Of a DNA stretch of 64,000 bases, positions 1 to 64,000 are shown in pieces. The notes below the pieces were generated by a model. The model had not been told where the DNA came from, made no database searches, and saw only the letters and a program-made list of their open reading frames with translations. Source of the stretch: Klebsiella sp. BIGb0138. GTDB taxonomy: Bacteria; Pseudomonadota; Gammaproteobacteria; Enterobacterales; Enterobacteriaceae. Made by a program: the position numbers and the translations under genes. The stretch lies in the NCBI RefSeq assembly GCF_004342285.1, contig NZ_SMCV01000013.1, positions 1 to 64,000 of the forward strand, given 5' to 3'. Each line of letters opens with the position of its first letter. The first letter of the stretch is position 1.

Positions 1-608
1 AGATTCGCCGGGTTGAATCGTTGACTGATGTCCCCGCCGATTTCCCACGGATTATCGCGACTTGGAACGCCGTTATGGACGTGGTCACCGGCTTCCTGGG
101 TCTCTTTAGTGCCGAGGTCGGTTGCAGTCGAAGAGGCGTTGTGTGCGTGCGATTTCACGCTGTCCGCTTCAAGACTCAGCAGCGCACGACCGGATGACGG
201 TAAGCCTTTAATGGTCTGTCCACGCATATCGGGGAGCACTAAAGACGGATACGCTGCCGCGAGTTTAGGGTACGTCACGCCGTCAAACGACTGGCCGACC
301 ATCAGGCCGAATCCGGCAGGTGCTGTCGAACCGGGCCACGGATAGGGGATGCCGACCGGCATCATATAGTCTGTGGACATTAAACGAATGGCCTGAGCAA
401 ACTGATCCAGCTCGTTTTTATTCGGCGTGATACCGGCGAGAGATAAGACATTCAACATCTCAGCCTGAATAATGTTGTACCAGTCTGCGCCGGGATACGT
501 CGGCTCAATACCTTCCCCCCCTTCGGTAAACCACCGGGGCTGGGTAAACATCACGGGGAGGGTTGGCGGCATCTCAGCAGCCGCGCTTAAATTATCGATG
601 TGATACAT
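1..608 (-). CDS. Phage tail fibre protein, N-terminal part (runs off the window)
   Basis: I translated this by hand; the gene begins with ATG at 608, overlapping the TAA of the gp48-like gene (TAATG). The first 200 or so residues are visible. Residues about 90-150 read like a phage tail collar domain (start [12 protein letters not shown], then a conserved [11 protein letters not shown]). Two H-x-H motifs follow (SHAHN and DHVHNG), which are common in tail fibres of this kind and are often metal-binding. The protein would form the distal fibre that recognises the host surface. The C-terminal receptor-binding part and any chaperone gene are outside the window. Its place after the gp48-like gene fits Mu gpS. 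Confidence 0.85.
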
Positions 609-1192
609 TAATTCACCTCAAATATATATTCGTACCCGGTTCCGGAGAGTCGATATTTCGTTAATACGCATTCCAGCATCTGGGTGTGATATTCAATTAA
701 TGGCGTCAGCACATCCTCAATGACTGTGAAACGAGTAACCGGCGTATCTTTTACCGTCACAACCAGTAAAAACCGGTAGCGTTTAGGCCATATTCTGGCC
801 ATGCAATTACGCAGACAGTGATGAGGTAAAACCTGTTTCACTTCGATGTTGAAGCCCAGCGCAGCGGCTACGCCCTCAATCTGCCACGGAGCCAGACCGC
901 CTTTGCGGTGATATTTCTCGACGACAGCTGCCCGGCGAACCAGAAAATCATCATTGGGGATATTGCACTCCGGGAGCCCCAGATAGGTTTCCCATTCGGG
1001 CAACAGCTGGACCGTCGTCTCCGGGCGCATCTCCTGCAGCAGGAGGTCCGCATTTACTTCAAGGCGGTTTAAACGTGGGCTGAGGGCCTTTATAAGTGCC
1101 GTTAAATCCGCGTTCTCATCACGGGGCCATGCGCGACCTCGGGGCATATTTTGCTGCAGGACGTCCTGCCATTCCGTTACGCTGTGAGCCAT
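608..1192 (-). CDS. Mu gp48-like baseplate/tail protein (DUF2313 family)
   Basis: This 194-aa protein starts [19 protein letters not shown] and has the pattern of the DUF2313/YmfQ family that sits between baseplate protein J and the tail fibre in Mu-like phages: an N-terminal PRGRAWPRD segment, then [13 protein letters not shown]. It overlaps the end of the gp47-like gene by 16 bases, typical of translational coupling in this operon. In Mu the gp48 product is needed for baseplate and fibre attachment. I assign it by family resemblance and position. Confidence 0.85.
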
Positions 1193-2250
1193 GTGATATC
1201 CCCGATAGTGATGAGTTCGTTATTCTCACTGGTGATATCGGCGCTGATGTCCAGCGTATAATCGGTGACGCCCGTCGCCGTACCGATGGCCGTTCGCAGG
1301 CTCGACAGCAGTAAGGTCGCGTTCGGTGACAGCGTCTGCTGCAACGCAATCAGGTTGGCCTCAGTGGCCTGGCGCGTCTCCGACGTGTCAGGTATAAGTC
1401 GGATCGAAGGATTAACCGGTTTAAGCGTCAGGGTAATAATCCAGGCCTCAATACCGCCCGGCTTCCCGACAAAATTTCCCGTGGCGGGGTCAGGATGACG
1501 GAACAGATATTCATTCATCTGTTCCCGGTCTGTCGCGGTCGGAGTGATATCGGGGCGGCTGTCATAGACCCACGCCAGCCCGACAGTGGCACTCCCGTGC
1601 CACGAGTCCCACGACCACGCACGTGAAACACCAGGCATCTCACGCGCCCAGATAACGTAATCGTGAACCGCGCCGCCCACTGGCGGGTTACGCTTACGAA
1701 ACAGCAGGCGGTCAAGCAGTTCGTGGATTGGCTCAATATCTGTCCCGCCGGTAATACCGCTGGCCGCGACTGTTCCTACGCTCTCAACACCCGGAATCGG
1801 TGACACCAGCGTTAGCTCAGTCCCTGCATCGAGATTGCCTGATGCGCCGACGTCGTCGGCCTGAATGGTAACGGTCTGGATATTGTTCACCGGCGCACCG
1901 GCTTTAATCACGTGATAGCCCGCATTGTTACTGAACTGCATTTCCGTGTTCAGTGGAATGGGCCGGGAGCCTTTAAAGGTCACCAGTCCGGCGGCGGAGG
2001 TCGCTGCTTTACGAATAACCCCTTCAGAGTTGGCAATATTAATAATGGTCTGATCGTCGGATTTAACGGTGGGAACAACCTGATCCGCAATCCACGACTG
2101 GTAATCGTAAACATCGCGTACTGCGCTACTGAATGAGGTATTCAGCGCACGCTCAACCCCTACAGGCGGGAGCTTTTCATCAAGACCGATTTCTATATCC
2201 TGCTCACCGGTTTTAATTAACTGTCGTAACGTGGGTACATTAAATGGCAT
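1177..2250 (-). CDS. Baseplate J-like protein (Mu gp47-like)
   Basis: This 357-aa protein starts MPFNVPTLRQLIKTGEQDIE. It has the expected length and features of the baseplate J family: an N-terminal region with VRDVYDYQSWIADQV, a central GGTDIEPIHELLDRLLFRKRNPP segment and a C-terminal Asp/Thr-rich domain ending in ITWLTA. Proteins of this family form the wedge ring that joins the contractile sheath to the fibre network. It overlaps gp46-like and gp48-like at its two ends, so the three are co-translated. Confidence 0.9.
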   Translation of the reverse strand: MPFNVPTLRQLIKTGEQDIEIGLDEKLPPVGVERALNTSFSSAVRDVYDYQSWIADQVVPTVKSDDQTIINIANSEGVIRKAATSAAGLVTFKGSRPIPLNTEMQFSNNAGYHVIKAGAPVNNIQTVTIQADDVGASGNLDAGTELTLVSPIPGVESVGTVAASGITGGTDIEPIHELLDRLLFRKRNPPVGGAVHDYVIWAREMPGVSRAWSWDSWHGSATVGLAWVYDSRPDITPTATDREQMNEYLFRHPDPATGNFVGKPGGIEAWIITLTLKPVNPSIRLIPDTSETRQATEANLIALQQTLSPNATLLLSSLRTAIGTATGVTDYTLDISADITSENNELITIGDITWLTA

Positions 2251-2689
2251 TCTCGACCGCCTCCCAGCGTTTTTTAATTTCTACGGTGAGTTGGGTTTTA
2301 TCCGGCCGGGTCAGAATGATATTTAATGCCAGCCAGTTCATTCGCGGAATAGTCGCAGTTACCTTTGCATTTCTGGCATAGCCATAACGCAATAAAGGCT
2401 GCATCGCTAACTGAGCGTAATTCTCAGCCTTCATGCGGATTTCTTCGGTCAGTTTTTCGCGGTCAATGAGCCAGAGTTTTGAACCCCACGCAAAATCGCT
2501 GAAGGTATTGCCGGGCCAGCCGCGACGGTCATCAGTGCCATCGGGTATCTCGTCGCTGGTATCGGCCCGCGCATCAGTAAACAGGCAGATATACACCAAA
2601 GAAACAAGGCCCTCGTCAAACGAAAGGCCATTGTGTTCAATCTCTATATCTCCACCTGCGGGCAGGTGCCAGTTTATTCTGATGGTCAT
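2240..2689 (-). CDS. Mu gp46-like baseplate protein
   Basis: This 149-aa protein lies between the spike (gp45-like) and J-like genes, the position of gp46 in Mu. The central sequence GWPGNTFSDFAWGSKLWLIDR and the following helix-rich half match the GP46 family, a baseplate wedge component related to T4 gp25. The start overlaps the stop of the spike gene by 4 bases and the end overlaps the J-like gene. Confidence 0.87.
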   Translation of the reverse strand: MTIRINWHLPAGGDIEIEHNGLSFDEGLVSLVYICLFTDARADTSDEIPDGTDDRRGWPGNTFSDFAWGSKLWLIDREKLTEEIRMKAENYAQLAMQPLLRYGYARNAKVTATIPRMNWLALNIILTRPDKTQLTVEIKKRWEAVENAI

Positions 2690-3225
2690 AAGGGTTTAGT
2701 CGTGTCTTCACCGTCACCATCCTTATGAATATGGTCAAGGAAACTTTTTCCTTTAACCTGAATATCTTCACTAAAAGAAGTTGGGCCGGTGATATTTATC
2801 TGTTTACCGATAATGTCACAGCTCTCTTCGGCAACCACATTTACCGTCTTCCCTGTTATTTCAATCACGCCATTCTTTTTCAGACGAATAATATGACCTT
2901 CCTGATGATAAAGAATAACGTCGCCTTCCTCGCCGCCACGAGGGCGACTCCCTTTGTCCTCGACGGCGATGGCCACCAGACCGCCGCGACGGCCACCCAC
3001 AGCAACAACAATGGCCTCAGACCCAGCAGGCGGGACGCTGGAAAAGCCATAGTTCTGGAAGCGTTCGACGTCGTCATTGGTCTCATCGGCCAGCGACTGC
3101 ACCTGCAGGTTTTGCCGTCCGAGGCTGTCCGTCACGATACGGACCAGCGCCCGGTCCACCATCAGGCGCAGACGTCGGCCCAGTTCAGCAAACGAGCGTC
3201 CGATATTCGCGTCTTTCAGTCCCAT
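2686..3225 (-). CDS. Tail spike / baseplate V protein (Mu gp45-like)
   Basis: This 179-aa protein has an N-terminal OB-fold-like part (residues about 15-110) and a C-terminal repetitive part (KNGVIEITGKTVNVVAEE) that reads as a triple-stranded beta-helix. It ends with FLDHIHKDGDGEDTT. The H-I-H motif near the C-terminus is the H-x-H signature that binds an iron ion at the tip of Mu gp45 and P2 gpV spikes. The trimer is expected to pierce the outer membrane when the sheath contracts. It overlaps gpP-like and gp46-like neighbours. Confidence 0.92.
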   Translation of the reverse strand: MGLKDANIGRSFAELGRRLRLMVDRALVRIVTDSLGRQNLQVQSLADETNDDVERFQNYGFSSVPPAGSEAIVVAVGGRRGGLVAIAVEDKGSRPRGGEEGDVILYHQEGHIIRLKKNGVIEITGKTVNVVAEESCDIIGKQINITGPTSFSEDIQVKGKSFLDHIHKDGDGEDTTKPL

Positions 3226-4307
3226 GTCGCCCCCACGGTCGTTTTCGACTTCGCTTTTTTCCCTTTCGCTTTAGCCTTCTGGGACGGCATATCCAGCGAC
3301 TCAGGCGGGGCCAGGGTCAGTACCGTCAGACGGCCGCTGTCACCTTCCATGAAGGAAACAGCCTTAATCAACCAGGTGACGTCGAGCTGTTGGATGGCGT
3401 CGGTTACCTTCACCAGCCGGTTGGTCTGCCACAGCGGACTGCTGATGCCGTTCTCCCGCCAGCCTGCCACGGTGATTTCGGTGGTGTTGGATTCTCCCAG
3501 CACATAAGCCTTATGCCACTCACCACGGGCGCTGGCACCGCCGACCGTCAGGCTGTCCTCGTTGACCAGAATCTTCGGACGATAGCGGGTGATCTCCGGG
3601 TCGCTGACCACTGTCTGGCGACCGCCGACCATTTTCACTGGCTGGTCATCCCATGTTGAACCACCCGCACTGGCGGAGCCCTTGACGATGTACTGACTGG
3701 CCCGTTCGCGCCAGCTGAAGCGTCCACGTGCAGCCAGAATATTGTCGCCGAGGGTGAGCGCCACCCCGGCCCGTTGGGTTGATGCGCGGGTGATAACCAG
3801 CCGACCGTAAGCATCTGAGGTCACGAGAACGCCGCGCTGTTTGGCAAGACGGTCGAGCAGTTCAAAGCCGGTTTCACCCTGTTCGAGGGTGATGCTGCCA
3901 AAAGCGTCGCCGGTGTCGGTCTCGTTAACCACCTCGATGCCGTAGGGTTTGCAAATGGTGGCGGCAAGCTGCTCCAGCTTCTGACCTTTCCATTGTCCGG
4001 ATTGATCGACCACCGAGCTGTCCACAAGATCGCCGGTCTTGTCGCGGCCCATAACGCGCAGGGAGACGTTATCCGCGTCATAGCTGGGAATGAAGTCGTC
4101 GATGTAGCCGGTCATGACGCGGTCGCTGCCGATGGAGACCGTGCAGGACTGACCGGGTTTGATGGAGCGCGGCGCGGCAGATGACCATCGGGCGGAGACG
4201 GTCAGGTCAAACTCACCCGCTACGGATTCCAGCGAGCGATTAATGGTCATGTCCGTCCAGCCACCCCAGATCTGACCGTTAACGTTCAGGGTTAACTCTT
4301 CAGTCAT
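3216..4307 (-). CDS. Baseplate hub / tail protein P (Mu gp44-like)
   Basis: This is a 363-aa Mu gpP/P2 gpD-type baseplate hub protein. I chose ATG at 4307 (MTEELTLNVNGQIWGGW); a longer in-frame start at 4322 exists, but 4307 gives the usual short overlap with the stop of the N-like gene. Recognisable parts are WTDMTINRSLESVAGEF near the N-terminus and GFELLDRLAKQRGVLVTSD in the middle, which is conserved in late-control/hub proteins. The C-terminal 30 residues are very Lys-rich (PSQKAKAKGKKAKSK), which may contact the spike or DNA; that part is inference. Confidence 0.88.
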   Translation of the reverse strand: MTEELTLNVNGQIWGGWTDMTINRSLESVAGEFDLTVSARWSSAAPRSIKPGQSCTVSIGSDRVMTGYIDDFIPSYDADNVSLRVMGRDKTGDLVDSSVVDQSGQWKGQKLEQLAATICKPYGIEVVNETDTGDAFGSITLEQGETGFELLDRLAKQRGVLVTSDAYGRLVITRASTQRAGVALTLGDNILAARGRFSWRERASQYIVKGSASAGGSTWDDQPVKMVGGRQTVVSDPEITRYRPKILVNEDSLTVGGASARGEWHKAYVLGESNTTEITVAGWRENGISSPLWQTNRLVKVTDAIQQLDVTWLIKAVSFMEGDSGRLTVLTLAPPESLDMPSQKAKAKGKKAKSKTTVGATWD

Positions 4308-5556
4308 TGCTGATGATCTCAATCGTCTGTGAAGGCGTAATAAACGAGGGATAACGCAGCCGGTTGCGGGTCACCAGCTTGTCACGGTTCTCAGCATCGC
4401 CTGTCTCGCGGTACGCCAGCAGCATCACCGGCACTGTCCGGGCCGGGGTGACGCGGCGCAGCTCTGGCAACTGGACGCTACGGATACGAACATCGTTTAC
4501 CACGGCAAATCGCAACTCACGCAGGGAACGCCATAGATCACGTTGGCCGCTCTCGACGGCATCAGTCGCCATTTCACCGAGCTGTTCAGCCAGTTGGTCG
4601 CCCGTCGTCTGAGCATCCTGACTGGTCTCAAAGAGCGCAGTGGCCACAGTTTCTGCCTGTGCAACCAGCGTGGAGACAAGCACCAGCTGTCTGAAGTCCT
4701 CAATATTGGTCTGCATCGCTTCGGTCGCTTTCTGCGTCGCAACGGGTGTAACACTGCTTGCAAAACCGGTAGAGGCGTTCACGCTGACGTTATCAGCCAG
4801 CGATTTCGTTGCTGCCTGCGCGGCGCGGTCGCCTTCCCACTGGTCATGTAACTGATCGTAAACACGCAGGGCAAACGGTGGCTCTGATACTAGGTCTTTC
4901 ATATCACTGATGAGGTCAACCACATCCCGGATAATTTCCCCCGGCGCGGCTGCGGCAATGCCGGTCAGATCCTTAAACCGGTTGAGCCTGTCCATCCAGT
5001 CATTCAGCTCTCCGGGGAGTGTCGGCAGGTTGCTGATGAGGTTCTGCATATCATCCAGCAGGGTATCCACCATGCTGCCGACACCGTCGAGCGCCGCGAA
5101 ATAATCACCGCTGGCCAGCGCTTCCTTGACCTTATCCGCCGCGCTGAGCGTGGTGGCGCTGGTGTCTTCGGTGCCGGACGGGAACAGCTTCTCGCCAGCC
5201 TCGTACACCTCAAAGGAAATGTAGGCAATACCGCCTTCCTCGGTGGAAAGACGATGCGTGACGCGGCCAACCTGAACCTTCTGCACGCCGAACCACGGAT
5301 GCACCAGCTCACCGGGACCGGCAGTATTGAGCGCCGCCAGCAGACGGTTCATCTGGTCGATGTAGGCGCTGCCGAGCAGGATCGCGTTAATCTGCTGTTG
5401 AGTCAGTGCCGCGCCGTGGTCTTCCGTCCAGCCCACCTCTTTTTTGGGGTAGGCGTGAGGGATAGCACGACGACCGCCAGCGCCCTCGACGTCGCGGAAA
5501 AAGAACGGGACGCCCCGGAATGAGGCATCGCGGAGGTCTTCCCATTTAGTGGCCAT
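4300..5556 (-). CDS. DNA circularisation / tail protein N (Mu gp43-like)
   Basis: This 418-aa protein starts MATKWEDLRDASFRGVPFFF; the motif FRGVPFF followed by GGRRAIPHAYPKKEVGWTED is the hallmark of the DNA circularisation protein N-terminal domain (Mu gpN family). The middle is Ala/Asp-rich and helical. The name comes from Mu, where gpN acts in tail assembly and the ejected protein was linked to circularisation of infecting DNA. It starts immediately at the tape-measure stop and overlaps gpP at its end. Confidence 0.9.
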   Translation of the reverse strand: MATKWEDLRDASFRGVPFFFRDVEGAGGRRAIPHAYPKKEVGWTEDHGAALTQQQINAILLGSAYIDQMNRLLAALNTAGPGELVHPWFGVQKVQVGRVTHRLSTEEGGIAYISFEVYEAGEKLFPSGTEDTSATTLSAADKVKEALASGDYFAALDGVGSMVDTLLDDMQNLISNLPTLPGELNDWMDRLNRFKDLTGIAAAAPGEIIRDVVDLISDMKDLVSEPPFALRVYDQLHDQWEGDRAAQAATKSLADNVSVNASTGFASSVTPVATQKATEAMQTNIEDFRQLVLVSTLVAQAETVATALFETSQDAQTTGDQLAEQLGEMATDAVESGQRDLWRSLRELRFAVVNDVRIRSVQLPELRRVTPARTVPVMLLAYRETGDAENRDKLVTRNRLRYPSFITPSQTIEIISND

Positions 5557-7352
5557 TACTGCTGCTCCATATTACGAACACCGCTGGATGCACTCATGGT
5601 GACACCGGGGGCATTGACCTTAACGCTGGTCACCTGTACCCGATCATCTTTTACGGAGACCTCGATACTGCCTTTTAGCTCAGGCTGCTGCAGGAACGGG
5701 TAGCCCGGCTGGTTTTGCGGCTGCATAGACGCCCACGGCGACGGGTCTTGGTAACCCGCAGGTGACGGCGAGGAAGACGTGAAAAAGTTTTTGATGTCCT
5801 CCCACATCGTTGAACGCTCATTGTTCTGCTGAACCCTTTTAAGGAGTTCTTCGCGTCCCTCGTCCGAAAAAGGGTCCATATCAGTTAACCCCATCAACTT
5901 ACTGGCAATTAACCCACCCCGGGCAAGCATTCCAGGCCAACCTGGAAGGTCGGCGGTAGTATCAAGAAGATCGTTAACCTTATCTTCTCCTGTTCCACCC
6001 AGCCCACCTGCTGGCCAGTTGGTCACATAAACTGGCATTACACCTGAACCAAACACATCAGCGATACCATTAGGTATACCCTTACCTTTATTTGGATTAA
6101 GTACATCCCAGACACCTTTACCAAACTGAAACGCTTTGCGGGCTGCAATAACCCCCCCGACTGCGATGGCGATATTTTTACCAATCTCCAGCCAGTGCTG
6201 GACGGTTTCCTGGTCAACGGAATTAATTGCATCAGCCAGCTCCTGGACTGGTTTAGCGAGATTGCTGTTTGCAAATTTTTTCCAGGTGGTGGTTAGTGCA
6301 GTGACGGCTGATGTGAAATCTTTAGATGCATACTCGGCATCTTTCATAATGCCCTGACCATCGGCCACTACGCCGTTATAGCGTTTGAGGTTCTCCGCAC
6401 CTTTACCGGACGTCACGCTGCTAAGCAACAGGATGCTATCCTGATTAAATCCGGCCCCCAGTAAGCGTGCGCTCTGAGTTTCCGCTCCTTTATTCCCTGA
6501 TTTTTTTGCAATCTCTCCCATCAGTGTTGGCAGTGATCGCATTTTTCCGTCTTTACCGAAAACATTTATGCCATTCCGGCGCAACTCCTTCACAACCTTC
6601 GGAAGCTGCAGATCCCGAATCAGGTTCTCGACTGCAGTAGAGGCAGTGGTCGTATCACCGGTAGCATCGACCGCGCTCTCCAGCGCCACGCCGACGTCCT
6701 TCACGCCCCGTACACCTGTTCCCCCTGCGGCGGCATACATTGAGAACGCTTTTACGCCGCGTTCGGCGATATCCTTCAGTTCAAACGCACCTTCTTTACC
6801 GAGCTGATTCAGGGTATCCATTGCCTGCAGGGTGTCTTTCTCGTTGCTCAGGTTAAACTTTGTGAACTGAGAGAAGAGTCCCCCGATACTTTCACCATCA
6901 GCACCTGACGCAGCGATAGACGGTGCTATGATGTTTCGGTTCTTATAGCCGTAATCAATATCACCAGTCACCGTCCCGACTTTCTCAATCGCGCTGACCA
7001 CTTCGCTGTCATCGACACGAAACTTGATCGCAGCATCCTGCATACCGCCAAACATCTCGGACATTTCTTTTTTGGTCTTCTCTGCTGCCAGTCCCATACG
7101 TGTGATGCGGCGATCTGTCGCGGCAAAGTCTCTCAACATGGCACCACCGGCAAAACCGGCAATCATGGTGGTATAGCGATTGCCCAGAGCATCCAGACCA
7201 CGACCAGCCGCCGCCGTCGTGGCTTTGACAACCGACATTGCCCGCTGATTTGTACGGGCGAACTCGGACATGTTGGCCCCGTACTGGCGGGCTTTGGCTG
7301 TCAGGTTACCTGCCAGATTGATGAGTATTTCAGTGGTGAGGCGGTTTGCCAT
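5556..7352 (-). CDS. Tail tape measure protein
   Basis: This 598-aa protein follows the 41/42 chaperone pair, the invariable place of the tape measure. It has a helical N-terminus (residues 1-100), long Ala/Lys-rich stretches, and a hydrophobic region (residues about 390-405, IAIAVGGVIAARKAF) that could be a membrane segment used at DNA injection. It is a TP901-type tape measure by appearance. The length predicts a tail of roughly 80-90 nm under the usual 1.5 angstrom per residue rule. The start overlaps the frameshifted 42 product by 23 bases. Confidence 0.9.
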   Translation of the reverse strand: MANRLTTEILINLAGNLTAKARQYGANMSEFARTNQRAMSVVKATTAAAGRGLDALGNRYTTMIAGFAGGAMLRDFAATDRRITRMGLAAEKTKKEMSEMFGGMQDAAIKFRVDDSEVVSAIEKVGTVTGDIDYGYKNRNIIAPSIAASGADGESIGGLFSQFTKFNLSNEKDTLQAMDTLNQLGKEGAFELKDIAERGVKAFSMYAAAGGTGVRGVKDVGVALESAVDATGDTTTASTAVENLIRDLQLPKVVKELRRNGINVFGKDGKMRSLPTLMGEIAKKSGNKGAETQSARLLGAGFNQDSILLLSSVTSGKGAENLKRYNGVVADGQGIMKDAEYASKDFTSAVTALTTTWKKFANSNLAKPVQELADAINSVDQETVQHWLEIGKNIAIAVGGVIAARKAFQFGKGVWDVLNPNKGKGIPNGIADVFGSGVMPVYVTNWPAGGLGGTGEDKVNDLLDTTADLPGWPGMLARGGLIASKLMGLTDMDPFSDEGREELLKRVQQNNERSTMWEDIKNFFTSSSPSPAGYQDPSPWASMQPQNQPGYPFLQQPELKGSIEVSVKDDRVQVTSVKVNAPGVTMSASSGVRNMEQQ

Positions 7353-7834
7353 GTTGCTTCCTCAGCTGCTCTGTCAGGCGCAGCAGCTGCCGTAGTGGCA
7401 ACTGCTGCAGGTAGGACATATCAAAACGTTGGGACAAATTGACGATGAGATTACTGAGCGCCGTCGCCAGCGGCACCAGGTCGCCCCCGCGATGCGGTCT
7501 CCGAAAGCAGGTCATCGAGTGCGGCAGCTTTACTGCTGAGTAACTCCAGGTCCTCCGGGTGAAAGGCGTAGATTTGCTTGAGGGACAATGGCCCCGGAAT
7601 CTCACCCACAGAGGCAATTTGACGCCGCAGCATACCCAGCCCCATCAGCACCTCAGAGCAGTACGCTACGGCCTTGCCGTTCTCCCCGATAACCACGCGC
7701 TCGGCCTCCAGCTGAGCATCGATGACGTCTTTTGAGGTCAGCTCGCGAAAGGTAACGGTACGGTGCTGCATCTCATCGTCAGTACCTTTACCGGTGACGT
7801 AGCCGTGAATTAACGTCAGTGTCATCTGCGCCAT
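7330..7834 (-). CDS. Tail assembly chaperone, -2 frameshift product (Mu gp41-42-like)
   Basis: Frame 0 runs to codon GGG inside CGG-GGG-CGA. If the peptidyl-tRNA slips back two bases it re-pairs perfectly with GGG, and the next codons read GGC-GAC-CTG. The protein then continues as GDLVPLATALSNLIVNLSQR and ends ...KQHGKPPHH at 7330. The extension has about 50 residues, lacks its own ribosome site and overlaps the tape measure start, as expected for the 42 domain that binds the tape measure. Mu is reported to use a -2 shift at the equivalent place. Junction: after 7484, re-reading from 7486 on the minus strand. Confidence 0.82.
7451..7834 (-). CDS. Tail assembly chaperone, unshifted form (Mu gp41-like)
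   Basis: This 127-aa protein (start MAQMTLTLIHGYVTGKGTDD) lies between the tail tube and tape measure genes, where Mu-like phages encode the first tail assembly chaperone. It contains the FRELTSKDVIDAQLEAERVV segment of the Mu gp41/E tail chaperone family. Translation in frame 0 ends at 7451; a GGGGG run at 7484-7488 allows a -2 shift that yields the longer product. The short form is expected to be the abundant one. Confidence 0.88.
   Translation of the reverse strand: MAQMTLTLIHGYVTGKGTDDEMQHRTVTFRELTSKDVIDAQLEAERVVIGENGKAVAYCSEVLMGLGMLRRQIASVGEIPGPLSLKQIYAFHPEDLELLSSKAAALDDLLSETASRGRPGAAGDGAQ
7481..7490 (-). other. -2 ribosomal frameshift site in tail chaperone gene
   Basis: On the minus strand this reads GCGGGGGCGA. 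Five consecutive G residues (7484-7488) let tRNA-Gly re-pair two bases back. The downstream open frame is the second chaperone domain. This is directly visible; use of the site is inferred from the conserved Mu arrangement. Confidence 0.8.
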
Positions 7835-7837
7835 GCT

Positions 7838-8191
7838 TTATACCTTCACCAGTTTGGTGCCGATAAAGTTGGCGCTGATGGTGCCAGCGTCTTCATCCAG
7901 CGTCGCCGGGTTGTCGGTGGCCGCACCGGTCATCATGTAGGTCAGACCGTTGTCTCCTTCGAACATCACCGTCACGTCTTCCCAGTTGCTGATTTCGATA
8001 ACGTCCATATCCTGCGCGGCCGCGATAGTCATCTGGATCGAGGGACCGGCCATCTTGCGGGAGTTCCCCCAGACCTTTCCGCCCCCCATATGCTGGGTGC
8101 GGGCATAGCCCCCCGGATTGAGGGTGGATTTACCCTCGGTTTTGATTTCGCGGCCATTAATACGGATGGCCGCCATACCCAGAATGCTCAT
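7838..8191 (-). CDS. Tail tube protein (Mu gpM / gp40-like)
   Basis: This 117-aa protein follows the sheath gene directly, as gpM does in Mu. The N-terminal AAIRINGREIKTEGKSTLNP and the ISNWEDVTVMFEGDNG segment are typical of Mu-type tube proteins. Hexamers stack to form the inner tube that is driven through the envelope. The gene ends 3 bases before the chaperone start. Confidence 0.9.
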   Translation of the reverse strand: MSILGMAAIRINGREIKTEGKSTLNPGGYARTQHMGGGKVWGNSRKMAGPSIQMTIAAAQDMDVIEISNWEDVTVMFEGDNGLTYMMTGAATDNPATLDEDAGTISANFIGTKLVKV

Positions 8192-8200
8192 AAAGGCTCC

Positions 8201-9679
8201 TTAAAGTTTGAACTGGATAAGACCGGCCAGCACACGCAGCTGATTAACCAGGTTCGGGTGGCAGATGAAGTTCAGACGGTCTTTGTCGGCACCGTCGAGA
8301 TACACATCCAGCGTGTCTTTATAGTCGTCGAAGTCCTCAACCAGACCCGCCGGGATCAGCTCAGTCAGCGCGATATCCAGCAGCTCGGCGCGGGCAATCT
8401 TCGGCGCCATCACCGGCTGACCCGGATCGAGCAGGTCAAGCACATCATCCCCGGCCAGCTTGTGACGCGGATATCGGTTACTGAAGCGGTTTTTGATGAC
8501 GTAGCGAATACGCCCCAGCGTGGCCGGAGACTGCACGTTAAGGTACGACGTATCGGCGTCACCGTACTGATTGACACGGTACATCGTGATTTCGCGCTCG
8601 ATGCAGACATTCCCGCCCGCGTCGACGTTATGGGTGGCGATGCCGTCATGCAGCAGCAGGTTGCGTTCCGGCATATCCCAGCGCACATCCTTCGCCGGAG
8701 GGAGGATACCTGGCAGCACCAGTGTCTGCAGCGGTCGGGCCGGATCGTTCGCAAGATAGTACGCCGCGATGCCGCCGTAGGATGCCGCCCACAGCCAGTG
8801 CGGTTGCGGTGCGATGTTGGTTCCGAGACAGGAGATGAGCCAGTCGTTGCGGGTTTCACCAAAGGTTCCCGACTCGGCATGAGTGCCCCGGAGCGCCGTC
8901 CAGAGCTGCGCCTCTATCATCTGGAGCGGACCCCAGCGTTCGAGCAGCTCATCCCGGATGGCGTTCAGGCTCTGCATGTCGTTATACGGGAACACGATAT
9001 CGGTGTACCAGTCATCGCCCAGCGCCGCGACGACAGCCGCAATATCCGGGGTGCCGGTGCCGCCGGTGAACGCAGTCACAGCCACCGCAACGCCTGCCGG
9101 TGTCTGCTCGCCGGGGTAGTAGTTGAGACGAACGTCCATCGCATTGCCGGTCACGCCTTTCCAGTTGGTGGTCAGAGTGACTGACGTTGTTGATGCAGCT
9201 TTCAGCGCGGCGATGACCTGCGTGTCCGGGAGTTTATTCACGGCGGCGATAATGGCTGTAGCGATAGTATCGGCGGTATCGTCAGCACTGACACCCACCT
9301 GCACCGAGACACCGTTCACCAACAGGGCCAGAGTACCTGCAGCGGTGGCCGGGCCGGTAATGGCCAGCTCTGCTTTTGCGGCAGCACCGGCAGCGATATC
9401 AGCCAGGCCCATCGCCCACACTTCGGTATAGCTGTTGGCCTTACGCAGGGTTTTGAGCATCCCGGCCAGCATGGAGCCTTTGCCGTAGAGCTGGTCAGCG
9501 GTGCCGTCGCTGGTGATGCGGTTTGACGTCAGAGCCGTTGCTGTACCGGTCGCGCTTTGCTGGCCGATCACAATAATTTTGCGGGACTGCGCCGGGGCGC
9601 TGTCGAGTGCCTGGGAGTTATCGATATCGATAATAACCAGCGGGACACGAAAATCATCAGGGATATTGCCTAGTGACAT
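8201..9679 (-). CDS. Contractile tail sheath protein (Mu gpL / gp39-like)
   Basis: This 492-aa protein starts at ATG 9679 (MSLGNIPDDFRVPLVIIDID), which has an AGAAG-type ribosome site; the frame is open further upstream but the extension has no support. Sequences such as KANSYTEVWAMGLADIAAG, VNQYGDADTSYLNVQSPATL and the C-terminal RLNFICHPNLVNQLRVLAG match Mu-type sheath proteins. The presence of a sheath establishes a myovirus tail. It lies 1 base from the DUF2635 gene. Confidence 0.92.
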   Translation of the reverse strand: MSLGNIPDDFRVPLVIIDIDNSQALDSAPAQSRKIIVIGQQSATGTATALTSNRITSDGTADQLYGKGSMLAGMLKTLRKANSYTEVWAMGLADIAAGAAAKAELAITGPATAAGTLALLVNGVSVQVGVSADDTADTIATAIIAAVNKLPDTQVIAALKAASTTSVTLTTNWKGVTGNAMDVRLNYYPGEQTPAGVAVAVTAFTGGTGTPDIAAVVAALGDDWYTDIVFPYNDMQSLNAIRDELLERWGPLQMIEAQLWTALRGTHAESGTFGETRNDWLISCLGTNIAPQPHWLWAASYGGIAAYYLANDPARPLQTLVLPGILPPAKDVRWDMPERNLLLHDGIATHNVDAGGNVCIEREITMYRVNQYGDADTSYLNVQSPATLGRIRYVIKNRFSNRYPRHKLAGDDVLDLLDPGQPVMAPKIARAELLDIALTELIPAGLVEDFDDYKDTLDVYLDGADKDRLNFICHPNLVNQLRVLAGLIQFKL

Positions 9680-9680
9680 A

Positions 9681-9869
9681 TCACTTCTCCTTAACTGCAC
9701 GGGTCTGAGGGGAGGTAGCCGGAATATCAGCGATGATCACATCGCCTTCGGCTGCACGACGGTGCCACCATGCACTCATGAGGAGCGCTTCCCCTTTGGG
9801 GTTCAGGTGCTCGCCGCCGGGTTTACGCACCTTCAGGCCCTCGCGGGCGGGCTTAATCTGTTTTTTCAT
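9681..9869 (-). CDS. Mu gp38-like small protein (DUF2635)
   Basis: This 62-aa protein starts MKKQIKPAREGLKVRKPGGE. The KVRKPGG...LNPKGE and Trp-rich SAWWHRR motifs are characteristic of DUF2635, which precedes the sheath gene in Mu-like phages. The function is unknown; the position suggests a head-tail joining or tail assembly role. Confidence 0.82.
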   Translation of the reverse strand: MKKQIKPAREGLKVRKPGGEHLNPKGEALLMSAWWHRRAAEGDVIIADIPATSPQTRAVKEK

Positions 9870-9871
9870 CG

Positions 9872-10483
9872 TTACGGCTCTCTTACGTTAATAACGCCTT
9901 TAATGGGGTCGGTGCCGTCGCTGACCTGCAGCGTGGCCCCCAGTCGCAGGAAGTCCGGGAGGGTGGCAAGGTCGATTTCATCATCCAGGCGGAACTCCTG
10001 TTCCCACGTCACGGCCCACATGGTCAGCCCCAGATCGTTCAGCCCGCCGGAATAGATATTGTCGGCGCTGACGGAGGTGGCCAGACGCTCAGCTTTCATC
10101 CCGTTAGCGGCTCCGCGCTGGACAATACGGCGCACCAGCTTCCCGACCAGCACCTCGCAGCGGGTATCGCGCGTATAGCCCCATGCATCGGTGGCCATGA
10201 CATACGCCGCCCAGGTGATATCGCCGACGGTGCCGCCTGCCTGAGCGCGGACATTGCGCACGCGGAGTGCGGCCAGACGGATGCAACCATCACGATCCGT
10301 CAGGTAGGTTTTGACCTCTACCGGGGTGCTGAACTGGCCGATGTGGCGCTCGATAACACTGACGCGGTCAGGCTTGTTTTGCTGAGGTTCGTTCAGCAGC
10401 TCCGGTTTCAGCCACGCCACAATGTTCTCAGCGGCGGAGACCGTGGAGCCGGTGGTCAACAAGGATGGACGTTCGTTAGTCAC
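9872..10483 (-). CDS. Mu gp37-like tail protein (DUF1834)
   Basis: This 203-aa protein lies between the gpG-like and DUF2635 genes. It has the IAALRVRNVRAQ... and GLTMWAVTWEQEFRLDD features of DUF1834/gp37, thought to be a tail terminator or head-tail connector in Mu-like phages. It overlaps the stop of the gpG-like gene by 4 bases. The family assignment is by resemblance and synteny. Confidence 0.83.
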   Translation of the reverse strand: MTNERPSLLTTGSTVSAAENIVAWLKPELLNEPQQNKPDRVSVIERHIGQFSTPVEVKTYLTDRDGCIRLAALRVRNVRAQAGGTVGDITWAAYVMATDAWGYTRDTRCEVLVGKLVRRIVQRGAANGMKAERLATSVSADNIYSGGLNDLGLTMWAVTWEQEFRLDDEIDLATLPDFLRLGATLQVSDGTDPIKGVINVREP

Positions 10484-11022
10484 GGTAATACCTCTTTCCA
10501 GAAGTCGCCGATGACGTGCATCAGCTCATCACTGTTTGCGGTGGACAGCCCGAGATACTCGCGCTGTGGAATATCCATCATGCGATTATGGGAGCCGACG
10601 GTCTGCCAGACCGGATGCTTCAGCGCCCGGCCAAACGCCTGATGAATGAGACGCTTATGAGCGCTGACCGGGACGCTGCCTGCAAAGCCGTCCTGATGAA
10701 CGCCGCTGTAGCTGAGCGGCGAACCCACACGAACGCGGCCACGCTCGACGATGTACTGGATGCTGTCGAGCAGATCGCCATTCCCCTGCAGCAGGCTCTG
10801 ATTCCCGCTGCGGGTCTTGCGGTAACCTTCGGACCATTCCTCCCAGCGCTCGCCAGCCGGTGAGGTTTTCTCGTCGCTGATGCGGCGGCGGGTCTGCGAT
10901 TCAACGACAGCGCCGATACTCTCCAGCAGTTCCTGCTGCAGCGAGCTGTCAGAGAGTTTCTCGATGGCCAGTCGCATCTGCTGCAGCTTCTCAGCGCCGA
11001 TAACCTCAACCGAAATCCCCAT
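10480..11022 (-). CDS. Phage virion morphogenesis protein (Mu gpG-like)
   Basis: This 180-aa protein starts at ATG 11022 (MGISVEVIGAEKLQQMRLAI), overlapping the DUF1320 stop; the preceding GTG is less likely. The pattern RRRISDEKTSPAGERWEEWS...TRSGNQSLLQGNGDLLDSI and the later YSGVHQDGF...PQREYLGLS is typical of the virion morphogenesis family (Mu gpG, P2 gpS), which acts in tail completion or head-tail joining. In Mu gpG lies next to the F-like head gene; here it has moved downstream behind gp36, as in several other Mu-like phages. Confidence 0.87.
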   Translation of the reverse strand: MGISVEVIGAEKLQQMRLAIEKLSDSSLQQELLESIGAVVESQTRRRISDEKTSPAGERWEEWSEGYRKTRSGNQSLLQGNGDLLDSIQYIVERGRVRVGSPLSYSGVHQDGFAGSVPVSAHKRLIHQAFGRALKHPVWQTVGSHNRMMDIPQREYLGLSTANSDELMHVIGDFWKEVLP

Positions 11023-11462
11023 CACAACACCCCTTTGAGGTTGTTACGGGTGAACAGGCGTTTGTTATCGGAGACAACAATCATCCTGCCGTTATCGGTC
11101 TCCGGGGCTGGCGTGTCGGTCGGCAGGCCGAGGTCACGGGTGCCGTTCGCCATCTCTTTCAGGGTCTGGATCGCGCTGTCGTAGCGTTTCTGAATCAGGT
11201 CAGTGATCTGATTGTCACGCTCGGACAGCCAGTAAATGGCGATGGATACGGCTACCCGGTGCAGCGGGCGCGGAACGGTGGTGATGTTCAGCGGCAGCTG
11301 ATAACGCTTTGACAGAAACGAGTTGATCTCCGCGTCGGCATCCTCGATGGCCGTGGCTATCTTCGTCTCGTCGAGCTGGTTAGTCGCTTTGTCGATGGCC
11401 ATAGTCCAGACCAGCGACCCGTCCGCAGCCAGCAGGTCATCACGGGTAACGTAAATTCCCAT
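11022..11462 (-). CDS. Mu gp36-like protein (DUF1320), head-tail connector
   Basis: This 146-aa protein starts MGIYVTRDDLLAADG. Features are DETKIATAIEDADAEINSFLSKRYQLPL and AVSIAIYWLSERD, the core of DUF1320. Such proteins resemble gp6-type connectors that sit between portal and tail. It begins at the exact end of the gp35-like gene (ATGG shared) and overlaps the gpG-like start. Confidence 0.87.
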   Translation of the reverse strand: MGIYVTRDDLLAADGSLVWTMAIDKATNQLDETKIATAIEDADAEINSFLSKRYQLPLNITTVPRPLHRVAVSIAIYWLSERDNQITDLIQKRYDSAIQTLKEMANGTRDLGLPTDTPAPETDNGRMIVVSDNKRLFTRNNLKGVL

Positions 11463-12091
11463 CAGTCTTTCTCCGCCACCTGCAGAACCGGCACTATCGC
11501 CACCACCAGATGAGGCTCAGCTTTCAGGCGTTCGGCGGTTTCATGGCTGATGAAACATTCCACCACCACATCACCCTCCAGCGCATTGGCCTCGTTATCG
11601 CCATCGGGGTCGTCGCTGACAAACACATGGACGGGCTCGCGCGGCCAGAAGCGACCGCAGCGCCAGAACCCACGCTCAGACCGGGCACGAACCTCCAGCA
11701 CCACAACATCGTCGGTAGCAGGATTGGGTGTAATGTTCATGCTGAGAGGCGATAAATCAGCACCTGAAGCCAGCCCTTCTGCAGTTAGCGCAGACCGCAT
11801 TTCGCCCTGACTGGTATTCAGAGATTCTGTCTGTAGCTGGGTTGCTACGATAAGATTCTCACTGCCGTCACCGGCGGCCAGACCTTCAGGCGTCAGTGAT
11901 TCATCGGCTTCACCCAGGGTTACACGGATGGGGGACGCACCCACCGCAACGTAATGCCCTGGCAATGTGACTGACCGTTCAGCTCCCGGCAGGTCAAATG
12001 CATCAGTCTGTGCCACTTCCTGCGCTGAAACCTTGCCAGCGCGACCTTTAGTGCTTTGCTTACCCGCTGTTTTTTCTTTCGTTCCACTCAC
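11462..12091 (-). CDS. Mu gp35-like / HI1506-type head protein
   Basis: This 209-aa protein follows the major head gene. The C-terminal half (SERGFWRCGRFWPREPVHVF ... ISHETAERLKAEPHLVVA) is the conserved domain found in the protein after the head subunit in FluMu and Mu (gp35). The N-terminus is Lys/Thr-rich and probably disordered, and there is an imperfect internal repeat (LTPEGLAAGDGS and LTAEGLASGADLS) 35 residues apart, possibly from a small duplication. A role as head decoration protein is inference. Confidence 0.75.
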   Translation of the reverse strand: MSGTKEKTAGKQSTKGRAGKVSAQEVAQTDAFDLPGAERSVTLPGHYVAVGASPIRVTLGEADESLTPEGLAAGDGSENLIVATQLQTESLNTSQGEMRSALTAEGLASGADLSPLSMNITPNPATDDVVVLEVRARSERGFWRCGRFWPREPVHVFVSDDPDGDNEANALEGDVVVECFISHETAERLKAEPHLVVAIVPVLQVAEKD

Positions 12092-12166
12092 TGTTCCATC
12101 CTCTTTAAAGGTGGGTCACAGCGGGTTTAAAGCCCGCTGTAACGGTATTAAAACGGAGACTGACTA

Positions 12167-13069
12167 TTACGCCGGGGTGGTGATGAACGGGCTGTCGACG
12201 ATTTCCACATCCTTGTAATAGATGTTGGAATTACCGCCATCGACCAGCATCGCGTCGATGATCTTCTTCGCTGCTGCGCGGTTGTTCGGACCGACGACCA
12301 GCGTGGTCGGGCGGATACCCAGCGGGTTACCGGAATCACGTTTCATCCCCTGCAGAACCTTCACCGCCGCCTCATAGTTGGCGACAGTCAGTGGTGCGCG
12401 GGACCCGCAGGCGGTTTGCCAGAAGCCAAAACCGACGTTGCAGCGGCCATCCACGCCATACAGGAACTCATTGTTCTTGAAGGTGTGGTCATTGCTGAGG
12501 TCATCCAGTGCCTGGAAATTGAAGGGACGGCGGTTCTGATAAAGGATCGGCTTGAGTACCTGGCTCTCATCAATCAGGAACCACGGCTCGCCGGTGTCGG
12601 TCGCGATATCGCCTACAACGTTGCTGTAGGTGCCGCCCGCCATCGGATGGTCAGTATCAAAGAAGTTCTGGCCGTCAAAGCACAGGGTTTTGAAACCGGC
12701 AACCAGTAGCGGGAAGCTCAGCGTATCCGGGAACTCGGCGACCTGCTGACCGAATGCCTGCGCAATCACGCTGTACTGACCAATCTGGTCGTCTTCGATA
12801 TTTTCACGCTTGACCTTGATCGAGTTTTCCCAGGTTTTGTTGAAGATGGTGTAGCCGTACTGAGACAACTGCGCGAACTGGCGGGCGCTGACCCACTCTT
12901 TGATGGTCGGCAGGTCCGAGAGCCAGCCATACGTATTGGATGCAGAGCCGCTCGGCACTTCAGTAGCGATGCGCAGGTACTGCGACTTGACGCCCGCAAG
13001 ACCTTTGGTAAAGGCGGCGCTCAGGGACGTTGAGAGCGCGTGCAGAATTTCAGCTGACGGTGCTGGCAT
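12167..13069 (-). CDS. Major head subunit (Mu gpT-like)
   Basis: This 300-aa protein starts MPAPSAEILHALSTSLSAAF. The segments YLRIATEVPSGSASNTYGWL, IGQYSVIAQAFGQQVAEFPD and FFDTDHPMAGGTYSN are typical of Mu gpT, the capsid protein. It follows the protease/scaffold gene by 2 bases. A 75-base gap separates it from the gp35-like gene and could hold a processing or attenuation site, as often seen after highly expressed capsid genes. Confidence 0.92.
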   Translation of the reverse strand: MPAPSAEILHALSTSLSAAFTKGLAGVKSQYLRIATEVPSGSASNTYGWLSDLPTIKEWVSARQFAQLSQYGYTIFNKTWENSIKVKRENIEDDQIGQYSVIAQAFGQQVAEFPDTLSFPLLVAGFKTLCFDGQNFFDTDHPMAGGTYSNVVGDIATDTGEPWFLIDESQVLKPILYQNRRPFNFQALDDLSNDHTFKNNEFLYGVDGRCNVGFGFWQTACGSRAPLTVANYEAAVKVLQGMKRDSGNPLGIRPTTLVVGPNNRAAAKKIIDAMLVDGGNSNIYYKDVEIVDSPFITTPA

Positions 13070-13071
13070 TG

Positions 13072-14043
13072 TTATTGCTCCTGTTTCGGTTTAGCGGCGA
13101 GAAACTCTTCCTGCGAAATACCCATGCTGCGGCACATCGCCAGCTCAGTTTCGTTAAGCGTGGTCTGCTGACCGTTGTTCTCTTTGCCTTTGGACGGGTC
13201 CAGATTAACCAGTGGCTGCGCAGTTTTTACGAACGCTTCAAACTTCTGGCGACCATCTTCAGTGCGGCAAAGGGCCAGGTACATATCGCGGTTAGCGGGC
13301 GCGACTTTCCCGGCGGTCACGGCATCATCAACCAGCGCGGTAGCCGTTTTCTCATCCAGCGTCTTCAGGCGGTCCTCTGCTGTCTGAGCGCGGTTCAGCG
13401 CCAACTGGTACGTCTCCTGCGGAATAAACTTCGACAGGTCCGGGTTTTGAGCACGGTTCAGCGCAAGCGATTCACTGTTTTTGATGGTCTGGATAGCTGA
13501 TACAGCGTCATCAATCGACGCAGTTGCAGCCAGTCCCAGCACCGTGGCAATTTGCACAGGTACAGTCATGGTGTTCTCCGAGTTAAGTGCGGGTAAATAC
13601 AGGTTGGGTTTGTTGGTCAGGCCAGCGCTGGACAGATGCGAGACCTGACCGGTAGGGAAATGACGGAAAGCCGGGCTGTAATAGCGGTACTTCTTACCGC
13701 GAACGAGCGCTTCGCCGTCAGGCGTCCACTCGATATGACCGTCAATGCTGCCGTCAGCGTTGACGCGCATGGCATCAATCCAGGCATAGGCCGGAGCTTC
13801 TTCACCTTTAGGGCCAAGCAGTTCGGTGGAATGCTCGGCATCAAACGGCAACGTCGGGTAACGAAAGGACGTGGCAATGAAGGCCTGCGGATTGTCGTTT
13901 ACCCAGGAACGGCCATCCCGGCCAGTGAATGTACCCGCAGGGATCATCGGCAACCATTCCGGCAGCGGCATGCTGGCATCCGACAGGTCGGGAAGCTCAA
14001 AGCACAGGGCCAGAAATTCGAGTTGTGTTGCAGGCTTTGGCAT
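13072..14043 (-). CDS. Phage head maturation protease / scaffold (Mu gpI-like)
   Basis: This 323-aa protein starts MPKPATQLEFLALCFELPD. The N-terminal half carries the Mu I protease signature: AGTFTGRDGRSWVNDNP, then DAEHSTELLGPKGEEAPAYA with the likely catalytic His, and the SSAGLTNKPN motif. The C-terminal half is charged and helical, as in the overlapping scaffold Z of Mu. It would cleave itself and the scaffold during capsid maturation. An internal start making a Z-like scaffold is possible at MTVPVQIATV around residue 160; this is inference. Confidence 0.9.
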   Translation of the reverse strand: MPKPATQLEFLALCFELPDLSDASMPLPEWLPMIPAGTFTGRDGRSWVNDNPQAFIATSFRYPTLPFDAEHSTELLGPKGEEAPAYAWIDAMRVNADGSIDGHIEWTPDGEALVRGKKYRYYSPAFRHFPTGQVSHLSSAGLTNKPNLYLPALNSENTMTVPVQIATVLGLAATASIDDAVSAIQTIKNSESLALNRAQNPDLSKFIPQETYQLALNRAQTAEDRLKTLDEKTATALVDDAVTAGKVAPANRDMYLALCRTEDGRQKFEAFVKTAQPLVNLDPSKGKENNGQQTTLNETELAMCRSMGISQEEFLAAKPKQEQ

Positions 14044-14276
14044 GGTGCTGTCCGTCGTTAAAGGTAACTGACGGACAGTGTCGGCGATGCGGGAGAAGAA
14101 AGTAGATTAACCGCTTTCCCTGTATATAAAGGAAGAGTTGCGGGAAACGCAGCGGGGAACCGCGTTCAAACCCCGTTCAAAAACGCCGTGGCGCGTTTAA
14201 GAATTTTTCAGCGAATCATCGTACCATAAATGCCGGTAAAGTCCCTGAGCGCGTTTGAGGCGGATTACCGCCTTGT
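14044..14276. other. 233-base non-coding gap inside the head operon
   Basis: This is the longest gap in the structural operon. Read on the minus strand it begins with a small hairpin (AGGCGG-TAAT-CCGCCT) right after the F-like gene stop. It contains repeated TTGAACG-type words and an AT-rich TTTATATACA stretch that could be a -10 element for a promoter serving protease and capsid genes. No convincing -35 element or ORF with a ribosome site was found. In Mu, gpG sits about here; in this phage it lies elsewhere, so the gap may be a scar of rearrangement. Confidence 0.4.
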
Positions 14277-15119
14277 TTAGTTATCACTGTCGAAGGCGCT
14301 CTGCTTCGCGGCCAGCTGGCGCTCAAGTTCGGCCTGACGGCGCATGCCGGGGTTGTAGTCCCAGCCCGGATCAATCCCCTCCGGCACCATCTCCTCTTCG
14401 CCGGTGCGCTTGTTAACCCACTTCACCCGTTTGACGGGCGGGGCTTCGGTACGGACCGGTACGGTCTGGCGGATAACGTGGCCGGTAGGCTGGCCGTTGT
14501 CGTCGAGCTGCTGCACGTTGCGCGGGACGCCATTTTTCAGCAACTGATCGTACTCATATTTGCTGACCTGACGGAGCATACATTTACAGCCCCAGCCGTT
14601 GGGGCAGAAATGAGTCAGCCAGAACGGGGCGTCAACGGGCAAACAGAGGTCAGCCCATTTCAGGTGCTCGGCGCGGTGCTCGCGTGACGGACCCAGCGTA
14701 TAGAGCAGATAGGGCATCGCGCGCTTAGTGCGCTGGATGCGGTCCCACTGACCGGCGCTGCGGGCAGTACGCATGTTGGTATCGTAGATGGTACGCAGAC
14801 GACGATCGCTGCCGAGCTGCACCGGCTTTGTCTCACCTGTCAGCGGGTCATCCATCAGCTGCTGACCCCACCATCCACGCTTCACCAGCAGGGGCTTCAG
14901 CACCTCGCGGAATTCGGCGAACGACTGGCCGCTGCCCATTGCGTCTTCGACCAATGCTTTGACGTCAGAGAGCAGATCGAGCTGCGTCATCTTCGCCACA
15001 GTGAAACCGATGCTGTGCTCCTGCTTCCACACATCACGGTAATCGAAGCCCGGCGCCAGCTTTTTCGACTTCAGCCAGGCCAGCGCCTCTTTGGGGATAA
15101 TATCGGGAGCCTTAGCCAT
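14277..15119 (-). CDS. Head morphogenesis protein (Mu gpF / gp30-like)
   Basis: This 280-aa protein starts at ATG 15119 (MAKAPDIIPKEALAWLKSKK), which has a GGGAG site 9 bases upstream; the ATG at 15128 is too close to that site. The SPP1 gp7/Mu F-type core is visible: RRLRTIYDTNMRTARSAGQW, then PSREHRAEHLKWADLCLP and HFCPNGWGCKCML with a Cys cluster. It is a minor head protein needed for capsid assembly and probably DNA ejection. It overlaps the portal gene stop. Confidence 0.9.
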   Translation of the reverse strand: MAKAPDIIPKEALAWLKSKKLAPGFDYRDVWKQEHSIGFTVAKMTQLDLLSDVKALVEDAMGSGQSFAEFREVLKPLLVKRGWWGQQLMDDPLTGETKPVQLGSDRRLRTIYDTNMRTARSAGQWDRIQRTKRAMPYLLYTLGPSREHRAEHLKWADLCLPVDAPFWLTHFCPNGWGCKCMLRQVSKYEYDQLLKNGVPRNVQQLDDNGQPTGHVIRQTVPVRTEAPPVKRVKWVNKRTGEEEMVPEGIDPGWDYNPGMRRQAELERQLAAKQSAFDSDN

Positions 15120-16683
15120 CGTTCGCATCTCCCAGCGTCCGCGCCTTAAAGCTCAACATCGCCAGCTGCTCGACGAACGCGGCTGGCTCCAGCGTCGTCT
15201 GCAGGTCCGGCAGACGTGCCAGAAATTCTTCAAAACTGCCTGCGTCTTTCGCCAGCTGCAGCACCGGACTGGTGAACGCATCACCGGTCAGCTCCCAGTC
15301 TTTCAGCGCCTCGCTGGCCATCACATCAATCTCATCTTCCTGCGAACGGTTGAGCGCAAGCTGCGCACGGTTGAGTGCCGGTGCAGGGCTGAAGGCAGAG
15401 AAGCTGTTAGAGGGTGAGAGTACCGCCGCGCCGTTCTCCGGCTCAGCCAGACCGAACCTGTCCCGGACTTCAGACTCCTGCACCCGCAGACCACGATCTA
15501 CCAGGGGGATAAGCGCATCGACAAAAGCTTTGAGGTCCTCCGGTTCGCTGATTGTCAGCTTCACACGCGGGTACTTTTCCTGCGGCCCATAGTTGAACTG
15601 GATAAACGGGCGTACCAGAAACTCATTTAGAGTGTTCTCCAGTTGACGGGCATCCCAGCGGGCAATATCCATGCGCACCCGGTCATGCACGTCGGCCTGA
15701 GATCGCGAGCTGCCGTCGTCGGTGGTCATGGTCTGCCCCAGTACGGCCTTACTGGTCTGGGCGTCGCACCATTCCGCCATTTCCTTGAACAATGCGCCGC
15801 CACCGTTGCGGCTGGCAGTTTCCTGCATCTCCAGCTGCATACTTTGCGGGATGGCGCAGCCTGCATCCGATGCAATGGAGGCGATAGCATCGATGAGGGT
15901 CCCAATCTGCTCATCGGTGGCATTATTCCCGTACTTACCGACGACGATGGGGAGGCCAAACTTCTCGGCGAACGCCCACCAGTCACGGACGGTAAAGGAC
16001 TTGAGCATATACATCACCGCGACCAGACGGGCCAGACCATTACGCAGCGGCAAACCAGACTTCAGGCGGGGATAATGCATCACATATTTTCCCGGCGTCA
16101 GGGGGATACCGTCTACTGGCTGCTCGTCCGTCAGCAGACGGAACTCACGAAGTGTGTCGCTATCGGGTTTCAGGAACCGCGGGTCAACCCACTCATAATC
16201 ACGCGGCATCCAGCCATCACGGGTACTCCACAGGATTTCGCAGACCCCAACACCTTTACCGAGGCCATCGAGCAGATCAAATAACAGCTCCGGGATTTGC
16301 GGCTGCTCGACAAGATCGCGAACAGCATCAGCCAGCAATACGTCATGCTCATCGTCGCTGGCCGCCTCTACTGCAGGAGGGATACCGGCCACAGTCAGCT
16401 TGCGGGTACGCAGTACGCTTGCGTAGTGTAGGTCACGCTCTTCCATCTCTTCCGCAAGGATGAAGTAGTCCCGTGCGTTTCCCTCGGTCACATTGCGCAG
16501 AACCCCGGCTAATCTCGCCGGGGATAAGGTGCTCGCCACGCTGATGCCCGCAGAGGGCGACCTGACGCTGGCGCTTCTGGCCCGCGCTTCGGGCTGGGTC
16601 ATATCGGTTTCATTAACGGAGACGGTTTCATCGGTTGCCGGGTTAAGCAGGCGTCGGATCGCACCGGAGAGTTTCTTCAGCAT
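15112..16683 (-). CDS. Portal protein (Mu gp29-like, DUF935)
   Basis: This 523-aa protein starts at ATG 16683, behind GAGGA and overlapping the terminase stop (TGATG). The sequence RNVTEGNARDYFILAEEMEERD and TVAGIPPAVEAASDD is the typical beginning of DUF935 portal proteins, followed by GVCEILWSTRDGWMPRDYEW and VLGQTMTTDDGSSRSQADVH. It forms the dodecameric ring through which DNA is packaged. The last 80 residues (FEEFLARLPDLQTTLEPAAF) are also typical of the family. Confidence 0.92.
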   Translation of the reverse strand: MLKKLSGAIRRLLNPATDETVSVNETDMTQPEARARSASVRSPSAGISVASTLSPARLAGVLRNVTEGNARDYFILAEEMEERDLHYASVLRTRKLTVAGIPPAVEAASDDEHDVLLADAVRDLVEQPQIPELLFDLLDGLGKGVGVCEILWSTRDGWMPRDYEWVDPRFLKPDSDTLREFRLLTDEQPVDGIPLTPGKYVMHYPRLKSGLPLRNGLARLVAVMYMLKSFTVRDWWAFAEKFGLPIVVGKYGNNATDEQIGTLIDAIASIASDAGCAIPQSMQLEMQETASRNGGGALFKEMAEWCDAQTSKAVLGQTMTTDDGSSRSQADVHDRVRMDIARWDARQLENTLNEFLVRPFIQFNYGPQEKYPRVKLTISEPEDLKAFVDALIPLVDRGLRVQESEVRDRFGLAEPENGAAVLSPSNSFSAFSPAPALNRAQLALNRSQEDEIDVMASEALKDWELTGDAFTSPVLQLAKDAGSFEEFLARLPDLQTTLEPAAFVEQLAMLSFKARTLGDANDG

Positions 16684-18269
16684 CAAAGCAGTCCTCGCTG
16701 ATTTTTAAGGCCACGTGTGATGCGCAACTGGCGGCGACTGTCGCTATTGCGCTGCTGTTGGGATTTGTTAAGCCGATGCAGCTCATAGCGCTGGCAGTCT
16801 TCTTTGCTGGCGAGAAAGGCAAGGAAGATCGCATACGCGCTGTCGCCGTGACGCTTGTGGCCATCGCTGCCGGTATTCTCCCGGTCATCAATTCCAGGCA
16901 CCCCGCGCTGAACGACAATCTGCCCGAGGTCGCTGATGACATCTTCATGCTTCGGCAGGACCAGCTCATCGTCTTCGAACGCAGCCTTGAAGCGCGGCAT
17001 GTTCTCGCGGTAGTGGGCGACGGAAGGCATGACAACCTCCACCTCTGCGCCGTACTTCTCCGCCGCCTGTTCGGCAAGATAGTTACCGTTCCCCCGTCCA
17101 TCCAACTTGATACCGTCGCGGCGCGGTAGCCTGTCGCAGATAAAGAACAGCGCCTGCTCCTGCTGCTTGTAGGGAACGTTGGCCAACTCGACAAGGAACG
17201 GTACGGTACGCGTGGTGTCGTCGTTGACGGTCATCGGCGCAAAGACCGTCAGGTGACCCGACCGCGCGAAGTCCTCGCCGAGACAGTGGCGGAGGTTCTG
17301 CGGGAGCGTGTTCAGCACAGGCAGCACCACCTTATCCAGCCACTCCTGCATATCCAGTGCGCGGATGATTTCCGGCATGGCATTGAATTCTGCCGTGCCG
17401 GTGAAACGCAGAACGGGACCGGAGCCCCGCGCGGCACGCTCGCGGATGGAGCGGGCCAGATAGGTGCCGCCGCCGTTCTTCGGCTCGCAATAGTATTCCT
17501 CGCGGGCGTCTTCTTCAGTGGCGGTATCGCTCAGCAGATTCGCCAGCCACTCCGCTTCGGCATCTGGTGACCACGGCTTTTTCGTCACCTGGCAGATACG
17601 ACGATACAACCCCTCGCTGATGGCCAGCTCAATATCAATACGGTGAACGGAGTACCGTTTTTTGCCCGCACGGCTGTCGGTGATGATGGTATTGAACAGA
17701 TTCTCAATGCCGTTATGGGTGGAAATAAGACGAACCTTATGCCCCCACATGGTTTGCGCCAGAGCGGCCTTGAGAACGGCGGCCAGATCGCTCTGGAAGC
17801 CCGACTCATCGATAACAATATTGCCGTCCATACCACGCATGTTTGACGGATTGGATGACAGAGCTTTTGTTTTAAAGCCGCTGGCAAAGTTGACGACATA
17901 GACAAGGATATCTTTGTCTTCATCTTTCAGAACTTCTTCGCCGACTTCGCCTGCCGCCAGTCCATAGGCCTTAGACCACATAGCCACGGCGTCAATAAAC
18001 TCACGCGCCATATCTTTGGTGGTGCCGACATAGAAGGTGTCGCAACCACCGGCAGCGACAGACATTGCACCATTGAGCGCAGACTCAGCCGCTTCCGCCC
18101 ACGTCAGACCGGTACGGCGGGATTTCTCGGCAATTTTGAGCTGAGATTTATCGGCAATCCACCGGCGCTGATATGGCAGCAGCACCTGTTCTTCGTCAAA
18201 TTCGCCCGAAAGAATGGCGCTGGCGGACTGATTACGTAACTTTTCCGGCGCTGAAAGATGTTCACCCAT
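16683..18269 (-). CDS. Terminase large subunit (Mu gp28-like)
   Basis: This 528-aa packaging ATPase/nuclease starts at ATG 18269, overlapping the small-subunit stop. Visible motifs are LPYQRRWIADKSQLKIAEKS (adenine-binding region), KSRRTGLTWAEA (Walker A-like), GNIVIDESGFQSDLAAVLKA (Walker B with catalytic Glu) and RLISTHNGIENLFN (motif III). In the nuclease part, GEDFARSGHLTVFAP and IKLDGRGNGNYLAEQAAE carry the acidic residues. Mu-like terminases package by the headful mechanism from the integrated genome ends. Confidence 0.93.
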   Translation of the reverse strand: MGEHLSAPEKLRNQSASAILSGEFDEEQVLLPYQRRWIADKSQLKIAEKSRRTGLTWAEAAESALNGAMSVAAGGCDTFYVGTTKDMAREFIDAVAMWSKAYGLAAGEVGEEVLKDEDKDILVYVVNFASGFKTKALSSNPSNMRGMDGNIVIDESGFQSDLAAVLKAALAQTMWGHKVRLISTHNGIENLFNTIITDSRAGKKRYSVHRIDIELAISEGLYRRICQVTKKPWSPDAEAEWLANLLSDTATEEDAREEYYCEPKNGGGTYLARSIRERAARGSGPVLRFTGTAEFNAMPEIIRALDMQEWLDKVVLPVLNTLPQNLRHCLGEDFARSGHLTVFAPMTVNDDTTRTVPFLVELANVPYKQQEQALFFICDRLPRRDGIKLDGRGNGNYLAEQAAEKYGAEVEVVMPSVAHYRENMPRFKAAFEDDELVLPKHEDVISDLGQIVVQRGVPGIDDRENTGSDGHKRHGDSAYAIFLAFLASKEDCQRYELHRLNKSQQQRNSDSRRQLRITRGLKNQRGLL

Positions 18270-18844
18270 CACACGATCCCCAGAATCTGGCGACGGATAT
18301 CAGCGGCGGTTTCCGCAGAAAGCCCGGCGCTTTTTGTGATTTTCTCCGCCTGCGCGGCGGCTTCTTCGGCGAATGCCCGGCGGATTTCTTTCTCGCGTTT
18401 GTGGCTGGCCATCGCTGCCGCTTCCAGACGCTGAGCAACCAGTGCCAGCTGGCCGAGGGCCTTCGGCTCTACAGGGTCCGCACCGTCTGCAAGGGACATG
18501 GAGGTTTCAAAGGCCATCGTTTTGACGAACTCAAGCAGCAGCTTACCCACGTCAGAAGATGGCGCAGAACCCAGCTTTGCCGCCCAGATTTCCGCCATCT
18601 CACGGGAAGCCCGGATTTTTGCGCCGAACTCTTCCATTTTGCTGGCGTAACGGTTCAGGCCGGTACGGCTGAGCTTCATATCATCAGGCAGGTTATGGCC
18701 GTCAATCAGTTCGTTGATGGCCTCGCGGATTTCTTCCTGGGTATGACGTTTCTCACGCAGCATCTGATGCAGCTGGTCGCGGACGCCATCCGGCAGCAGG
18801 TCAATTTTCGACGGGCGCCCTCGGGTCGGTTTCTCAACTGCCAT
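18269..18844 (-). CDS. Small terminase-like protein (Mu gp27-like, DUF3486)
   Basis: This 191-aa protein starts at ATG 18844 (MAVEKPTRGRPSKIDLLPDG); the reading frame is open further upstream only because it overlaps the neighbouring gene. DUF3486 features are GRPSKIDLLPDGVRDQLHQML, a helix-turn-helix-like DGHNLPDDMKLSRTGLNRYA, and a long C-terminal helix. It is the presumed DNA-recognising terminase subunit. It overlaps the 94-aa upstream gene by 11 bases. Confidence 0.88.
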   Translation of the reverse strand: MAVEKPTRGRPSKIDLLPDGVRDQLHQMLREKRHTQEEIREAINELIDGHNLPDDMKLSRTGLNRYASKMEEFGAKIRASREMAEIWAAKLGSAPSSDVGKLLLEFVKTMAFETSMSLADGADPVEPKALGQLALVAQRLEAAAMASHKREKEIRRAFAEEAAAQAEKITKSAGLSAETAADIRRQILGIV

Positions 18845-19118
18845 GTTTGCTCCTTGTCGCCTTTGCCAGCTGCAGCTGGTTTTTCCGCTCTCTGGTGATG
18901 GCACGGCCCAGCGTTTCGAATGCACGTCTGAACTCAGGATTCTTGTTCAGAAACGTGTTGGTAAAACTATCAGGGGCGCTGCGGTCATAAGGTTTTCCGG
19001 TCTCTTTCTCACTAAACGGCGCGATAACCTGAGACTCAATCTCTGAGCAAACCATCACTGCGGCCAGTTGATAAAAAATACGCCGCTGTGCCTCGGTGTA
19101 AGGTTTAGTTTTAGCCAT
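18834..19118 (-). CDS. Unrecognised small phage protein
   Basis: This 94-aa protein starts MAKTKPYTEAQRRIFYQLAA, 2 bases after the winged-helix gene and overlapping DUF3486. It is basic and helical, with a KNPEFRRAFETLGRAITRERKNQLQL segment. The conserved position between gp26-like and gp27-like genes suggests a packaging-related role, but I recognise no family. Confidence 0.7.
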   Translation of the reverse strand: MAKTKPYTEAQRRIFYQLAAVMVCSEIESQVIAPFSEKETGKPYDRSAPDSFTNTFLNKNPEFRRAFETLGRAITRERKNQLQLAKATRSKHGS

Positions 19119-19120
19119 CG

Positions 19121-19417
19121 TTACCCCCTCGCGCGGGGCTTTTTCACCCCCGGAACTGTGGCGAGACCGCTGGCGACGTCATCACCGCGACCGGTGATTT
19201 CAGCCACATAACAGCCGGAAACATCCGTCAGACTGACCAGACCCTGCTCACGCAGCCACGCCAGATGCGTGCGCACCGTATCGCGGGAAACGCGATGGCC
19301 ATACGTGTGCAGGCAGGTCTGCAAAATCGACTCGTTGGCACTGTCGCCGCATTCGACAAGGGATCGCAGAATAACCAGTCGCTGGTCCTGGTCGAGAATG
19401 TCACGCATAGTCGTCAC
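19121..19417 (-). CDS. Winged-helix protein, Mu gp26-like
   Basis: This 98-aa protein starts MTTMRDILDQDQRLVILRSL. It reads as a winged helix-turn-helix: QRLVILRSLVECGDSANESILQTCLHTYGHRVSRDTVRTHLAWLREQGLV is predicted to form helices 1-3, then a beta wing (VSLTDVSGCYVAEIT). This matches the gp26/VpaChn25-type proteins of Mu-like phages that precede the terminase genes. A DNA-binding role in packaging or late regulation is inferred. Confidence 0.82.
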   Translation of the reverse strand: MTTMRDILDQDQRLVILRSLVECGDSANESILQTCLHTYGHRVSRDTVRTHLAWLREQGLVSLTDVSGCYVAEITGRGDDVASGLATVPGVKKPRARG

Positions 19418-19420
19418 CTC

Positions 19421-19723
19421 TTATTTTTCCTTCAGCTCATTTTCCAGAAGCAGATCGCTGACATGTTTCACCTGGCGAATCGCCGGGCCCAGTTCGCGGA
19501 GGTCACCCCGCAAATTACTCATTTCCAGCTGCAGCTGGTGCAGGTCTTTCTGACTAGGTAGCCCGGCGATAGTGTTCTCAATGCTCTGCAGTCGGGTGCG
19601 CATCAGCTCCAGTTCTTCGCGTTTGACATAGGTTTTGGCCAGGAGGAGCTGAATGACGTTCACGGCAGACATAAACAACGCCCAGATGATCGCCCAGTTT
19701 CCCTTAATAATTTCCCAGCCCAT
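19421..19723 (-). CDS. Mu gp25-like protein (DUF2730)
   Basis: This 100-aa protein starts at ATG 19723 (MGWEIIKGNWAIIWALFMSA) behind AGGGGGA. It has one N-terminal membrane segment (IIWALFMSAVNVIQLLLAK) followed by a coiled coil (REELELMRTRLQSIENTIAGL ... LQLEMSNLRGDLREL). This is the DUF2730 layout, and its place in the lysis/packaging junction suggests a Rz-like or spanin-related role; that function is inference. Confidence 0.82.
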   Translation of the reverse strand: MGWEIIKGNWAIIWALFMSAVNVIQLLLAKTYVKREELELMRTRLQSIENTIAGLPSQKDLHQLQLEMSNLRGDLRELGPAIRQVKHVSDLLLENELKEK

Positions 19724-19934
19724 GCGTCCCCCTGATATCTCTGATGGACTGACAGGTGAAACAGGTCGCGACATACGGCAGCGCCTGAAGTCGGGCTACG
19801 GGAATAGCCGCACCGCAGTCGTTACAAAATCCGTAATTCTCCGGCAGCTCTTTAACCCGGTTTAAATGGTTGTTTAAAGCCCGTTCGCGCTCTTCCATTT
19901 CGAGGTCGCTGGCGCGATCAAATGCTTTCGTCAT
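19704..19934 (-). CDS. TraR/DksA-type zinc finger protein
   Basis: This 76-aa protein has a C-x2-C-x17-C-x2-C zinc finger (FCNDCGAAIPVARLQ ... ATCFTCQ) after an N-terminal helix (MTKAFDRASDLEMEERERAL). This is the small phage/plasmid TraR form of DksA, which binds the RNA polymerase secondary channel and can mimic DksA plus ppGpp. It could tune host or phage transcription late in infection. It overlaps both neighbours slightly. Confidence 0.87.
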   Translation of the reverse strand: MTKAFDRASDLEMEERERALNNHLNRVKELPENYGFCNDCGAAIPVARLQALPYVATCFTCQSIRDIRGTHGLGNY

Positions 19935-20542
19935 TTACCCACCATGACCTTGTGTTTGCTGGATTTACTGTACCGGGCGAAGCCGTCCAGCGTCCTGAAA
20001 CCCAGATAACCCAGCGCAGGAGTCGCCAGCATCAGCGAAATATCCCAGTCAGGGGCGGGCATGGAAAAAGCATGGCCAAAAGCACCGGCCACCGCGCCAG
20101 CCTGCTGGCCCAGAGACATGATCATCACGTAAGCAATGCTGCTGTAGAGGGATAATCGGGCCATCAGCGGACGGGTCTGGCGGACATATTCGTCCGTGGC
20201 GTTGTCGCCGTTGCGGATGGTTTCCTGTTGTTCGTGGTGCGCAGCCTGCTGGTCGGCCATCTGCGCCTTGTCCCGCTCCAGCTGGAACTGCTGCAGCTGT
20301 ACCTTGAGGCCCTCCAGTTGGACTAGCTGCTCGGGCGGCAGCTGCGCCAGCTTCTGCTCCAGCACGCGCTGCTGGTCGGCGGGATTAATCGCACCGTTGA
20401 CAGTCTCGACAATGCTGGCCACCGAATCAGCGGCTTTCGCCGTGGTACTGTCGCTGCCGAACCAGCCGCCGACGGTACGAACCAGAGAAGGTCCGGCCTT
20501 CAGCAGGACGGAGGCAATAGTGGAAAGCGTTACAGGATCCAA
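19931..20542 (-). CDS. Putative 3-TM holin (GTA/Mu-type)
   Basis: This 203-aa protein begins at TTG 20542 behind a perfect GGAGG seven bases upstream; no ATG is nearby. The first half is helical and Gln-rich (QLPPEQLVQLEGLKVQLQQF). The second half contains hydrophobic segments (LYSSIAYVMIMSLGQQAGAV and LMLATPALGYLGFRTL) and a Lys-rich end (SKSSKHKVMVGK). The pattern matches the three-TM holin family of gene transfer agents and Mu-like phages. It follows the lysozyme in the lysis cassette. Confidence 0.75.
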   Translation of the reverse strand: MDPVTLSTIASVLLKAGPSLVRTVGGWFGSDSTTAKAADSVASIVETVNGAINPADQQRVLEQKLAQLPPEQLVQLEGLKVQLQQFQLERDKAQMADQQAAHHEQQETIRNGDNATDEYVRQTRPLMARLSLYSSIAYVMIMSLGQQAGAVAGAFGHAFSMPAPDWDISLMLATPALGYLGFRTLDGFARYSKSSKHKVMVGK

Positions 20543-20934
20543 TTTATTACCTCCTTACGAACCAGCCAGGCATACAGAATGACCACGGTCAGACCGGCGA
20601 GAGGGTTAAGCAGCATGACGACCGGACTGGTTGCAAAGACGGGGGCAAAGGCCAGCAGAAAAGCGCCGAAAGCCCAGATCAGCCACGAGACACAACGTAC
20701 CCACTTTCGGGCCGGGCGGTCAGGCTGACGTAAACGATAAGGCAGGTTGCCGAGCCAGATACTTGCCGCTATTAACAGGGCACCGGAGAACGTCAGCCAC
20801 CAGACAACAAATGCCTGACGGCCATAGAAACAACAGAGCAGCAGCGATAAACCGGCGAGAACGACCACAGACCAGCCGGACTGAAATACCCGGATCAACG
20901 CCTGAATCAGCCCGTCGGTATTTAATTTAAACAT
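20530..20934 (-). CDS. Membrane protein in the lysis cassette
   Basis: This 134-aa protein starts at ATG 20934 (MFKLNTDGLIQALIRVFQSG). It has about four hydrophobic segments: WSVVVLAGLSLLLCCFYG, FVVWWLTFSGALLIAASIWL, WLIWAFGAFLLAFAPVF and LAGLTVVILYAWLV. The frame is open further upstream but that extension overlaps another gene. Its place between lysozyme and the 3-TM holin suggests a holin or antiholin partner. I recognise no specific family. Confidence 0.7.
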   Translation of the reverse strand: MFKLNTDGLIQALIRVFQSGWSVVVLAGLSLLLCCFYGRQAFVVWWLTFSGALLIAASIWLGNLPYRLRQPDRPARKWVRCVSWLIWAFGAFLLAFAPVFATSPVVMLLNPLAGLTVVILYAWLVRKEVINWIL

Positions 20935-21145
20935 TATGCTTTTCCTTATATCGCTGGCACTGCCAGACGATGTCTCGTGTATCGACGGAGTCCCAGCCCC
21001 TGCGGTAATAACTGGCATGAGTGCCGTCGCAGCCTTTGTAATCGCGAGGAACGGGTGGAGGGCCACCGGCAACCCGGTGAAGCACCTCCTGACGGAGGCG
21101 ATCGCGCCGCCCCGCGCGTAACGATGAATCCCAGCCTTTACCCAT
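20927..21145 (-). CDS. Unrecognised small basic phage protein
   Basis: This 72-aa protein starts at ATG 21145 (MGKGWDSSLRAGRRDRLRQE) behind CGGAG, right after the lysozyme stop. It is Arg-rich with a repeated GWDS motif (GKGWDSSL and RRGWDSVD). It has no signal peptide or membrane segment. The location in the lysis cassette hints at a lysis accessory role, but no family is recognised. Confidence 0.62.
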   Translation of the reverse strand: MGKGWDSSLRAGRRDRLRQEVLHRVAGGPPPVPRDYKGCDGTHASYYRRGWDSVDTRDIVWQCQRYKEKHNV

Positions 21146-21147
21146 GC

Positions 21148-21726
21148 TCAACTCCGGGGAACCGAGACCTGACCGCCAATGACCTCCTGACAGGCGTTCG
21201 CCAGCTCATCGAGACGGTTAAACCAGCCGTTAAGGTATTTACCCTGAGAAGAATTGGATTTGATGATGTCGGCGTAATAGCGGGAGCGGCGCAGGAAGCA
21301 GCGAGTCAGCAGCCATTCAGCATCAGCGCCGATAACCGCTTTAGTGGTTTTAGGGCCGACAATGCCGTCAGCGGTGACACCGACCGCATCCTGCAGGAGC
21401 TGGATCGCTTTTTTAGCGCCATGCTGAACGGAGGAATCAAAGACAAAGAGTGAGATACCGTCCGGCCAGTCAGTGCAATAAGCCGGATACCAGTAATCGC
21501 GGAAATAGATCTGCCCGGCCTGTTCTTCGGTCAGGTCCTTAATGCGGGTATCGGGTTTACCGTCGCCATCAACGTCGGTTTTGCCATCGGCAAGACCATC
21601 GCGCTTGTCGGAAATACCGTATTTGGTTTCGCCGCCTTTGTCGGTGGGGTCATTAACGTAACCACCTTCGCGGGCGCGAATGAAAGAGAGTGCGTGTAAA
21701 AACGCGGGGGAGAATGCTGTTGTCAT
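21148..21726 (-). CDS. Endolysin, glycoside hydrolase family 108 type
   Basis: This 192-aa protein starts MTTAFSPAFLHALSFIRARE. The N-terminal EGGYVNDPTDKGGETKYGIS contains the catalytic Glu and the Gly-rich signature of GH108 N-acetylmuramidases. The C-terminal part GVTADGIVGPKTTKAV is a peptidoglycan-binding module. It cleaves the glycan backbone of the cell wall at the end of infection. It lacks a signal peptide, so it depends on a holin; two membrane proteins follow. It is the first gene after a terminator, so its own (late) promoter should lie in 21727-21787. Confidence 0.93.
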   Translation of the reverse strand: MTTAFSPAFLHALSFIRAREGGYVNDPTDKGGETKYGISDKRDGLADGKTDVDGDGKPDTRIKDLTEEQAGQIYFRDYWYPAYCTDWPDGISLFVFDSSVQHGAKKAIQLLQDAVGVTADGIVGPKTTKAVIGADAEWLLTRCFLRRSRYYADIIKSNSSQGKYLNGWFNRLDELANACQEVIGGQVSVPRS

Positions 21727-21787
21727 GCCTGCACCTTTTACAAGGAAGAAGGTAAATGTGGGTTCCTTCTCATTTTGTGGCAGGCAT

Positions 21788-21811
21788 AAAAAAAGCCGGA
21801 TTAACCGGCTT
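21788..21811 (-). terminator. Intrinsic terminator ending the Mor transcript
   Basis: Read on the minus strand: AAGCCGG-TTAAT-CCGGCTT followed by a run of T. It lies between the small membrane protein gene and the endolysin, so it separates the early/middle transcript from the late one. Confidence 0.85.
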
Positions 21812-21829
21812 CCTTTAAGTTTGATTCTA

Positions 21830-22153
21830 CTAGATAAATAAAATATCTTTGAATGAGTAAATCATCACCGCAGATACAATCAAAAAAACAATTATAAAGC
21901 CAGTGCTTTTATCCGTTTGCACAGGGTATTCCTTAGCAATAGAAAGCAGTGTTTTTCGCCTGTAAAGATAGATAATGAATGGAAAAATCAATAAAGAACC
22001 AGCCCCCCAAACAATAGGGGATAAACCACTTCTGTAACCTTTGTTAATACCATCTTTAACTGTATGCATTCCAATATGGTTGTTTGCTGCATCAAAAAAC
22101 ACCCAGAAGCAACATACAACAACCACTAGGTTTATTAAAATACCACCGACCAT
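21830..22153 (-). CDS. AT-rich three-TM membrane protein of unknown function
   Basis: This 107-aa protein starts at ATG 22153 (MVGGILINLVVVVCCFWVFF) with GGAG eight bases upstream. It has three hydrophobic segments: residues about 3-20, GAGSLLIFPFIIYLY and IIVFLIVSAVMIYSF. Base composition is clearly more AT-rich than the genes on either side. It is squeezed between mor and a terminator. These features fit a moron (extra gene), possibly for superinfection exclusion, or a small lysis protein. No family is recognised. Confidence 0.65.
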   Translation of the reverse strand: MVGGILINLVVVVCCFWVFFDAANNHIGMHTVKDGINKGYRSGLSPIVWGAGSLLIFPFIIYLYRRKTLLSIAKEYPVQTDKSTGFIIVFLIVSAVMIYSFKDILFI

Positions 22154-22158
22154 TATTA

Positions 22159-22551
22159 TCACTCCATGTCCAGAGAATACTGGCGTTTACTTACTTCCAG
22201 CCTGCGCATACGCCTGATAGCTTTATACACTGTTTTATAGGTCACCTGGTAGCGCTCAACCAGTTCCGGGATGTTGTTACCCTGAAAATCACGCCAGATA
22301 CGCATATCCCTGACGAGCTGCTCAAGCACCTGACCGCGTGGAAAGTAAACCTGCATCCCGCCGATTTTACTGCTGATGGCTGCGACCAGTTCAATGGAGT
22401 GACGCGGGTCATAACCAAAGCGCTCAAGCTCCTTACGCAATAAAGCATTCAGTTCGGCCAACAACGACGGAAAGCGGGAACTCTCCATCTCATCATCAAT
22501 ATGGTCCAGAATGCTGTCGTCCTGAACATCACCAAAGAGATCGTCACTCAT
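22159..22551 (-). CDS. mor: Mor-type transcription activator
   Basis: This 130-aa protein starts at ATG 22551 (MSDDLFGDVQDDSILDHIDD), behind AGGTGG and overlapping the gemA stop. The whole sequence parallels Mu Mor: SRFPSLLAELNALLRKELER, a dimerisation domain with GGMQVYFPRGQ, and a C-terminal helix-turn-helix (IPELVERYQVTYKTVYKAIR). Mor binds as a dimer upstream of the middle promoter and recruits RNA polymerase through sigma and alpha. No second Mor/C family gene is visible, so this protein may activate late genes directly. Confidence 0.93.
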   Translation of the reverse strand: MSDDLFGDVQDDSILDHIDDEMESSRFPSLLAELNALLRKELERFGYDPRHSIELVAAISSKIGGMQVYFPRGQVLEQLVRDMRIWRDFQGNNIPELVERYQVTYKTVYKAIRRMRRLEVSKRQYSLDME

Positions 22552-23102
22552 TTTTTCCACCTTCTGGCTGCGACAGCGTAAGCGCTGCAGATTGTGTCAT
22601 AGTCCCGGCTTTCGTCACCGGTGACCGGGTTTTCGGGGAGTCGGGCATGGTGTGCCAGCATGGCTTTTTTCATCTCCCGGATATGCCATTGCTTCAGGCT
22701 CTCTAGCAGGTTGTCCTCGGCGTCGGCTCGTAACCATTCAAGGCTGGAGACGCCAGCACCGCCATTACGGATGCGAGTCTGGCGCTGGACAAAATGGTCG
22801 AGCGCAATATCGCTACCGTCCCGGATAAACCCCTCTTTAAACATCGTTTTCCATATTGCACGGATTTTCAGGCTCACATCTGACGGGGCAGACATGCGGC
22901 GCTTAGAACGGCGCACAGGTTTGCTTTTGAACCCCTTAGCCTCCAGTGCCTGGATAACATTCTGCAGCTCGATGATGGTCATCTCGCGGCAGCTCGACTT
23001 GCCCGGAACTACCGCCCCCAGCAGGGAGCGGTAAGTGTCATCGTCAAGCGCCAGCTGGCTTTTGGCGATATGGATAATCTGGATTGCGTTTGAGCGGGTC
23101 AT
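22548..23102 (-). CDS. gemA: GemA-like regulatory protein (DUF1018, Mu gp16)
   Basis: This 184-aa protein starts MTRSNAIQIIHIAKSQLALD; the IAKSQLALDDDTYRSLL...GKSSCREMTIIELQNVIQALEAKGF start is the DUF1018 hallmark. In Mu, GemA alters host gene expression and DNA supercoiling. A second helical region (IRAIWKTMFKEGFIRDGSDIALDHF) follows. GGAGG precedes the start and lies inside the preceding 37-aa gene. Confidence 0.88.
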   Translation of the reverse strand: MTRSNAIQIIHIAKSQLALDDDTYRSLLGAVVPGKSSCREMTIIELQNVIQALEAKGFKSKPVRRSKRRMSAPSDVSLKIRAIWKTMFKEGFIRDGSDIALDHFVQRQTRIRNGGAGVSSLEWLRADAEDNLLESLKQWHIREMKKAMLAHHARLPENPVTGDESRDYDTICSAYAVAARRWKK

Positions 23103-23105
23103 TGG

Positions 23106-23219
23106 TTACCTCCTGTAGTTGACGAGGAACATAAAGCCGATAAACGCGCAAATCACAGCGACAGCGCCCACAACGATGACAACGCCCCAGAACAGAAATG
23201 TGCCGATTATTGCAATCAT
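23106..23219 (-). CDS. Single-TM microprotein (37 aa)
   Basis: I translated this by hand: ATG at 23219, then MIAIIGTFLFWGVVIVVGAV and on to IGFMFLVNYRR with TAA at 23106. It is one long hydrophobic helix with a basic C-terminal end, predicted as a single membrane span. It exactly fills the gap between the coiled-coil gene (stop 23220) and gemA, and its last two Arg codons supply the gemA ribosome site. Tight packing argues it is translated. The function is unknown. Confidence 0.6.
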   Translation of the reverse strand: MIAIIGTFLFWGVVIVVGAVAVICAFIGFMFLVNYRR

Positions 23220-23633
23220 TTACTCAGCCTCCAACTTGATGCCAGCTCTGGCTAATGCTGCGTTAACCTCTGCTTCCGGATATGCATATATCGCGCGGTG
23301 CGAATCAATGAAATCACGGCGATGCAAAACGCTAATAGGCTGCGACAGCTTCACGGTCCTGGACTCCAGCTCCTTGGCGTATTTACCAAGTTCGGCGTTT
23401 TTCTTCTCCAACTGATCAATGCGGTCTTGCTGCTGATTGATATGGTCGTTTTGAGCGGCATTAGCACTCTGGGTCTTATCCAGCACCTCTACCAGCGCCT
23501 CGACCGTTTTCAGCGAAAAGCTGGGAAGCGTGGCATTGATAGTCTTGATGCGCTCGATAGACGTCTGAGGCCCCCATGCTGGCATCGCCTTGCGGGCCGC
23601 AATATCAGCTTTAATCTGCTCTAAATTAATCAT
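23220..23633 (-). CDS. Coiled-coil early phage protein
   Basis: This 137-aa protein starts at ATG 23633 (MINLEQIKADIAARKAMPAW), overlapping the MazG-like stop by 8 bases; the longer frame upstream is only overlap. It has an Ala-rich N-terminus, then a coiled coil (ALVEVLDKTQSANAAQNDHI ... DRIDQLEKKNAELGKYAKEL) and a C-terminal segment with RRDFIDSHRAIYAYPEAEV. Proteins like this occur in enterobacterial prophage early regions. The function is unknown. Confidence 0.7.
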   Translation of the reverse strand: MINLEQIKADIAARKAMPAWGPQTSIERIKTINATLPSFSLKTVEALVEVLDKTQSANAAQNDHINQQQDRIDQLEKKNAELGKYAKELESRTVKLSQPISVLHRRDFIDSHRAIYAYPEAEVNAALARAGIKLEAE

Positions 23634-24123
23634 GAGCTTTATCCTCAGCCCGCATACGTTCGGCATACTGCTGCTCGCGCATCATCTTCTGCGCGGCCTG
23701 CATCAACAGACTGACGGCCATGCGGGCGCGGGCAGCGGCATAGCGGTTACTGGTTTTGGTGTCGCGATAGAGCGTTTCGGCAAGGCCCAGTTGTTCGGTC
23801 GCTTCCTCTAGAAGCCCCATAACTGACGGACCAAAGGGGCTGAGAGGCTGTGACTCCACGCCTACAATCTGCGCCAGCCGTGCCATCTTGCGATTCTTTT
23901 CATGGTCTATCATGGGGCCCATCCCGTTATGACGCAGTTGCTCAATCATGATCTCGACGTCCGCCGCCTCTTCGGCCACTTTGCTGCTGTCGGTTTTGTG
24001 GTTAAGAAAACGCGAGCAGGCGGCTGATAATTCGCTGGCTTCTTCGGAAAGAACCAGCACCTGAGATTCAAATCCCCATTTAGCAAACGCAGCCTCAAAA
24101 ATACCTTTCGTTTTCGGATTCAT
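23626..24123 (-). CDS. MazG-like nucleotide pyrophosphohydrolase-type protein
   Basis: This 165-aa protein starts MNPKTKGIFEAAFAKWGFES. The segment LSEEASELSAACSRFLNHKT followed by KVAEEAADVEIMIEQLRHN gives the E-x2-E...E-x2-D metal-binding pattern of MazG-like all-alpha pyrophosphohydrolases. Phage MazG proteins have been proposed to lower ppGpp or sanitise nucleotides. The C-terminal half is a separate helical part with no recognised domain. Confidence 0.72.
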   Translation of the reverse strand: MNPKTKGIFEAAFAKWGFESQVLVLSEEASELSAACSRFLNHKTDSSKVAEEAADVEIMIEQLRHNGMGPMIDHEKNRKMARLAQIVGVESQPLSPFGPSVMGLLEEATEQLGLAETLYRDTKTSNRYAAARARMAVSLLMQAAQKMMREQQYAERMRAEDKAHD

Positions 24124-24203
24124 AATATGTCCTTACTGATTTTCGGCGTGAGCAACCCCACGGCGCTGACGCCGGAAATAAAACAAAGTTAATTAACGAA
24201 TAT

Positions 24204-24821
24204 TCAGAGTTTGGCTAAATCCAGCGATATCTGTTTATAAGTGCCATCATCCTGACGCTCATATAAACGCAGATACTGGCTGGTTCCCGTGACCTGGATA
24301 GCATCGGCCACGGCGTCCATCGCTTCATTCCATTTGGCATCGTCAATATTCAGTGAGCGGAGACCCAGAACCTGATTGATATCAATCCGGCCCTGTTTAT
24401 TGACACGGAAGGCATGATCGACCATCGCCATAATCTTTTCGTTAGCCCCGGCAGACCATTCTCTGATGCAGTCGTCAATCAGCTTCTTTGCCGCCTGAAT
24501 ACGCTCATCAAAGATGCGATGCTCGCCCACGGCGCGAACCAGCTTATAACGGCCATCAAAGCTGACCAGCGTGACATTGCCCTTGGCACCGCCATATTCC
24601 ACGCCGTATTCCGCTGCTGAAAGGTCGATAAAATCACCGATTTTAGCCATAGAACCGAGCTTGAACTCGACCAGAGACTGACGCTGCAGACGAGCTGCCT
24701 CAACGATGCCGAGCACCACTTCATCACGCAGTTTATCCAGCGGTTTAATCTGTGACTCAGGAACTAAATGACCCTGAGCGTTAATCCGGTAACCGTCCGG
24801 AATGGTATTTGCAGTATTCAT
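24204..24821 (-). CDS. DUF3164 early phage protein
   Basis: This 205-aa protein starts MNTANTIPDGYRINAQGHLV. The opening PDGYRINAQGHLVPESQIKP and the middle GNVTLVSFDGRYKLVRAVGE...FDERIQAAKKLIDDCIREW are diagnostic of DUF3164, which is widespread between the transposition genes and gemA in Mu-like phages. Its role is not known; the position implies a function in replication or host takeover. Confidence 0.88.
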   Translation of the reverse strand: MNTANTIPDGYRINAQGHLVPESQIKPLDKLRDEVVLGIVEAARLQRQSLVEFKLGSMAKIGDFIDLSAAEYGVEYGGAKGNVTLVSFDGRYKLVRAVGEHRIFDERIQAAKKLIDDCIREWSAGANEKIMAMVDHAFRVNKQGRIDINQVLGLRSLNIDDAKWNEAMDAVADAIQVTGTSQYLRLYERQDDGTYKQISLDLAKL

Positions 24822-24836
24822 AAAGTCCTCACTGAA

Positions 24837-25124
24837 TTAATAGCAATCTGAATAAACAATATTCGAAACAACACGGCGACTTAATTCCATTTTTTCGGCA
24901 ATAACAGGAATGGTCAGGCCCTCTTTATAAAGCTCACGGCAAAGGTAGATATCATGATCATCCGATGGTTTAACCAGAACGGACAAGCCCCAGCGGTTAG
25001 CCTGAGACTGAATGGCCTGACGGGTGCGGTTGAGTTTCTCGCCCATTTCCGCCGCCGTCATTTTCCCGGCATTCTCACAGACAAACTGAATTTCGTACTT
25101 GGTCCACTTACGACGCTTTTCCAT
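24837..25124 (-). CDS. Small helix-turn-helix protein
   Basis: This 95-aa protein starts MEKRRKWTKYEIQFVCENAG. It contains two HTH-like stretches: TAAEMGEKLNRTRQAIQSQA near residue 25 and LTIPVIAEKMELSRRVVSNI near the C-terminus. The first resembles a SANT/Myb-like or GcrA-like fold that phages use in small regulators. It is clearly DNA-binding in character; the target is unknown. Confidence 0.7.
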   Translation of the reverse strand: MEKRRKWTKYEIQFVCENAGKMTAAEMGEKLNRTRQAIQSQANRWGLSVLVKPSDDHDIYLCRELYKEGLTIPVIAEKMELSRRVVSNIVYSDCY

Positions 25125-25133
25125 GATTACCCC

Positions 25134-25391
25134 TTATTTTTCCACGTACTCTTTAGTAATAATTTCTGTGAAGCGAATTAATGCATCACAGGCATCATGT
25201 TGGTTATCAGCTTCGGGAACACCAGGAACAAGCAATTGCTCATGTGTCCGGGAGTGCCTCGCCCGCACATCAATTATTTCCCGAACTCTTTTTTCTTCAC
25301 CGGTGATAATGGGTAAAGCACCATCAGGGAAAGTTTCGCCAAACTCGATTAATCCCGAAGCCCAGGCATAAGCTGTAATTTTTGTTTCCAT
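25134..25391 (-). CDS. Unrecognised early phage protein
   Basis: This 85-aa protein starts at ATG 25391 (METKITAYAWASGLIEFGET), 6 bases after a GGAGG. It is acidic with GEEKRVREIIDVRARHSRTH and a C-terminal helix (HDACDALIRFTEIITKEYVE). No motif allows a functional call. It is packed 9 bases from the HTH gene and 2 bases from the next gene. Confidence 0.65.
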   Translation of the reverse strand: METKITAYAWASGLIEFGETFPDGALPIITGEEKRVREIIDVRARHSRTHEQLLVPGVPEADNQHDACDALIRFTEIITKEYVEK

Positions 25392-25393
25392 GA

Positions 25394-25633
25394 TTACCTC
25401 CAGATAACATGACAACCTTCGAGCGTGGCCATCCACACGGAGCGTGTCCCGGTGGGGCAGCGTTCAATCAGATGATTAGCCCTGTTCACCAGTTCAGTCG
25501 GCGGACAGGTGATTTCCAGACACGGGCGGCGCATCCACACCCGCATCTCCGTAACACGACTACCGCGCGCCTGCAGCCATGCCTGCGCAGCGGTGGCCAT
25601 ACCAACATGTTCAGCAATACGTTCAGTAATCAT
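25394..25633 (-). CDS. Unrecognised early phage protein
   Basis: This 79-aa protein starts MITERIAEHVGMATAAQAWL, just downstream of the B gene (4-base gap). It is predicted to be mixed alpha/beta with a Trp- and Arg-rich middle (EMRVWMRRPCLEITCPP). I recognise no family. In Mu the corresponding position is occupied by small dispensable early genes (kil and others). Confidence 0.6.
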   Translation of the reverse strand: MITERIAEHVGMATAAQAWLQARGSRVTEMRVWMRRPCLEITCPPTELVNRANHLIERCPTGTRSVWMATLEGCHVIWR

Positions 25634-25637
25634 GGTG

Positions 25638-26585
25638 CTAACCCCTCAGTAACGTTGAAACATCAACATCCAGATCCAGATCACGCAGTGCCTTGAGGAT
25701 GTAGCTCTCGCTGACAGCCTGACCTGCGCCGTGAGCCGTCATTGCTGCAAGCCGCAGGGAATGACTGAGGATGCGCAGTGCGCCGGGCTTCTGCGCAATC
25801 TTCTGAAGCAGATCGCGCTCTTTTTCGCCGTCGATATGCCAGGCGTCAGCAATCGCTTCCACATCCGCCTTTTTGGTCTTGTTAATCGCCACACGTTTGG
25901 CAATACGTGAGAACAGGCGGGCGAACTCGACGGTGCGGTTACCGCCGGTCATGTTGCTGTAGACGCGGTGGTTACCCATCAGCACCAGCCCGACGCGGGT
26001 GGCCTCCTGCAGCAGGCGCAGCTCTTCGAGAGTTTCCGCGCCCAGATGGTCAGCTTCATCAATGATGACAAGTCCCTGAGTACCATCAAGACGGCGGCGC
26101 AGAGCGCGGGCAAGCGGTCCTTTACGGCGCGGCGCATCATTCATCCCCAGCTCATAGGCCAGTTCGGTCAGGCACTCCAGCACACTGGCGCAAGACGGGG
26201 TGATCGTTATCAGCCAGACGTTATCGTTACTGCGGCGATATTCACGTGCCGCCTCTGACTTCCCGACGCCAGGGTTACCACAAACCACGCCGATGCACTC
26301 CGTCAGGTGGGCATAGCGAAAGGCTGTCCAGATTTGTTTAACGGTCGGGGTTTCAATAAAGCGCGGGGGCTCCGGCAGTTCTGCGGCAGAATGCTGTTTA
26401 TTGACCCAGCGCTGCAGAGCTTTCTCGACGCGGTCGTTATCACCGGCATATTTATTGTTCATGAAGCCACTGACCACACCGGTTGATAAGCCGGTTTCAC
26501 GGGCAACCTGAGCAAAAGTAAAACGGGCACCATCAACAAGGTTGCGCAGAACCTCGCGAATATCGGAAATATTCACCTCAGACAT
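25638..26585 (-). CDS. B: MuB-like ATP-dependent target-DNA activator
   Basis: This 315-aa AAA+ protein starts MSEVNISDIREVLRNLVDGA behind GGAGTG. It has an N-terminal HTH (FTFAQVARETGLSTGVVSGF), a Walker A (GNPGVGKS), a Walker B (QGLVIIDEADHLGA) and a sensor-like MGNHRVYSN. MuB binds target DNA as ATP-dependent filaments, attracts the transposase and provides target immunity. The C-terminal domain (LRILSHSLRLAAMTAHGAG) is also conserved. It follows the A gene by 28 bases. Confidence 0.95.
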   Translation of the reverse strand: MSEVNISDIREVLRNLVDGARFTFAQVARETGLSTGVVSGFMNNKYAGDNDRVEKALQRWVNKQHSAAELPEPPRFIETPTVKQIWTAFRYAHLTECIGVVCGNPGVGKSEAAREYRRSNDNVWLITITPSCASVLECLTELAYELGMNDAPRRKGPLARALRRRLDGTQGLVIIDEADHLGAETLEELRLLQEATRVGLVLMGNHRVYSNMTGGNRTVEFARLFSRIAKRVAINKTKKADVEAIADAWHIDGEKERDLLQKIAQKPGALRILSHSLRLAAMTAHGAGQAVSESYILKALRDLDLDVDVSTLLRG

Positions 26586-26613
26586 AATTCACTCCATTAT
26601 TTGATAAACGGCC

Positions 26614-28692
26614 TTAAATAGCGTTTTTACGTTTATTTGATTCCAGCATATCCAGCGAGTTATTCAGAAATTCATCCTCGCTGTATTCCTCTTCTTCAGA
26701 CACAACCTGCATAGCGGGAACCGCCCGGCTGACAGGGCGATAGACATTGCTGTCCAGCCAGTCCGGCCCTGCTGGTTCAGAGAGGGTGAGCACATTTTCG
26801 GCCTCGGCCAGACGGACTTTTTTCTCACCACGCTCGCGCATACCTTTGATACGTTTCTGTTTCTGCCAGTATTCTGCCGTAACAGGGAATGCTGCTTTCT
26901 TGTTGCCATCCCAGATGGCTTCACATATCAGTGAACCATCCATACGACGAACGATAACCTTCGTAGCATCGTGAATGTCGTAACTAACACGGACCTTGCG
27001 GCCATGCTCTTCGCGAAGCGCTTCGGAATAATAAAGGTTATTGAAAAGCTGGATTTCGCAACGCCTGACTGAGCACTCAGTCTCCGGCATAAACATATGA
27101 CGAAGTTCAATATCGGAGAGCCATTCAATTTCAGTTTTTTCTTTTTCCAGCTTGTACTTACGAAATTGCGCTGGAGTGAAATGCTCGCCATTAGCTTTCA
27201 GTGGCAGTGACTCGTGCGCGCGGTTGTTGTACCAGTGAACCCCGGCTTCAATTTCCCCAATAAGCTCATTCCATGACGGGAAATCGCGAAGGGTCTGCTC
27301 CTGCTTAGCTGTCAGCTCACGCCCTTTATCCACCGCGTTCAGCGCGGCGATGAGGGATTTTGATACCTTACGTGTGGTGCTTTTATCCGCGCCAGTTCCG
27401 TAGTAGGTAGCAAATTGGCGGGATATACGCATCCCCAGCGTTTTGTTAAGGATCTCAATGATGCCGCGCCCTTGCGGGTTCTCAGGAATACCCAGACGGT
27501 GGTCAACCCCGAGACGCGGTAAAATACCGGTGATATTAGCGTCAAGCGTGCTATTGGTCTCACCGCCACCGTTATCGGAATAATAGATATAAGGCACCCC
27601 GTTATTCTTAATGCCGTGACGCAGGGCATCAGCAACGGCAATAACGCTTTCTGACAGAGCCAGACTCCAGCCCACAATATATCGGCAACTCCCGTCCAGA
27701 ATGAACGTCACTTCTGGTGTGATAGGGTTACCATGTTCAGGAGAGGCGACTTTCATCTTCATGCCGTGGCCATCCCCGATCCAGACGTAATTAACCGGCA
27801 GGCAAAGCCAGTCACGGCGTACAAATCCCTCAATCTGACGGGCTTCACTGCCGGTGATCCGGCGATGCTGTTTCACCACTTCCGGGAGTTTATCCATCGC
27901 ATAGCGCACTGTGTTATAGGTCGGAGCAGAGAAAAGCATCTCCGGCTGATCCGAATATCGCGAATACCAGCCATGAATAAAATCCTCGTATGCCTCAGCC
28001 ATCGTTACACCATTGGGATTACGGTAATACGCCAGAAAATCAGGCAACCACGCAATTTCCTCAGGCTCCACGCGCTGGCGCTTGCCAGGTGCAAGGAGCA
28101 CCAGACGCTCAGTCGATGTTCTGGCTTTTTTGAAATCAGCCATCCAGCGCTTAAGGGAGATCTCGCTCAGGGTGCGTGATGAACCTTTTTTGGCATTGGC
28201 TAACGTCACCTGTGTGGCCAGATGCTCAGGTAACTCGCCGCTGCGGGACCGTCGGACGATTTCCCTGATGGCTTTGGCGCAGCTGAATCCCGGTATTTCC
28301 CCCAGTTTCATGACTTCCGATACCAGCGCAATACGGGCATCAGCAATCTTTTGCTGGTCGCTGGTTAAGCCAGTAAGCTTTTGCTCCATCAGCACGGGGT
28401 GATCACGGTAAAGCGATAACCGGGTATCACTCTTTTCCGTCACCGCTGAACGTTCAGGAGCAGGCAACGCTGCATCCTGATTGTTCATCAGCTCTTTAAC
28501 CTGACGGTCACGCAGCGCTTTCTGAGCAACCAGAGGAAGGCTGTCAATGTGATACTCAAACGCCTTACTTCCCTGACGCTTACGGACCAGAGTCTGATTC
28601 TGTTTGACCAGTTTGCCCATCATGGCTCTGATGCCCTGTGGCGTTCCCGGTAAACCCGGCAGGCCCGCTAATTCATTCACCGTGGCAAACAT
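26614..28692 (-). CDS. A: MuA-like DDE transposase
   Basis: This 692-aa protein starts at ATG 28692, nine bases after AAGGA; an in-frame GTG sits at 28698. Domains: an N-terminal DNA-binding region opening with ELAGLPGLPGTPQGIRAMMG (as in MuA), a core with the catalytic acids in WIGDGHGM, YYSDNGGGE and NPQGRGIIE, and a beta-barrel. The tail DEFLNNSLDMLESNKRKNAI is almost the same as the MuA C-terminal peptide that binds MuB and ClpX. It carries out cut and strand transfer at the phage ends. Confidence 0.96.
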   Translation of the reverse strand: MFATVNELAGLPGLPGTPQGIRAMMGKLVKQNQTLVRKRQGSKAFEYHIDSLPLVAQKALRDRQVKELMNNQDAALPAPERSAVTEKSDTRLSLYRDHPVLMEQKLTGLTSDQQKIADARIALVSEVMKLGEIPGFSCAKAIREIVRRSRSGELPEHLATQVTLANAKKGSSRTLSEISLKRWMADFKKARTSTERLVLLAPGKRQRVEPEEIAWLPDFLAYYRNPNGVTMAEAYEDFIHGWYSRYSDQPEMLFSAPTYNTVRYAMDKLPEVVKQHRRITGSEARQIEGFVRRDWLCLPVNYVWIGDGHGMKMKVASPEHGNPITPEVTFILDGSCRYIVGWSLALSESVIAVADALRHGIKNNGVPYIYYSDNGGGETNSTLDANITGILPRLGVDHRLGIPENPQGRGIIEILNKTLGMRISRQFATYYGTGADKSTTRKVSKSLIAALNAVDKGRELTAKQEQTLRDFPSWNELIGEIEAGVHWYNNRAHESLPLKANGEHFTPAQFRKYKLEKEKTEIEWLSDIELRHMFMPETECSVRRCEIQLFNNLYYSEALREEHGRKVRVSYDIHDATKVIVRRMDGSLICEAIWDGNKKAAFPVTAEYWQKQKRIKGMRERGEKKVRLAEAENVLTLSEPAGPDWLDSNVYRPVSRAVPAMQVVSEEEEYSEDEFLNNSLDMLESNKRKNAI

Positions 28693-28694
28693 GA

Positions 28695-28919
28695 TCACAA
28701 GTCCTTGCTGTAGCGGCTGGGCCAGATGGATGACGGCTCCAGATTGAGAGCATTCGCGATGATGCGCTCACCTTTAGGGTATGAACGAGCCAGCGCATTT
28801 TTCAGTGTGTCGGGACTTAACCCCGCACTGGTGGAAAGGCTGCGCATTGTCACGCCGCGCTTGTGAAGCTCGGCGACAATGTCAATGCGATGCCAGTCAC
28901 GCACTTCATTTCTTTCCAT
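28695..28919 (-). CDS. ner: Ner-like early regulator
   Basis: This 74-aa protein starts MERNEVRDWHRIDIVAELHK and ends near IWPSRYSKDL, very close to Mu Ner in both places. The HTH is TMRSLSTSAGLSPDTLKNAL. Ner is a Cro-like repressor that binds between the divergent early and repressor promoters and turns both down during lytic growth. Its stop overlaps the in-frame GTG before the transposase ATG. Confidence 0.94.
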   Translation of the reverse strand: MERNEVRDWHRIDIVAELHKRGVTMRSLSTSAGLSPDTLKNALARSYPKGERIIANALNLEPSSIWPSRYSKDL

Positions 28920-29100
28920 AGTTCGTTTACTCTTAAAAGTTATCCGCCGGAATAATCCTGCGGGGTTATCCGTTGGAGTAAGTATTGATCCAATGTGAGT
29001 TAATGTAAAGCAAAAGACCAGCTTTCTTTTCTCAATTGAGATACTTGGCGCGAGTGAGTTATTTTTATCATGAATTTCAATTTGTTAGGCGGAAAGGAAA
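28920..29100. promoter_or_regulatory. Divergent early/repressor control region
   Basis: This 181-base region separates ner (minus) from the repressor (plus). It holds a perfect palindrome CTCAATTGAG (29031-29040), two TTATCCG words near 28940-28970 (one in the near-palindrome TTATCCGCCGGAATAA), and on the minus strand TTTACA-N17-AATACT as a weak early-promoter candidate. On the plus strand TATCAT near 29070 is a -10 candidate for the repressor. In Mu this interval holds the operators and the transpositional enhancer. Exact assignments are inference. Confidence 0.6.
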
Positions 29101-29736
29101 ATGAATAAAGCAAAAGAAATAGAAGTTTCTTTTACTCAATATGGAAAGGAAAGTATTCGCGATAGGATAAAGAGTCTTTTTAAGGGAAGAAGCTTAAGGC
29201 GAGTATCTCTCGATTGGGACCTCCCATACTCCACGCTCAATAATTACTTTGCACGCTCAGCGACTCCAAGCGTGGACGTGTTAGTTAAAATTTCTGATAT
29301 TGAGAATGTGAGCCTAAACTGGCTTGCAACAGGTCGCGAGGACACCCTAGCCCTAGATGAGTCCGATAGTACCCAAGACTGTCGCATACGAACGGATATG
29401 GCTAGATATGCAGAGGATAATGAAATCCTTGCTGGGGCAACAGCAACCCCGCTGAAAGATGACAAGTTTATGTCCCTTACATGGTCAATGTTTTTCGAGG
29501 CATTGAACCATGAGGAGAAATCACATCTAATTGATATTTACGCAAAAATTGGAGCTAAAGGCGTTTTGGCATTGCTTAGTAACGTCAATGGTTCTACCAC
29601 AGAATTACTTAACCTTTCACCAGAGGAGCAAAGACGCTTAATGCACATGAATGAGCAAATCAAAAAAGGGTCATCTGAGACTGGTGAAGACGTAGCCAAG
29701 CCAGGCCCGTCAAGTTCCAGCAAGAAGGCCAGTTAA
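29101..29736 (+). CDS. CI-like phage repressor
   Basis: This 211-aa protein starts MNKAKEIEVSFTQYGKESIR behind GGAAAGGAAA. It has an N-terminal HTH (LRRVSLDWDLPYSTLNNYFA ... SVDVLVKISDIENVSLNWLA) of the type found in CI-like repressors that recognise paired operators. There is a helical middle and a polar C-terminal tail (ETGEDVAKPGPSSSSKKAS). It lacks the S24 peptidase Ser-Lys dyad, so SOS-type self-cleavage is unlikely. It is transcribed away from ner, which is the arrangement of Mu c. The low-complexity tail may be a protease-sensitive switch as in Mu Rep; that is inference. Confidence 0.85.
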   Translation: MNKAKEIEVSFTQYGKESIRDRIKSLFKGRSLRRVSLDWDLPYSTLNNYFARSATPSVDVLVKISDIENVSLNWLATGREDTLALDESDSTQDCRIRTDMARYAEDNEILAGATATPLKDDKFMSLTWSMFFEALNHEEKSHLIDIYAKIGAKGVLALLSNVNGSTTELLNLSPEEQRRLMHMNEQIKKGSSETGEDVAKPGPSSSSKKAS

Positions 29737-29772
29737 TGCGGTTCTCCACCTTCATTTTATCGCGGTATACAC

Positions 29773-29799
29773 CAGCCGCATTTAACCGGCCTGTTTTTT
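29773..29799 (+). terminator. Putative terminator after the repressor gene
   Basis: CAGCCG, an 8-base loop and CGGCCTG (one bulged base), followed by TTTTTT. It lies 37 bases past the repressor stop and would keep repressor transcription from reading through the phage end. Confidence 0.55.
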
Positions 29800-29860
29800 A
29801 GAAGTATGTTAGAATTGATTTTGAACGATGGTTTTGTAGTTTTAAAGTCCAGAAAGTAGC

Positions 29861-29999
29861 AGTATCAAATGATTTGCCGATCGGCTTCATTTTCTTCAAA
29901 CCGGTATCAAATCCAATTTTGAGCCGACCCCTACAATCCCGCGAGTTTCCGCTTAATTCCTCATGTTCCCGGAAGTATCAAATCTATTCGTTCTTCACA
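29861..29999 (-). repeat. Phage left end with three transposase-binding-like sites
   Basis: The 10-mer (A/G)GTATCAAAT occurs at 29974-29983, 29903-29912 and 29861-29870, always in the same orientation. Distances from the presumed terminus (29999) are about 16, 87 and 129 bases, with a wide first gap and a 42-base second gap, as for L1, L2 and L3 in Mu. The terminus read inward is TGTGAAGAAC; the TG dinucleotide matches transposable phage ends. The sites are visible; binding is inferred. Confidence 0.8.
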
Positions 30000-30004
30000 T
30001 AACG
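30000..30004. repeat. Candidate 5-base target duplication (TAACG)
   Basis: Mu-family insertion duplicates 5 bp. The first host bases are TAACG, giving codons (C)TA-ACG for Leu-Thr of the shell gene. The second copy should flank the other phage end, which is outside the window. Confidence 0.4.
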
Positions 30005-30553
30005 GTGGCGGTAGAAGCCGCCGATGCCGCAATGAAATCGGCTAATGTCGGCCTGATCGGATACGAGCTGACGAAAGGCGGGGGACTGGTGACGGTAAAG
30101 TTTAGCGGTGAGGTTGGCGCCATGAACGCCGCCGTCGCTGCCGGTGTGGCTGCGGCCAGCCGGGTGGGGAGCGTCTACGCGTGGAAAATCATCGCCCGTA
30201 CCGCAACCGGCATCGATAGCCTGATTGCCTCCACGGAAACCTGCGGTATTGCTCCCGACCCTGTGGCGGCCGCCGCGACAGTGCAACCCCCGGCGGCGGA
30301 ACAGAAAGCGGTCGCCATTCCGGTGGTTAATGTCGAATCTGATATGACGGCGGCCTCTTGCGGTGAGCTAAGCGACAGCGTGTGCGCTGAGGCACCGCTA
30401 AGCGGAGAGTCCGCCACCCAGGCAAGCGAATCGCCGCAGCGTAGCGAGCAGGGTGATGAGACGGAAAATGGCGGCGATCGCATCATCAGTACGCCGGCGG
30501 AAAAGGCGGCGCCCAAACCCGCGCGTCCTCGTCCCAAAAGCCCCCGACGCTAA
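30000..30553 (+). pseudogene. BMC-H shell protein with long C-terminal tail, 5' end cut by prophage
   Basis: From base 30000 the frame reads (L)TVAVEAADAAMKSANVGLIG then GGLVTVKFSGEVGAMNAAVA, the body of a BMC-H hexamer subunit. The usual start (about 14 residues with the first beta strand, like the PduA opening) is missing. The prophage terminus supplies an accidental in-frame ATG at 29963 without a ribosome site, so a fused product is unlikely to be made or to fold normally. After the domain comes a tail of about 90 residues, Ala/Pro/Glu-rich and ending in a basic stretch (KPARPRPKSPRR), a layout seen in PduK/EutK-type shell proteins. The gene is on the strand opposite the main operon. Confidence 0.88.
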
Positions 30554-30571
30554 CGTGATAATTGCCTGACG

Positions 30572-30594
30572 AGCCACCTGCGGGTGGCTTTTTT
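30572..30594 (+). terminator. Intrinsic terminator after the tailed BMC-H gene
   Basis: AGCCACC-TGCG-GGTGGCT with a T run, 20 bases after the stop. It ends the plus-strand transcript before the convergent facilitator gene. Confidence 0.88.
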
Positions 30595-30737
30595 ACGACG
30601 GAAGGATGACCCCGCGATGAGAATGGGCGGTGGGAAGGGAAGAACGGTCGATGGGAAGGATTATCGGAGGCCCGCCGTGGGGCAAACTCCGCCGCGGCCA
30701 GCAGGGGCTGGCGGAGTTGTGGGTCCCGGGAGCATCA

Positions 30738-31562
30738 TCAAGGCGTGGGGTTATTCACCGTCTTGCCGGCTTTGGCGGCGGGCAGATGGCATCCGATGCC
30801 AAAGCGGTAAATGGCCGCCCCGACGATCCCGCCCACCACCGGCGCAATCAGCGGGACAAGGAAGTAGGGAATCTCTCTACCGCCCGTCATCGCCATCGAT
30901 CCCCAGCCGTTCAGAAAGGTAAACAGTTTCGGACCGAAGTCGCGGGCCGGGTTCATAGCAAATCCGGTGAGCGGCGCGGTCGCGGCGCCGATCACCGCCA
31001 CCAGTAAACCGATTAACAGCGGTGCAAGCGGCCCTTTCGGCACACCGTTGCCATCATCGGTCAGTGCCATAATAAGACCGATCAGCATTGAGGTAATGAC
31101 GATTTCCACGAGCGCCGCCAGCCAGACGCTGATATTCGCCGCCGGATAGGTGGAGAATATGCTGGCCAGATACAGGCTGTCCTGACTGCCGCGTACCATT
31201 TGGTGGGCTTGTTCATAGTCGGCGAACATATTGTGGTAAAGGAGATAGGTGAGCGCGGCGCCGCAAAACGCCCCGGCCATCTGGGCCAGAATATAGGGCA
31301 CCACTTTTTTGGCGTCAAAGCTGGCGAACATCCATAGCGCGATAGTGACCGCCGGGTTAAGGTGCGCGCCCGAGATGCCCGCCGTCAGATAGACCGCCAG
31401 AGCGATACCCAGGCCCCACACGATGCAGATTTCCCAAAGACCAAAGCTGGCGCCGGCGAGTTTTGCCGCGCACAGCACGCTGGTACCGAAAAATATAAAT
31501 AAGCCGGTGCCCAGAAATTCCGCAAGACAAGGCCCGGTAACTGCTTCACGAGATTCACTCAT
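30738..31562 (-). CDS. pduF: PduF-type propanediol/glycerol diffusion facilitator
   Basis: This 274-aa MIP-family channel starts at ATG 31562 (MSESREAVTGPCLAEFLGTG) with AGGA eight bases upstream. Six membrane spans and the two half-helix motifs are visible: GAHLNPAVT and GFAMNPARDFGPK. GLWEICIVWGLGIALAVYLT and ALTDDGNGVPKGPLAPLLIG are very close to Salmonella PduF. It would admit 1,2-propanediol or glycerol through the inner membrane. As last gene of the operon it is strong evidence that the pathway substrate is a diol/triol rather than choline, whose loci usually carry other transporters. Confidence 0.9.
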   Translation of the reverse strand: MSESREAVTGPCLAEFLGTGLFIFFGTSVLCAAKLAGASFGLWEICIVWGLGIALAVYLTAGISGAHLNPAVTIALWMFASFDAKKVVPYILAQMAGAFCGAALTYLLYHNMFADYEQAHQMVRGSQDSLYLASIFSTYPAANISVWLAALVEIVITSMLIGLIMALTDDGNGVPKGPLAPLLIGLLVAVIGAATAPLTGFAMNPARDFGPKLFTFLNGWGSMAMTGGREIPYFLVPLIAPVVGGIVGAAIYRFGIGCHLPAAKAGKTVNNPTP

Positions 31563-31648
31563 AGTTTTTTCCTGTATTAAGCGATGCGTGGTTTCATCTC
31601 TTAACGCTGCTGGGGACAAAGGATAAGAGAGCTAAATCATGCTGCTGG

Positions 31649-32566
31649 TTAACCGCCGATATGGCAGTGAAACCCCATCGATTCGACGACTTTTTTCAGG
31701 CTGGCCATTTTGTCCTCGGGATGCGACTTTGCCTCGCCCATGGGATAAATGCGGCCCAGCAGGTTATATTTATTTTCACCAAAGGTGTGATAAGGCAGCA
31801 GATGAAGGGTATCAACGCCGGACATGAGCCGGGCAAATTCGGCAATGCTGCGAATCTCATCTGCGCTATCGTTGACGCCGGGAATGACGGGAATGCGAAC
31901 AATAACGTGGGTGATAAAGGAAATACGGATAAGGTTTTCCAGAATCCGCTCGTTATTGACGCCGGTATTTTGTTCATGAACCACCGGGTTAATGGCTTTA
32001 ATATCCGTCAGCGCCAGGTCAACCCACGGAAAGACCTCCTCAATCACCTCTTTGCTGGCCATCCCGGTGGTTTCCATCGCCGTGTGCCACCCTTTTGCTT
32101 TACAGGCTTTTAAAAGCTCACGGGCAAATTCCGCTTGTGCCAGCGGTTCGCCGCCTGACAGGGTAATTCCCCCGCCTGAACGACGAAACAGGTTCTCCTC
32201 TTTCTGTAATTCACGCATCACCTCGCTGACGGTCATGCGTTTCCCTTTCATTTCCAACGCCCGAGTCGGGCAGACTTGCGTGCATTTACCGCACTGAATG
32301 CAGCGCTCGCGGTCGATGAAAAAGGGATTGCCGGGGGAGAGCGCATGCTGCTGACAAACATCGACGCATTTTCCACAGCGGATACAATCGCTCTTTTTAT
32401 AAATTAACTCAGGTTGCGGGCGCTGCGATTCCGGATTGCTGCACCACCTGCAGGCCAGCGGGCAGCCTTTAAAAAAAGGGATGGTGCGGATGCCGGGACC
32501 ATCATGCAGGGAATAGCGTTGAATATTAAATAAAACGCCTTCGGTATCGTATTCGACTCTGTTCAT
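31649..32566 (-). CDS. Glycyl radical enzyme activase (radical SAM)
   Basis: This 305-aa activating enzyme starts at ATG 32566 (MNRVEYDTEGVLFNIQRYSL). The radical SAM cluster motif is C-x3-C-x2-C in FFKGCPLACRWCSNPE. Two ferredoxin-type 4Fe-4S sites follow: CIRCGKCVDVCQ and CIQCGKCTQVCP, as in activases of glycerol dehydratase, CutC and related enzymes. SGGGITLSGGEPLAQ is the SAM-binding GGE motif. It generates the 5'-deoxyadenosyl radical that abstracts hydrogen from the glycine of the dehydratase encoded just upstream. It works only anaerobically. Confidence 0.95.
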   Translation of the reverse strand: MNRVEYDTEGVLFNIQRYSLHDGPGIRTIPFFKGCPLACRWCSNPESQRPQPELIYKKSDCIRCGKCVDVCQQHALSPGNPFFIDRERCIQCGKCTQVCPTRALEMKGKRMTVSEVMRELQKEENLFRRSGGGITLSGGEPLAQAEFARELLKACKAKGWHTAMETTGMASKEVIEEVFPWVDLALTDIKAINPVVHEQNTGVNNERILENLIRISFITHVIVRIPVIPGVNDSADEIRSIAEFARLMSGVDTLHLLPYHTFGENKYNLLGRIYPMGEAKSHPEDKMASLKKVVESMGFHCHIGG

Positions 32567-32675
32567 AACATCACTCGTCAAAAAAGCGACCATCAGGCAA
32601 CAGCAAGTCAGCCGCTAAAATCGGGTCTGATAAGGGGCCATGCGTACCAGTACGGCCCCGATCGGTAGGGCAAAA

Positions 32676-35219
32676 TCAGAATTGCTGCTCGGTACGACTG
32701 ATAATGTCATCCTGAACTTCTTTAGCCAGCACCACGAACTGAGCGCTATAGCCGGCGACGCGTACTACCAGGTCCTGATGCTGCTGCGGGTTTTTCTGCG
32801 CTTCCAGCAACGTGTTGCGGTCAATCACGTTGAACTGAACGTGCATCCCTTTCTTATCGAAGTAGTTGCGCACCAGCCCGCCGAAGTTACGCAGACCCTT
32901 TTCGCCCGCCAGAGAGGAGGGCAGGAATTTCTGGTTATAGAGGGTGCCGTTCGAGGCGATGAAGTGATCCAGTTTCGCCACCGAGTTGGCCGCTGCGGTA
33001 GGGCCAAGGGTATCTTTCCCCTGACGCGGAGAGACGCCGTCGGCCAGCGGTTCTTTCGCCAGACGGCCATCCGGGAGGGCGCCGACGTCCTTACCAAACA
33101 GAACGTTAGCGGATACCGGGTAGATCCCGGCCTGGAAACGGCCGCCGCGTGGGTTGGTATACTTCTCCACTTCCTGGCAATAAATCAGCGCGCAATGACG
33201 GGCGACGAGGTCCACGTCGTCGATGTCGTTACCGAAGCTCGGGGTGTTTTCCAGAATATGACGGATCTCTTGATAGCGGGAGCTGTCCGTGGCCGGCGCT
33301 GAGCCGGCGCTGGAGAGCTGGCGGTAAACTTCATTTTTAATCGCTGCCGGATTGAGCGAGCCGTGCTGGTCGATAATACGTTTGACCACGTCGTAGATAT
33401 CCTGCTCGTCCAAAGAGGCTTTCGCCGACCCGGCATGAGGGTTCCCTCCTGACGGATAGCCGAAGTTAGCATCCAGCGCCCCTTTCAGCTCCTGCAGCGT
33501 CAGACGCCGATCTTCGAAGACCTGTTTCTGTATGGCATAGACGGAGTCGCCGGTATCTGCGATGCCGAAGGCCTGCGGACCGGTAAAGTTATAAATCGCG
33601 CCGCCTTCCTGCAGGGATTTGCCGCGACCAATACAGTCATCGACCAGCGCCGACAGGAACGGTAGCGGGCAGCGTTCGCCGTGGGCGATATCGACGCTGT
33701 TGCACGCTTCCACCAGCTGGTGGACGAAGTGCGCCATCTGTTGTTTGAAGGCGGCGTAGAAGTCGTCGATGCTGGTGTACTGCGTCATCTCGCCGGTGAC
33801 CGGGCCGAGTTGTTGACGACCAGAACGGCCGTTGTTGAGGGTGATTTCCAGTACCTTCGCCACGTTGAAAAAGGCCGCGTCATGCCAGCCTTCGGTACGA
33901 TGCGGCGCCTGCGGCTCCACGCAGCCGATAATGCAGTAGTCGCGGGCGTCATGCAGCGATACTCCGCGGTTTTGCAGCGCCGGAATGATCACCTCGTCGT
34001 TGTACATCGCCGGAACGCCAAGACCAAGCCGCACCAGTTCGCAGGCGCGATAGAGAAACTCATCCGGCGTGCCCTGCCAGACGCGAATGGAGAAGGAGGG
34101 CTGCGGCAAACGGACGTGGGCCGTCGCTTCCATGCACATATAGGTCAATGGGTTGGTGGCATCGCGACCGTCCTCGGTCTGACCGCCAACGCACAGGTTC
34201 TGGAACACGGCATAGCCGGCGAAGGCCTGGGCGGAAATCTCATCGCGCGTTTTGTTGATATCATTCAGTTTGATCCAGCAGCAGTCCACCAGCTCCTGGG
34301 CAAATTCGCTGCTGATGGATTTATCCGCCGCCAGATAGGGATACATATACTGATCGAAACGGCCGGGAGAAATAGAGTGGCCGCTGGATTCAATCTGCAG
34401 CATGCTCTGTATAAACCAGAACGTCTGGCAGGCCTCCCAGAACGTCGTCGCGCCGTATTCCGGCACGCGGGTACAGTTTTGCGCAATGAGCTCCAGCTCG
34501 CGCTGGCGTGCAGGGTCGCGCTCTTCGCGGGCAAGACGAGCGGCTTCCTGGGCATAGCGGTGAGCAAAATTGATTGCCGCGTGATAGCTCAGAATAACGG
34601 CGTGATAAAACTGCTCTTTTTTGATGTAATCCGAGGTGCCGCGATCGAGGTTTTCCAGCGCGCGGGTCGCTTCATCGATGATTCCGCGAAAGCCGATTTT
34701 CAGCACTTTGCCATAGTCAACGCTGACGTGTCCGACTCCGCCGAAGAAGTAGTTACCCACGGTGAACACGCCGTTGCCCATACTCTCTTTTGTCCCTGCG
34801 GACATATAGGACGCCGCCAGCGAACTGGTGGTTTTACCCGGCCAGTATTGAAAGGCCTGGCGCAGCTCGTCGGCCGTTTTCTTCTCAATGATAAACGGGT
34901 CGGCAACCCGTTGCGCCATGGTTTCGAACTCTTTTTCGACCCAGTCGTAGGAAAATTCAGGGCAAATTTCCGTCGAACGCGGGTTGATGGTGACCGCGCC
35001 GACAATTAATTCATCAGGACGGATGGTCACCGGCAGTTCATTGAATATTTTCTCAACGACTTTTGCCCGCCGCATAATCGCGGGAAGGTGTTCATTCTCT
35101 TTATAAGCTTCGGTTGCCAGTACCGCACGTTCAGATTCCACATAAGGTTTAGCCTGCAGAATCATATTTTTCAGTCTTACCACACGATCGGTCGGATGAG
35201 TAAAGCCTTTCTCTAACAT
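32676..35219 (-). CDS. B12-independent glycyl radical diol dehydratase
   Basis: This 847-aa enzyme starts at ATG 35219 (MLEKGFTHPTDRVVRLKNMI), 7 bases after GGGAG; the frame is open to a GTG at 35261 without support. Active-site residues fall at the same numbers as in C. butyricum glycerol dehydratase: His164 (GVGHVSVDYGKV), His281-Ser282 (SGHSISPGRFDQ), Cys433 and Glu435 (IIGCVEPQ) and Asp447 (TEGWHDAAFF). The glycyl radical site is Gly823 in RVAGYSAQF. The choline-lyase residues after GCVEPQ (Thr/Tyr in a TSTGY-like stretch) are absent. It removes water from 1,2-propanediol or glycerol to give the aldehyde. Compared with the 787-residue clostridial enzyme it has about 60 extra residues near 586-648. 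Confidence 0.93.
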   Translation of the reverse strand: MLEKGFTHPTDRVVRLKNMILQAKPYVESERAVLATEAYKENEHLPAIMRRAKVVEKIFNELPVTIRPDELIVGAVTINPRSTEICPEFSYDWVEKEFETMAQRVADPFIIEKKTADELRQAFQYWPGKTTSSLAASYMSAGTKESMGNGVFTVGNYFFGGVGHVSVDYGKVLKIGFRGIIDEATRALENLDRGTSDYIKKEQFYHAVILSYHAAINFAHRYAQEAARLAREERDPARQRELELIAQNCTRVPEYGATTFWEACQTFWFIQSMLQIESSGHSISPGRFDQYMYPYLAADKSISSEFAQELVDCCWIKLNDINKTRDEISAQAFAGYAVFQNLCVGGQTEDGRDATNPLTYMCMEATAHVRLPQPSFSIRVWQGTPDEFLYRACELVRLGLGVPAMYNDEVIIPALQNRGVSLHDARDYCIIGCVEPQAPHRTEGWHDAAFFNVAKVLEITLNNGRSGRQQLGPVTGEMTQYTSIDDFYAAFKQQMAHFVHQLVEACNSVDIAHGERCPLPFLSALVDDCIGRGKSLQEGGAIYNFTGPQAFGIADTGDSVYAIQKQVFEDRRLTLQELKGALDANFGYPSGGNPHAGSAKASLDEQDIYDVVKRIIDQHGSLNPAAIKNEVYRQLSSAGSAPATDSSRYQEIRHILENTPSFGNDIDDVDLVARHCALIYCQEVEKYTNPRGGRFQAGIYPVSANVLFGKDVGALPDGRLAKEPLADGVSPRQGKDTLGPTAAANSVAKLDHFIASNGTLYNQKFLPSSLAGEKGLRNFGGLVRNYFDKKGMHVQFNVIDRNTLLEAQKNPQQHQDLVVRVAGYSAQFVVLAKEVQDDIISRTEQQF

Positions 35220-35298
35220 ACAATAACTCCCGAAATAATATAAGCGTGATTCATTAACCACACCTGAGTTGTGTTACCTGACGGCAGTGACGGGTACG

Positions 35299-35874
35299 CT
35301 AGCTAATAATGTTGCTGCCGATTAAACGAATAAATTGACGTAATATTTCCGGGTGCCCCATCCAGGTGGCGGCGGTGACCAGGTTACCGTCCTGGACGGC
35401 TTCATGATTCGCCGCGTTGATCCAGATGCCACCGGCCAGTTCAACTTCAGGCTTTAAGGTGAAATATCCCGTCAGCTTCTTTTCTTTTAATACGCCGGCG
35501 GCCACCAGAATTTGCGGCCCATGACAAATTGCCGCAATAGGTAGCGCAATATTATCCGCATAGTGAATAATATTTAATACCGTTCTGTTGAGACGTAAAT
35601 ATTCTGGCGCACGACCGCCGGTTATATAAATGCCACAATATTCCTGCATCCTGATTTCATCAAACGAAGCGGTTAAGCGGAATAAGTGACCCGGTTTTTC
35701 GGTATAGGTTTGATCGCCTTCAAAGTCATGAATCGCGGTCTTAATATATTCCCCGCTGCGTTTCCCGGGGCAAACGACATCAACTCTGAAACCTAACATG
35801 CTTAATGCCTGCCATGGCACCATGACTTCATAGTCTTCAGAGAAATCGCCTGCGAGCAGCAAAATTCTTTTCAT
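35299..35874 (-). CDS. DJ-1/PfpI family protein in the microcompartment operon
   Basis: This 191-aa protein starts at ATG 35874 (MKRILLLAGDFSEDYEVMVP). It has the DJ-1/PfpI fold signature: an N-terminal Glu (FSEDYE), YCGIYITGGRAPEYLR and the nucleophile elbow AAICHGPQ with the Cys. Relatives act as glyoxalase III-like enzymes, chaperones, deglycases or amidases. Here the gene lies between a shell protein gene and the dehydratase gene, so a role in dealing with reactive aldehyde by-products (for example methylglyoxal) or repairing aldehyde damage is an attractive inference. Confidence 0.87.
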   Translation of the reverse strand: MKRILLLAGDFSEDYEVMVPWQALSMLGFRVDVVCPGKRSGEYIKTAIHDFEGDQTYTEKPGHLFRLTASFDEIRMQEYCGIYITGGRAPEYLRLNRTVLNIIHYADNIALPIAAICHGPQILVAAGVLKEKKLTGYFTLKPEVELAGGIWINAANHEAVQDGNLVTAATWMGHPEILRQFIRLIGSNIIS

Positions 35875-35884
35875 AAGCGAACTC

Positions 35885-36184
35885 TCAGAATGTACTGTCA
35901 TCATCCTCAATAATACGCATGGCCTCATGCACCGCGGCGATCTCGCCAAAGATGGCCAGCGTCGTGATATGCTGCGGGCAGCTACCGAAGATCTCCGATA
36001 CCGCAACGTGCGCGCTTTTACTTGCCAGATCGGCGTAAAAGTACAGATCCGCTACCGGCAGCATCACCAACCCGATCGCGTCAATGCGGATGCTTTCCAG
36101 CCGGTTGCGCGATTCTGAAGGCATCCGCCGTTTTAGCATGGCCAGCGTTTCCGGCATCGGCGCGTTGATAATGCGTTTTTTCAT
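35885..36184 (-). CDS. pduU: PduU/EutS-like permuted BMC-H shell protein
   Basis: This 99-aa protein starts at ATG 36184 (MKKRIINAPMPETLAMLKRR). The core DAIGLVMLPVADLYFYADLA and TTLAIFGEIAAVHEAMR is the circularly permuted BMC domain of PduU/EutS, which have a hexameric ring with a small central beta barrel. The N-terminal segment is shorter than in PduU (116 aa) and lacks the VPGKQVTLAH strand, so the barrel may be reduced. It follows the aldehyde dehydrogenase by 25 bases. Confidence 0.82.
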   Translation of the reverse strand: MKKRIINAPMPETLAMLKRRMPSESRNRLESIRIDAIGLVMLPVADLYFYADLASKSAHVAVSEIFGSCPQHITTLAIFGEIAAVHEAMRIIEDDDSTF

Positions 36185-36209
36185 GGCTGGGCCACCCACT
36201 GTGCTGCTG

Positions 36210-37718
36210 TCAACGAATATTGAGCGCTTCAACCATCACGCACCGGCGATGTCTGGCGAAATTGCGCGCCGACGTCAGCCCTTCACCGGTCGGGCCGGCA
36301 ATAGTAAACGTGGCGTGCCCCTCGCCCCCGACGCCAAGTCCGGCATATGAGGGACCGTTTTTTACAAAAATCGTGGTCTGGATCTGTCGCGCCATTTTGG
36401 TGAGTTTTTCGACGTTGGTAGAGTGCATCATGGCGGTGTGGCGATTGCCATGCTCGACCTTTACCGCCAGATCGATCGCTTCATCGACATTCTCTACCCG
36501 GACCACCGGCAGAATCGGCATCATCAATTCGTGTACCACGAAGGGATGGTCGCGTTCGGTTTCAATCAGCACCACTTTGATCTCTTCCGGCACGCTAATG
36601 CCAATTTGCTGCAGAATGTAGCGGGCGTCTTTGCCCACAAACGCGGTGTTCGGGCCGGTCCCTTTTTCATTCAGCACCAGCGCCTGCAGTTGCTGAATCT
36701 GCTGCCGGTCGCACAGCAGCCAGGCGCCGCTTTTTTTCATGCAATGGATCAGGTAGTCAGCCGCTTCATTGACGACAATGACCTCTTTTTCCGCCACGCA
36801 GGGGAGGTTGTTATCGAAGCTGCAGCCGTTGATGATATCCCGGGCGGCTTTCTCAATATTCGCGGTCTCATCCACCACCACCGGAGGGTTGCCCGCGCCC
36901 GCGCCGATCGCCTTCTTACCGGACGACATCACGGTTTTCACAATCGCCGGTCCGCCTGTCGCCACCAGCATATTGATCCGCGGATCGCTGATTAATGCGT
37001 TGGTGTTGGCAATCGACGGGCTGGCGACCGTCACCACCAGATTGTCAGGGGCGCCCAGGCGGGCCAGCTGCTGGTTGATGAGGGTGACGCAGTGCAGCGA
37101 AACATGGCGTGAACGGGGATGCGGGCTGAACACCACCGAGTTGCCCGCCGCCAGCATGCCGATGGTGTTGCAGATAATGGTCTCCGTCGGATTGGTGGTG
37201 GGGGTGATCGAGCCAATGACGCCATAGGCGGAGTATTCGCTCAGCGTCAGGCCGCCGTCGCCGCTCTGTGCGGAGGTGACCAAATCTTCGACCCCCGGCG
37301 TTTTTTGCGCGGCAACGCGGTTTTTCACCAGCTTGTCGGCATAATTACCCATCCCGGTCTCTTCCACGGCCATGGTGGAAAGGGTTTGTAAGATGTCCTC
37401 CTGCAGGAAAAACTGGCGAATGCCGCCAACAAAACGGGCGCGATCCTGCATTGAACAGTGGCGATACTGGATTTGCGCCTGCTGCGCTGCCGTAATGGCT
37501 TCGTCCATCGTCGCAAAAACGCCCTCCGCGGATGCGCTGTCGCCGGCGGTTGCGGGCCCGGCATGGCTTGCCAGCACGCTGGCGACAATCGCTTCGATGC
37601 TCTCCCGGTCGAGAGGCGAGGCGGCGATCGGGGCGCTCTGCTCGGGCGCTGGCGCCGTCGTTTTGCTGTATTTACTCAGCACGCGGGAGACGGCCTGAGT
37701 AATTTCAAGATCGTTCAT
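36210..37718 (-). CDS. pduP: CoA-acylating aldehyde dehydrogenase (PduP-like)
   Basis: This 502-aa enzyme converts propionaldehyde (or another aldehyde) with CoA and NAD+ to acyl-CoA. The catalytic Cys is in SFDNNLPCVAEKE and the nucleotide loop in GAGAGNPPVVVDET. The C-terminus has GGEGHATFTIAGPTGEGLTS. It is about 40 residues longer than Salmonella PduP because of the N-terminus, which has two amphipathic helices: LEITQAVSRVLSKYS (residues 4-18) and RESIEAIVASVLASHAG (about 38-54). Either can be an encapsulation peptide; the second looks most like known ones. Confidence 0.93.
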   Translation of the reverse strand: MNDLEITQAVSRVLSKYSKTTAPAPEQSAPIAASPLDRESIEAIVASVLASHAGPATAGDSASAEGVFATMDEAITAAQQAQIQYRHCSMQDRARFVGGIRQFFLQEDILQTLSTMAVEETGMGNYADKLVKNRVAAQKTPGVEDLVTSAQSGDGGLTLSEYSAYGVIGSITPTTNPTETIICNTIGMLAAGNSVVFSPHPRSRHVSLHCVTLINQQLARLGAPDNLVVTVASPSIANTNALISDPRINMLVATGGPAIVKTVMSSGKKAIGAGAGNPPVVVDETANIEKAARDIINGCSFDNNLPCVAEKEVIVVNEAADYLIHCMKKSGAWLLCDRQQIQQLQALVLNEKGTGPNTAFVGKDARYILQQIGISVPEEIKVVLIETERDHPFVVHELMMPILPVVRVENVDEAIDLAVKVEHGNRHTAMMHSTNVEKLTKMARQIQTTIFVKNGPSYAGLGVGGEGHATFTIAGPTGEGLTSARNFARHRRCVMVEALNIR

Positions 37719-37762
37719 GCTGTATATTCCTTACTGCGCTAGGCACGCGTTTTTACCCATCA

Positions 37763-38548
37763 TCAAATGTACGGCGTGGTGGTCGATTTGAGCGGGGCCG
37801 GATCGAGGGTCGCCAGCAGCTGCTTCCCGACGTCCCTGGCGGCAATGACCGCTTGCCGCACCGCACCGGAATCGCCGGCAAAAGTGAAGATCACCTCATT
37901 ACTAAAGCTGGTGCCGTGCGCCGGGCTGGCGTATCCCACCGGCTCGATGACGGCGGCCTTGGCGGCGGCATCAGCCACCACGACGCCAATCGCCGCCGGA
38001 GAGGCGCAGGTCAGACCGAAGGATTTACCCAGCGGCGCGCCAAATGCCTTATTAAGGGCGCTGCTGGCGCGCGCGGTGTACTGGAACTCCAGATGACCTG
38101 CCGGCGAGCCATAGACATCGCCCATGGTGCGTTGAATTTCGCCCAGCGCTACTTCCACCGCGCGGCGAACATCGGACACATCGGAAGCGCCGAAAATAAT
38201 CAAGCAGCCATGGCCGCCGCCGCCTTCGGTATCGCGAGCCAGCTCAATAGAGAGAATTTCGCTGTTGGTGGCTTTAATCGCTTCATCCGCGGCAAAGATA
38301 TGCGGGCCGGCCCCGGTGCGGGCGCCAAGAATACCGATTGAGCGATATTTCTTGTCGATATTCATGACTTCATGTAATTGATGGTCGACATTGGCAATAA
38401 CCAATCCGATAGTATGCCCGAGGGCGGTACCGACAAATTCTGTTAAACCGCAGCCGATAACACTGGCCACCGTTTTATTATTTGTGCTCGCATCAGTCTG
38501 TTTATTCATTACTTCAGATATAATCTGTTCAACAAGATTATCTCTCAT
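37763..38548 (-). CDS. pduB: PduB-like trimeric (BMC-T) shell protein
   Basis: This 261-aa protein starts MRDNLVEQIISEVMNKQTDA, with the PduB N-terminal extension, then GCGLTEFVGTALGHTIGLVI and KYRSIGILGARTGAGPHIFA. Two tandem BMC domains make a pseudohexameric tile. The C-terminus GTSFSNEVIFTFAGDSGAVR also matches PduB. Salmonella PduB has an internal start giving PduB'; no equivalent Met exists near residue 37 here, though Met14 could serve. It follows pduA by 21 bases. Confidence 0.93.
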   Translation of the reverse strand: MRDNLVEQIISEVMNKQTDASTNNKTVASVIGCGLTEFVGTALGHTIGLVIANVDHQLHEVMNIDKKYRSIGILGARTGAGPHIFAADEAIKATNSEILSIELARDTEGGGGHGCLIIFGASDVSDVRRAVEVALGEIQRTMGDVYGSPAGHLEFQYTARASSALNKAFGAPLGKSFGLTCASPAAIGVVVADAAAKAAVIEPVGYASPAHGTSFSNEVIFTFAGDSGAVRQAVIAARDVGKQLLATLDPAPLKSTTTPYI

Positions 38549-38569
38549 GGTCAGTATCCTCTGGCTGTA

Positions 38570-38851
38570 TTAACTGACGGCTTTCGGCAGGATTTTTTCC
38601 ACTTCAATATGCGGGCGCGGAATAACGTGTACGGAGACCAGTTCCCCGACTTTGCCTGCCGCCGCCGAACCGGCATCCGTGGCCGCTTTTACCGCACCCA
38701 CATCGCCGCGAACCATGACGGTTACTAACCCTGAGCCAATTTTTTCATAGCCAACCAGGGTGACGTTAGCAGATTTAACCATGGTATCTGCGGCTTCAAT
38801 TGCGGAAACCAGACCTTTTGTTTCAACCATACCTAATGCTTCTTGTTGCAT
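38570..38851 (-). CDS. pduA: PduA-like BMC-H shell protein
   Basis: This 93-aa protein starts [20 protein letters not shown] and is close to Salmonella PduA throughout. It keeps the pore motif KIGSGLVTV and the edge Lys of VKSANV. It should form the main hexameric facets and a pore for propanediol. GAGG precedes the ATG. The 200-base gap upstream suggests that pduA heads a second transcript for the shell and enzyme genes. Confidence 0.95.
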
Positions 38852-39053
38852 AACGACCTCAATATTCCAGGTGAGAGTAAAAGCAAGTCATGAAATAACC
38901 GCGCGGGTTGCATTCATGTACTTAATAAATTCATGCACTACGATGTTATTGCGCTCAGGACAAAATGTTTTGCCCGCCAGAGAGACTTTCTTGTTTTTCG
39001 CTATTAACCCGGACAATAAAATCCTCCCCGGCAAGATCGGAGCGGCGAGTTGC
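38852..39053 (-). promoter_or_regulatory. Intergenic region before pduA, possible internal promoter
   Basis: These 202 bases form the largest gap inside the operon. On the minus strand there is an AT-rich stretch with TGCATGAATTTATTAAGTAC and a second CATGAAT, partly an inverted repeat (TGCAT...ATGCA). The rest of the operon has gaps below 130 bases. A promoter or operator for the shell/enzyme half of the operon is plausible, but I see no strong -10/-35 pair. Confidence 0.35.
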
Positions 39054-40265
39054 TCAGGCCACGCTCTCTAACCGGGCAGCGAGCGCGGCCGCATCTTGCG
39101 CAATCATCTGTTCTTCATTGGTGGGTATCACGGCGACAATGGGATGGCCGGGCAATGAGATAACCCCCTCCCGGCCGGCAAATATTTGCCCATTCTTCAC
39201 GCTGTCGAGATGGACCCCAAATATCGCCAGCCGTTTAGCGGTGAGCTCCCTCACCAGCGCCGAGTTTTCGCCGATGCCACCGGTGAAGATCAGCGCGTCA
39301 AAGCGGTGTAACGAGGCCAGATGGGCGCCAAGATGGCGGGCAAGCCGGTGAACCATGACATCAATCGCCAGCGTGGCCCGAGGATTGCCGGTGCTGCGCG
39401 CTTCCTGTAGCGTGCGACAGTCGCTGGAAAGGCCGGAGAGACCGAACAGCCCCGCATCGTTATTGACCATGCGGTAGAGCGATTCGATGGTCTGCCCGGT
39501 ACAGCGGGCGATATAGGCCGCGGCGCCAAAATCCAGATCGCCGCAGCGCGTTCCCATCACCAGCCCCTCCAGCGGGGTCATACCCATCGAGGTATCCACG
39601 CTTTGCCCATTTTTGACTGCGCATACCGAGGCGCCGTTACCCAGGTGCGCAATCAAAATGCCGTGGTTAGCGGGATCGAGTTTCAGACGCGTCACGGCCT
39701 CGGCGGCGATAAAACGATGAGATGTGCCATGAAAACCATAGCGTCTGACCTGATGCTGCTGCAGATACTCAAGCGGGATGGCGTAGGTATAGGCTTCTGG
39801 CGGTAGCGTCTGATGAAAGGCGGTATCAAACACGGCAACCTGCGGCAGATCTGGCAGCAGCGTCATGGCCGCCTCAATGCCGATCAGGTTGGCGGGATTA
39901 TGCAAAGGCGCCAGCGCCGAAAGTTCCCGAATGCGGCTAATCACCGCCGCGGTAAGGCGTACCGATTGTTTGAAGTCACTGCCGCCGTGGGCCACCCGAT
40001 GGCCGATGGCGCACACGTGGGCGAGCAATGCCTGACTTTCGAGTGTCGCAAAGAGGGTGGTTAACGCGCAGTGATGGCTGGCATCGTCAAGCCGCCCGGT
40101 CGTTTTGTTACCCTCCGCGTCTTTAAACGTCATGCAGGCATCTTCCAGCCCCAGCTTTTCCGCAATCCCGGAAAGCAGCGGTGCGTCCTGGCCGCGTGGC
40201 ATGACTGAGAATTTAAGAGAAGATGAACCACAATTAATAACCAGAACCAGTGAAGCTGACGACAT
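39054..40265 (-). CDS. pduW: Propionate/acetate kinase (PduW/AckA family)
   Basis: This 403-aa ASKHA-fold kinase starts at ATG 40265 (MSSASLVLVINCGSSSLKFS). Motifs: NCGSSSLKF (phosphate 1), AIGHRVAHGG, VFDTAFHQTLP, RYGFHGTSHRF, AHLGNGASVCA, TSMGMTPLEGLVMGTRCGDL and FTGGIGENS. It converts acyl phosphate plus ADP to acid plus ATP, the energy-yielding step after PduL. The frame is open upstream to 40310 only as overlap with the neighbour. The acetate versus propionate preference cannot be read from sequence. Confidence 0.93.
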   Translation of the reverse strand: MSSASLVLVINCGSSSLKFSVMPRGQDAPLLSGIAEKLGLEDACMTFKDAEGNKTTGRLDDASHHCALTTLFATLESQALLAHVCAIGHRVAHGGSDFKQSVRLTAAVISRIRELSALAPLHNPANLIGIEAAMTLLPDLPQVAVFDTAFHQTLPPEAYTYAIPLEYLQQHQVRRYGFHGTSHRFIAAEAVTRLKLDPANHGILIAHLGNGASVCAVKNGQSVDTSMGMTPLEGLVMGTRCGDLDFGAAAYIARCTGQTIESLYRMVNNDAGLFGLSGLSSDCRTLQEARSTGNPRATLAIDVMVHRLARHLGAHLASLHRFDALIFTGGIGENSALVRELTAKRLAIFGVHLDSVKNGQIFAGREGVISLPGHPIVAVIPTNEEQMIAQDAAALAARLESVA

Positions 40266-40291
40266 GATAACCCCTGTCTGTAGCAGTCTTT

Positions 40292-40801
40292 TTAAAAAGA
40301 CCCATTGCATGGTGTGAGTGAAAACTGTTCACGGCTGAAACGTTCGAGAGTCAAACGCGCAATGGCGATGTCTTCCTCGACGCTCCCGCCGCTGATGCCA
40401 ATCGCGCCGAGCAGTACGCCCGCGGACCAGCAGGGGAGCCCGCCGCCAAAGCAGCAGATGCCCGGCGCGCTTTGCAGGCCGTAAAGGCTGGCGCCAGGCT
40501 GTACGTGCGCGGCGAGCTGATGGGTCGGCATCTTCAGCGCCACCGCCGTCCAGGCCTTTTGCGTTGCGAGCGTATGGCTGATAAGCAGGGCGTTTTCCAT
40601 ACTAAAGAAGTAACGCTGCTGACCGCAGGCATCCACCAGACTGAACACGATGGGCACATTGGCGGTCTCTGCGGCATCCGCGGCATATTTTGCCAGCGAT
40701 GCGGCATTCGTCAGGCTCAGCGAGCCATGGCGCGGGGCGAGCTGGCGCGCAATCGCTTTGTCGATACGGTGTTCCAGTTCGTTATTCGGCGTCGGGAGCA
40801 T
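40292..40801 (-). CDS. GlcG/HbpS-like (PduO C-terminal-type) haem-binding family protein
   Basis: This 169-aa protein starts at ATG 40801 (MLPTPNNELEHRIDKAIARQ), 5 bases after GAGGAA. It has the DUF336/GlcG fold: AAETANVPIVFSLVDACGQQ, then ENALLISHTLATQKAWTAVA, GLQSAPGICCFGGGLPCW and GAIGISGGSVEEDIAIA. In PduO this domain follows the adenosyltransferase; here the adenosyltransferase is missing, which fits a B12-independent system. A haem or cofactor role in redox sensing or electron transfer is suggested by the family, not proven. Confidence 0.85.
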   Translation of the reverse strand: MLPTPNNELEHRIDKAIARQLAPRHGSLSLTNAASLAKYAADAAETANVPIVFSLVDACGQQRYFFSMENALLISHTLATQKAWTAVALKMPTHQLAAHVQPGASLYGLQSAPGICCFGGGLPCWSAGVLLGAIGISGGSVEEDIAIARLTLERFSREQFSLTPCNGSF

Positions 40802-40820
40802 GGTGTTTCCTCGCGGTGAC

Positions 40821-41093
40821 CTACTGACCATTCAGGTCGAGTGAATCGACAATGCCGACCACGGCGGCATCGATAACGGAGTGTTCTTTACTGGTGCTCA
40901 TTCGCGCGGAGCTGCCGGTGGTGATAATCACCGTTTCGCCATTCCCCGCCCCGACGAAATCCACGGCGACCTGCGCTGTCCCCGTGGGCTGATAGTGTTC
41001 ATCCAGGCGGGCGACAATCAGCAGTTTCGCGCCATTGAGCGAGGCGTGTTTAGTGGTCGACACCAGAGCCCCGGTTACTTTTGCCAGATACAT
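40821..41093 (-). CDS. pduN: PduN/EutN-like BMC-P vertex protein
   Basis: This 90-aa protein starts MYLAKVTGALVSTTKHASLN. It has the BMC-P pattern: KLLIVARLDEHYQPTG, VDFVGAGNGETVIITTGSSA and VIDAAVVGIVDSLDL. Pentamers cap the twelve vertices and close the shell. It is the only BMC-P gene in the window. It overlaps the end of the flavoprotein gene. Confidence 0.93.
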   Translation of the reverse strand: MYLAKVTGALVSTTKHASLNGAKLLIVARLDEHYQPTGTAQVAVDFVGAGNGETVIITTGSSARMSTSKEHSVIDAAVVGIVDSLDLNGQ

Positions 41094-41830
41094 ATTTCCT
41101 CCTGGTGCCCCTCAACGAGGGTGATACCCCGGTCGCGCAGCTCGTCGCGTGCGGCGGGGGTGATGAGCGTACGCTGAGCGATACGTAAAACGGCGCCTTT
41201 CGGCTGCTGGCGTACATCGCGAAGGGTCATCAGCGGCCTGCCGGCGCGGGGCGACGGCGAGGGGGGCGGGTTTGCCCTGGGTTGGCCGATGACGGTGACG
41301 CCATACTCCGCGAGGGTGGCAAGGTAATTGGCCTGCCGTGCCCGAAACGCCGGCGGGAGCCGGTGGGCTGAGTCTTCCCGGCATTCGGCGTTGAGCGTCA
41401 CGATCGTCGGTTTATTCAGGCTGAGCGCATGAAATGCCCAGCGGCACACCAGGTTATCGCACAGGCCCAATGCGATTTTGCTCAGGCTGTTAGTGGACAG
41501 CGCGGGCAGGAACAGCGCATTGAATGCGGCGGCCGTTTGCGCGGGCGCCTGGTTATCGCACAGGACATCCACCCCGCGGCGTGCCAGCGCTTCCAGACAG
41601 GCAGCGTGCAATGGCGACTGCGTTGCGCTGTGGGAAGAGGCGATGACCAGCAGGTAGCCGCTCCGGTCCAGGGCGGTGAGGCAATCCAGTGTGGTGGGCA
41701 AGGTGGTGAGATCCTCCCCGCTTAACACCACGCGCATCACCCGGCTGCGTGACTGGAGGGCCCGCTGGCGCTGGGCCAGCACGTTATCAATGATGGTATC
41801 GAGCAGCTGAGAGAGTCGTTGTGAGTTCAT
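41075..41830 (-). CDS. PduM-like microcompartment flavoprotein
   Basis: This 251-aa protein starts at ATG 41830 (MNSQRLSQLLDTIIDNVLAQ) behind GGAGGAG. The N-terminal amphipathic helix and the C-terminal TLRDVRQQPKGAVLRIAQRT followed by LITPAARDELRDRGITLVE resemble the two ends of PduM. The middle (VVLSGEDLTTLPTTLDCLTA ... ALFLPALSTNSLSKIALGLC ... NKPTIVTLNAE) reads as a flavoprotein-type Rossmann-like domain with the PALSTN...K motif. PduM is needed for proper shell assembly in Salmonella; a bound flavin would add a redox role. Assignment is by pattern and position. Confidence 0.72.
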   Translation of the reverse strand: MNSQRLSQLLDTIIDNVLAQRQRALQSRSRVMRVVLSGEDLTTLPTTLDCLTALDRSGYLLVIASSHSATQSPLHAACLEALARRGVDVLCDNQAPAQTAAAFNALFLPALSTNSLSKIALGLCDNLVCRWAFHALSLNKPTIVTLNAECREDSAHRLPPAFRARQANYLATLAEYGVTVIGQPRANPPPSPSPRAGRPLMTLRDVRQQPKGAVLRIAQRTLITPAARDELRDRGITLVEGHQEEICIWQK

Positions 41831-42093
41831 CGCTCTCCTCCCCGGCGGCGGTGTATGGCAACGACCGGCGCCACCAGCAGCGATGGTATCGCCGGAATGA
41901 CGCATGTGCCGGCGTGCCGGGAAACATCGGCAAAGTGGCGCAAGCTGTTTGCGCCGCCGACCGGGTTTCCTTTTTCATCCGCTACGGCTAATGCGATATG
42001 GGCCTGGCCAGGGACCACGCCGGCTGGCAACGCCTCGCCGCTGCGCCGCGCTGCCAGAATCGGTAACCGCCGGATTGCCGCACTGTCAGCCAT
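41827..42093 (-). CDS. Unknown 88-aa protein of the microcompartment operon
   Basis: The protein starts MADSAAIRRLPILAARRSGE, contains GQAHIALAVADEKGNPVGGA and ends in a basic RRRGGER. Its start overlaps the pduL stop by 8 bases, and its TGA overlaps the next ATG (ATGA), so it is almost certainly translated. It has no BMC domain or Cys motif that I recognise. The middle suggests a small beta-rich domain. It might be a shell-associated or assembly factor. Confidence 0.68.
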   Translation of the reverse strand: MADSAAIRRLPILAARRSGEALPAGVVPGQAHIALAVADEKGNPVGGANSLRHFADVSRHAGTCVIPAIPSLLVAPVVAIHRRRGGER

Positions 42094-42778
42094 AGCGGCA
42101 TTCCGCCATCACGCGCCTGACACAGTCGCCGTTACGTAGACCAAAACCATTGGCTTCTTCGACATCGACATGCATTTCCAGTACCGCGTCAGCGCTGACG
42201 CGAACCACCACGTGGCTGAGAATACCGCCGCGCAGGCCTTCAATACGCACATCGATCTCCATGCCGTCACGCAGGGCATGCCGCTCGGCTTCCGCTGGCG
42301 AAATATGAATATGCCGCCAGGCAACAATCGCGCCGTCGCTTTTGCTGACCCGTCCGCGCGGGCCGATGATCTCTATCCCCGGCGAATGCTGCAGGTCGCC
42401 CGACATTCTGAGAGGAGCCTTCACGCCCAGAACAAAACTGTCGGAGACGGAGATTTCAATCTGGGTGGCGCTACGCAGAGGGCCAAGAACGCGCACCCTG
42501 GTGAGCTCTCCCTTCGGCCCGCGGAGGGTTACCGTCTCTTCGGCGGCGTACTGACCCGGCTGTTTTACCGCCTTCATCCGGGTGAGGGTGGAGCCATAGC
42601 CAAACAGAATGTCCATATCCTCCCGGCTGAGATGAACATGGCGATTGGAGATGCCCACGGGGATGTCCAGCGTCTGCGTCCCCTCCGGCCGGGAGGTTAT
42701 GGCTCCCGGGCCACGGGCGGCGAGTTCCTGAAGAATCTGACGGGTGATCAATTCGGCTTGCTGCTGGTTATCATACAT
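42086..42778 (-). CDS. pduL: PduL phosphotransacylase
   Basis: This 230-aa enzyme starts MYDNQQQAELITRQILQELA; that N-terminal amphipathic helix is an encapsulation peptide. Zn-binding histidines lie in GISNRHVHLSRED and in WRHIHISPAEAE; a further His is in VLEMHVDVEEANG. KQPGQYAAEETVTLRGPKG and VLGPLRSATQIEIS are also diagnostic of the PduL family, which is unrelated to Pta. It turns acyl-CoA and phosphate into acyl phosphate and recycles CoA inside the shell. Confidence 0.95.
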   Translation of the reverse strand: MYDNQQQAELITRQILQELAARGPGAITSRPEGTQTLDIPVGISNRHVHLSREDMDILFGYGSTLTRMKAVKQPGQYAAEETVTLRGPKGELTRVRVLGPLRSATQIEISVSDSFVLGVKAPLRMSGDLQHSPGIEIIGPRGRVSKSDGAIVAWRHIHISPAEAERHALRDGMEIDVRIEGLRGGILSHVVVRVSADAVLEMHVDVEEANGFGLRNGDCVRRVMAECRYG

Positions 42779-42903
42779 AACGTCAACGACCTGAAAGTGA
42801 TGAAAGAAGCGATATTCAGCATATTCACTCCCGCGTCGGGCTTTTTGCCGTGACGCAGGACTTTTTTGACCGTCCGCCGGGGGGAGGACAAACTTGTCCA
42901 GAG

Positions 42904-44019
42904 TTACCCGGCAACGGCGGTCAGCAACTGGTCTATATCCGCGGCGCGCGGCTGGCAGGGATTCGAGGCCGTGCAGCCATCTGCTAGGGCCGCGTCGATC
43001 AGCGGCTGACGCAGGGAGGTTAATTCCGCAAGGTCTGTGCCCAGCGCCCGTAGCGTGGCGGGAATACCAAAATGGCGATTGATATCGCGGATGGCGCTTA
43101 TCAGCGCATCCAAAGTCTGGTCAGGCGTGGCGGCGCGGATGCCCATCAGGGCGGCGCATTGCAGATATCGCGCTCTGGCATGAGGGGCATGACCGGCGTT
43201 GTATTCAATAATGAAGGGCAGCAGCATGGCGTTAATTTTGCCGTGCGGAATATGCAGCATACCGCCGATGGCGTGTGCCATGCCGTGTACCAGGCCCAGT
43301 CCCGCCGAGTTAAACGCCATGCCGGCCATGCAGGAGGCGTTGTGCATATGCGTGCGTGCCTGAATATTCTTCTCATCGTGGAAAATGTCTGGCAGGTTTC
43401 GCCAGGTCAACGTGATGGCTTTCTCGGCGAGCGCGTCGCTAAAATCATTTGCCCCCGTGGAGACCAGCGCCTCAATCGCGTGGGTCAGCACATCCATACC
43501 GGTATCCACCGCGACCTGGCGAGGCACGGATAAAACCAGCTGCGGATCGAGGATGGCGCAGTCCGGAACCAGTTCGTCAGCAATCAGGGGGTATTTTCGC
43601 CCGTTTTGCGGATCGGCGATGATAGCGTAAGCGGTGACTTCGGAGCCGGATCCGCTGGTGGTCGGAATCGCGATTAGCTCAATGGCATGACCGGCGAAAT
43701 ACTCTTCCAGCGTGACCTTGATCCCCTTTGCGGCGTCAAGCGACGATCCGCCGCCCAGCGCGATAATGGCATCCGGCCTGAAACGTTTAAACTGCGCCGC
43801 ACCGGCATGCAGAATTTCCACGCTCGGGTCGGGTTTGACCTCGCTGAAAATAGACACCGAGGCCTGAGGCATTTCGTTAATCAGGTAGCGCGTTTTACCT
43901 GAAGTCACCATAAAACTATCGGTAACAATGGCCACCTTTTTATTGTTCAGTCGACGCAATGCCTGAATGGCGTCTTCACCAAAATAGACGTCAGGAATAG
44001 AGAAAAAATAGCTCGCCAT
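42904..44019 (-). CDS. pduQ: Iron-containing alcohol dehydrogenase (PduQ-like)
   Basis: This 371-aa group III alcohol dehydrogenase starts MASYFFSIPDVYFGEDAIQA. NAD-binding GGGSSLDAAKGIK and TTSGSGSEVTAYAI are visible. Metal ligands are in DTGMDVLTHAIEALVS and in GLVHGMAHAIGGMLHIPHGK. It reduces propionaldehyde to 1-propanol and regenerates NAD+ for PduP, as PduQ does. It is the first gene of the operon; a 125-base gap separates it from pduL. The last 30 residues contain ALADGCTASNPCQPRAADID, the typical C-terminal end of microcompartment members of the family. Confidence 0.92.
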   Translation of the reverse strand: MASYFFSIPDVYFGEDAIQALRRLNNKKVAIVTDSFMVTSGKTRYLINEMPQASVSIFSEVKPDPSVEILHAGAAQFKRFRPDAIIALGGGSSLDAAKGIKVTLEEYFAGHAIELIAIPTTSGSGSEVTAYAIIADPQNGRKYPLIADELVPDCAILDPQLVLSVPRQVAVDTGMDVLTHAIEALVSTGANDFSDALAEKAITLTWRNLPDIFHDEKNIQARTHMHNASCMAGMAFNSAGLGLVHGMAHAIGGMLHIPHGKINAMLLPFIIEYNAGHAPHARARYLQCAALMGIRAATPDQTLDALISAIRDINRHFGIPATLRALGTDLAELTSLRQPLIDAALADGCTASNPCQPRAADIDQLLTAVAG

Positions 44020-44199
44020 CTTTCGATTACCTTATCCCGTGAGCGGATTGCGGGGATGCAAACTCCGGATGTAAAAAGAGAACGTATTGTGTCATGAGGG
44101 GAGGGAGAAGAAGCTGGCAATGCTTGTGCTCTGTGAGGATTTGGTTGCGGTCGTCTTTGCGCATTGACAAAAAAGTGCAGAGCCGTGATAACGATGCCG

Positions 44200-44230
44200 C
44201 CGCCATCCTCTCTTAATGAGATGATGGCGG
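44200..44230. other. 13-bp-stem hairpin upstream of the microcompartment operon
   Basis: CCGCCATCCTCTC and GAGATGATGGCGG pair with one mismatch around a TTAAT loop. On the plus strand it is followed by TTTCCCCCC, a poor U-tract. It lies about 180 bases upstream of the pduQ-like ATG, so it could be a leader-RNA structure or a weak terminator. Confidence 0.6.
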
Positions 44231-44288
44231 TTTCCCCCCTCAGTGGCGGCAAGGGACGCCGTCATCCCGCGCAATTTACCTTCGCTAC

Positions 44289-44303
44289 GTGAATAATATT
44301 CAC
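44289..44303. promoter_or_regulatory. Palindromic operator candidate
   Basis: GTGAATA-A-TATTCAC is a perfect 7-bp inverted repeat about one base centre. It lies about 90 bases before the ridA-like ATG and 270 before the operon start. It looks like the site of a dimeric repressor; the protein is unknown. Confidence 0.5.
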
Positions 44304-44391
44304 CAGCTCATGCCAGTCGGCGGGCATAGCGGCAGCAGATGCGGACGCCTATCATCCCTGTAAACACCCCGCGGCCAGAACAGGAGAAAAG

Positions 44392-44793
44392 ATGAGAACG
44401 CCAGAAGATGTGATATTCCCCGCAGGACGCCAGGCGCTGTATGAGCAAAACCGCTACTCCCCGGCCGTCAAATCCGGGGGCTTTCTGTTTGTTTCCGGTC
44501 AGGTGGGAAGCCGCGAGGATGGTTCAGCGGAACCCGGGCTGGAGCAGGAGGTCCGCCGGGCATTTGAAAACCTTAATGCGGTGCTGGCTGCCGCAGAATG
44601 TACCTTTGCGGATGTGGTCGATGTCACCGTGTATCTGGTCGATGCCCAATCGACTATCGACACGGTCTGGAAGGTGCTGCCGGAATTCTGGGGGGAAGCC
44701 CCCTGGCCGACGCTGACGGGCGTCGGCGTGAGCTGGCTATATGGCTTCCGTTTTGAAATCAAGGTCACCGCCCGGCTGCCCACTTGTCGATGA
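44392..44793 (+). CDS. RidA/YjgF-family protein
   Basis: This 133-aa protein starts MRTPEDVIFPAGRQALYEQN behind AGGAG. Family features are YSPAVKSGGFLFVSGQVGSR, QEVRRAFENLNAVLAAAECT and the C-terminal PTLTGVGVSWLYGFRFEIKV. RidA enzymes hydrolyse reactive imines/enamines; many paralogues have other roles, and the catalytic Arg region near the C-terminus differs here. It converges with and overlaps the LysR gene by 57 bases. Whether it belongs to the microcompartment or to the LysR-controlled unit is unclear. Confidence 0.85.
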   Translation: MRTPEDVIFPAGRQALYEQNRYSPAVKSGGFLFVSGQVGSREDGSAEPGLEQEVRRAFENLNAVLAAAECTFADVVDVTVYLVDAQSTIDTVWKVLPEFWGEAPWPTLTGVGVSWLYGFRFEIKVTARLPTCR

Positions 44794-45699
44794 GTCTCGA
44801 CTCCGTTCTTTAATGATATCGATCAGTGCGCGCAGGCTGGCGGGCATATGCCGGTTGGCCGGGAACCAGAGGCACAAACCGGGAACCGGGGGGCACCACG
44901 GTTCCAGCACCGTGACCAGCCGGCCATCCGCCAGCGCCGCGCGGGCGTGTAGGTCCGGGACATAGGCGATCCCCAGACCTTTCATCGCCGCATCCACCAT
45001 CAGCGGCGAACTGTTGAGCGTCAACGTCCCGGGGACATCCAGCATGATGCTTTGACCGTGGCGGGAAAACTCCCAGCGGTAGCGCTTACCGCTGGGCAAA
45101 CGCTGGCGAATGCACTGATGGTGCGCCAGATCGTCCGGGGTCACGAGAGCAGGGCGCTGCGCCAGGTACGACGGCGACGCCACCGCCAGGAAACGCACAT
45201 CTTCGCCAAAACGTACTGCCACCATATCGGCAGGGACATCCTCCGCCAGCCGGATCCCCGCATCAAAACCGTCGGCGACGATATCCACCAGTCGGCCATC
45301 CACCACCAGATCCAGCGACACGCCGGGATAGCGCGCCATATAATCCGGCACGACCGTCTGCAGCAGCAGGTGAATAGCCTCTTCGCCACCATTAATACGC
45401 AGTGTGCCCACAATCTGCCCCTGGGTCTCCGCGACCTCTTCCAGCGCCTGCTCCAGCCCGTTCAGGTGCGGCGAAATACGCCGCAGCAGCGCCTCTCCGG
45501 CTTCGGTTAACGCGACGCTGCGCGTGGTGCGATGTAACAGGCGAACGCCCAGACGCGCTTCCAGCCCGCGGATCGCATGGCTTAACGTAGAACGGGTCAC
45601 GCCGGAAAAATCCGCTGCGCGACGAAAACTACGCTGTTCCGCTACGGCGATAAAGGCTTTCAGATCGGAAAGCGTCGGCGTTTTAACTGGTGATTTCAT
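44737..45699 (-). CDS. LysR-type transcriptional regulator
   Basis: This 320-aa regulator starts MKSPVKTPTLSDLKAFIAVA. The N-terminal wHTH is QRSFRRAADFSGVTRSTLSHAIRGLEARLG, and the effector domain has VGTLRINGGEEAIHLLLQTV and YPGVSLDLVVDGRLVDIVAD. It belongs to the large group that resembles AaeR/DmlR and controls a divergent gene. It is transcribed away from the short-chain dehydrogenase gene, whose start is 93 bases away, so that gene is the best target candidate. Confidence 0.9.
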   Translation of the reverse strand: MKSPVKTPTLSDLKAFIAVAEQRSFRRAADFSGVTRSTLSHAIRGLEARLGVRLLHRTTRSVALTEAGEALLRRISPHLNGLEQALEEVAETQGQIVGTLRINGGEEAIHLLLQTVVPDYMARYPGVSLDLVVDGRLVDIVADGFDAGIRLAEDVPADMVAVRFGEDVRFLAVASPSYLAQRPALVTPDDLAHHQCIRQRLPSGKRYRWEFSRHGQSIMLDVPGTLTLNSSPLMVDAAMKGLGIAYVPDLHARAALADGRLVTVLEPWCPPVPGLCLWFPANRHMPASLRALIDIIKERSRDSSTSGQPGGDLDFKTEAI

Positions 45700-45792
45700 T
45701 TCACCTCTTCATGCTATTTGTTGAGTCTTATCATACCAATTATCATGCCATATCCTGTGTCGGTGGGTTAATAACTTTTCAGGAGAATCACG

Positions 45793-46626
45793 ATGAGCAG
45801 TAAAACCTGGTTTATTACCGGTACCTCAACCGGCCTCGGGCGCCTGATGACCGAGCGTCTGCTGGCGCGAGGCGACAGAGTGATCGCCACCCTGCGCCGC
45901 TCCGGCGCGCTGGATGATCTGCTGGCCCAATATGGCGGGCAGCTTCATGTCCTGCTGCTGGACGTGACGGACGCTGATGCGGTACGCCGGGTGGTGCGGC
46001 AGGCGTTCGACTTCGCCGGGCGTATCGATGTGCTGGTCAGTAACGCGGGATACGGGCTCTTCGGCGCGGCGGAAGAGGTGACCGATAGCCAGATTGAGCG
46101 TCAGATTGCCACCAATCTCACCGGACCGATTCAGCTGATTCGGGCGGCATTACCTGCCCTGCGTCAGCAGGGAGGCGGGCGCATTGTGCAGATATCGTCA
46201 GAAGGCGGGCAGATTGCCTGGCCGAATTTCAGCCTTTATCACGCCACCAAATGGGGGATTGAAGGATTTATTGAGTCCGTTGCGCAGGAGGTGGCGCCTT
46301 TTGGCATCGATTTTATTATTGCTGAACCCGGTCCGACCGCGACGAATTTTGCGAGCGGACTGGATACGGCTCCGCCGATGGCCTGCTATGACAGCACCCC
46401 CGCCGGCGAAGTTCGCCGCGGGCTGGCGCAGGGAACAATCGCCATTAACGGCGATGCGTTAAAAACCGTCGCCGCGATCGTTGCCGCTTCGGACGAGGAC
46501 GCGCCGCCGTTTCGTCTGGCGCTGGGCGGTAAGGCCTATCATTCTATCCGCGAGGCGCTGCACAGTCGGTTGCAGGTGCTGGAGGAGACCCGCGCCGTGG
46601 CGCTGAGCGTGGATAAGAAGGTGTGA
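45793..46626 (+). CDS. Short-chain dehydrogenase/reductase
   Basis: This 277-aa oxidoreductase starts MSSKTWFITGTSTGLGRLMT behind AGGAG. It has the Gly-rich TGTSTGLG, the NAG motif (VLVSNAGYG, variant SNAGYG), the catalytic Ser (VQISSEGG) and the YHATK-x-GIEGF Tyr-Lys pair. It is an NAD(P)-dependent reductase of unknown substrate. It is likely under control of the divergent LysR. A bidirectional terminator follows. Confidence 0.9.
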   Translation: MSSKTWFITGTSTGLGRLMTERLLARGDRVIATLRRSGALDDLLAQYGGQLHVLLLDVTDADAVRRVVRQAFDFAGRIDVLVSNAGYGLFGAAEEVTDSQIERQIATNLTGPIQLIRAALPALRQQGGGRIVQISSEGGQIAWPNFSLYHATKWGIEGFIESVAQEVAPFGIDFIIAEPGPTATNFASGLDTAPPMACYDSTPAGEVRRGLAQGTIAINGDALKTVAAIVAASDEDAPPFRLALGGKAYHSIREALHSRLQVLEETRAVALSVDKKV

Positions 46627-46671
46627 TGAGGCGGTATTAGTAAACGCGAGATCAACGGTGACAGGATGAAA

Positions 46672-46697
46672 AAAATCCACGCGGGGGCGTGGATTTT
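46672..46697. terminator. Bidirectional terminator between SDR gene and ychF
   Basis: AAAATCCACGC-GGGG-GCGTGGATTTT, an 11-bp perfect stem with A/T runs on both sides, in the convergent gap of 129 bases. Confidence 0.88.
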
Positions 46698-46755
46698 AGC
46701 GGCGTTACAGCGGCGATGAGGCCCGCGCGGGGCCCATCGCACGGCCAGAAACGAA

Positions 46756-47850
46756 TTAGACGTTGAACAGGAAGTTCATCACATCGCCATCTTTAACGAT
46801 GTAGTCTTTCCCTTCCGCGCGCATCTTGCCGGCTTCTTTCGCCCCTTGTTCACCTTTGTAGGTGATAAAGTCTTCGTAGGCGATGGTCTGCGCACGGATA
46901 AAGCCTTTTTCGAAGTCGGTGTGGATTTTACCCGCCGCCTGCGGAGCGGTAGCACCGACGGGGATAGTCCATGCGCGAACTTCTTTTACCCCAGCGGTAA
47001 AGTAGGTCTGCAGGTTCAGCAGTTCATACCCGGCACGGATCACGCGGTTCAGCCCCGGCTCTTCCAGACCGAGCTCGGCCATGAACTCATCACGGTCGGC
47101 ATCGTCCAGCTCGGCGATATCTGATTCTACCGCGGCGCACACGGCGACAACCACCGAGCCTTCAGCCGCGGCGATTTCACGGACTTTGTCGAGGTACGGA
47201 TTGTTCTCGAAGCCGTCTTCGTTCACGTTGGCAATGTACATGGTAGGCTTCAGGGTGAGGAAGCTCAGGTATTTGATGGCCGCTTTATCTTCATCGGTCA
47301 GGTTTTTCAGCGCGCGCAGCATACCGGCATTTTCCAGCTGCGGCAGACATTTTTCCAGCGCCGCCAGTTCGGCTTTGGCGTCTTTATCGCCGCCTTTCGC
47401 CTTCTTCTGCACGCGGTGAATCGCACGCTCGCAGGTGTCGAGGTCGGACAGCGCAAGTTCGGTGTTGATTACCTCGATATCATCCGCCGGATCCACTTTA
47501 TTGTTGACGTGGATGATGTTGTCGTTCTCAAAGCAGCGCACCACGTGACCGATAGCTTCGGTTTCACGGATGTTGGTCAGGAACTGGTTGCCCAGACCTT
47601 CGCCTTTGGACGCGCCTTTCACCAGGCCGGCGATATCGACGAATTCCATGGTGGTCGGCAGAATACGCTGCGGTTTGACGATTTCAGCCAGCTTGTCCAG
47701 ACGCGGATCGGGCATCGGCACGACACCGGTGTTCGGCTCAATGGTACAGAAGGGGAAGTTGGCCGCTTCAATACCCGCTTTGGTGAGCGCATTGAACAGG
47801 GTGGATTTGCCGACGTTGGGCAAACCGACGATACCGCATTTGAATCCCAT
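46756..47850 (-). CDS. ychF: Redox-regulated ATPase/GTPase YchF
   Basis: This 364-aa Obg-family protein starts [21 protein letters not shown]-loop GLPNVGKST, switch region [15 protein letters not shown]3 [18 protein letters not shown] and N-x-x-E (NVNED) instead of NKxD, which explains the ATP preference of YchF. A coiled coil (residues about 130-200) and a C-terminal TGS domain ([20 protein letters not shown]) follow. It binds the ribosome and catalase and represses the OxyR response. It is downstream of pth, as in E. coli. Confidence 0.97.
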
Positions 47851-47967
47851 GATTTAAATCACCTTAATCTTTGGATAATCAATCTGTTACAGTGAGCAGA
47901 TTGCAGAAAAGTAAATAGCTTCGCCCATTATACACGGTGCGCGCTAAAAATTCCGCACGTCGAGCGG

Positions 47968-48552
47968 TTATTGCGCTTTAAAAGCGTGTAAACGGTTGGT
48001 CGCTTTGGTGAGGCCCTCTTTCAGCCAGACCTCGGTGCAGCGCGCCGCTTCGTCAACGGCTTCGTCAATCAGTTTCTGTTCGCTCATCGGCGGTTTACCC
48101 AACACAAAACCGACAACTTTATTTTTATCGCCCGGATGGCCGATCCCGACCCGTAAGCGGTGAAAGTTAGGGTTATTTCCCAACCTGCTGATGATATCTT
48201 TCAGCCCGTTGTGCCCGCCGTGGCCGCCACCGAGCTTAAATTTAGCCACGCCCGGCGGTAAATCAAGCTCATCGTGCGCCACCAGAATTTCATCCGGGTT
48301 AATACGGTAGAAGGTCGCCATCGCCGCCACGGCTTTACCGCTGAGGTTCATAAAGGTGGTTGGAACCAGCAGACGTACATCTGCGCCGGCAACGTTAATC
48401 CGCGCGGTATAGCCAAAGAATTTGCTCTCTTCACGCAGCGGGGCGCGATGGCGATCGGCCAGTAAATCTACGTACCAGGCGCCAGCGTTGTGTCGTGTCG
48501 CCGCGTATTCGGCGCCGGGGTTCGCCAGGCCGACAATCAGTTTTATCGTCAC
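47968..48552 (-). CDS. pth: Peptidyl-tRNA hydrolase
   Basis: This 194-aa enzyme starts [20 protein letters not shown]. Catalytic His is in [11 protein letters not shown], with [18 protein letters not shown] (Asp) and [13 protein letters not shown]. It recycles peptidyl-tRNAs dropped from ribosomes and is essential. A 117-base gap separates it from ychF downstream, with which it forms an operon in E. coli. Confidence 0.97.
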
Positions 48553-48727
48553 GTTTTCTATCCTGCTTGGGTCGTTCTCTGGCGCGTAGTGTACTGGTTG
48601 CTGAGGCGCTTGACAAAATTCTGCCAGCGTAGCGGCGCAGGGGGCGATAATTTCCCTGCTGAACCATTAGAATTTGATGTTGTTCAGTAAGTTATTTGTA
48701 AGTTTTTGTTGGTTTGATATTAACTAA

Positions 48728-48770
48728 TGTGATCGCCGACGCAATCAACCTTATCCCCGTTGTCTATACT
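48728..48770 (+). promoter_or_regulatory. Candidate CRP-dependent promoter of ychH
   Basis: TGTGATCGCCGACGCA (48728-48743) has one good CRP half site. TATACT at 48765-48770 is a good -10. If transcription starts near 48777, the CRP site centre lies at about -41.5, the class II position. E. coli ychH is known to respond to CRP. Confidence 0.5.
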
Positions 48771-48825
48771 AATCCTATAAGTTTTGGGGATATTCCCAGA
48801 TGACCCAAGGTTCCGGAGGTGACAT

Positions 48826-49101
48826 ATGAAACGCAGAAACGCTTCGTTACTCGGTAATGTACTGATGGGTTTAGGATTGGTCGTCATGGTTGTGGGCGTC
48901 GGTTATTCTATTTTAAACCAGCTTCCGCAGCTTGACCTGCCGCAGTTCTTCGCTCATGGCGCGGTGTTAAGTATTTTTGTCGGCGCCGTACTTTGGCTCG
49001 CCGGGGCGCGCGTCGGCGGGCATGAACAGGTCAGCGACAAATACTGGTGGGTACGCCACTACGATAAACGCTGCCGTCGTGACCAGCATCGCCACAGCTA
49101 G
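48826..49101 (+). CDS. ychH: Stress-induced membrane protein YchH
   Basis: This 91-aa protein starts MKRRNASLLGNVLMGLGLVV behind GGAGGTG. Two membrane segments are visible: VLMGLGLVVMVVGVGYSIL and AVLSIFVGAVLWLAGA. The tail has SDKYWWVRHYDKRCRRDQ as in E. coli YchH, which is induced by stresses and linked to biofilm. It is divergent from pth. Confidence 0.95.
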   Translation: MKRRNASLLGNVLMGLGLVVMVVGVGYSILNQLPQLDLPQFFAHGAVLSIFVGAVLWLAGARVGGHEQVSDKYWWVRHYDKRCRRDQHRHS

Positions 49102-49268
49102 GCCAGTCCATTGCCTGCACCTGTCGCCAGGCGGGTGCAATTTTGTGAATTCATCCGCACTGCCGCCAGCCGCGATCTAATCGGCTGGCTGACTATGTTA
49201 CTCCTGCTTATTTTACTCCCGCAACGGCCGTCCCGCTGATATTGTTGCCCCCGTTGATAAATATGCGC

Positions 49269-49299
49269 TTGACCCTAACGTAACGTCAGGCGGCAGAGT
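49269..49299 (+). promoter_or_regulatory. MerR-type promoter/operator of the regulator gene
   Basis: TTGACC at 49269-49274 and CAGAGT at 49294-49299 are separated by 19 bases, the long spacer typical of MerR-controlled promoters. The spacer overlaps the near-perfect dyad CCTAACGT-A-ACGTCAGG (49274-49290). It sits 30 bases before the regulator ATG, which suggests autoregulation. Confidence 0.72.
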
Positions 49300-49328
49300 T
49301 GTGCCACTGGCAGACAAAAGGAGCAGTC

Positions 49329-50354
49329 ATGTTAATTCAGGTGGGGGAACTGGCGAAACGCGCCGGAATAACCGTCCGTACGCTGCATCACTATGAACAA
49401 ACCGGGCTGCTGACGCCTTCGGCCAGAAGCGCGGCGGGTTATCGGCTGTACGATCTGGCGGCCGTTCAGCGGCTGCATATGATTAAGGCGCTGGCACAGG
49501 CCGGGCTGGAACTCGCCGCTATTAAGGAGCATCTCGATCGCGGTTCGCTTTCGTTATCCGATCTGCTGGTGCAGCAAATTGCCACCCTTGATACGCAGCT
49601 GCGCACGATTTCAACGCTGCGCGAAAGACTGGCTCTGCTGCGCGACGAGTTGGGTCGCGGGAATGAACCCGATCTGGAGTCCTGGCTACAGACCCTGGAG
49701 CTTATGAATATGTACGATCGTTGGTTTAGTCCGCAGGAACTACAGGCGCTGCCGTTCGCAGAACAGGACGAGCAGCGCAATCAAATCTGGCAGGCGCTGG
49801 TCATTGAGGCGCAGCGGCTGATGGAGGAGCGCAGCCCGCCAGACTCGCCGTCGGCGATGGCGCTGGCCACCCGCTGGATGGAGCGCCTGGAGCTTGATAC
49901 CGCCGGGCGGCCTGAGTTTCTCACCCGCCTCAATGAGATGCACGCAGCGGAACCGCAAATGCGCGCGCAAACCGGGATTACGCCCGAGGTGGTGGACTAC
50001 ATTACCCACGCCTTTGCGCAAAGCAAGCTGGCGATCTGGGCGCGCTATTTGAACGCCGACGAGCTGGCGTTTACCCGTGAGCACTATTTCGATCGGCTGA
50101 TGGAGTGGCCGGGGCTGGTATCGGCGCTGCATCAGGCCTGCGCTGAGCAGACCGATCCGGCATCCGAGGCCGGGCAAAAGCTGGCGCGGCAGTGGCTGGC
50201 GCTGTTCCAGTCGTATGCCGGAACCAGCCCGCAGACCCAGCAAAAGTTTCGCCACGCGATGGAGCGCGAACCGCATCTGATGAAAGGGACGTGGATGACG
50301 CCGCCGGTGCTCAGCTGGCTCCAGCAGGCGATAGGAGTGATGATGCGGGCGTGA
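49329..50354 (+). CDS. MerR-family regulator with C-terminal TipAS-like domain
   Basis: This 341-aa regulator starts at ATG 49329 ([20 protein letters not shown]) behind AAGGAG; the frame is open upstream without support. The MerR HTH and wing are [20 protein letters not shown] and [21 protein letters not shown] coiled coil for dimerisation follows ([20 protein letters not shown]). The C-terminal 200 residues are helical, with TIP-like or TipAS-type character ([18 protein letters not shown] and [12 protein letters not shown]), and would bind a hydrophobic ligand or drug. This gene is inserted between ychH and dauA relative to E. coli. Confidence 0.87.
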
Positions 50355-50374
50355 ACGCCCGCATCCCGCTGTGG

Positions 50375-52054
50375 TTAAATATTCGCCAGCGCGGCGTTGC
50401 GATCGGGGTAGAAGCTCAGGCGTCCGGCAATGGGCTGGACTCCGGCGCGCGCCAGAGTGCGCAGCGGCTGAAATTCCAGATTAGACACCCGTAGCTCACA
50501 GCCTTCCGGCAGCTTTTTCACAAAACGCTGGAAGGCATCCAGGCCGCCGGCGTCCAGCACCGGCACCGCATCCCATTTCAGCACCACGATCCGCTTACCC
50601 TCAATCCGCGTTTCCAGATCGTTAAACAGCCCCTCGGCGGCGGCGAAGAACAGCGGGCCGATAACCCGCAGCACCAGCACGTCGTCGGGGACGTCGACGT
50701 TGACCGGAGCCAGGCGCGTCATGCGGGCGATACGGCGCATAAACAGCAGCGAAGCCAGCACGATGCCGACGCTAATCGCAATGACCATATCAAACAGCAC
50801 CGTCAGCGACATGCACAGCAGCATCACGATAATGTCGTCCTTCGGCGCATAGCGCAGCAAATTCACCACCTTGTGCGCTTCGCTCATGTTCCACGCCACC
50901 ATCAGCAGCAGCGCCGCCATCGCCGAAAGCGGCAGCCAGGAGAGCAGCGGCGCCAGCACCAGCAGCGCCATGATCACCAGCAGGGCGTGGATAACGGCGG
51001 AGACGGGCGAGGTGGCTCCTGCGCGGACGTTGGCTGCCGAACGGGCAATGGCGGCCGTGGCGGTAATCCCGCCGAAGAACGGGGCGACGATGTTGCCAAG
51101 CCCCTGGCCAATCAGTTCGCTGTTGGCCTTGTGCTTGGTACCGGTCATGCCATCGAGGACCACCGCGCACAGCAGCGACTCAATCGCGCCAAGCATCGCC
51201 ATCGAGAAGGCCGCCGGCAGCAGCGCCTGCAAAGAGGCCCAGCTGAGCGTAAAGTTGGAACCCGGCATATCCCACGGTAGCACCAGCTGCGGCAGCAGCT
51301 GCGGAATACCGTTGCCCTGACTGCCATCGGCGAGAAGGTAGTGGAACTGGGAGCCGATGGTAGCGACCTGGTCGCCCAGCAGATTGACGATCGCCATCAC
51401 CGCGCAGCCCGCCAGCAGCGCGGGCAGGTGGCCGGGCAGGCGGATCCCGAGACGCGGCCACATAATCAGGGTGCCGAGAGTGACGATGCCGATCGCCGCA
51501 TCGCCGAGGTTGACCGTCGGCAGCGCCATGACCAGGGCGGCAACTTTCTGCAGATAGTGCTCCGGAACGTGGGCCATCTGCAGACCAAGAAAATCTTTAA
51601 TCTGCATGGTACCGATAGTAATACCGATACCTGAAGTAAATCCGAGGGTCACGGAAAGCGGGATATATTCGATCAGCCGGCCAAAGCGTGCCAGGCCGAA
51701 AAGAATTAAAAAGATCCCGGACATCAACGTCGCCACCAGCAGCCCTGCCAGGCCAAACTGTTGCGAGACCGGATAGAGGATCACCACGAAGGCGGCGGTG
51801 GGGCCGGAGACGCTGAAACGCGAACCGCCGGTCAGCGCGATAATGATACCGGCGACGGCCGAAGTGTAGAGCCCGTACTGCGGGGCCACGCCGCTGCCAA
51901 TCGCCAACGCCATTGCCAGCGGAATGGCGATAATCCCTACCGTTATCCCGGCGATCAGATCGCGGGTGAAGCGTGGGAGGGTATATTTTTCTTTCCAGCA
52001 AGCATCGATGAGGGCGCGGAAAGGCATCACATGTGAGGAAAATAATCTGTTCAC
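50375..52054 (-). CDS. dauA: SulP-family C4-dicarboxylate transporter DauA (YchM)
   Basis: This 559-aa transporter has an N-terminal domain with about 12-14 membrane spans ([40 protein letters not shown]) and the SulP motif [13 protein letters not shown]. The C-terminal STAS domain runs from about residue 430 ([20 protein letters not shown], then [20 protein letters not shown]). In E. coli DauA moves succinate and other C4-dicarboxylates at acidic pH. It is convergent with the MerR gene and lies downstream of prs, separated by a terminator. Confidence 0.95.
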
Positions 52055-52140
52055 AATAATGTTTCGTCCATAGGCGCATCATCTGTCAACTAAATGGCAG
52101 GTGAAGGAGGCATTGATCATACAAATAAATGTCGGGGACA

Positions 52141-52166
52141 AAAAAACCCGCCGCAGCGGGTTTTTT
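52141..52166 (-). terminator. Intrinsic terminator of prs
   Basis: AAAAAACCCGC-CGCA-GCGGGTTTTTT, 12 bases beyond the prs stop. A near-perfect stem with a T run in the minus direction. Confidence 0.93.
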
Positions 52167-52178
52167 GGCCGGGCTCGA

Positions 52179-53264
<1,086 letters not shown>

Positions 53265-53309
53265 TCAATTTGCCCGGCGTATCGACCATAATTCGTGCAA
53301 TAAGCAGAA

Positions 53310-54164
53310 TTACTGAGGTAGGGCTAGCTTGAGCGGTGAGATGTTAACACCTCGCGCCACAAAGCCTTGTAGCCATTCCGGGGCTTTCTCCAGCACCTGA
53401 CGAGCGGCAGATTCGGTGTCAAATTCAGCAAAGACACACGCTCCTGTGCCAGTCAGGCGCGACGGCGCATATTCTAACAGCCAGGAAAGCGCCGCATCAA
53501 CCTCGCGAAAACGTTTTCTTGCGATAACCTCGCAATCATTGCGAAATTCACATTTTAGCAACGTATCTATTGACCTGATCGGGGTGTCTCGTGGTAGCTC
53601 GGGGTCGCGAAAGATGAGCGGCGTTGGAATACTGACCCCCGGATGGGCGACCAGATACCACTTTTCCTGCGGCTCGACCGGGGTCAGAATCTCGCCAATA
53701 CCTTCGGCAAAGGCCGCGTGACCGCGCACGAAGACCGGCACATCGGCGCCAAGCTGCAGCCCCAGCGTCGCCAGCTCTTCTGCCGACAATCCACAGCGCC
53801 ACAGATGATTCAGCGCCACCAGCACCGTCGCGGCGTTGGAAGAGCCGCCCCCGAGGCCGCCGCCCATCGGCAGGCGTTTGTCGATACTGATATCCACGCC
53901 GCTGCCTGCCGGCAGCTGCCCGCGCGCCGATGCCGCCTGCATCAAAAGCCTGGCGGCGCGAACGATCAGATTCTCTTCGTCCGGCACCCCGGCCACCGGC
54001 GTCAGCAGACGCAGCGCCCCGTCATCACGAGGTTCGATGGTTAAGGTATCGCCGTAGTCGAGAAACTGAAACAGCGTCTGCAAGGTATGGTAACCGTCGG
54101 CGCGTTGCCCGGTAATGTACAAAAACAGGTTCAGCTTTGCAGGAGAAGGCCAGCGGGTCATCAT
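53310..54164 (-). CDS. ispE: 4-diphosphocytidyl-2-C-methyl-D-erythritol kinase
   Basis: This 284-aa GHMP kinase of the MEP isoprenoid pathway starts [20 protein letters not shown] (second Met at 54161 is equally possible). The ATP-binding loop is [19 protein letters not shown], and the catalytic Lys-Asp pair lies in SPAKLN and [20 protein letters not shown] is motif 3. Its start overlaps the lolB stop (ATGA), so the two are co-translated, as in E. coli. Confidence 0.97.
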
Positions 54165-54772
54165 TTCACAATCCAGTTATCCATTTTGAGCTTGATGCGC
54201 TGACTGCCGTTATTCAGTTCCATATTAGCCGGCAGTGAAGGTTGGGTATCGCTGGTATAACCGCCGTAGGTAACATGCCAGGTTTTGCCGTTTTGCGTGT
54301 AGTTCAGGGCGCTGAGGCGGTATTGATCGTCAAGCGTATAGTCGGTGGCCTCGCCCGGCAGGCCGATAATCCACTGGCGCAGGCTGTTCAGCGGGATGGG
54401 CATCCCGGTCAGGCGGCCAATCATCTCTTCGGCGTCGCTTGCGGTGTAGGTCTGGCCTTTGTTATCGATCAGCGTCACGCTGCCCGGCTGAGCGGTCAGC
54501 GACAGTTCCGTACTGCCTAACGGGTTGGTCAGCAGCAGGCGATAGCGATCCTGGCCGGTTTGTTGCCAGAAGAAGCGGGCATAAACTTTTTGCTCGTCGG
54601 AAAGGTAAGCGAAGGCGCCGCGGGTCTGGAACTGGTTCAGATTGCGGACATCCTGCTGGTGCTGACGCCATTGCGGCGAATCAGGGCTTTTGCCAGGGCC
54701 TTGCGGCGCGTTAAGAGTACAGGCGGTCAGGACCAGGCTGGCCAGCGGCAACAGGCGGAGCAGTCGATTCAT
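54161..54772 (-). CDS. lolB: Outer-membrane lipoprotein receptor LolB
   Basis: This 203-aa lipoprotein starts [20 protein letters not shown] with the lipobox LTAC, Cys18 being lipidated. [20 protein letters not shown] and the [20 protein letters not shown] segment are conserved. It takes lipoproteins from LolA and inserts them into the outer membrane. It is divergent from hemA (272-base gap). Confidence 0.97.
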
Positions 54773-54995
54773 AATGATGACAAATCCTTGATGTCTACAG
54801 TGAAATCCGGCGACGGAGGAGTACGCACACGATTTGTGTAGCGGGTTACAATTATAACCCTTAATGCTAGCGTTGCCCGGCGATAGCGTCTACGTTCAAA
54901 TTGTCTGAAATCAAAAAATTACCGTTAATGGCTTTTACACCGATGCCTATTACTCCAAAAGGGGAGCGTCTCTTTTATTGATTCCGCGCATCCTG

Positions 54996-55001
54996 TATGA
55001 T
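54996..55001 (+). promoter_or_regulatory. Candidate -10 element for hemA
   Basis: TATGAT lies 44 bases before the hemA ATG in the divergent lolB/hemA gap. The -35 region (TTTTAT or TTATTG) is weak, so the assignment is tentative. Confidence 0.35.
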
Positions 55002-55044
55002 GCGTGCAGACTAACCTTAGCAACGCTGGTACTACTCCCTCACA

Positions 55045-56301
55045 ATGACCCTTTTAGCTCTTGGCATTAATCACAAAACAGCCCCGGTAGCGCTGCGAGA
55101 ACGCGTAACGTTTTCGCCGGACACGCTCGATAAGGCGCTGGAGAGCTTGCTGGCTCAGCCAATGGTGCAGGGAGGTGTGGTGCTGTCGACCTGTAACCGC
55201 ACGGAGCTGTATCTCAGCGTTGAGGAACAGGATAATCTGCAGGAAGCGCTCATTCGCTGGCTGTGTGATTACCACCATCTTAATGAAGAAGACCTGCGTA
55301 AAAGCCTGTACTGGCATCAGGACAATGATGCGGTCAGCCATCTGATGCGCGTCGCCAGCGGTCTCGATTCGCTGGTGCTTGGCGAGCCGCAGATTCTGGG
55401 GCAGGTGAAAAAAGCCTTTGCCGACTCCAGCCGGGGGCATCTCAACGTCAGTGAACTGGAGCGGATGTTCCAGAAATCCTTCTCCGTCGCTAAACGCGTG
55501 CGTACCGAAACCGATATCGGCGCCAGCGCGGTCTCCGTCGCGTTCGCCGCCTGTACGCTGGCGCGACAAATCTTTGAATCGCTCTCCAGCGTGACGGTAC
55601 TGCTGGTCGGCGCCGGGGAAACCATCGAACTGGTCGCGCGCCATCTGCGCGAACACAACGTGCGAAAAATGGTGATAGCTAATCGTACCCGCGAGCGCGC
55701 TCAGGTCCTGGCCGGGGAAGTCGGCGCTGAGGTTATCGCCCTGAGTGACATCGACGAGCGGCTGAAAGAGGCCGATATTATTATCAGTTCCACCGCCAGT
55801 CCGCTGCCGATTATTGGCAAAGGGATGGTGGAGCGCGCGCTGAAGGCGCGGCGTAATCAGCCGATGCTGCTGGTGGATATCGCGGTCCCTCGCGATGTCG
55901 AACCGGAAGTCGGCAAGCTGGCGAACGCCTATTTGTACAGCGTGGACGATCTGCAGAACATCATTCAGCACAATCTGGCGCAGCGCAAAGCCGCGGCGGT
56001 ACAGGCGGAATCGATCGTCGAGCAGGAAACCAGCGAATTTATGGCCTGGCTGCGCGCCCAGAGCGCCAGCGAGACTATCCGCGAATATCGTTCCCAGTCC
56101 GAGCAGGTCCGCGAGGAGCTGACGGCGAAGGCGCTGGCTGCGCTGGAGCAGGGCGGCGATGCGCAGGAAATTATGCAGGATCTGGCGCGTAAGCTGACCA
56201 ATCGCCTGATCCACGCACCAACCAAATCTCTTCAGCAGGCTGCCCGTGACGGGGATGATGAACGCCTGCATATTCTGCGCAACAGCCTCGGGCTGGAATA
56301 G
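55045..56301 (+). CDS. hemA: Glutamyl-tRNA reductase
   Basis: This 418-aa enzyme starts [20 protein letters not shown]. The catalytic Cys is in [39 protein letters not shown]-binding [20 protein letters not shown] and the C-terminal dimerisation helix complete it. It makes glutamate-1-semialdehyde, the first step of tetrapyrrole synthesis. The N-terminal MTLLALGI region is the signal for haem-dependent proteolysis in enterobacteria. prfA follows after 43 bases. Confidence 0.98.
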
Positions 56302-56344
56302 CGCACATTTCTCTCTATTTTCAGGACAGGGTGAATTCACGCCT

Positions 56345-57427
56345 ATGAAGCCTTCTATTGTTGCCAAACTGGAAGCTCTGTACGAACGCCATGAGGAAGT
56401 TCAGGCGCTGCTGGGTGATGCTGCGACCATCGCCGATCAGGATCGATTCCGCGCGCTGTCGCGTGAATACGCGCAGCTTAGCGACGTGGCGCGCTGCTAT
56501 ACCGAGTGGCGTCAGGTGCAGGATGATATTGAAACCGCACAGATGATGCTCGACGATGCGGAAATGCGCGAAATGGCGCAGGAAGAGCTGCGCGACGCGA
56601 AAGCCAAAAGCGAAGAGATGGAGCAACAGCTGCAGGTGCTGCTGCTGCCGCAGGACCCGGATGACGAACGCAACGCCTTTGTCGAAGTCCGCGCCGGTAC
56701 CGGCGGGGATGAAGCGGCGCTGTTTGCCGGCGATCTGTTCCGTATGTACAGCCGCTATGCCGAAGCCCGCCGCTGGCGGGTGGAGATCATGAGCGCCAAC
56801 GAAGGCGAACATGGCGGCTTTAAAGAGGTGATCGCTAAAATCAGCGGCGATGGCGTGTATGGTCGTCTGAAATTTGAGTCCGGCGGTCACCGCGTCCAGC
56901 GCGTGCCGGCAACCGAATCCCAGGGCCGTATTCACACTTCCGCCTGTACCGTGGCGGTGATGCCGGAGCTGCCGGAAGCCGAAATGCCGGATATCAACCC
57001 GGGCGATCTGCGTATCGATACCTTCCGTTCCTCAGGGGCGGGCGGTCAGCACGTTAACACCACCGATTCGGCGATCCGGATTACCCACTTACCGACCGGG
57101 ATCGTCGTGGAGTGCCAGGACGAGCGTTCGCAGCACAAAAACAAAGCCAAAGCGCTGTCGGTGCTCGGCGCGCGTATTCGCGCGGCGGAAGTGGCTAAAC
57201 GCCAGCAGGCGGAAGCCTCAACCCGGCGTAACCTGCTGGGCAGCGGCGATCGCAGCGATCGCAACCGCACCTATAACTTCCCGCAGGGGCGGGTGACCGA
57301 CCACCGCATTAACCTGACCCTCTACCGTCTGGATGAAGCGATGGAGGGGAAACTGGATATGCTGATTGAGCCGATTGTTCAGGAATACCAGGCCGATCAG
57401 CTGGCTGCGCTTTCCGAGCAGGAATGA
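56345..57427 (+). CDS. prfA: Peptide chain release factor 1
   Basis: This 360-aa protein starts at ATG 56345 ([20 protein letters not shown]); the frame is open upstream into hemA only by chance. The stop-codon recognition tripeptide PAT is in [15 protein letters not shown], and the catalytic GGQ is in [18 protein letters not shown]. It ends translation at UAA and UAG. The stop overlaps the prmC start (ATGATG shared with TGA), so the enzyme that methylates the GGQ Gln is made from the same transcript. Confidence 0.98.
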
Positions 57428-58278
57428 TGACCTTTCAACAGTGGCTGGCGCAGGCGATAAGCCGGCTGAGTGAGAGCGAAAGTCCGCGTCGCGACGCCGA
57501 GATCCTGTTAGGGCACGTGACCGGTAAGGCGCGGACCTACCTTCTCGCCTTCGGTGAAACGCTCCTGACGGAGGAACAGCTGGCGCAGCTGGCGCCGCTG
57601 CTCAGCCGCCGCCAGCGCGGCGAACCGGTGGCCCATCTGGTGGGCGAGCGGGAGTTCTGGTCGTTGCCGCTGCTGGTGTCAGCGGCGACGCTGATCCCGC
57701 GTCCGGACACCGAGTGCCTCGTCGAGCAGGCGCTGGCCCGTCTGCCTGCCGCGCCGTGCCGGATTCTGGATTTAGGTACCGGCACCGGCGCTATCGCCCT
57801 GGCCTTAGCCAGCGAACGCCCGGACTGCCAGGTGACGGCTGTTGATGTCATGCCCGATGCGGCGGCATTGGCCGCGCGCAATGCCGAACGGCTCGCTATC
57901 GGCAACGTCACCGTGCTGCAAAGCAACTGGTTCGCCGCGCTGGCGGGGCAGCAGTTTGCGATGATCGTCAGCAACCCGCCTTATATTGATGAAACCGACC
58001 CGCATCTTGCGCAGGGCGACGTGCGCTTCGAGCCGAAAACGGCGCTGGTTGCCGCCGATAACGGTCTGGCCGACCTGGCGCATATTATCCGCGCAGGCCG
58101 TCATTTCCTGACGCCCGACGGGATGTTGCTGCTGGAGCACGGCTGGAAGCAGGGAGAAGCGGTGCGCGCGCTGTTCCGTGACGCCGGTTATCTTGAGATC
58201 GCCACCTGCCGTGATTACGGCGATAACGACCGCCTGACCGTCGGGCGGTTCCCCGGCCTGGAGGACGTTGGCGAATGA
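57424..58278 (+). CDS. prmC: Release factor glutamine methyltransferase
   Basis: This 284-aa SAM-dependent methyltransferase starts [20 protein letters not shown]. The SAM-binding motif is [20 protein letters not shown], and the glutamine-binding NPPY is in [14 protein letters not shown]. It methylates the GGQ glutamine of RF1 and RF2. Its stop overlaps the sirB2 start (ATGA). Confidence 0.97.
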
Positions 58279-58667
58279 ATCTGTTTAGCGCGGTACTGTA
58301 CCTGCATATCGCTTGTGTCGTGGTGTCGGTCAGCCTGTTCGCCTTACGCTACTGGTGGAGCTACAGCGGTGACGCGCGGCTTAACCGGCGCTGGGTGCGT
58401 ATCGCGCCGCACTGCAGCGACACTTTGTTATTCCTCAGCGGCGCCGGATTAATGGCCATAACGCGCTATCTGCCGTTTACGGACGATGGCTCGTGGCTGA
58501 CTGAAAAGCTGTTTGGCGTTATCATTTATATTGCATTGGGTTTTATCGCGCTGGGCCGTCGTCGTCCGCGCAGCCAGCAGAGCAGATTTATCGCTTTTCT
58601 GTTGGCTTTGGTGGTGTTGTTCATCATCATACAACTCGCCATCACAAGAACACCGTTACTGGGGTAA
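58275..58667 (+). CDS. sirB2: SirB2-family inner membrane protein
   Basis: This 130-aa protein starts [20 protein letters not shown]. Four membrane segments are visible: VLYLHIACVVVSVSLFALRY, SDTLLFLSGAGLMAI, LFGVIIYIALGFIALG and FIAFLLALVVLFIIIQLA. The order prmC-sirB2-sirB1-kdsA is conserved in enterobacteria. The function is not firmly known. Confidence 0.93.
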   Translation: MNLFSAVLYLHIACVVVSVSLFALRYWWSYSGDARLNRRWVRIAPHCSDTLLFLSGAGLMAITRYLPFTDDGSWLTEKLFGVIIYIALGFIALGRRRPRSQQSRFIAFLLALVVLFIIIQLAITRTPLLG

Positions 58668-58670
58668 GTC

Positions 58671-59483
58671 ATGAGGTCATTAGCTGATTTCGAATTTAAT
58701 AAAGCGCCATTGTGCGATGGAATGGTCCTCATTTCTGAATTAATCCGCGACGATTTTCCGACGCACTACGTGCAGGATGAACTGGAGCGGCTGCTGAGCC
58801 TGGCGCAGGAGGAGATTGCCTCCTCGTGGGATCAGGAACGTCAGCTGGAACGGCTGCTGGAGCTGTTCTATCACGAGTGGGGCTTTCGCGATTCCCACGG
58901 CGTCTACCGGCTGTCCGATGCCCTGTGGGTCGACAAAGTTCTGATCAATCGTCAGGGCAGCGCCGCCTCTTTAGGGGCTATCGTGCTGTGGATTGCCCAG
59001 CGCATGTCGCTGCCGCTGGTCCCGGTTATCTTCCCGACGCAGATGCTGCTGCGCGCCGACCCTGAGACCAGCGAAGAGATGTGGTTGATTAACCCGTTCA
59101 ACGGCGAAACGCTCAACGAGCACACGCTTGAAGTCTGGCTGAAGGGCAATATTAGTCCGGTTGCCGAGCTGTTCAACGAGGACCTCGATGAGGCGGATAA
59201 CGCCGAGGTGATCCACAAACTGCTCGACACCCTGAAATCGGCGCTGATGGAAGAGCGGCAGATGGAGCTGGCCCTGCGCGCCAGCGAAGCGCTGCTGCAG
59301 TTCAATCCGGAAGATCCGTATGAGATTCGCGACCGCGGGCTGATCTACGCCCAGCTTGAGTGCGACCATGTTGCGCTGCTGGATCTGAACTATTTTGTTG
59401 AGCAGTGTCCTGAGGACCCGATCAGCGAAATGATCCGCGCGCAAATTAACACGATTTCGCATAAACAAATTACTCTTCACTAA
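58671..59483 (+). CDS. sirB1: SirB1 family protein (YchA), transglutaminase-like/TPR
   Basis: This 270-aa protein starts MRSLADFEFNKAPLCDGMVL. The first two thirds resemble the transglutaminase-like SirB1 domain (LEELFYHEWGFRD-type region and VLINRQGSAASLGAIVLWIA), and the last third is TPR-like (ALRASEALLQFNPEDPYEIR). It lies 3 bases after sirB2. The function is poorly defined; in Salmonella the locus was named for an effect on invasion gene regulation. Confidence 0.93.
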   Translation: MRSLADFEFNKAPLCDGMVLISELIRDDFPTHYVQDELERLLSLAQEEIASSWDQERQLERLLELFYHEWGFRDSHGVYRLSDALWVDKVLINRQGSAASLGAIVLWIAQRMSLPLVPVIFPTQMLLRADPETSEEMWLINPFNGETLNEHTLEVWLKGNISPVAELFNEDLDEADNAEVIHKLLDTLKSALMEERQMELALRASEALLQFNPEDPYEIRDRGLIYAQLECDHVALLDLNYFVEQCPEDPISEMIRAQINTISHKQITLH

Positions 59484-59513
59484 TCTGGAATGATTCCGGT
59501 TACACCCTGATAA

Positions 59514-60377
<864 letters not shown>

Positions 60378-60398
60378 ACACAGGTTCTGTGATGCGAA

Positions 60399-60433
60399 AA
60401 GCCTGCCGGTTGTGAAACCGGCAGGCTTTTTTT
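60399..60433 (+). terminator. Intrinsic terminator after kdsA
   Basis: AAGCCTGCCGGTT-GTGA-AACCGGCAGGCTT, a 13-bp stem followed by TTTTT, 21 bases after the stop. It has an A run on the other side, so it may also serve the convergent chaA. Confidence 0.95.
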
Positions 60434-60506
60434 ATCGCGGGCACGATGCGCCAGGCCGGCGTGGGGAGCGCTCCCCGGCCAGCGCAGCGCCGCCGGGGGA
60501 AGGGAC

Positions 60507-61607
60507 TCAGGCAAAAATGGTCATCAGATAGGCGGCGAAAAGCGCCAGGTGCGCCGCGCCGTTAAGCACATTGGTGCGCCCGGTAGAGAAGGAAATCTGG
60601 CACAACAGCAGCGAGGTGACCATCACGACCATTTCCGGCGCGCCAAGACCGAAATGCAGCTCATTGCCGGTTAAGAAGGCGATTAAGGTGACCACCGGCA
60701 CGGTCAGTGAAATCGTCGCCAGCACCGAACCGAAGAACAGATTCATGGCGCGCTGCACCTGATTGTTCAACACCGCCTTCAGGGCGCCGAGACCTTCCGG
60801 CGACAGAATCAGCAGCGCCACCAGGAAACCGGTGAAGGCCACCGGGGCGTTCATGCTGGTCAGCAGCGTCTCCAGAGGGTTGGCGTTCATCTTCGTCACC
60901 GCGATAACCGCAACCAGGTGGATTAACAGCCACGCGGTGTGCCAGGCGCTGCTGTGCGCGGAGGGTTTACCGTGATGCGGGTCATCGTCGTCGCCGTCAT
61001 CTTCATGCTCATAAATAAACAGGCTCTGGTGGGTTTTGGTCTGAATCAACAGAAACACGCCGTACATCGCCGCGGAAATTAACGCCACCAGCAGCGCCTG
61101 GCCGGTAGTGAAATTCGCCCCCGGCAGCGCCATCGGGAAGACCAGCACGATAATCGCCAGCGGGAACAGGGCGATCAGGTACTGTTTGATGCCAAATAGA
61201 TTCATGTACTGGGTGGCAAATTTGCGCCCGCCCAGCAGCAGAGAGAAGCCGACCAGACCGCCGGTAACGATCATAATAATTGAATAGAGCGTGTCGCGCA
61301 TCAGCGTGGGCGCGGCGTCGCCGGTCGCCATGAGTGCCGAAATCAGGCTGACTTCAAGAATGACCACCGAAAGGCTTAAAATTAACGATCCGTACGGTTC
61401 GCCCAGGCGGTGCGCCAGAACGTCCGCGTGGCGGACGACGCTAAAGGCGCTACACAGAATACCGACTAAGGCCAGAATGTTGATACCGATAACCGCTGGC
61501 AGCGACTGACTACTTCCGAAGAAGATAAGCACCGCCAGCGCCAGAATCGGAAAAACAAGCGACGTCTCCTTGTGGCGGGTTTTCACCGCCTCATGTGCAT
61601 GTGTCAT
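60507..61607 (-). CDS. chaA: Sodium/calcium-proton antiporter ChaA
   Basis: This 366-aa CaCA-family antiporter starts MTHAHEAVKTRHKETSLVFP. It has about 11 membrane spans with the two alpha-repeat motifs SLSVVILEVSLISALMATGD and LLILSPEGLGALKAVLNN, each carrying the ion-binding Glu. An acidic/His-rich loop (YEHEDDGDDDDPHHGKPSAH) lies in the middle, likely cytoplasmic and sensory. It extrudes Na+, K+ or Ca2+ at alkaline pH. It is divergent from chaB. Confidence 0.96.
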   Translation of the reverse strand: MTHAHEAVKTRHKETSLVFPILALAVLIFFGSSQSLPAVIGINILALVGILCSAFSVVRHADVLAHRLGEPYGSLILSLSVVILEVSLISALMATGDAAPTLMRDTLYSIIMIVTGGLVGFSLLLGGRKFATQYMNLFGIKQYLIALFPLAIIVLVFPMALPGANFTTGQALLVALISAAMYGVFLLIQTKTHQSLFIYEHEDDGDDDDPHHGKPSAHSSAWHTAWLLIHLVAVIAVTKMNANPLETLLTSMNAPVAFTGFLVALLILSPEGLGALKAVLNNQVQRAMNLFFGSVLATISLTVPVVTLIAFLTGNELHFGLGAPEMVVMVTSLLLCQISFSTGRTNVLNGAAHLALFAAYLMTIFA

Positions 61608-61871
61608 GAACCATCTCCATTGATGCAGGTGTTATAATTATAGATACCGTAAGTAGATAAAATAACAGACATTTTGCTATCTGAATTGTTTTTTTACTTA
61701 AATTTACGGCTATTGTTAACTAATTACTTAAGATTGCCAAAACTTATCGTTATTGCGATTTTATATTTATTATTCAGATGATTACTAAAAACGCTTCTGG
61801 ATTATATCCCGCCTTGAAAAGCCTGAATTCGTGTCCCAGACTTATATTTTTACCACCATCCGGAGGTGAAT

Positions 61872-62102
61872 ATGCCTTATCGCAGTAAACAAGAGTTACC
61901 CGATAGCGTCCAGCGCGTGTTGCCGGCGCATGCACAGGAGATCTATAAAGAAGCGTTTAATAGCGCCTGGGAGCAGTATAAGCACCAGGAGGACCGGCGG
62001 GACGACGCCAGCCGTGAAGAGACGGCGCATAAGGTCGCCTGGGCTGCGGTCAAGAATGACTATCAAAAAGGAGGCGATGATAAGTGGCATAAGAAAAAAT
62101 AA
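61872..62102 (+). CDS. chaB: ChaB family protein
   Basis: This 76-aa protein starts at ATG 61872 (MPYRSKQELPDSVQRVLPAH) behind CGGAGGTG; an upstream in-frame codon is less likely. RRDDASREETAHKVAWAAVK is almost unchanged from E. coli ChaB, a small protein named as a cation transport regulator though its action is not established. chaC follows after 150 bases. Confidence 0.96.
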   Translation: MPYRSKQELPDSVQRVLPAHAQEIYKEAFNSAWEQYKHQEDRRDDASREETAHKVAWAAVKNDYQKGGDDKWHKKK

Positions 62103-62252
62103 TCGTTCCGGCTGCCTCATCTGCTGCCCCGCGCCTTGCCAGGGTGGCGTTAATTGCTTATTGTCGATGAAAGCTGGATAATAATTCGGCAATATTTCAC
62201 GGATGGCATCAGATAATCGCCGGGAAGCAGGCAGTGGCGGAGGTAGTAGAAA

Positions 62253-62933
62253 GTGTTAACTCGTGATTTCTTAATCAATGCGGATTGTAAGACGGCGTTT
62301 GGTGCTATTGAGGAATCGCTACTCTGGTCGGCAGAGCAACGGGCGGCCTCATTGGCTGCCACCCTGGCCTGTCGTCCGGATGCCGGCTCAGTATGGATTT
62401 TTGGCTACGGTTCGCTAATGTGGAACCCGGCGCTGGAGTACCGTGAATCCTGTACCGGTACGCTCCCGGGCTGGCACCGCGCTTTTTGTCTGCGGCTGAC
62501 CGCCGGGCGAGGCAGCGCGCATCAGCCTGGCCGAATGCTGGCCCTTAAAGAGGGCGGGCGCACTACCGGTGTGGCCTACCGTCTCCCCGACGATACCCTG
62601 GAAGAGGAGCTGACCCTGCTGTGGAAGCGGGAAATGATCACCGGCTGCTATCTGCCGACCTGGTGCAAGCTTGAGCTTGACGACGGGCGGACGGTCAATG
62701 CGCTAGTGTTTATTATGGATCCGCGCCACCCGCTCTTTGAGTCAGATACCAGCGCCCAGGTGATTGCGCCGCTGATCGCCCGAGCCAGCGGGCCGCTGGG
62801 CACCAACGCCCAGTATCTGTTCTCGCTCGACCAGGAGCTGCGCAAGCTGGGAATGCATGATGCTTGCCTTGACGATCTGGTCGGCAAAGTGCGTAACCTG
62901 CTCGGGGAAAACAGCCAGCCAGGGCTGGCCTGA
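62253..62933 (+). CDS. chaC: Glutathione-specific gamma-glutamylcyclotransferase
   Basis: This 226-aa enzyme starts at GTG 62253 (M/VLTRDFLINADCKTAFGAIE) behind GGAGG. The ChaC signature VWIFGYGSLMWNPAL and the catalytic Glu in LALKEGGRTTGVAYR are present. It cleaves glutathione to 5-oxoproline and Cys-Gly. It is 5 residues shorter at the C-terminus than the E. coli protein. Confidence 0.95.
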   Translation: MLTRDFLINADCKTAFGAIEESLLWSAEQRAASLAATLACRPDAGSVWIFGYGSLMWNPALEYRESCTGTLPGWHRAFCLRLTAGRGSAHQPGRMLALKEGGRTTGVAYRLPDDTLEEELTLLWKREMITGCYLPTWCKLELDDGRTVNALVFIMDPRHPLFESDTSAQVIAPLIARASGPLGTNAQYLFSLDQELRKLGMHDACLDDLVGKVRNLLGENSQPGLA

Positions 62934-62940
62934 GAACGGA

Positions 62941-62966
62941 AAAGCGCCCGGGGTCACCCGGGCGAT
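62941..62966 (-). terminator. Terminator for the DUF1883 gene
   Basis: CGCCCGGG-TGAC-CCCGGGCG followed by CTTTTC in the minus direction, 5 bases after the stop at 62971. It also ends the facing chaC transcript region. Confidence 0.75.
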
Positions 62967-62970
62967 GATA

Positions 62971-63213
62971 TCAGGCGGGAACGTAGCTGATGGAGTGCTC
63001 CAGAGATTGACTGTGGCTGTCGATCAGGACATTCCACGTGCCGTTGTAGGGCACGGTCAAATAGGCGCTATCGCGATCCTGCACGCTCAGAATATCCGCG
63101 CGGCTATCACCCGCAGCCCTGGCGCTCATCAGGTGAATATGGCAGCGTTCGGAACACCGAACCACCAGCGTATCACCGCCAAACAACATCAAACTTGCTT
63201 TTACCATTGCCAT
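62971..63213 (-). CDS. DUF1883-like small protein
   Basis: This 80-aa protein starts at ATG 63213 (MAMVKASLMLFGGDTLVVRC); the longer open frame upstream has no ribosome site. The pattern GGDTLVVRCSERCHIHLMS followed by AYLTVPYNGTWNVLIDSHS matches the beta-sandwich DUF1883 family. The function is unknown. It converges on chaC, a gene not present here in E. coli as far as I recall. Confidence 0.68.
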   Translation of the reverse strand: MAMVKASLMLFGGDTLVVRCSERCHIHLMSARAAGDSRADILSVQDRDSAYLTVPYNGTWNVLIDSHSQSLEHSISYVPA

Positions 63214-63451
63214 TTTGTACCCCGTTGTTGTCTGTCCACAGCGTCCTGCCAGCTCAATCCCGTGCGTGATATCGTTCACACTTTGCTCATGGCATAACAC
63301 CAAATGGGGGACGTGCGGATGCTGATATTGATCAACAAAAGGAATAAAGATTAAACAAAAATGATGTTGTTCCTGAAAGCATTCAGCTGGCATATTTTTA
63401 CGTTAAGAAACGCTGCCAGCTTGATATTTAATCCCGTCAGAAGGGGGGAAT

Positions 63452-63805
63452 TCAGAAGGTCAGGACTTTTTCTGCCGCCAGCGTCCACTGCGCCAGCTCG
63501 ACCAGGGTCCCAATTTCCACGCCGTCAATCAGCGGCAGCGCGGTGATGCCGCGACCGTCGGTACAGGTTTTACACAACTTCACCGGGACGTTCTGCGCGG
63601 TGAGGATCTCCAGCATCTGCTGAATATTATATCCTTCCGCCGGCTTTTGCCCGCGCAGCCCGGCCGTTACCGCATCCGACATTAAAAAAATCTTTAGGTC
63701 GAGCGCCGACTGCTGCTCGCGCAGCGCAATCGCCAGGCGCAGACTGTTAAACAGCGATTCACTGCCGTAGGCAGCCCCGTTAGCGACAATCACAATACTT
63801 TGCAT
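63452..63805 (-). CDS. ychN: DsrE-family protein YchN
   Basis: This 117-aa protein starts MQSIVIVANGAAYGSESLFN behind AAGGAG. DsrE/F fold features are LRLAIALREQQSALDLKIFL, the Cys in VKLCKTCTDGRGI and the C-terminal GTLVELAQWTLAAEKVLTF. E. coli YchN forms hexamers; a sulfur-relay role is suspected. It is oriented opposite to the partial gene at the right edge. Confidence 0.94.
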   Translation of the reverse strand: MQSIVIVANGAAYGSESLFNSLRLAIALREQQSALDLKIFLMSDAVTAGLRGQKPAEGYNIQQMLEILTAQNVPVKLCKTCTDGRGITALPLIDGVEIGTLVELAQWTLAAEKVLTF

Positions 63806-63873
63806 AAGAACTCCTTGGTATAAGGCACGGTTATTGCTTAGCTGAAGTATAAAGCGTTAACCCGGGAGGGGGT

Positions 63874-64000
63874 ATGAATAATACGGCTGGCACAACGCCT
63901 GAGGCGAATGAGTGGTTTCACCATGCCCATCAGCGCCAGAGACAGCAGCTTCGCCAGCTGGCTCAGCTGGGGGCGTTGGCAAACCAGATTAGCGCTCTGG
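63874..64000 (+). CDS. Start of an unrecognised gene (cut by the window)
   Basis: ATG at 63874 follows GGGAGGGGGT. The visible 42 codons read MNNTAGTTPEANEWFHHAHQ, then a Gln/Leu-rich helix (RQRQQLRQLAQLGALANQIS). No signal peptide is seen, so it is not obviously the YchO start that follows ychN in E. coli. The rest lies to the right. Confidence 0.55.
   Translation, partial: MNNTAGTTPEANEWFHHAHQRQRQQLRQLAQLGALANQISAL

Follow-up and report, generated by a model that had tools for sequence, protein, structure and literature searches.

The stretch of DNA analysed here (the window, 64,000 bases) is the beginning of contig C13 (bases 1-64000 out of 139,081), which belongs to a 5.60 Mb draft genome consisting of 32 contigs. 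A Mu-type prophage meets the body of a BMC-H shell gene with a long, basic-ended tail that is read from base 30000 onwards, and is followed by the minus-strand genes of a microcompartment locus, which span 30738-44019 (Table 1). The junction of phage and host DNA, which the initial annotation had placed at about 29999, is located between bases 29999 and 30000, with the Thr codon ACG at 30002-30004. The ORF 29963-30553 (196 aa) matches the BMC domain with 66.7 bits over model positions 9-74 of 75, positions 1-8 being absent. Besides the genes listed in Table 1, the prophage carries terminase, portal, major head protein, tape measure and baseplate genes left of the junction, in agreement with its original description as Mu-like.

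Table 1. Features of the prophage, the interrupted gene and the microcompartment locus (window coordinates unless a contig or locus is named), and pairs of phage ends used for the duplication count.
Feature	Position	Strand	Remarks
Mu-type prophage, left (repressor/MuA) end at 29999	1..29999	-	right end, 4224 bases, on C1:1-4224 (L038), outside window
MuB-type DNA transposition protein	25638..26585	-	phrog_296, 9.7e-110
MuA-type transposase	26614..28698	-	phrog_310, 2.3e-171
Phage repressor	29101..29736	+	phrog_3037; transcribed towards shell-gene fragment
ORF start of phage origin, 13 chance residues	29963..29999	+	without ribosome site
Phage left terminus: inward TGT, 14 bases, TTTGATAC repeat	29975..29999	-	
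TAAC target duplication, right-hand copy (4 bp)	30000..30003	.	other copy C1:4225-4228
Tailed BMC-H shell gene body (codons 15-197 and stop)	30000..30553	+	codons 1-14 and start on C1
MIP channel (glycerol/propanediol facilitator type)	30738..31619	-	
Radical SAM glycyl radical activating enzyme	31649..32593	-	
Glycyl radical enzyme	32676..35261	-	
DJ-1-like protein	between glycyl radical enzyme and aldehyde dehydrogenase in gene order	-	
Aldehyde dehydrogenase	36210..37718	-	
PduB-type BMC-T shell protein	37763..38548	-	
Intact BMC-H shell protein	38570..38851	-	
Acetate kinase, DUF336 (HbpS-like) protein, BMC-P (EutN/CcmL) shell protein	39054..41093	-	
Flavoprotein-like protein, PduL, iron alcohol dehydrogenase	41075..44019	-	
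Pairs counted	window 29999-30003 and L038 (C1) 4224-4228; L040 8289 and L045 8930		
Pairs counted, continued	L116/L145, L126/L141, L132/L146, L108/L161, L129/L166		

Both halves of the interrupted shell gene

A search with bases 30000-30720 against 20 genomes of the genus (the own genome included) matched ten of them, five strongly besides the own, and in these five the DNA similarity starts exactly at base 30000. The four weak matches are three 91-codon BMC-H genes and a 29-base match in G016. In all five same-genus genomes with a close homologue the gene is uninterrupted at the junction site and is read through it as M(S/A)GQSLGLIETVGL followed, across the junction, by T; the upstream continuation is MSGQSLGLIETVGL (MAGQS.. 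in G006), preceded by a ribosome site. The gene thus starts in all five relatives elsewhere than at the equivalent of 29963. A DNA search of the own genome with the same query revealed no second copy of the tailed BMC-H gene.

Since C13 ends at base 1 of the window, the other phage end is not visible within the window. With the upstream DNA of one relative (G003) as query, the 5′ part of the shell gene was found on contig C1 at 4225-5717. Bases 1-4224 of C1 are phage DNA, with the right phage end stopping at 4224. This DNA encodes a protein for tail-fibre assembly, another of 777 residues that shows weak similarity to esterases, and a further one of 242 residues for which Pfam gave no match. 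Beyond the phage end follow the first 14 codons of the shell gene with their ribosome site, the SAM synthetase gene (4287-5459), an AraC-type response regulator and a kinase-like gene. The supposition that the start of the gene had been moved across the phage is thereby borne out, and a start lies elsewhere in the genome only through the phage separating it from the gene body. The initial annotation had proposed looking for the second phage end, the missing 5′ part and a further duplication copy beyond base 1, and all three are present on C1. Its TAACG, however, had to be rejected as target duplication, because the two flanks share only TAAC. After removal of one TAAC copy an open gene of 197 codons results, which aligns across the junction with its counterpart in each of the five relatives (76-82% DNA identity).

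A sequence overlap between C13:1 and C1:1 was looked for and not found; the pairing of the two contigs rests on the host flanks and the duplication, the interior not being sequenced through, and from these we infer that they carry one prophage. An estimate of the gap between C13:1 and C1:1 from the coordinates of phage Kp4866-3 was dropped, as it was based on a weak tail-fibre match.

In common with Mu and Mu-like phages, the prophage has MuA- and MuB-type genes beside the repressor at one end, a short target duplication and differing chromosomal sites, the seven pairs of ends described below showing seven different flanks (7/7). The nearest phage record found, Klebsiella phage Kp4866-3 (OK490420, an unverified record), covers 87% of window bases 1-24000 with 88.7% identity. 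A transposase 95-100% identical is present at seven loci, one of which (L107) is the own genome under an IMG/VR name; the two near-identical-transposase records with a readable flank (L108/L161 and G407) are inserted at other sites. The right end was matched in seven of 392 genomes of the family, namely twice in full in G000, over 58 of the 95 query bases, the final one included, in G092, where the contig stops at the phage end and the MuA region is present as well, and over 29 to 57 bases not reaching the phage end in the other five. The corresponding search in E. coli genomes gave no match.

Microcompartment locus and fate of the shell subunit

According to passages of PMC4207490, the GRM3 gene list includes SAM synthetase, acetate kinase, a flavoprotein, DUF336, a two-component pair, a EutJ homologue and a peptidase. 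The locus described here shares with GRM3 the glycyl radical enzyme and its activase, aldehyde and alcohol dehydrogenases, PduL and acetate kinase as well as DUF336, the flavoprotein-like protein (a weak match, 25.7 bits against a cut-off of 22.7), SAM synthetase and the two-component pair, together with BMC-H, BMC-T and BMC-P shell genes; the EutJ homologue and the peptidase are left out of this comparison. It differs from GRM3 in that one BMC-H gene is split by the prophage. For the glycyl radical enzyme only the broad subfamily model TIGR01774 passed the cut-off. By its predicted gene content the locus fits the GRM3 type, which passages of PMC6325248 assign to 1,2-propanediol, and this is probably the substrate of the organelle. 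Domain match and neighbouring genes support the proposal that the interrupted protein is the tailed BMC-H subunit of a glycyl radical microcompartment.

Kinase, response regulator and SAM synthetase are contiguous upstream of the gene in all 11 stretches examined from relatives. On the opposite strand, the gene is followed by the activating enzyme in 10 of these stretches and by the glycyl radical enzyme in 9; the exceptions are L052, which ends before the glycyl radical enzyme, and L068 (Vibrio), which is differently arranged. In a wider set of 51 loci, 24 (L047-L073 range; Enterobacterales and Vibrio) have a SAM synthetase gene upstream of the tailed BMC-H gene. One of them, the Symbiopectobacterium locus L073, displays a SAM synthetase match in two pieces and a short BMC frame. 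The operon (SAM synthetase/tailed BMC-H) ends with the broken gene, which is convergent with the main operon. The prophage therefore splits a conserved contiguous locus, yet the damage is confined to the final gene of the smaller operon; the genes flanking it on either side are present, so that the rest of the locus is kept, as had been stated before. Contig C6 harbors a second microcompartment locus (305737-314386, L002-L005), whose four BMC genes include a tandem of three and which we take to be perhaps a choline (GRM2) locus.

The ATG at 29963 is situated in phage DNA, in a frame that opens at 29957 and runs on through the gene, and the phage-derived ORF, or a piece of it, might be made and work as an altered shell protein. 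Its first 13, partly hydrophobic residues stand in place of the lost 14, and the repressor gene points at the fragment; as no terminator-like site was found between the two on the plus strand, read-through from the repressor is possible. The ribosome-site match of this ATG, however, is 1/6, compared with 5/6 for the native start, and near-invariant alignment positions are among the lost residues. The internal in-frame GTG at 30089 equals the native start in its ribosome-site match (5/6), and a shorter piece could start there, but with still more of the domain lost. A working altered protein is thus hardly to be expected. The full tailed BMC-H subunit is probably absent, although the remaining frame is still open and no decay is visible. 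Because the broken gene is the last in its operon, probably only this subunit is lost, and the shell may be built from the intact BMC-H, BMC-T and BMC-P proteins.

A prophage acting as a gene switch is known as active lysogeny, for example in comK of Listeria, where the phage leaves by site-specific recombination. The initial annotation had suggested that microcompartment assembly or its regulation could be switched in a comparable manner, the prophage excising cleanly under some conditions, restoring the shell gene and so controlling the compartment. Both cases have a prophage inside a chromosomal gene; moreover, both gene halves are undamaged here and the 4-bp duplication would permit exact restoration. 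In contrast to the phages of active lysogeny, this prophage carries a MuA-type transposase, and the members of its clade are found at many different sites. Passages of PMC3562280 call Mu insertions extremely stable and describe Mu as copying itself without leaving its site, although rare reversion accompanied by excision is recorded there as well; a switch is unlikely for these reasons. Judged from the sequence, and with the affected gene being the convergent last one of its operon, such control appears very improbable. Return to the intact gene is presumably rare, and nothing seen points to a regulated return. A culture of the strain may contain some phage-free cells.

A second prophage in the same genome

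The own genome contains a second prophage of the clade, with its left end at C16:28289 (L040 about 8289) and its right end at C23:8930 (L045 8930), which is nested within the gpA gene of a P2-like prophage. Over 2641 right-end bases (L038 1584-4224 and L045 8930-11570) the two prophages of the clade reach 98% identity, compared with 70-85% in their remaining matching pieces. This pattern suggests a putative exchange of tail-fibre genes between them. The right-end fibre genes also resemble those of the Peduoviridae Klebsiella phage MK416018 (78.6%), a similarity which suggests that fibres may be exchanged between phage types.

Given the shared 2.6 kb and the fact that both prophages are broken by contig ends, C13 and C1 might carry the ends of different prophages, brought together by misassembly or a rearrangement such as recombination between the two, but this has very little probability, for the host flanks of each prophage together make up a single gene, and an identical 4-bp duplication lies on both sides (GTTA and TCCT, respectively), as predicted by simple insertion.

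With a probability of roughly 0.92, the arrangement results from the insertion of a Mu-type phage into a shell gene of a GRM3-type locus, with loss of one subunit and retention of the other genes. Both phage ends, both gene halves, the 4-bp duplication and the uninterrupted relatives are seen directly. A temperate Mu-type phage would have entered the chromosome by transposition, its position between codons 14 and 15 of the gene that closes the SAM synthetase/tailed BMC-H operon being probably a matter of chance; the cell would have lost one shell subunit while retaining the other genes of the locus. The insertion is ordinary in kind, namely a gene-breaking event by a transposable prophage. No paper combining a Mu-like prophage, a microcompartment and an insertion was found in the literature searched.

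Target duplication and phage ends in the clade

The target duplication measures 4 bp in all seven insertions for which both ends were identified, a count that covers clade insertions alone. In phage orientation the duplications read GTTA and TCCT (own genome), ATCA (G416), ATTC (G411), CCTG (G421), ATAC (L108/L161) and CGAA (G418). The base preceding the right-hand copy is A in 7/7 cases and the base preceding the left-hand copy is c, g, t, t, g, t and c; as the two are never equal, this side does not admit a reading of 5 bp. On the opposite side a chance match would allow one of the seven (G421) to be extended by one base. The last bases of the right end are TATA in five cases, and ACA and TTA in one case each.

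From 34 transposase loci, 14 of which were left out of the initial record set, the searches for phage ends were carried out on 25 virus records. Four of these contain both ends (G411, G416, G418, G421), the left end of G418 being assigned from the spacing of 17 bases that the other pairs show and hence weaker evidence. For G406 the partner was another contig of the same metagenome (L161), and G412, the second copy of the own genome under an IMG/VR name, was counted once as C16/C23. The other 20 of the 25 records were dropped with an end or flank missing or not identified; in further regions of G417, G419 and G420 the right end was looked for and not found. Outside the seven pairs, L158 has a right end, and the pattern matches in L155, L157 and L165 consist of a right-end-like stretch followed by other letters.

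Phage Mu differs from this clade in both respects, having a 5-bp duplication and CA at both ends. According to passages of PMC8705779 the duplication is 5 bp long in Mu and 6 bp in B3; those of PMC3562280 state that Mu has CA ends and a stagger of 5 bp, and PMC2628397 reports no flanking repeats for KS10. A 4-bp duplication in Mu-type phages was not encountered in the passages of these three papers, of PMC5977238 and of PMC6776037, nor among titles and abstract openings, a search to which most subscription journals were closed. It is rather likely that the transposase of this clade, in joining the phage ends to the two target strands, uses positions 4 bp apart, and that it tolerates ends which do not finish in CA.

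The strain represents a natural knock-out of the tailed BMC-H subunit and could show whether this subunit is needed in GRM3 compartments. If the 4-bp joining holds true, the clade would add a third spacing to the 5 of Mu and the 6 of B3 and provide a natural variant for asking what sets the stagger in MuA-type transpososomes. Neither the value of the knock-out nor that of the duplication depends on a phage switch, and the 4-bp duplication, as a testable variant of Mu transposition, is the part that deserves the attention of specialists.
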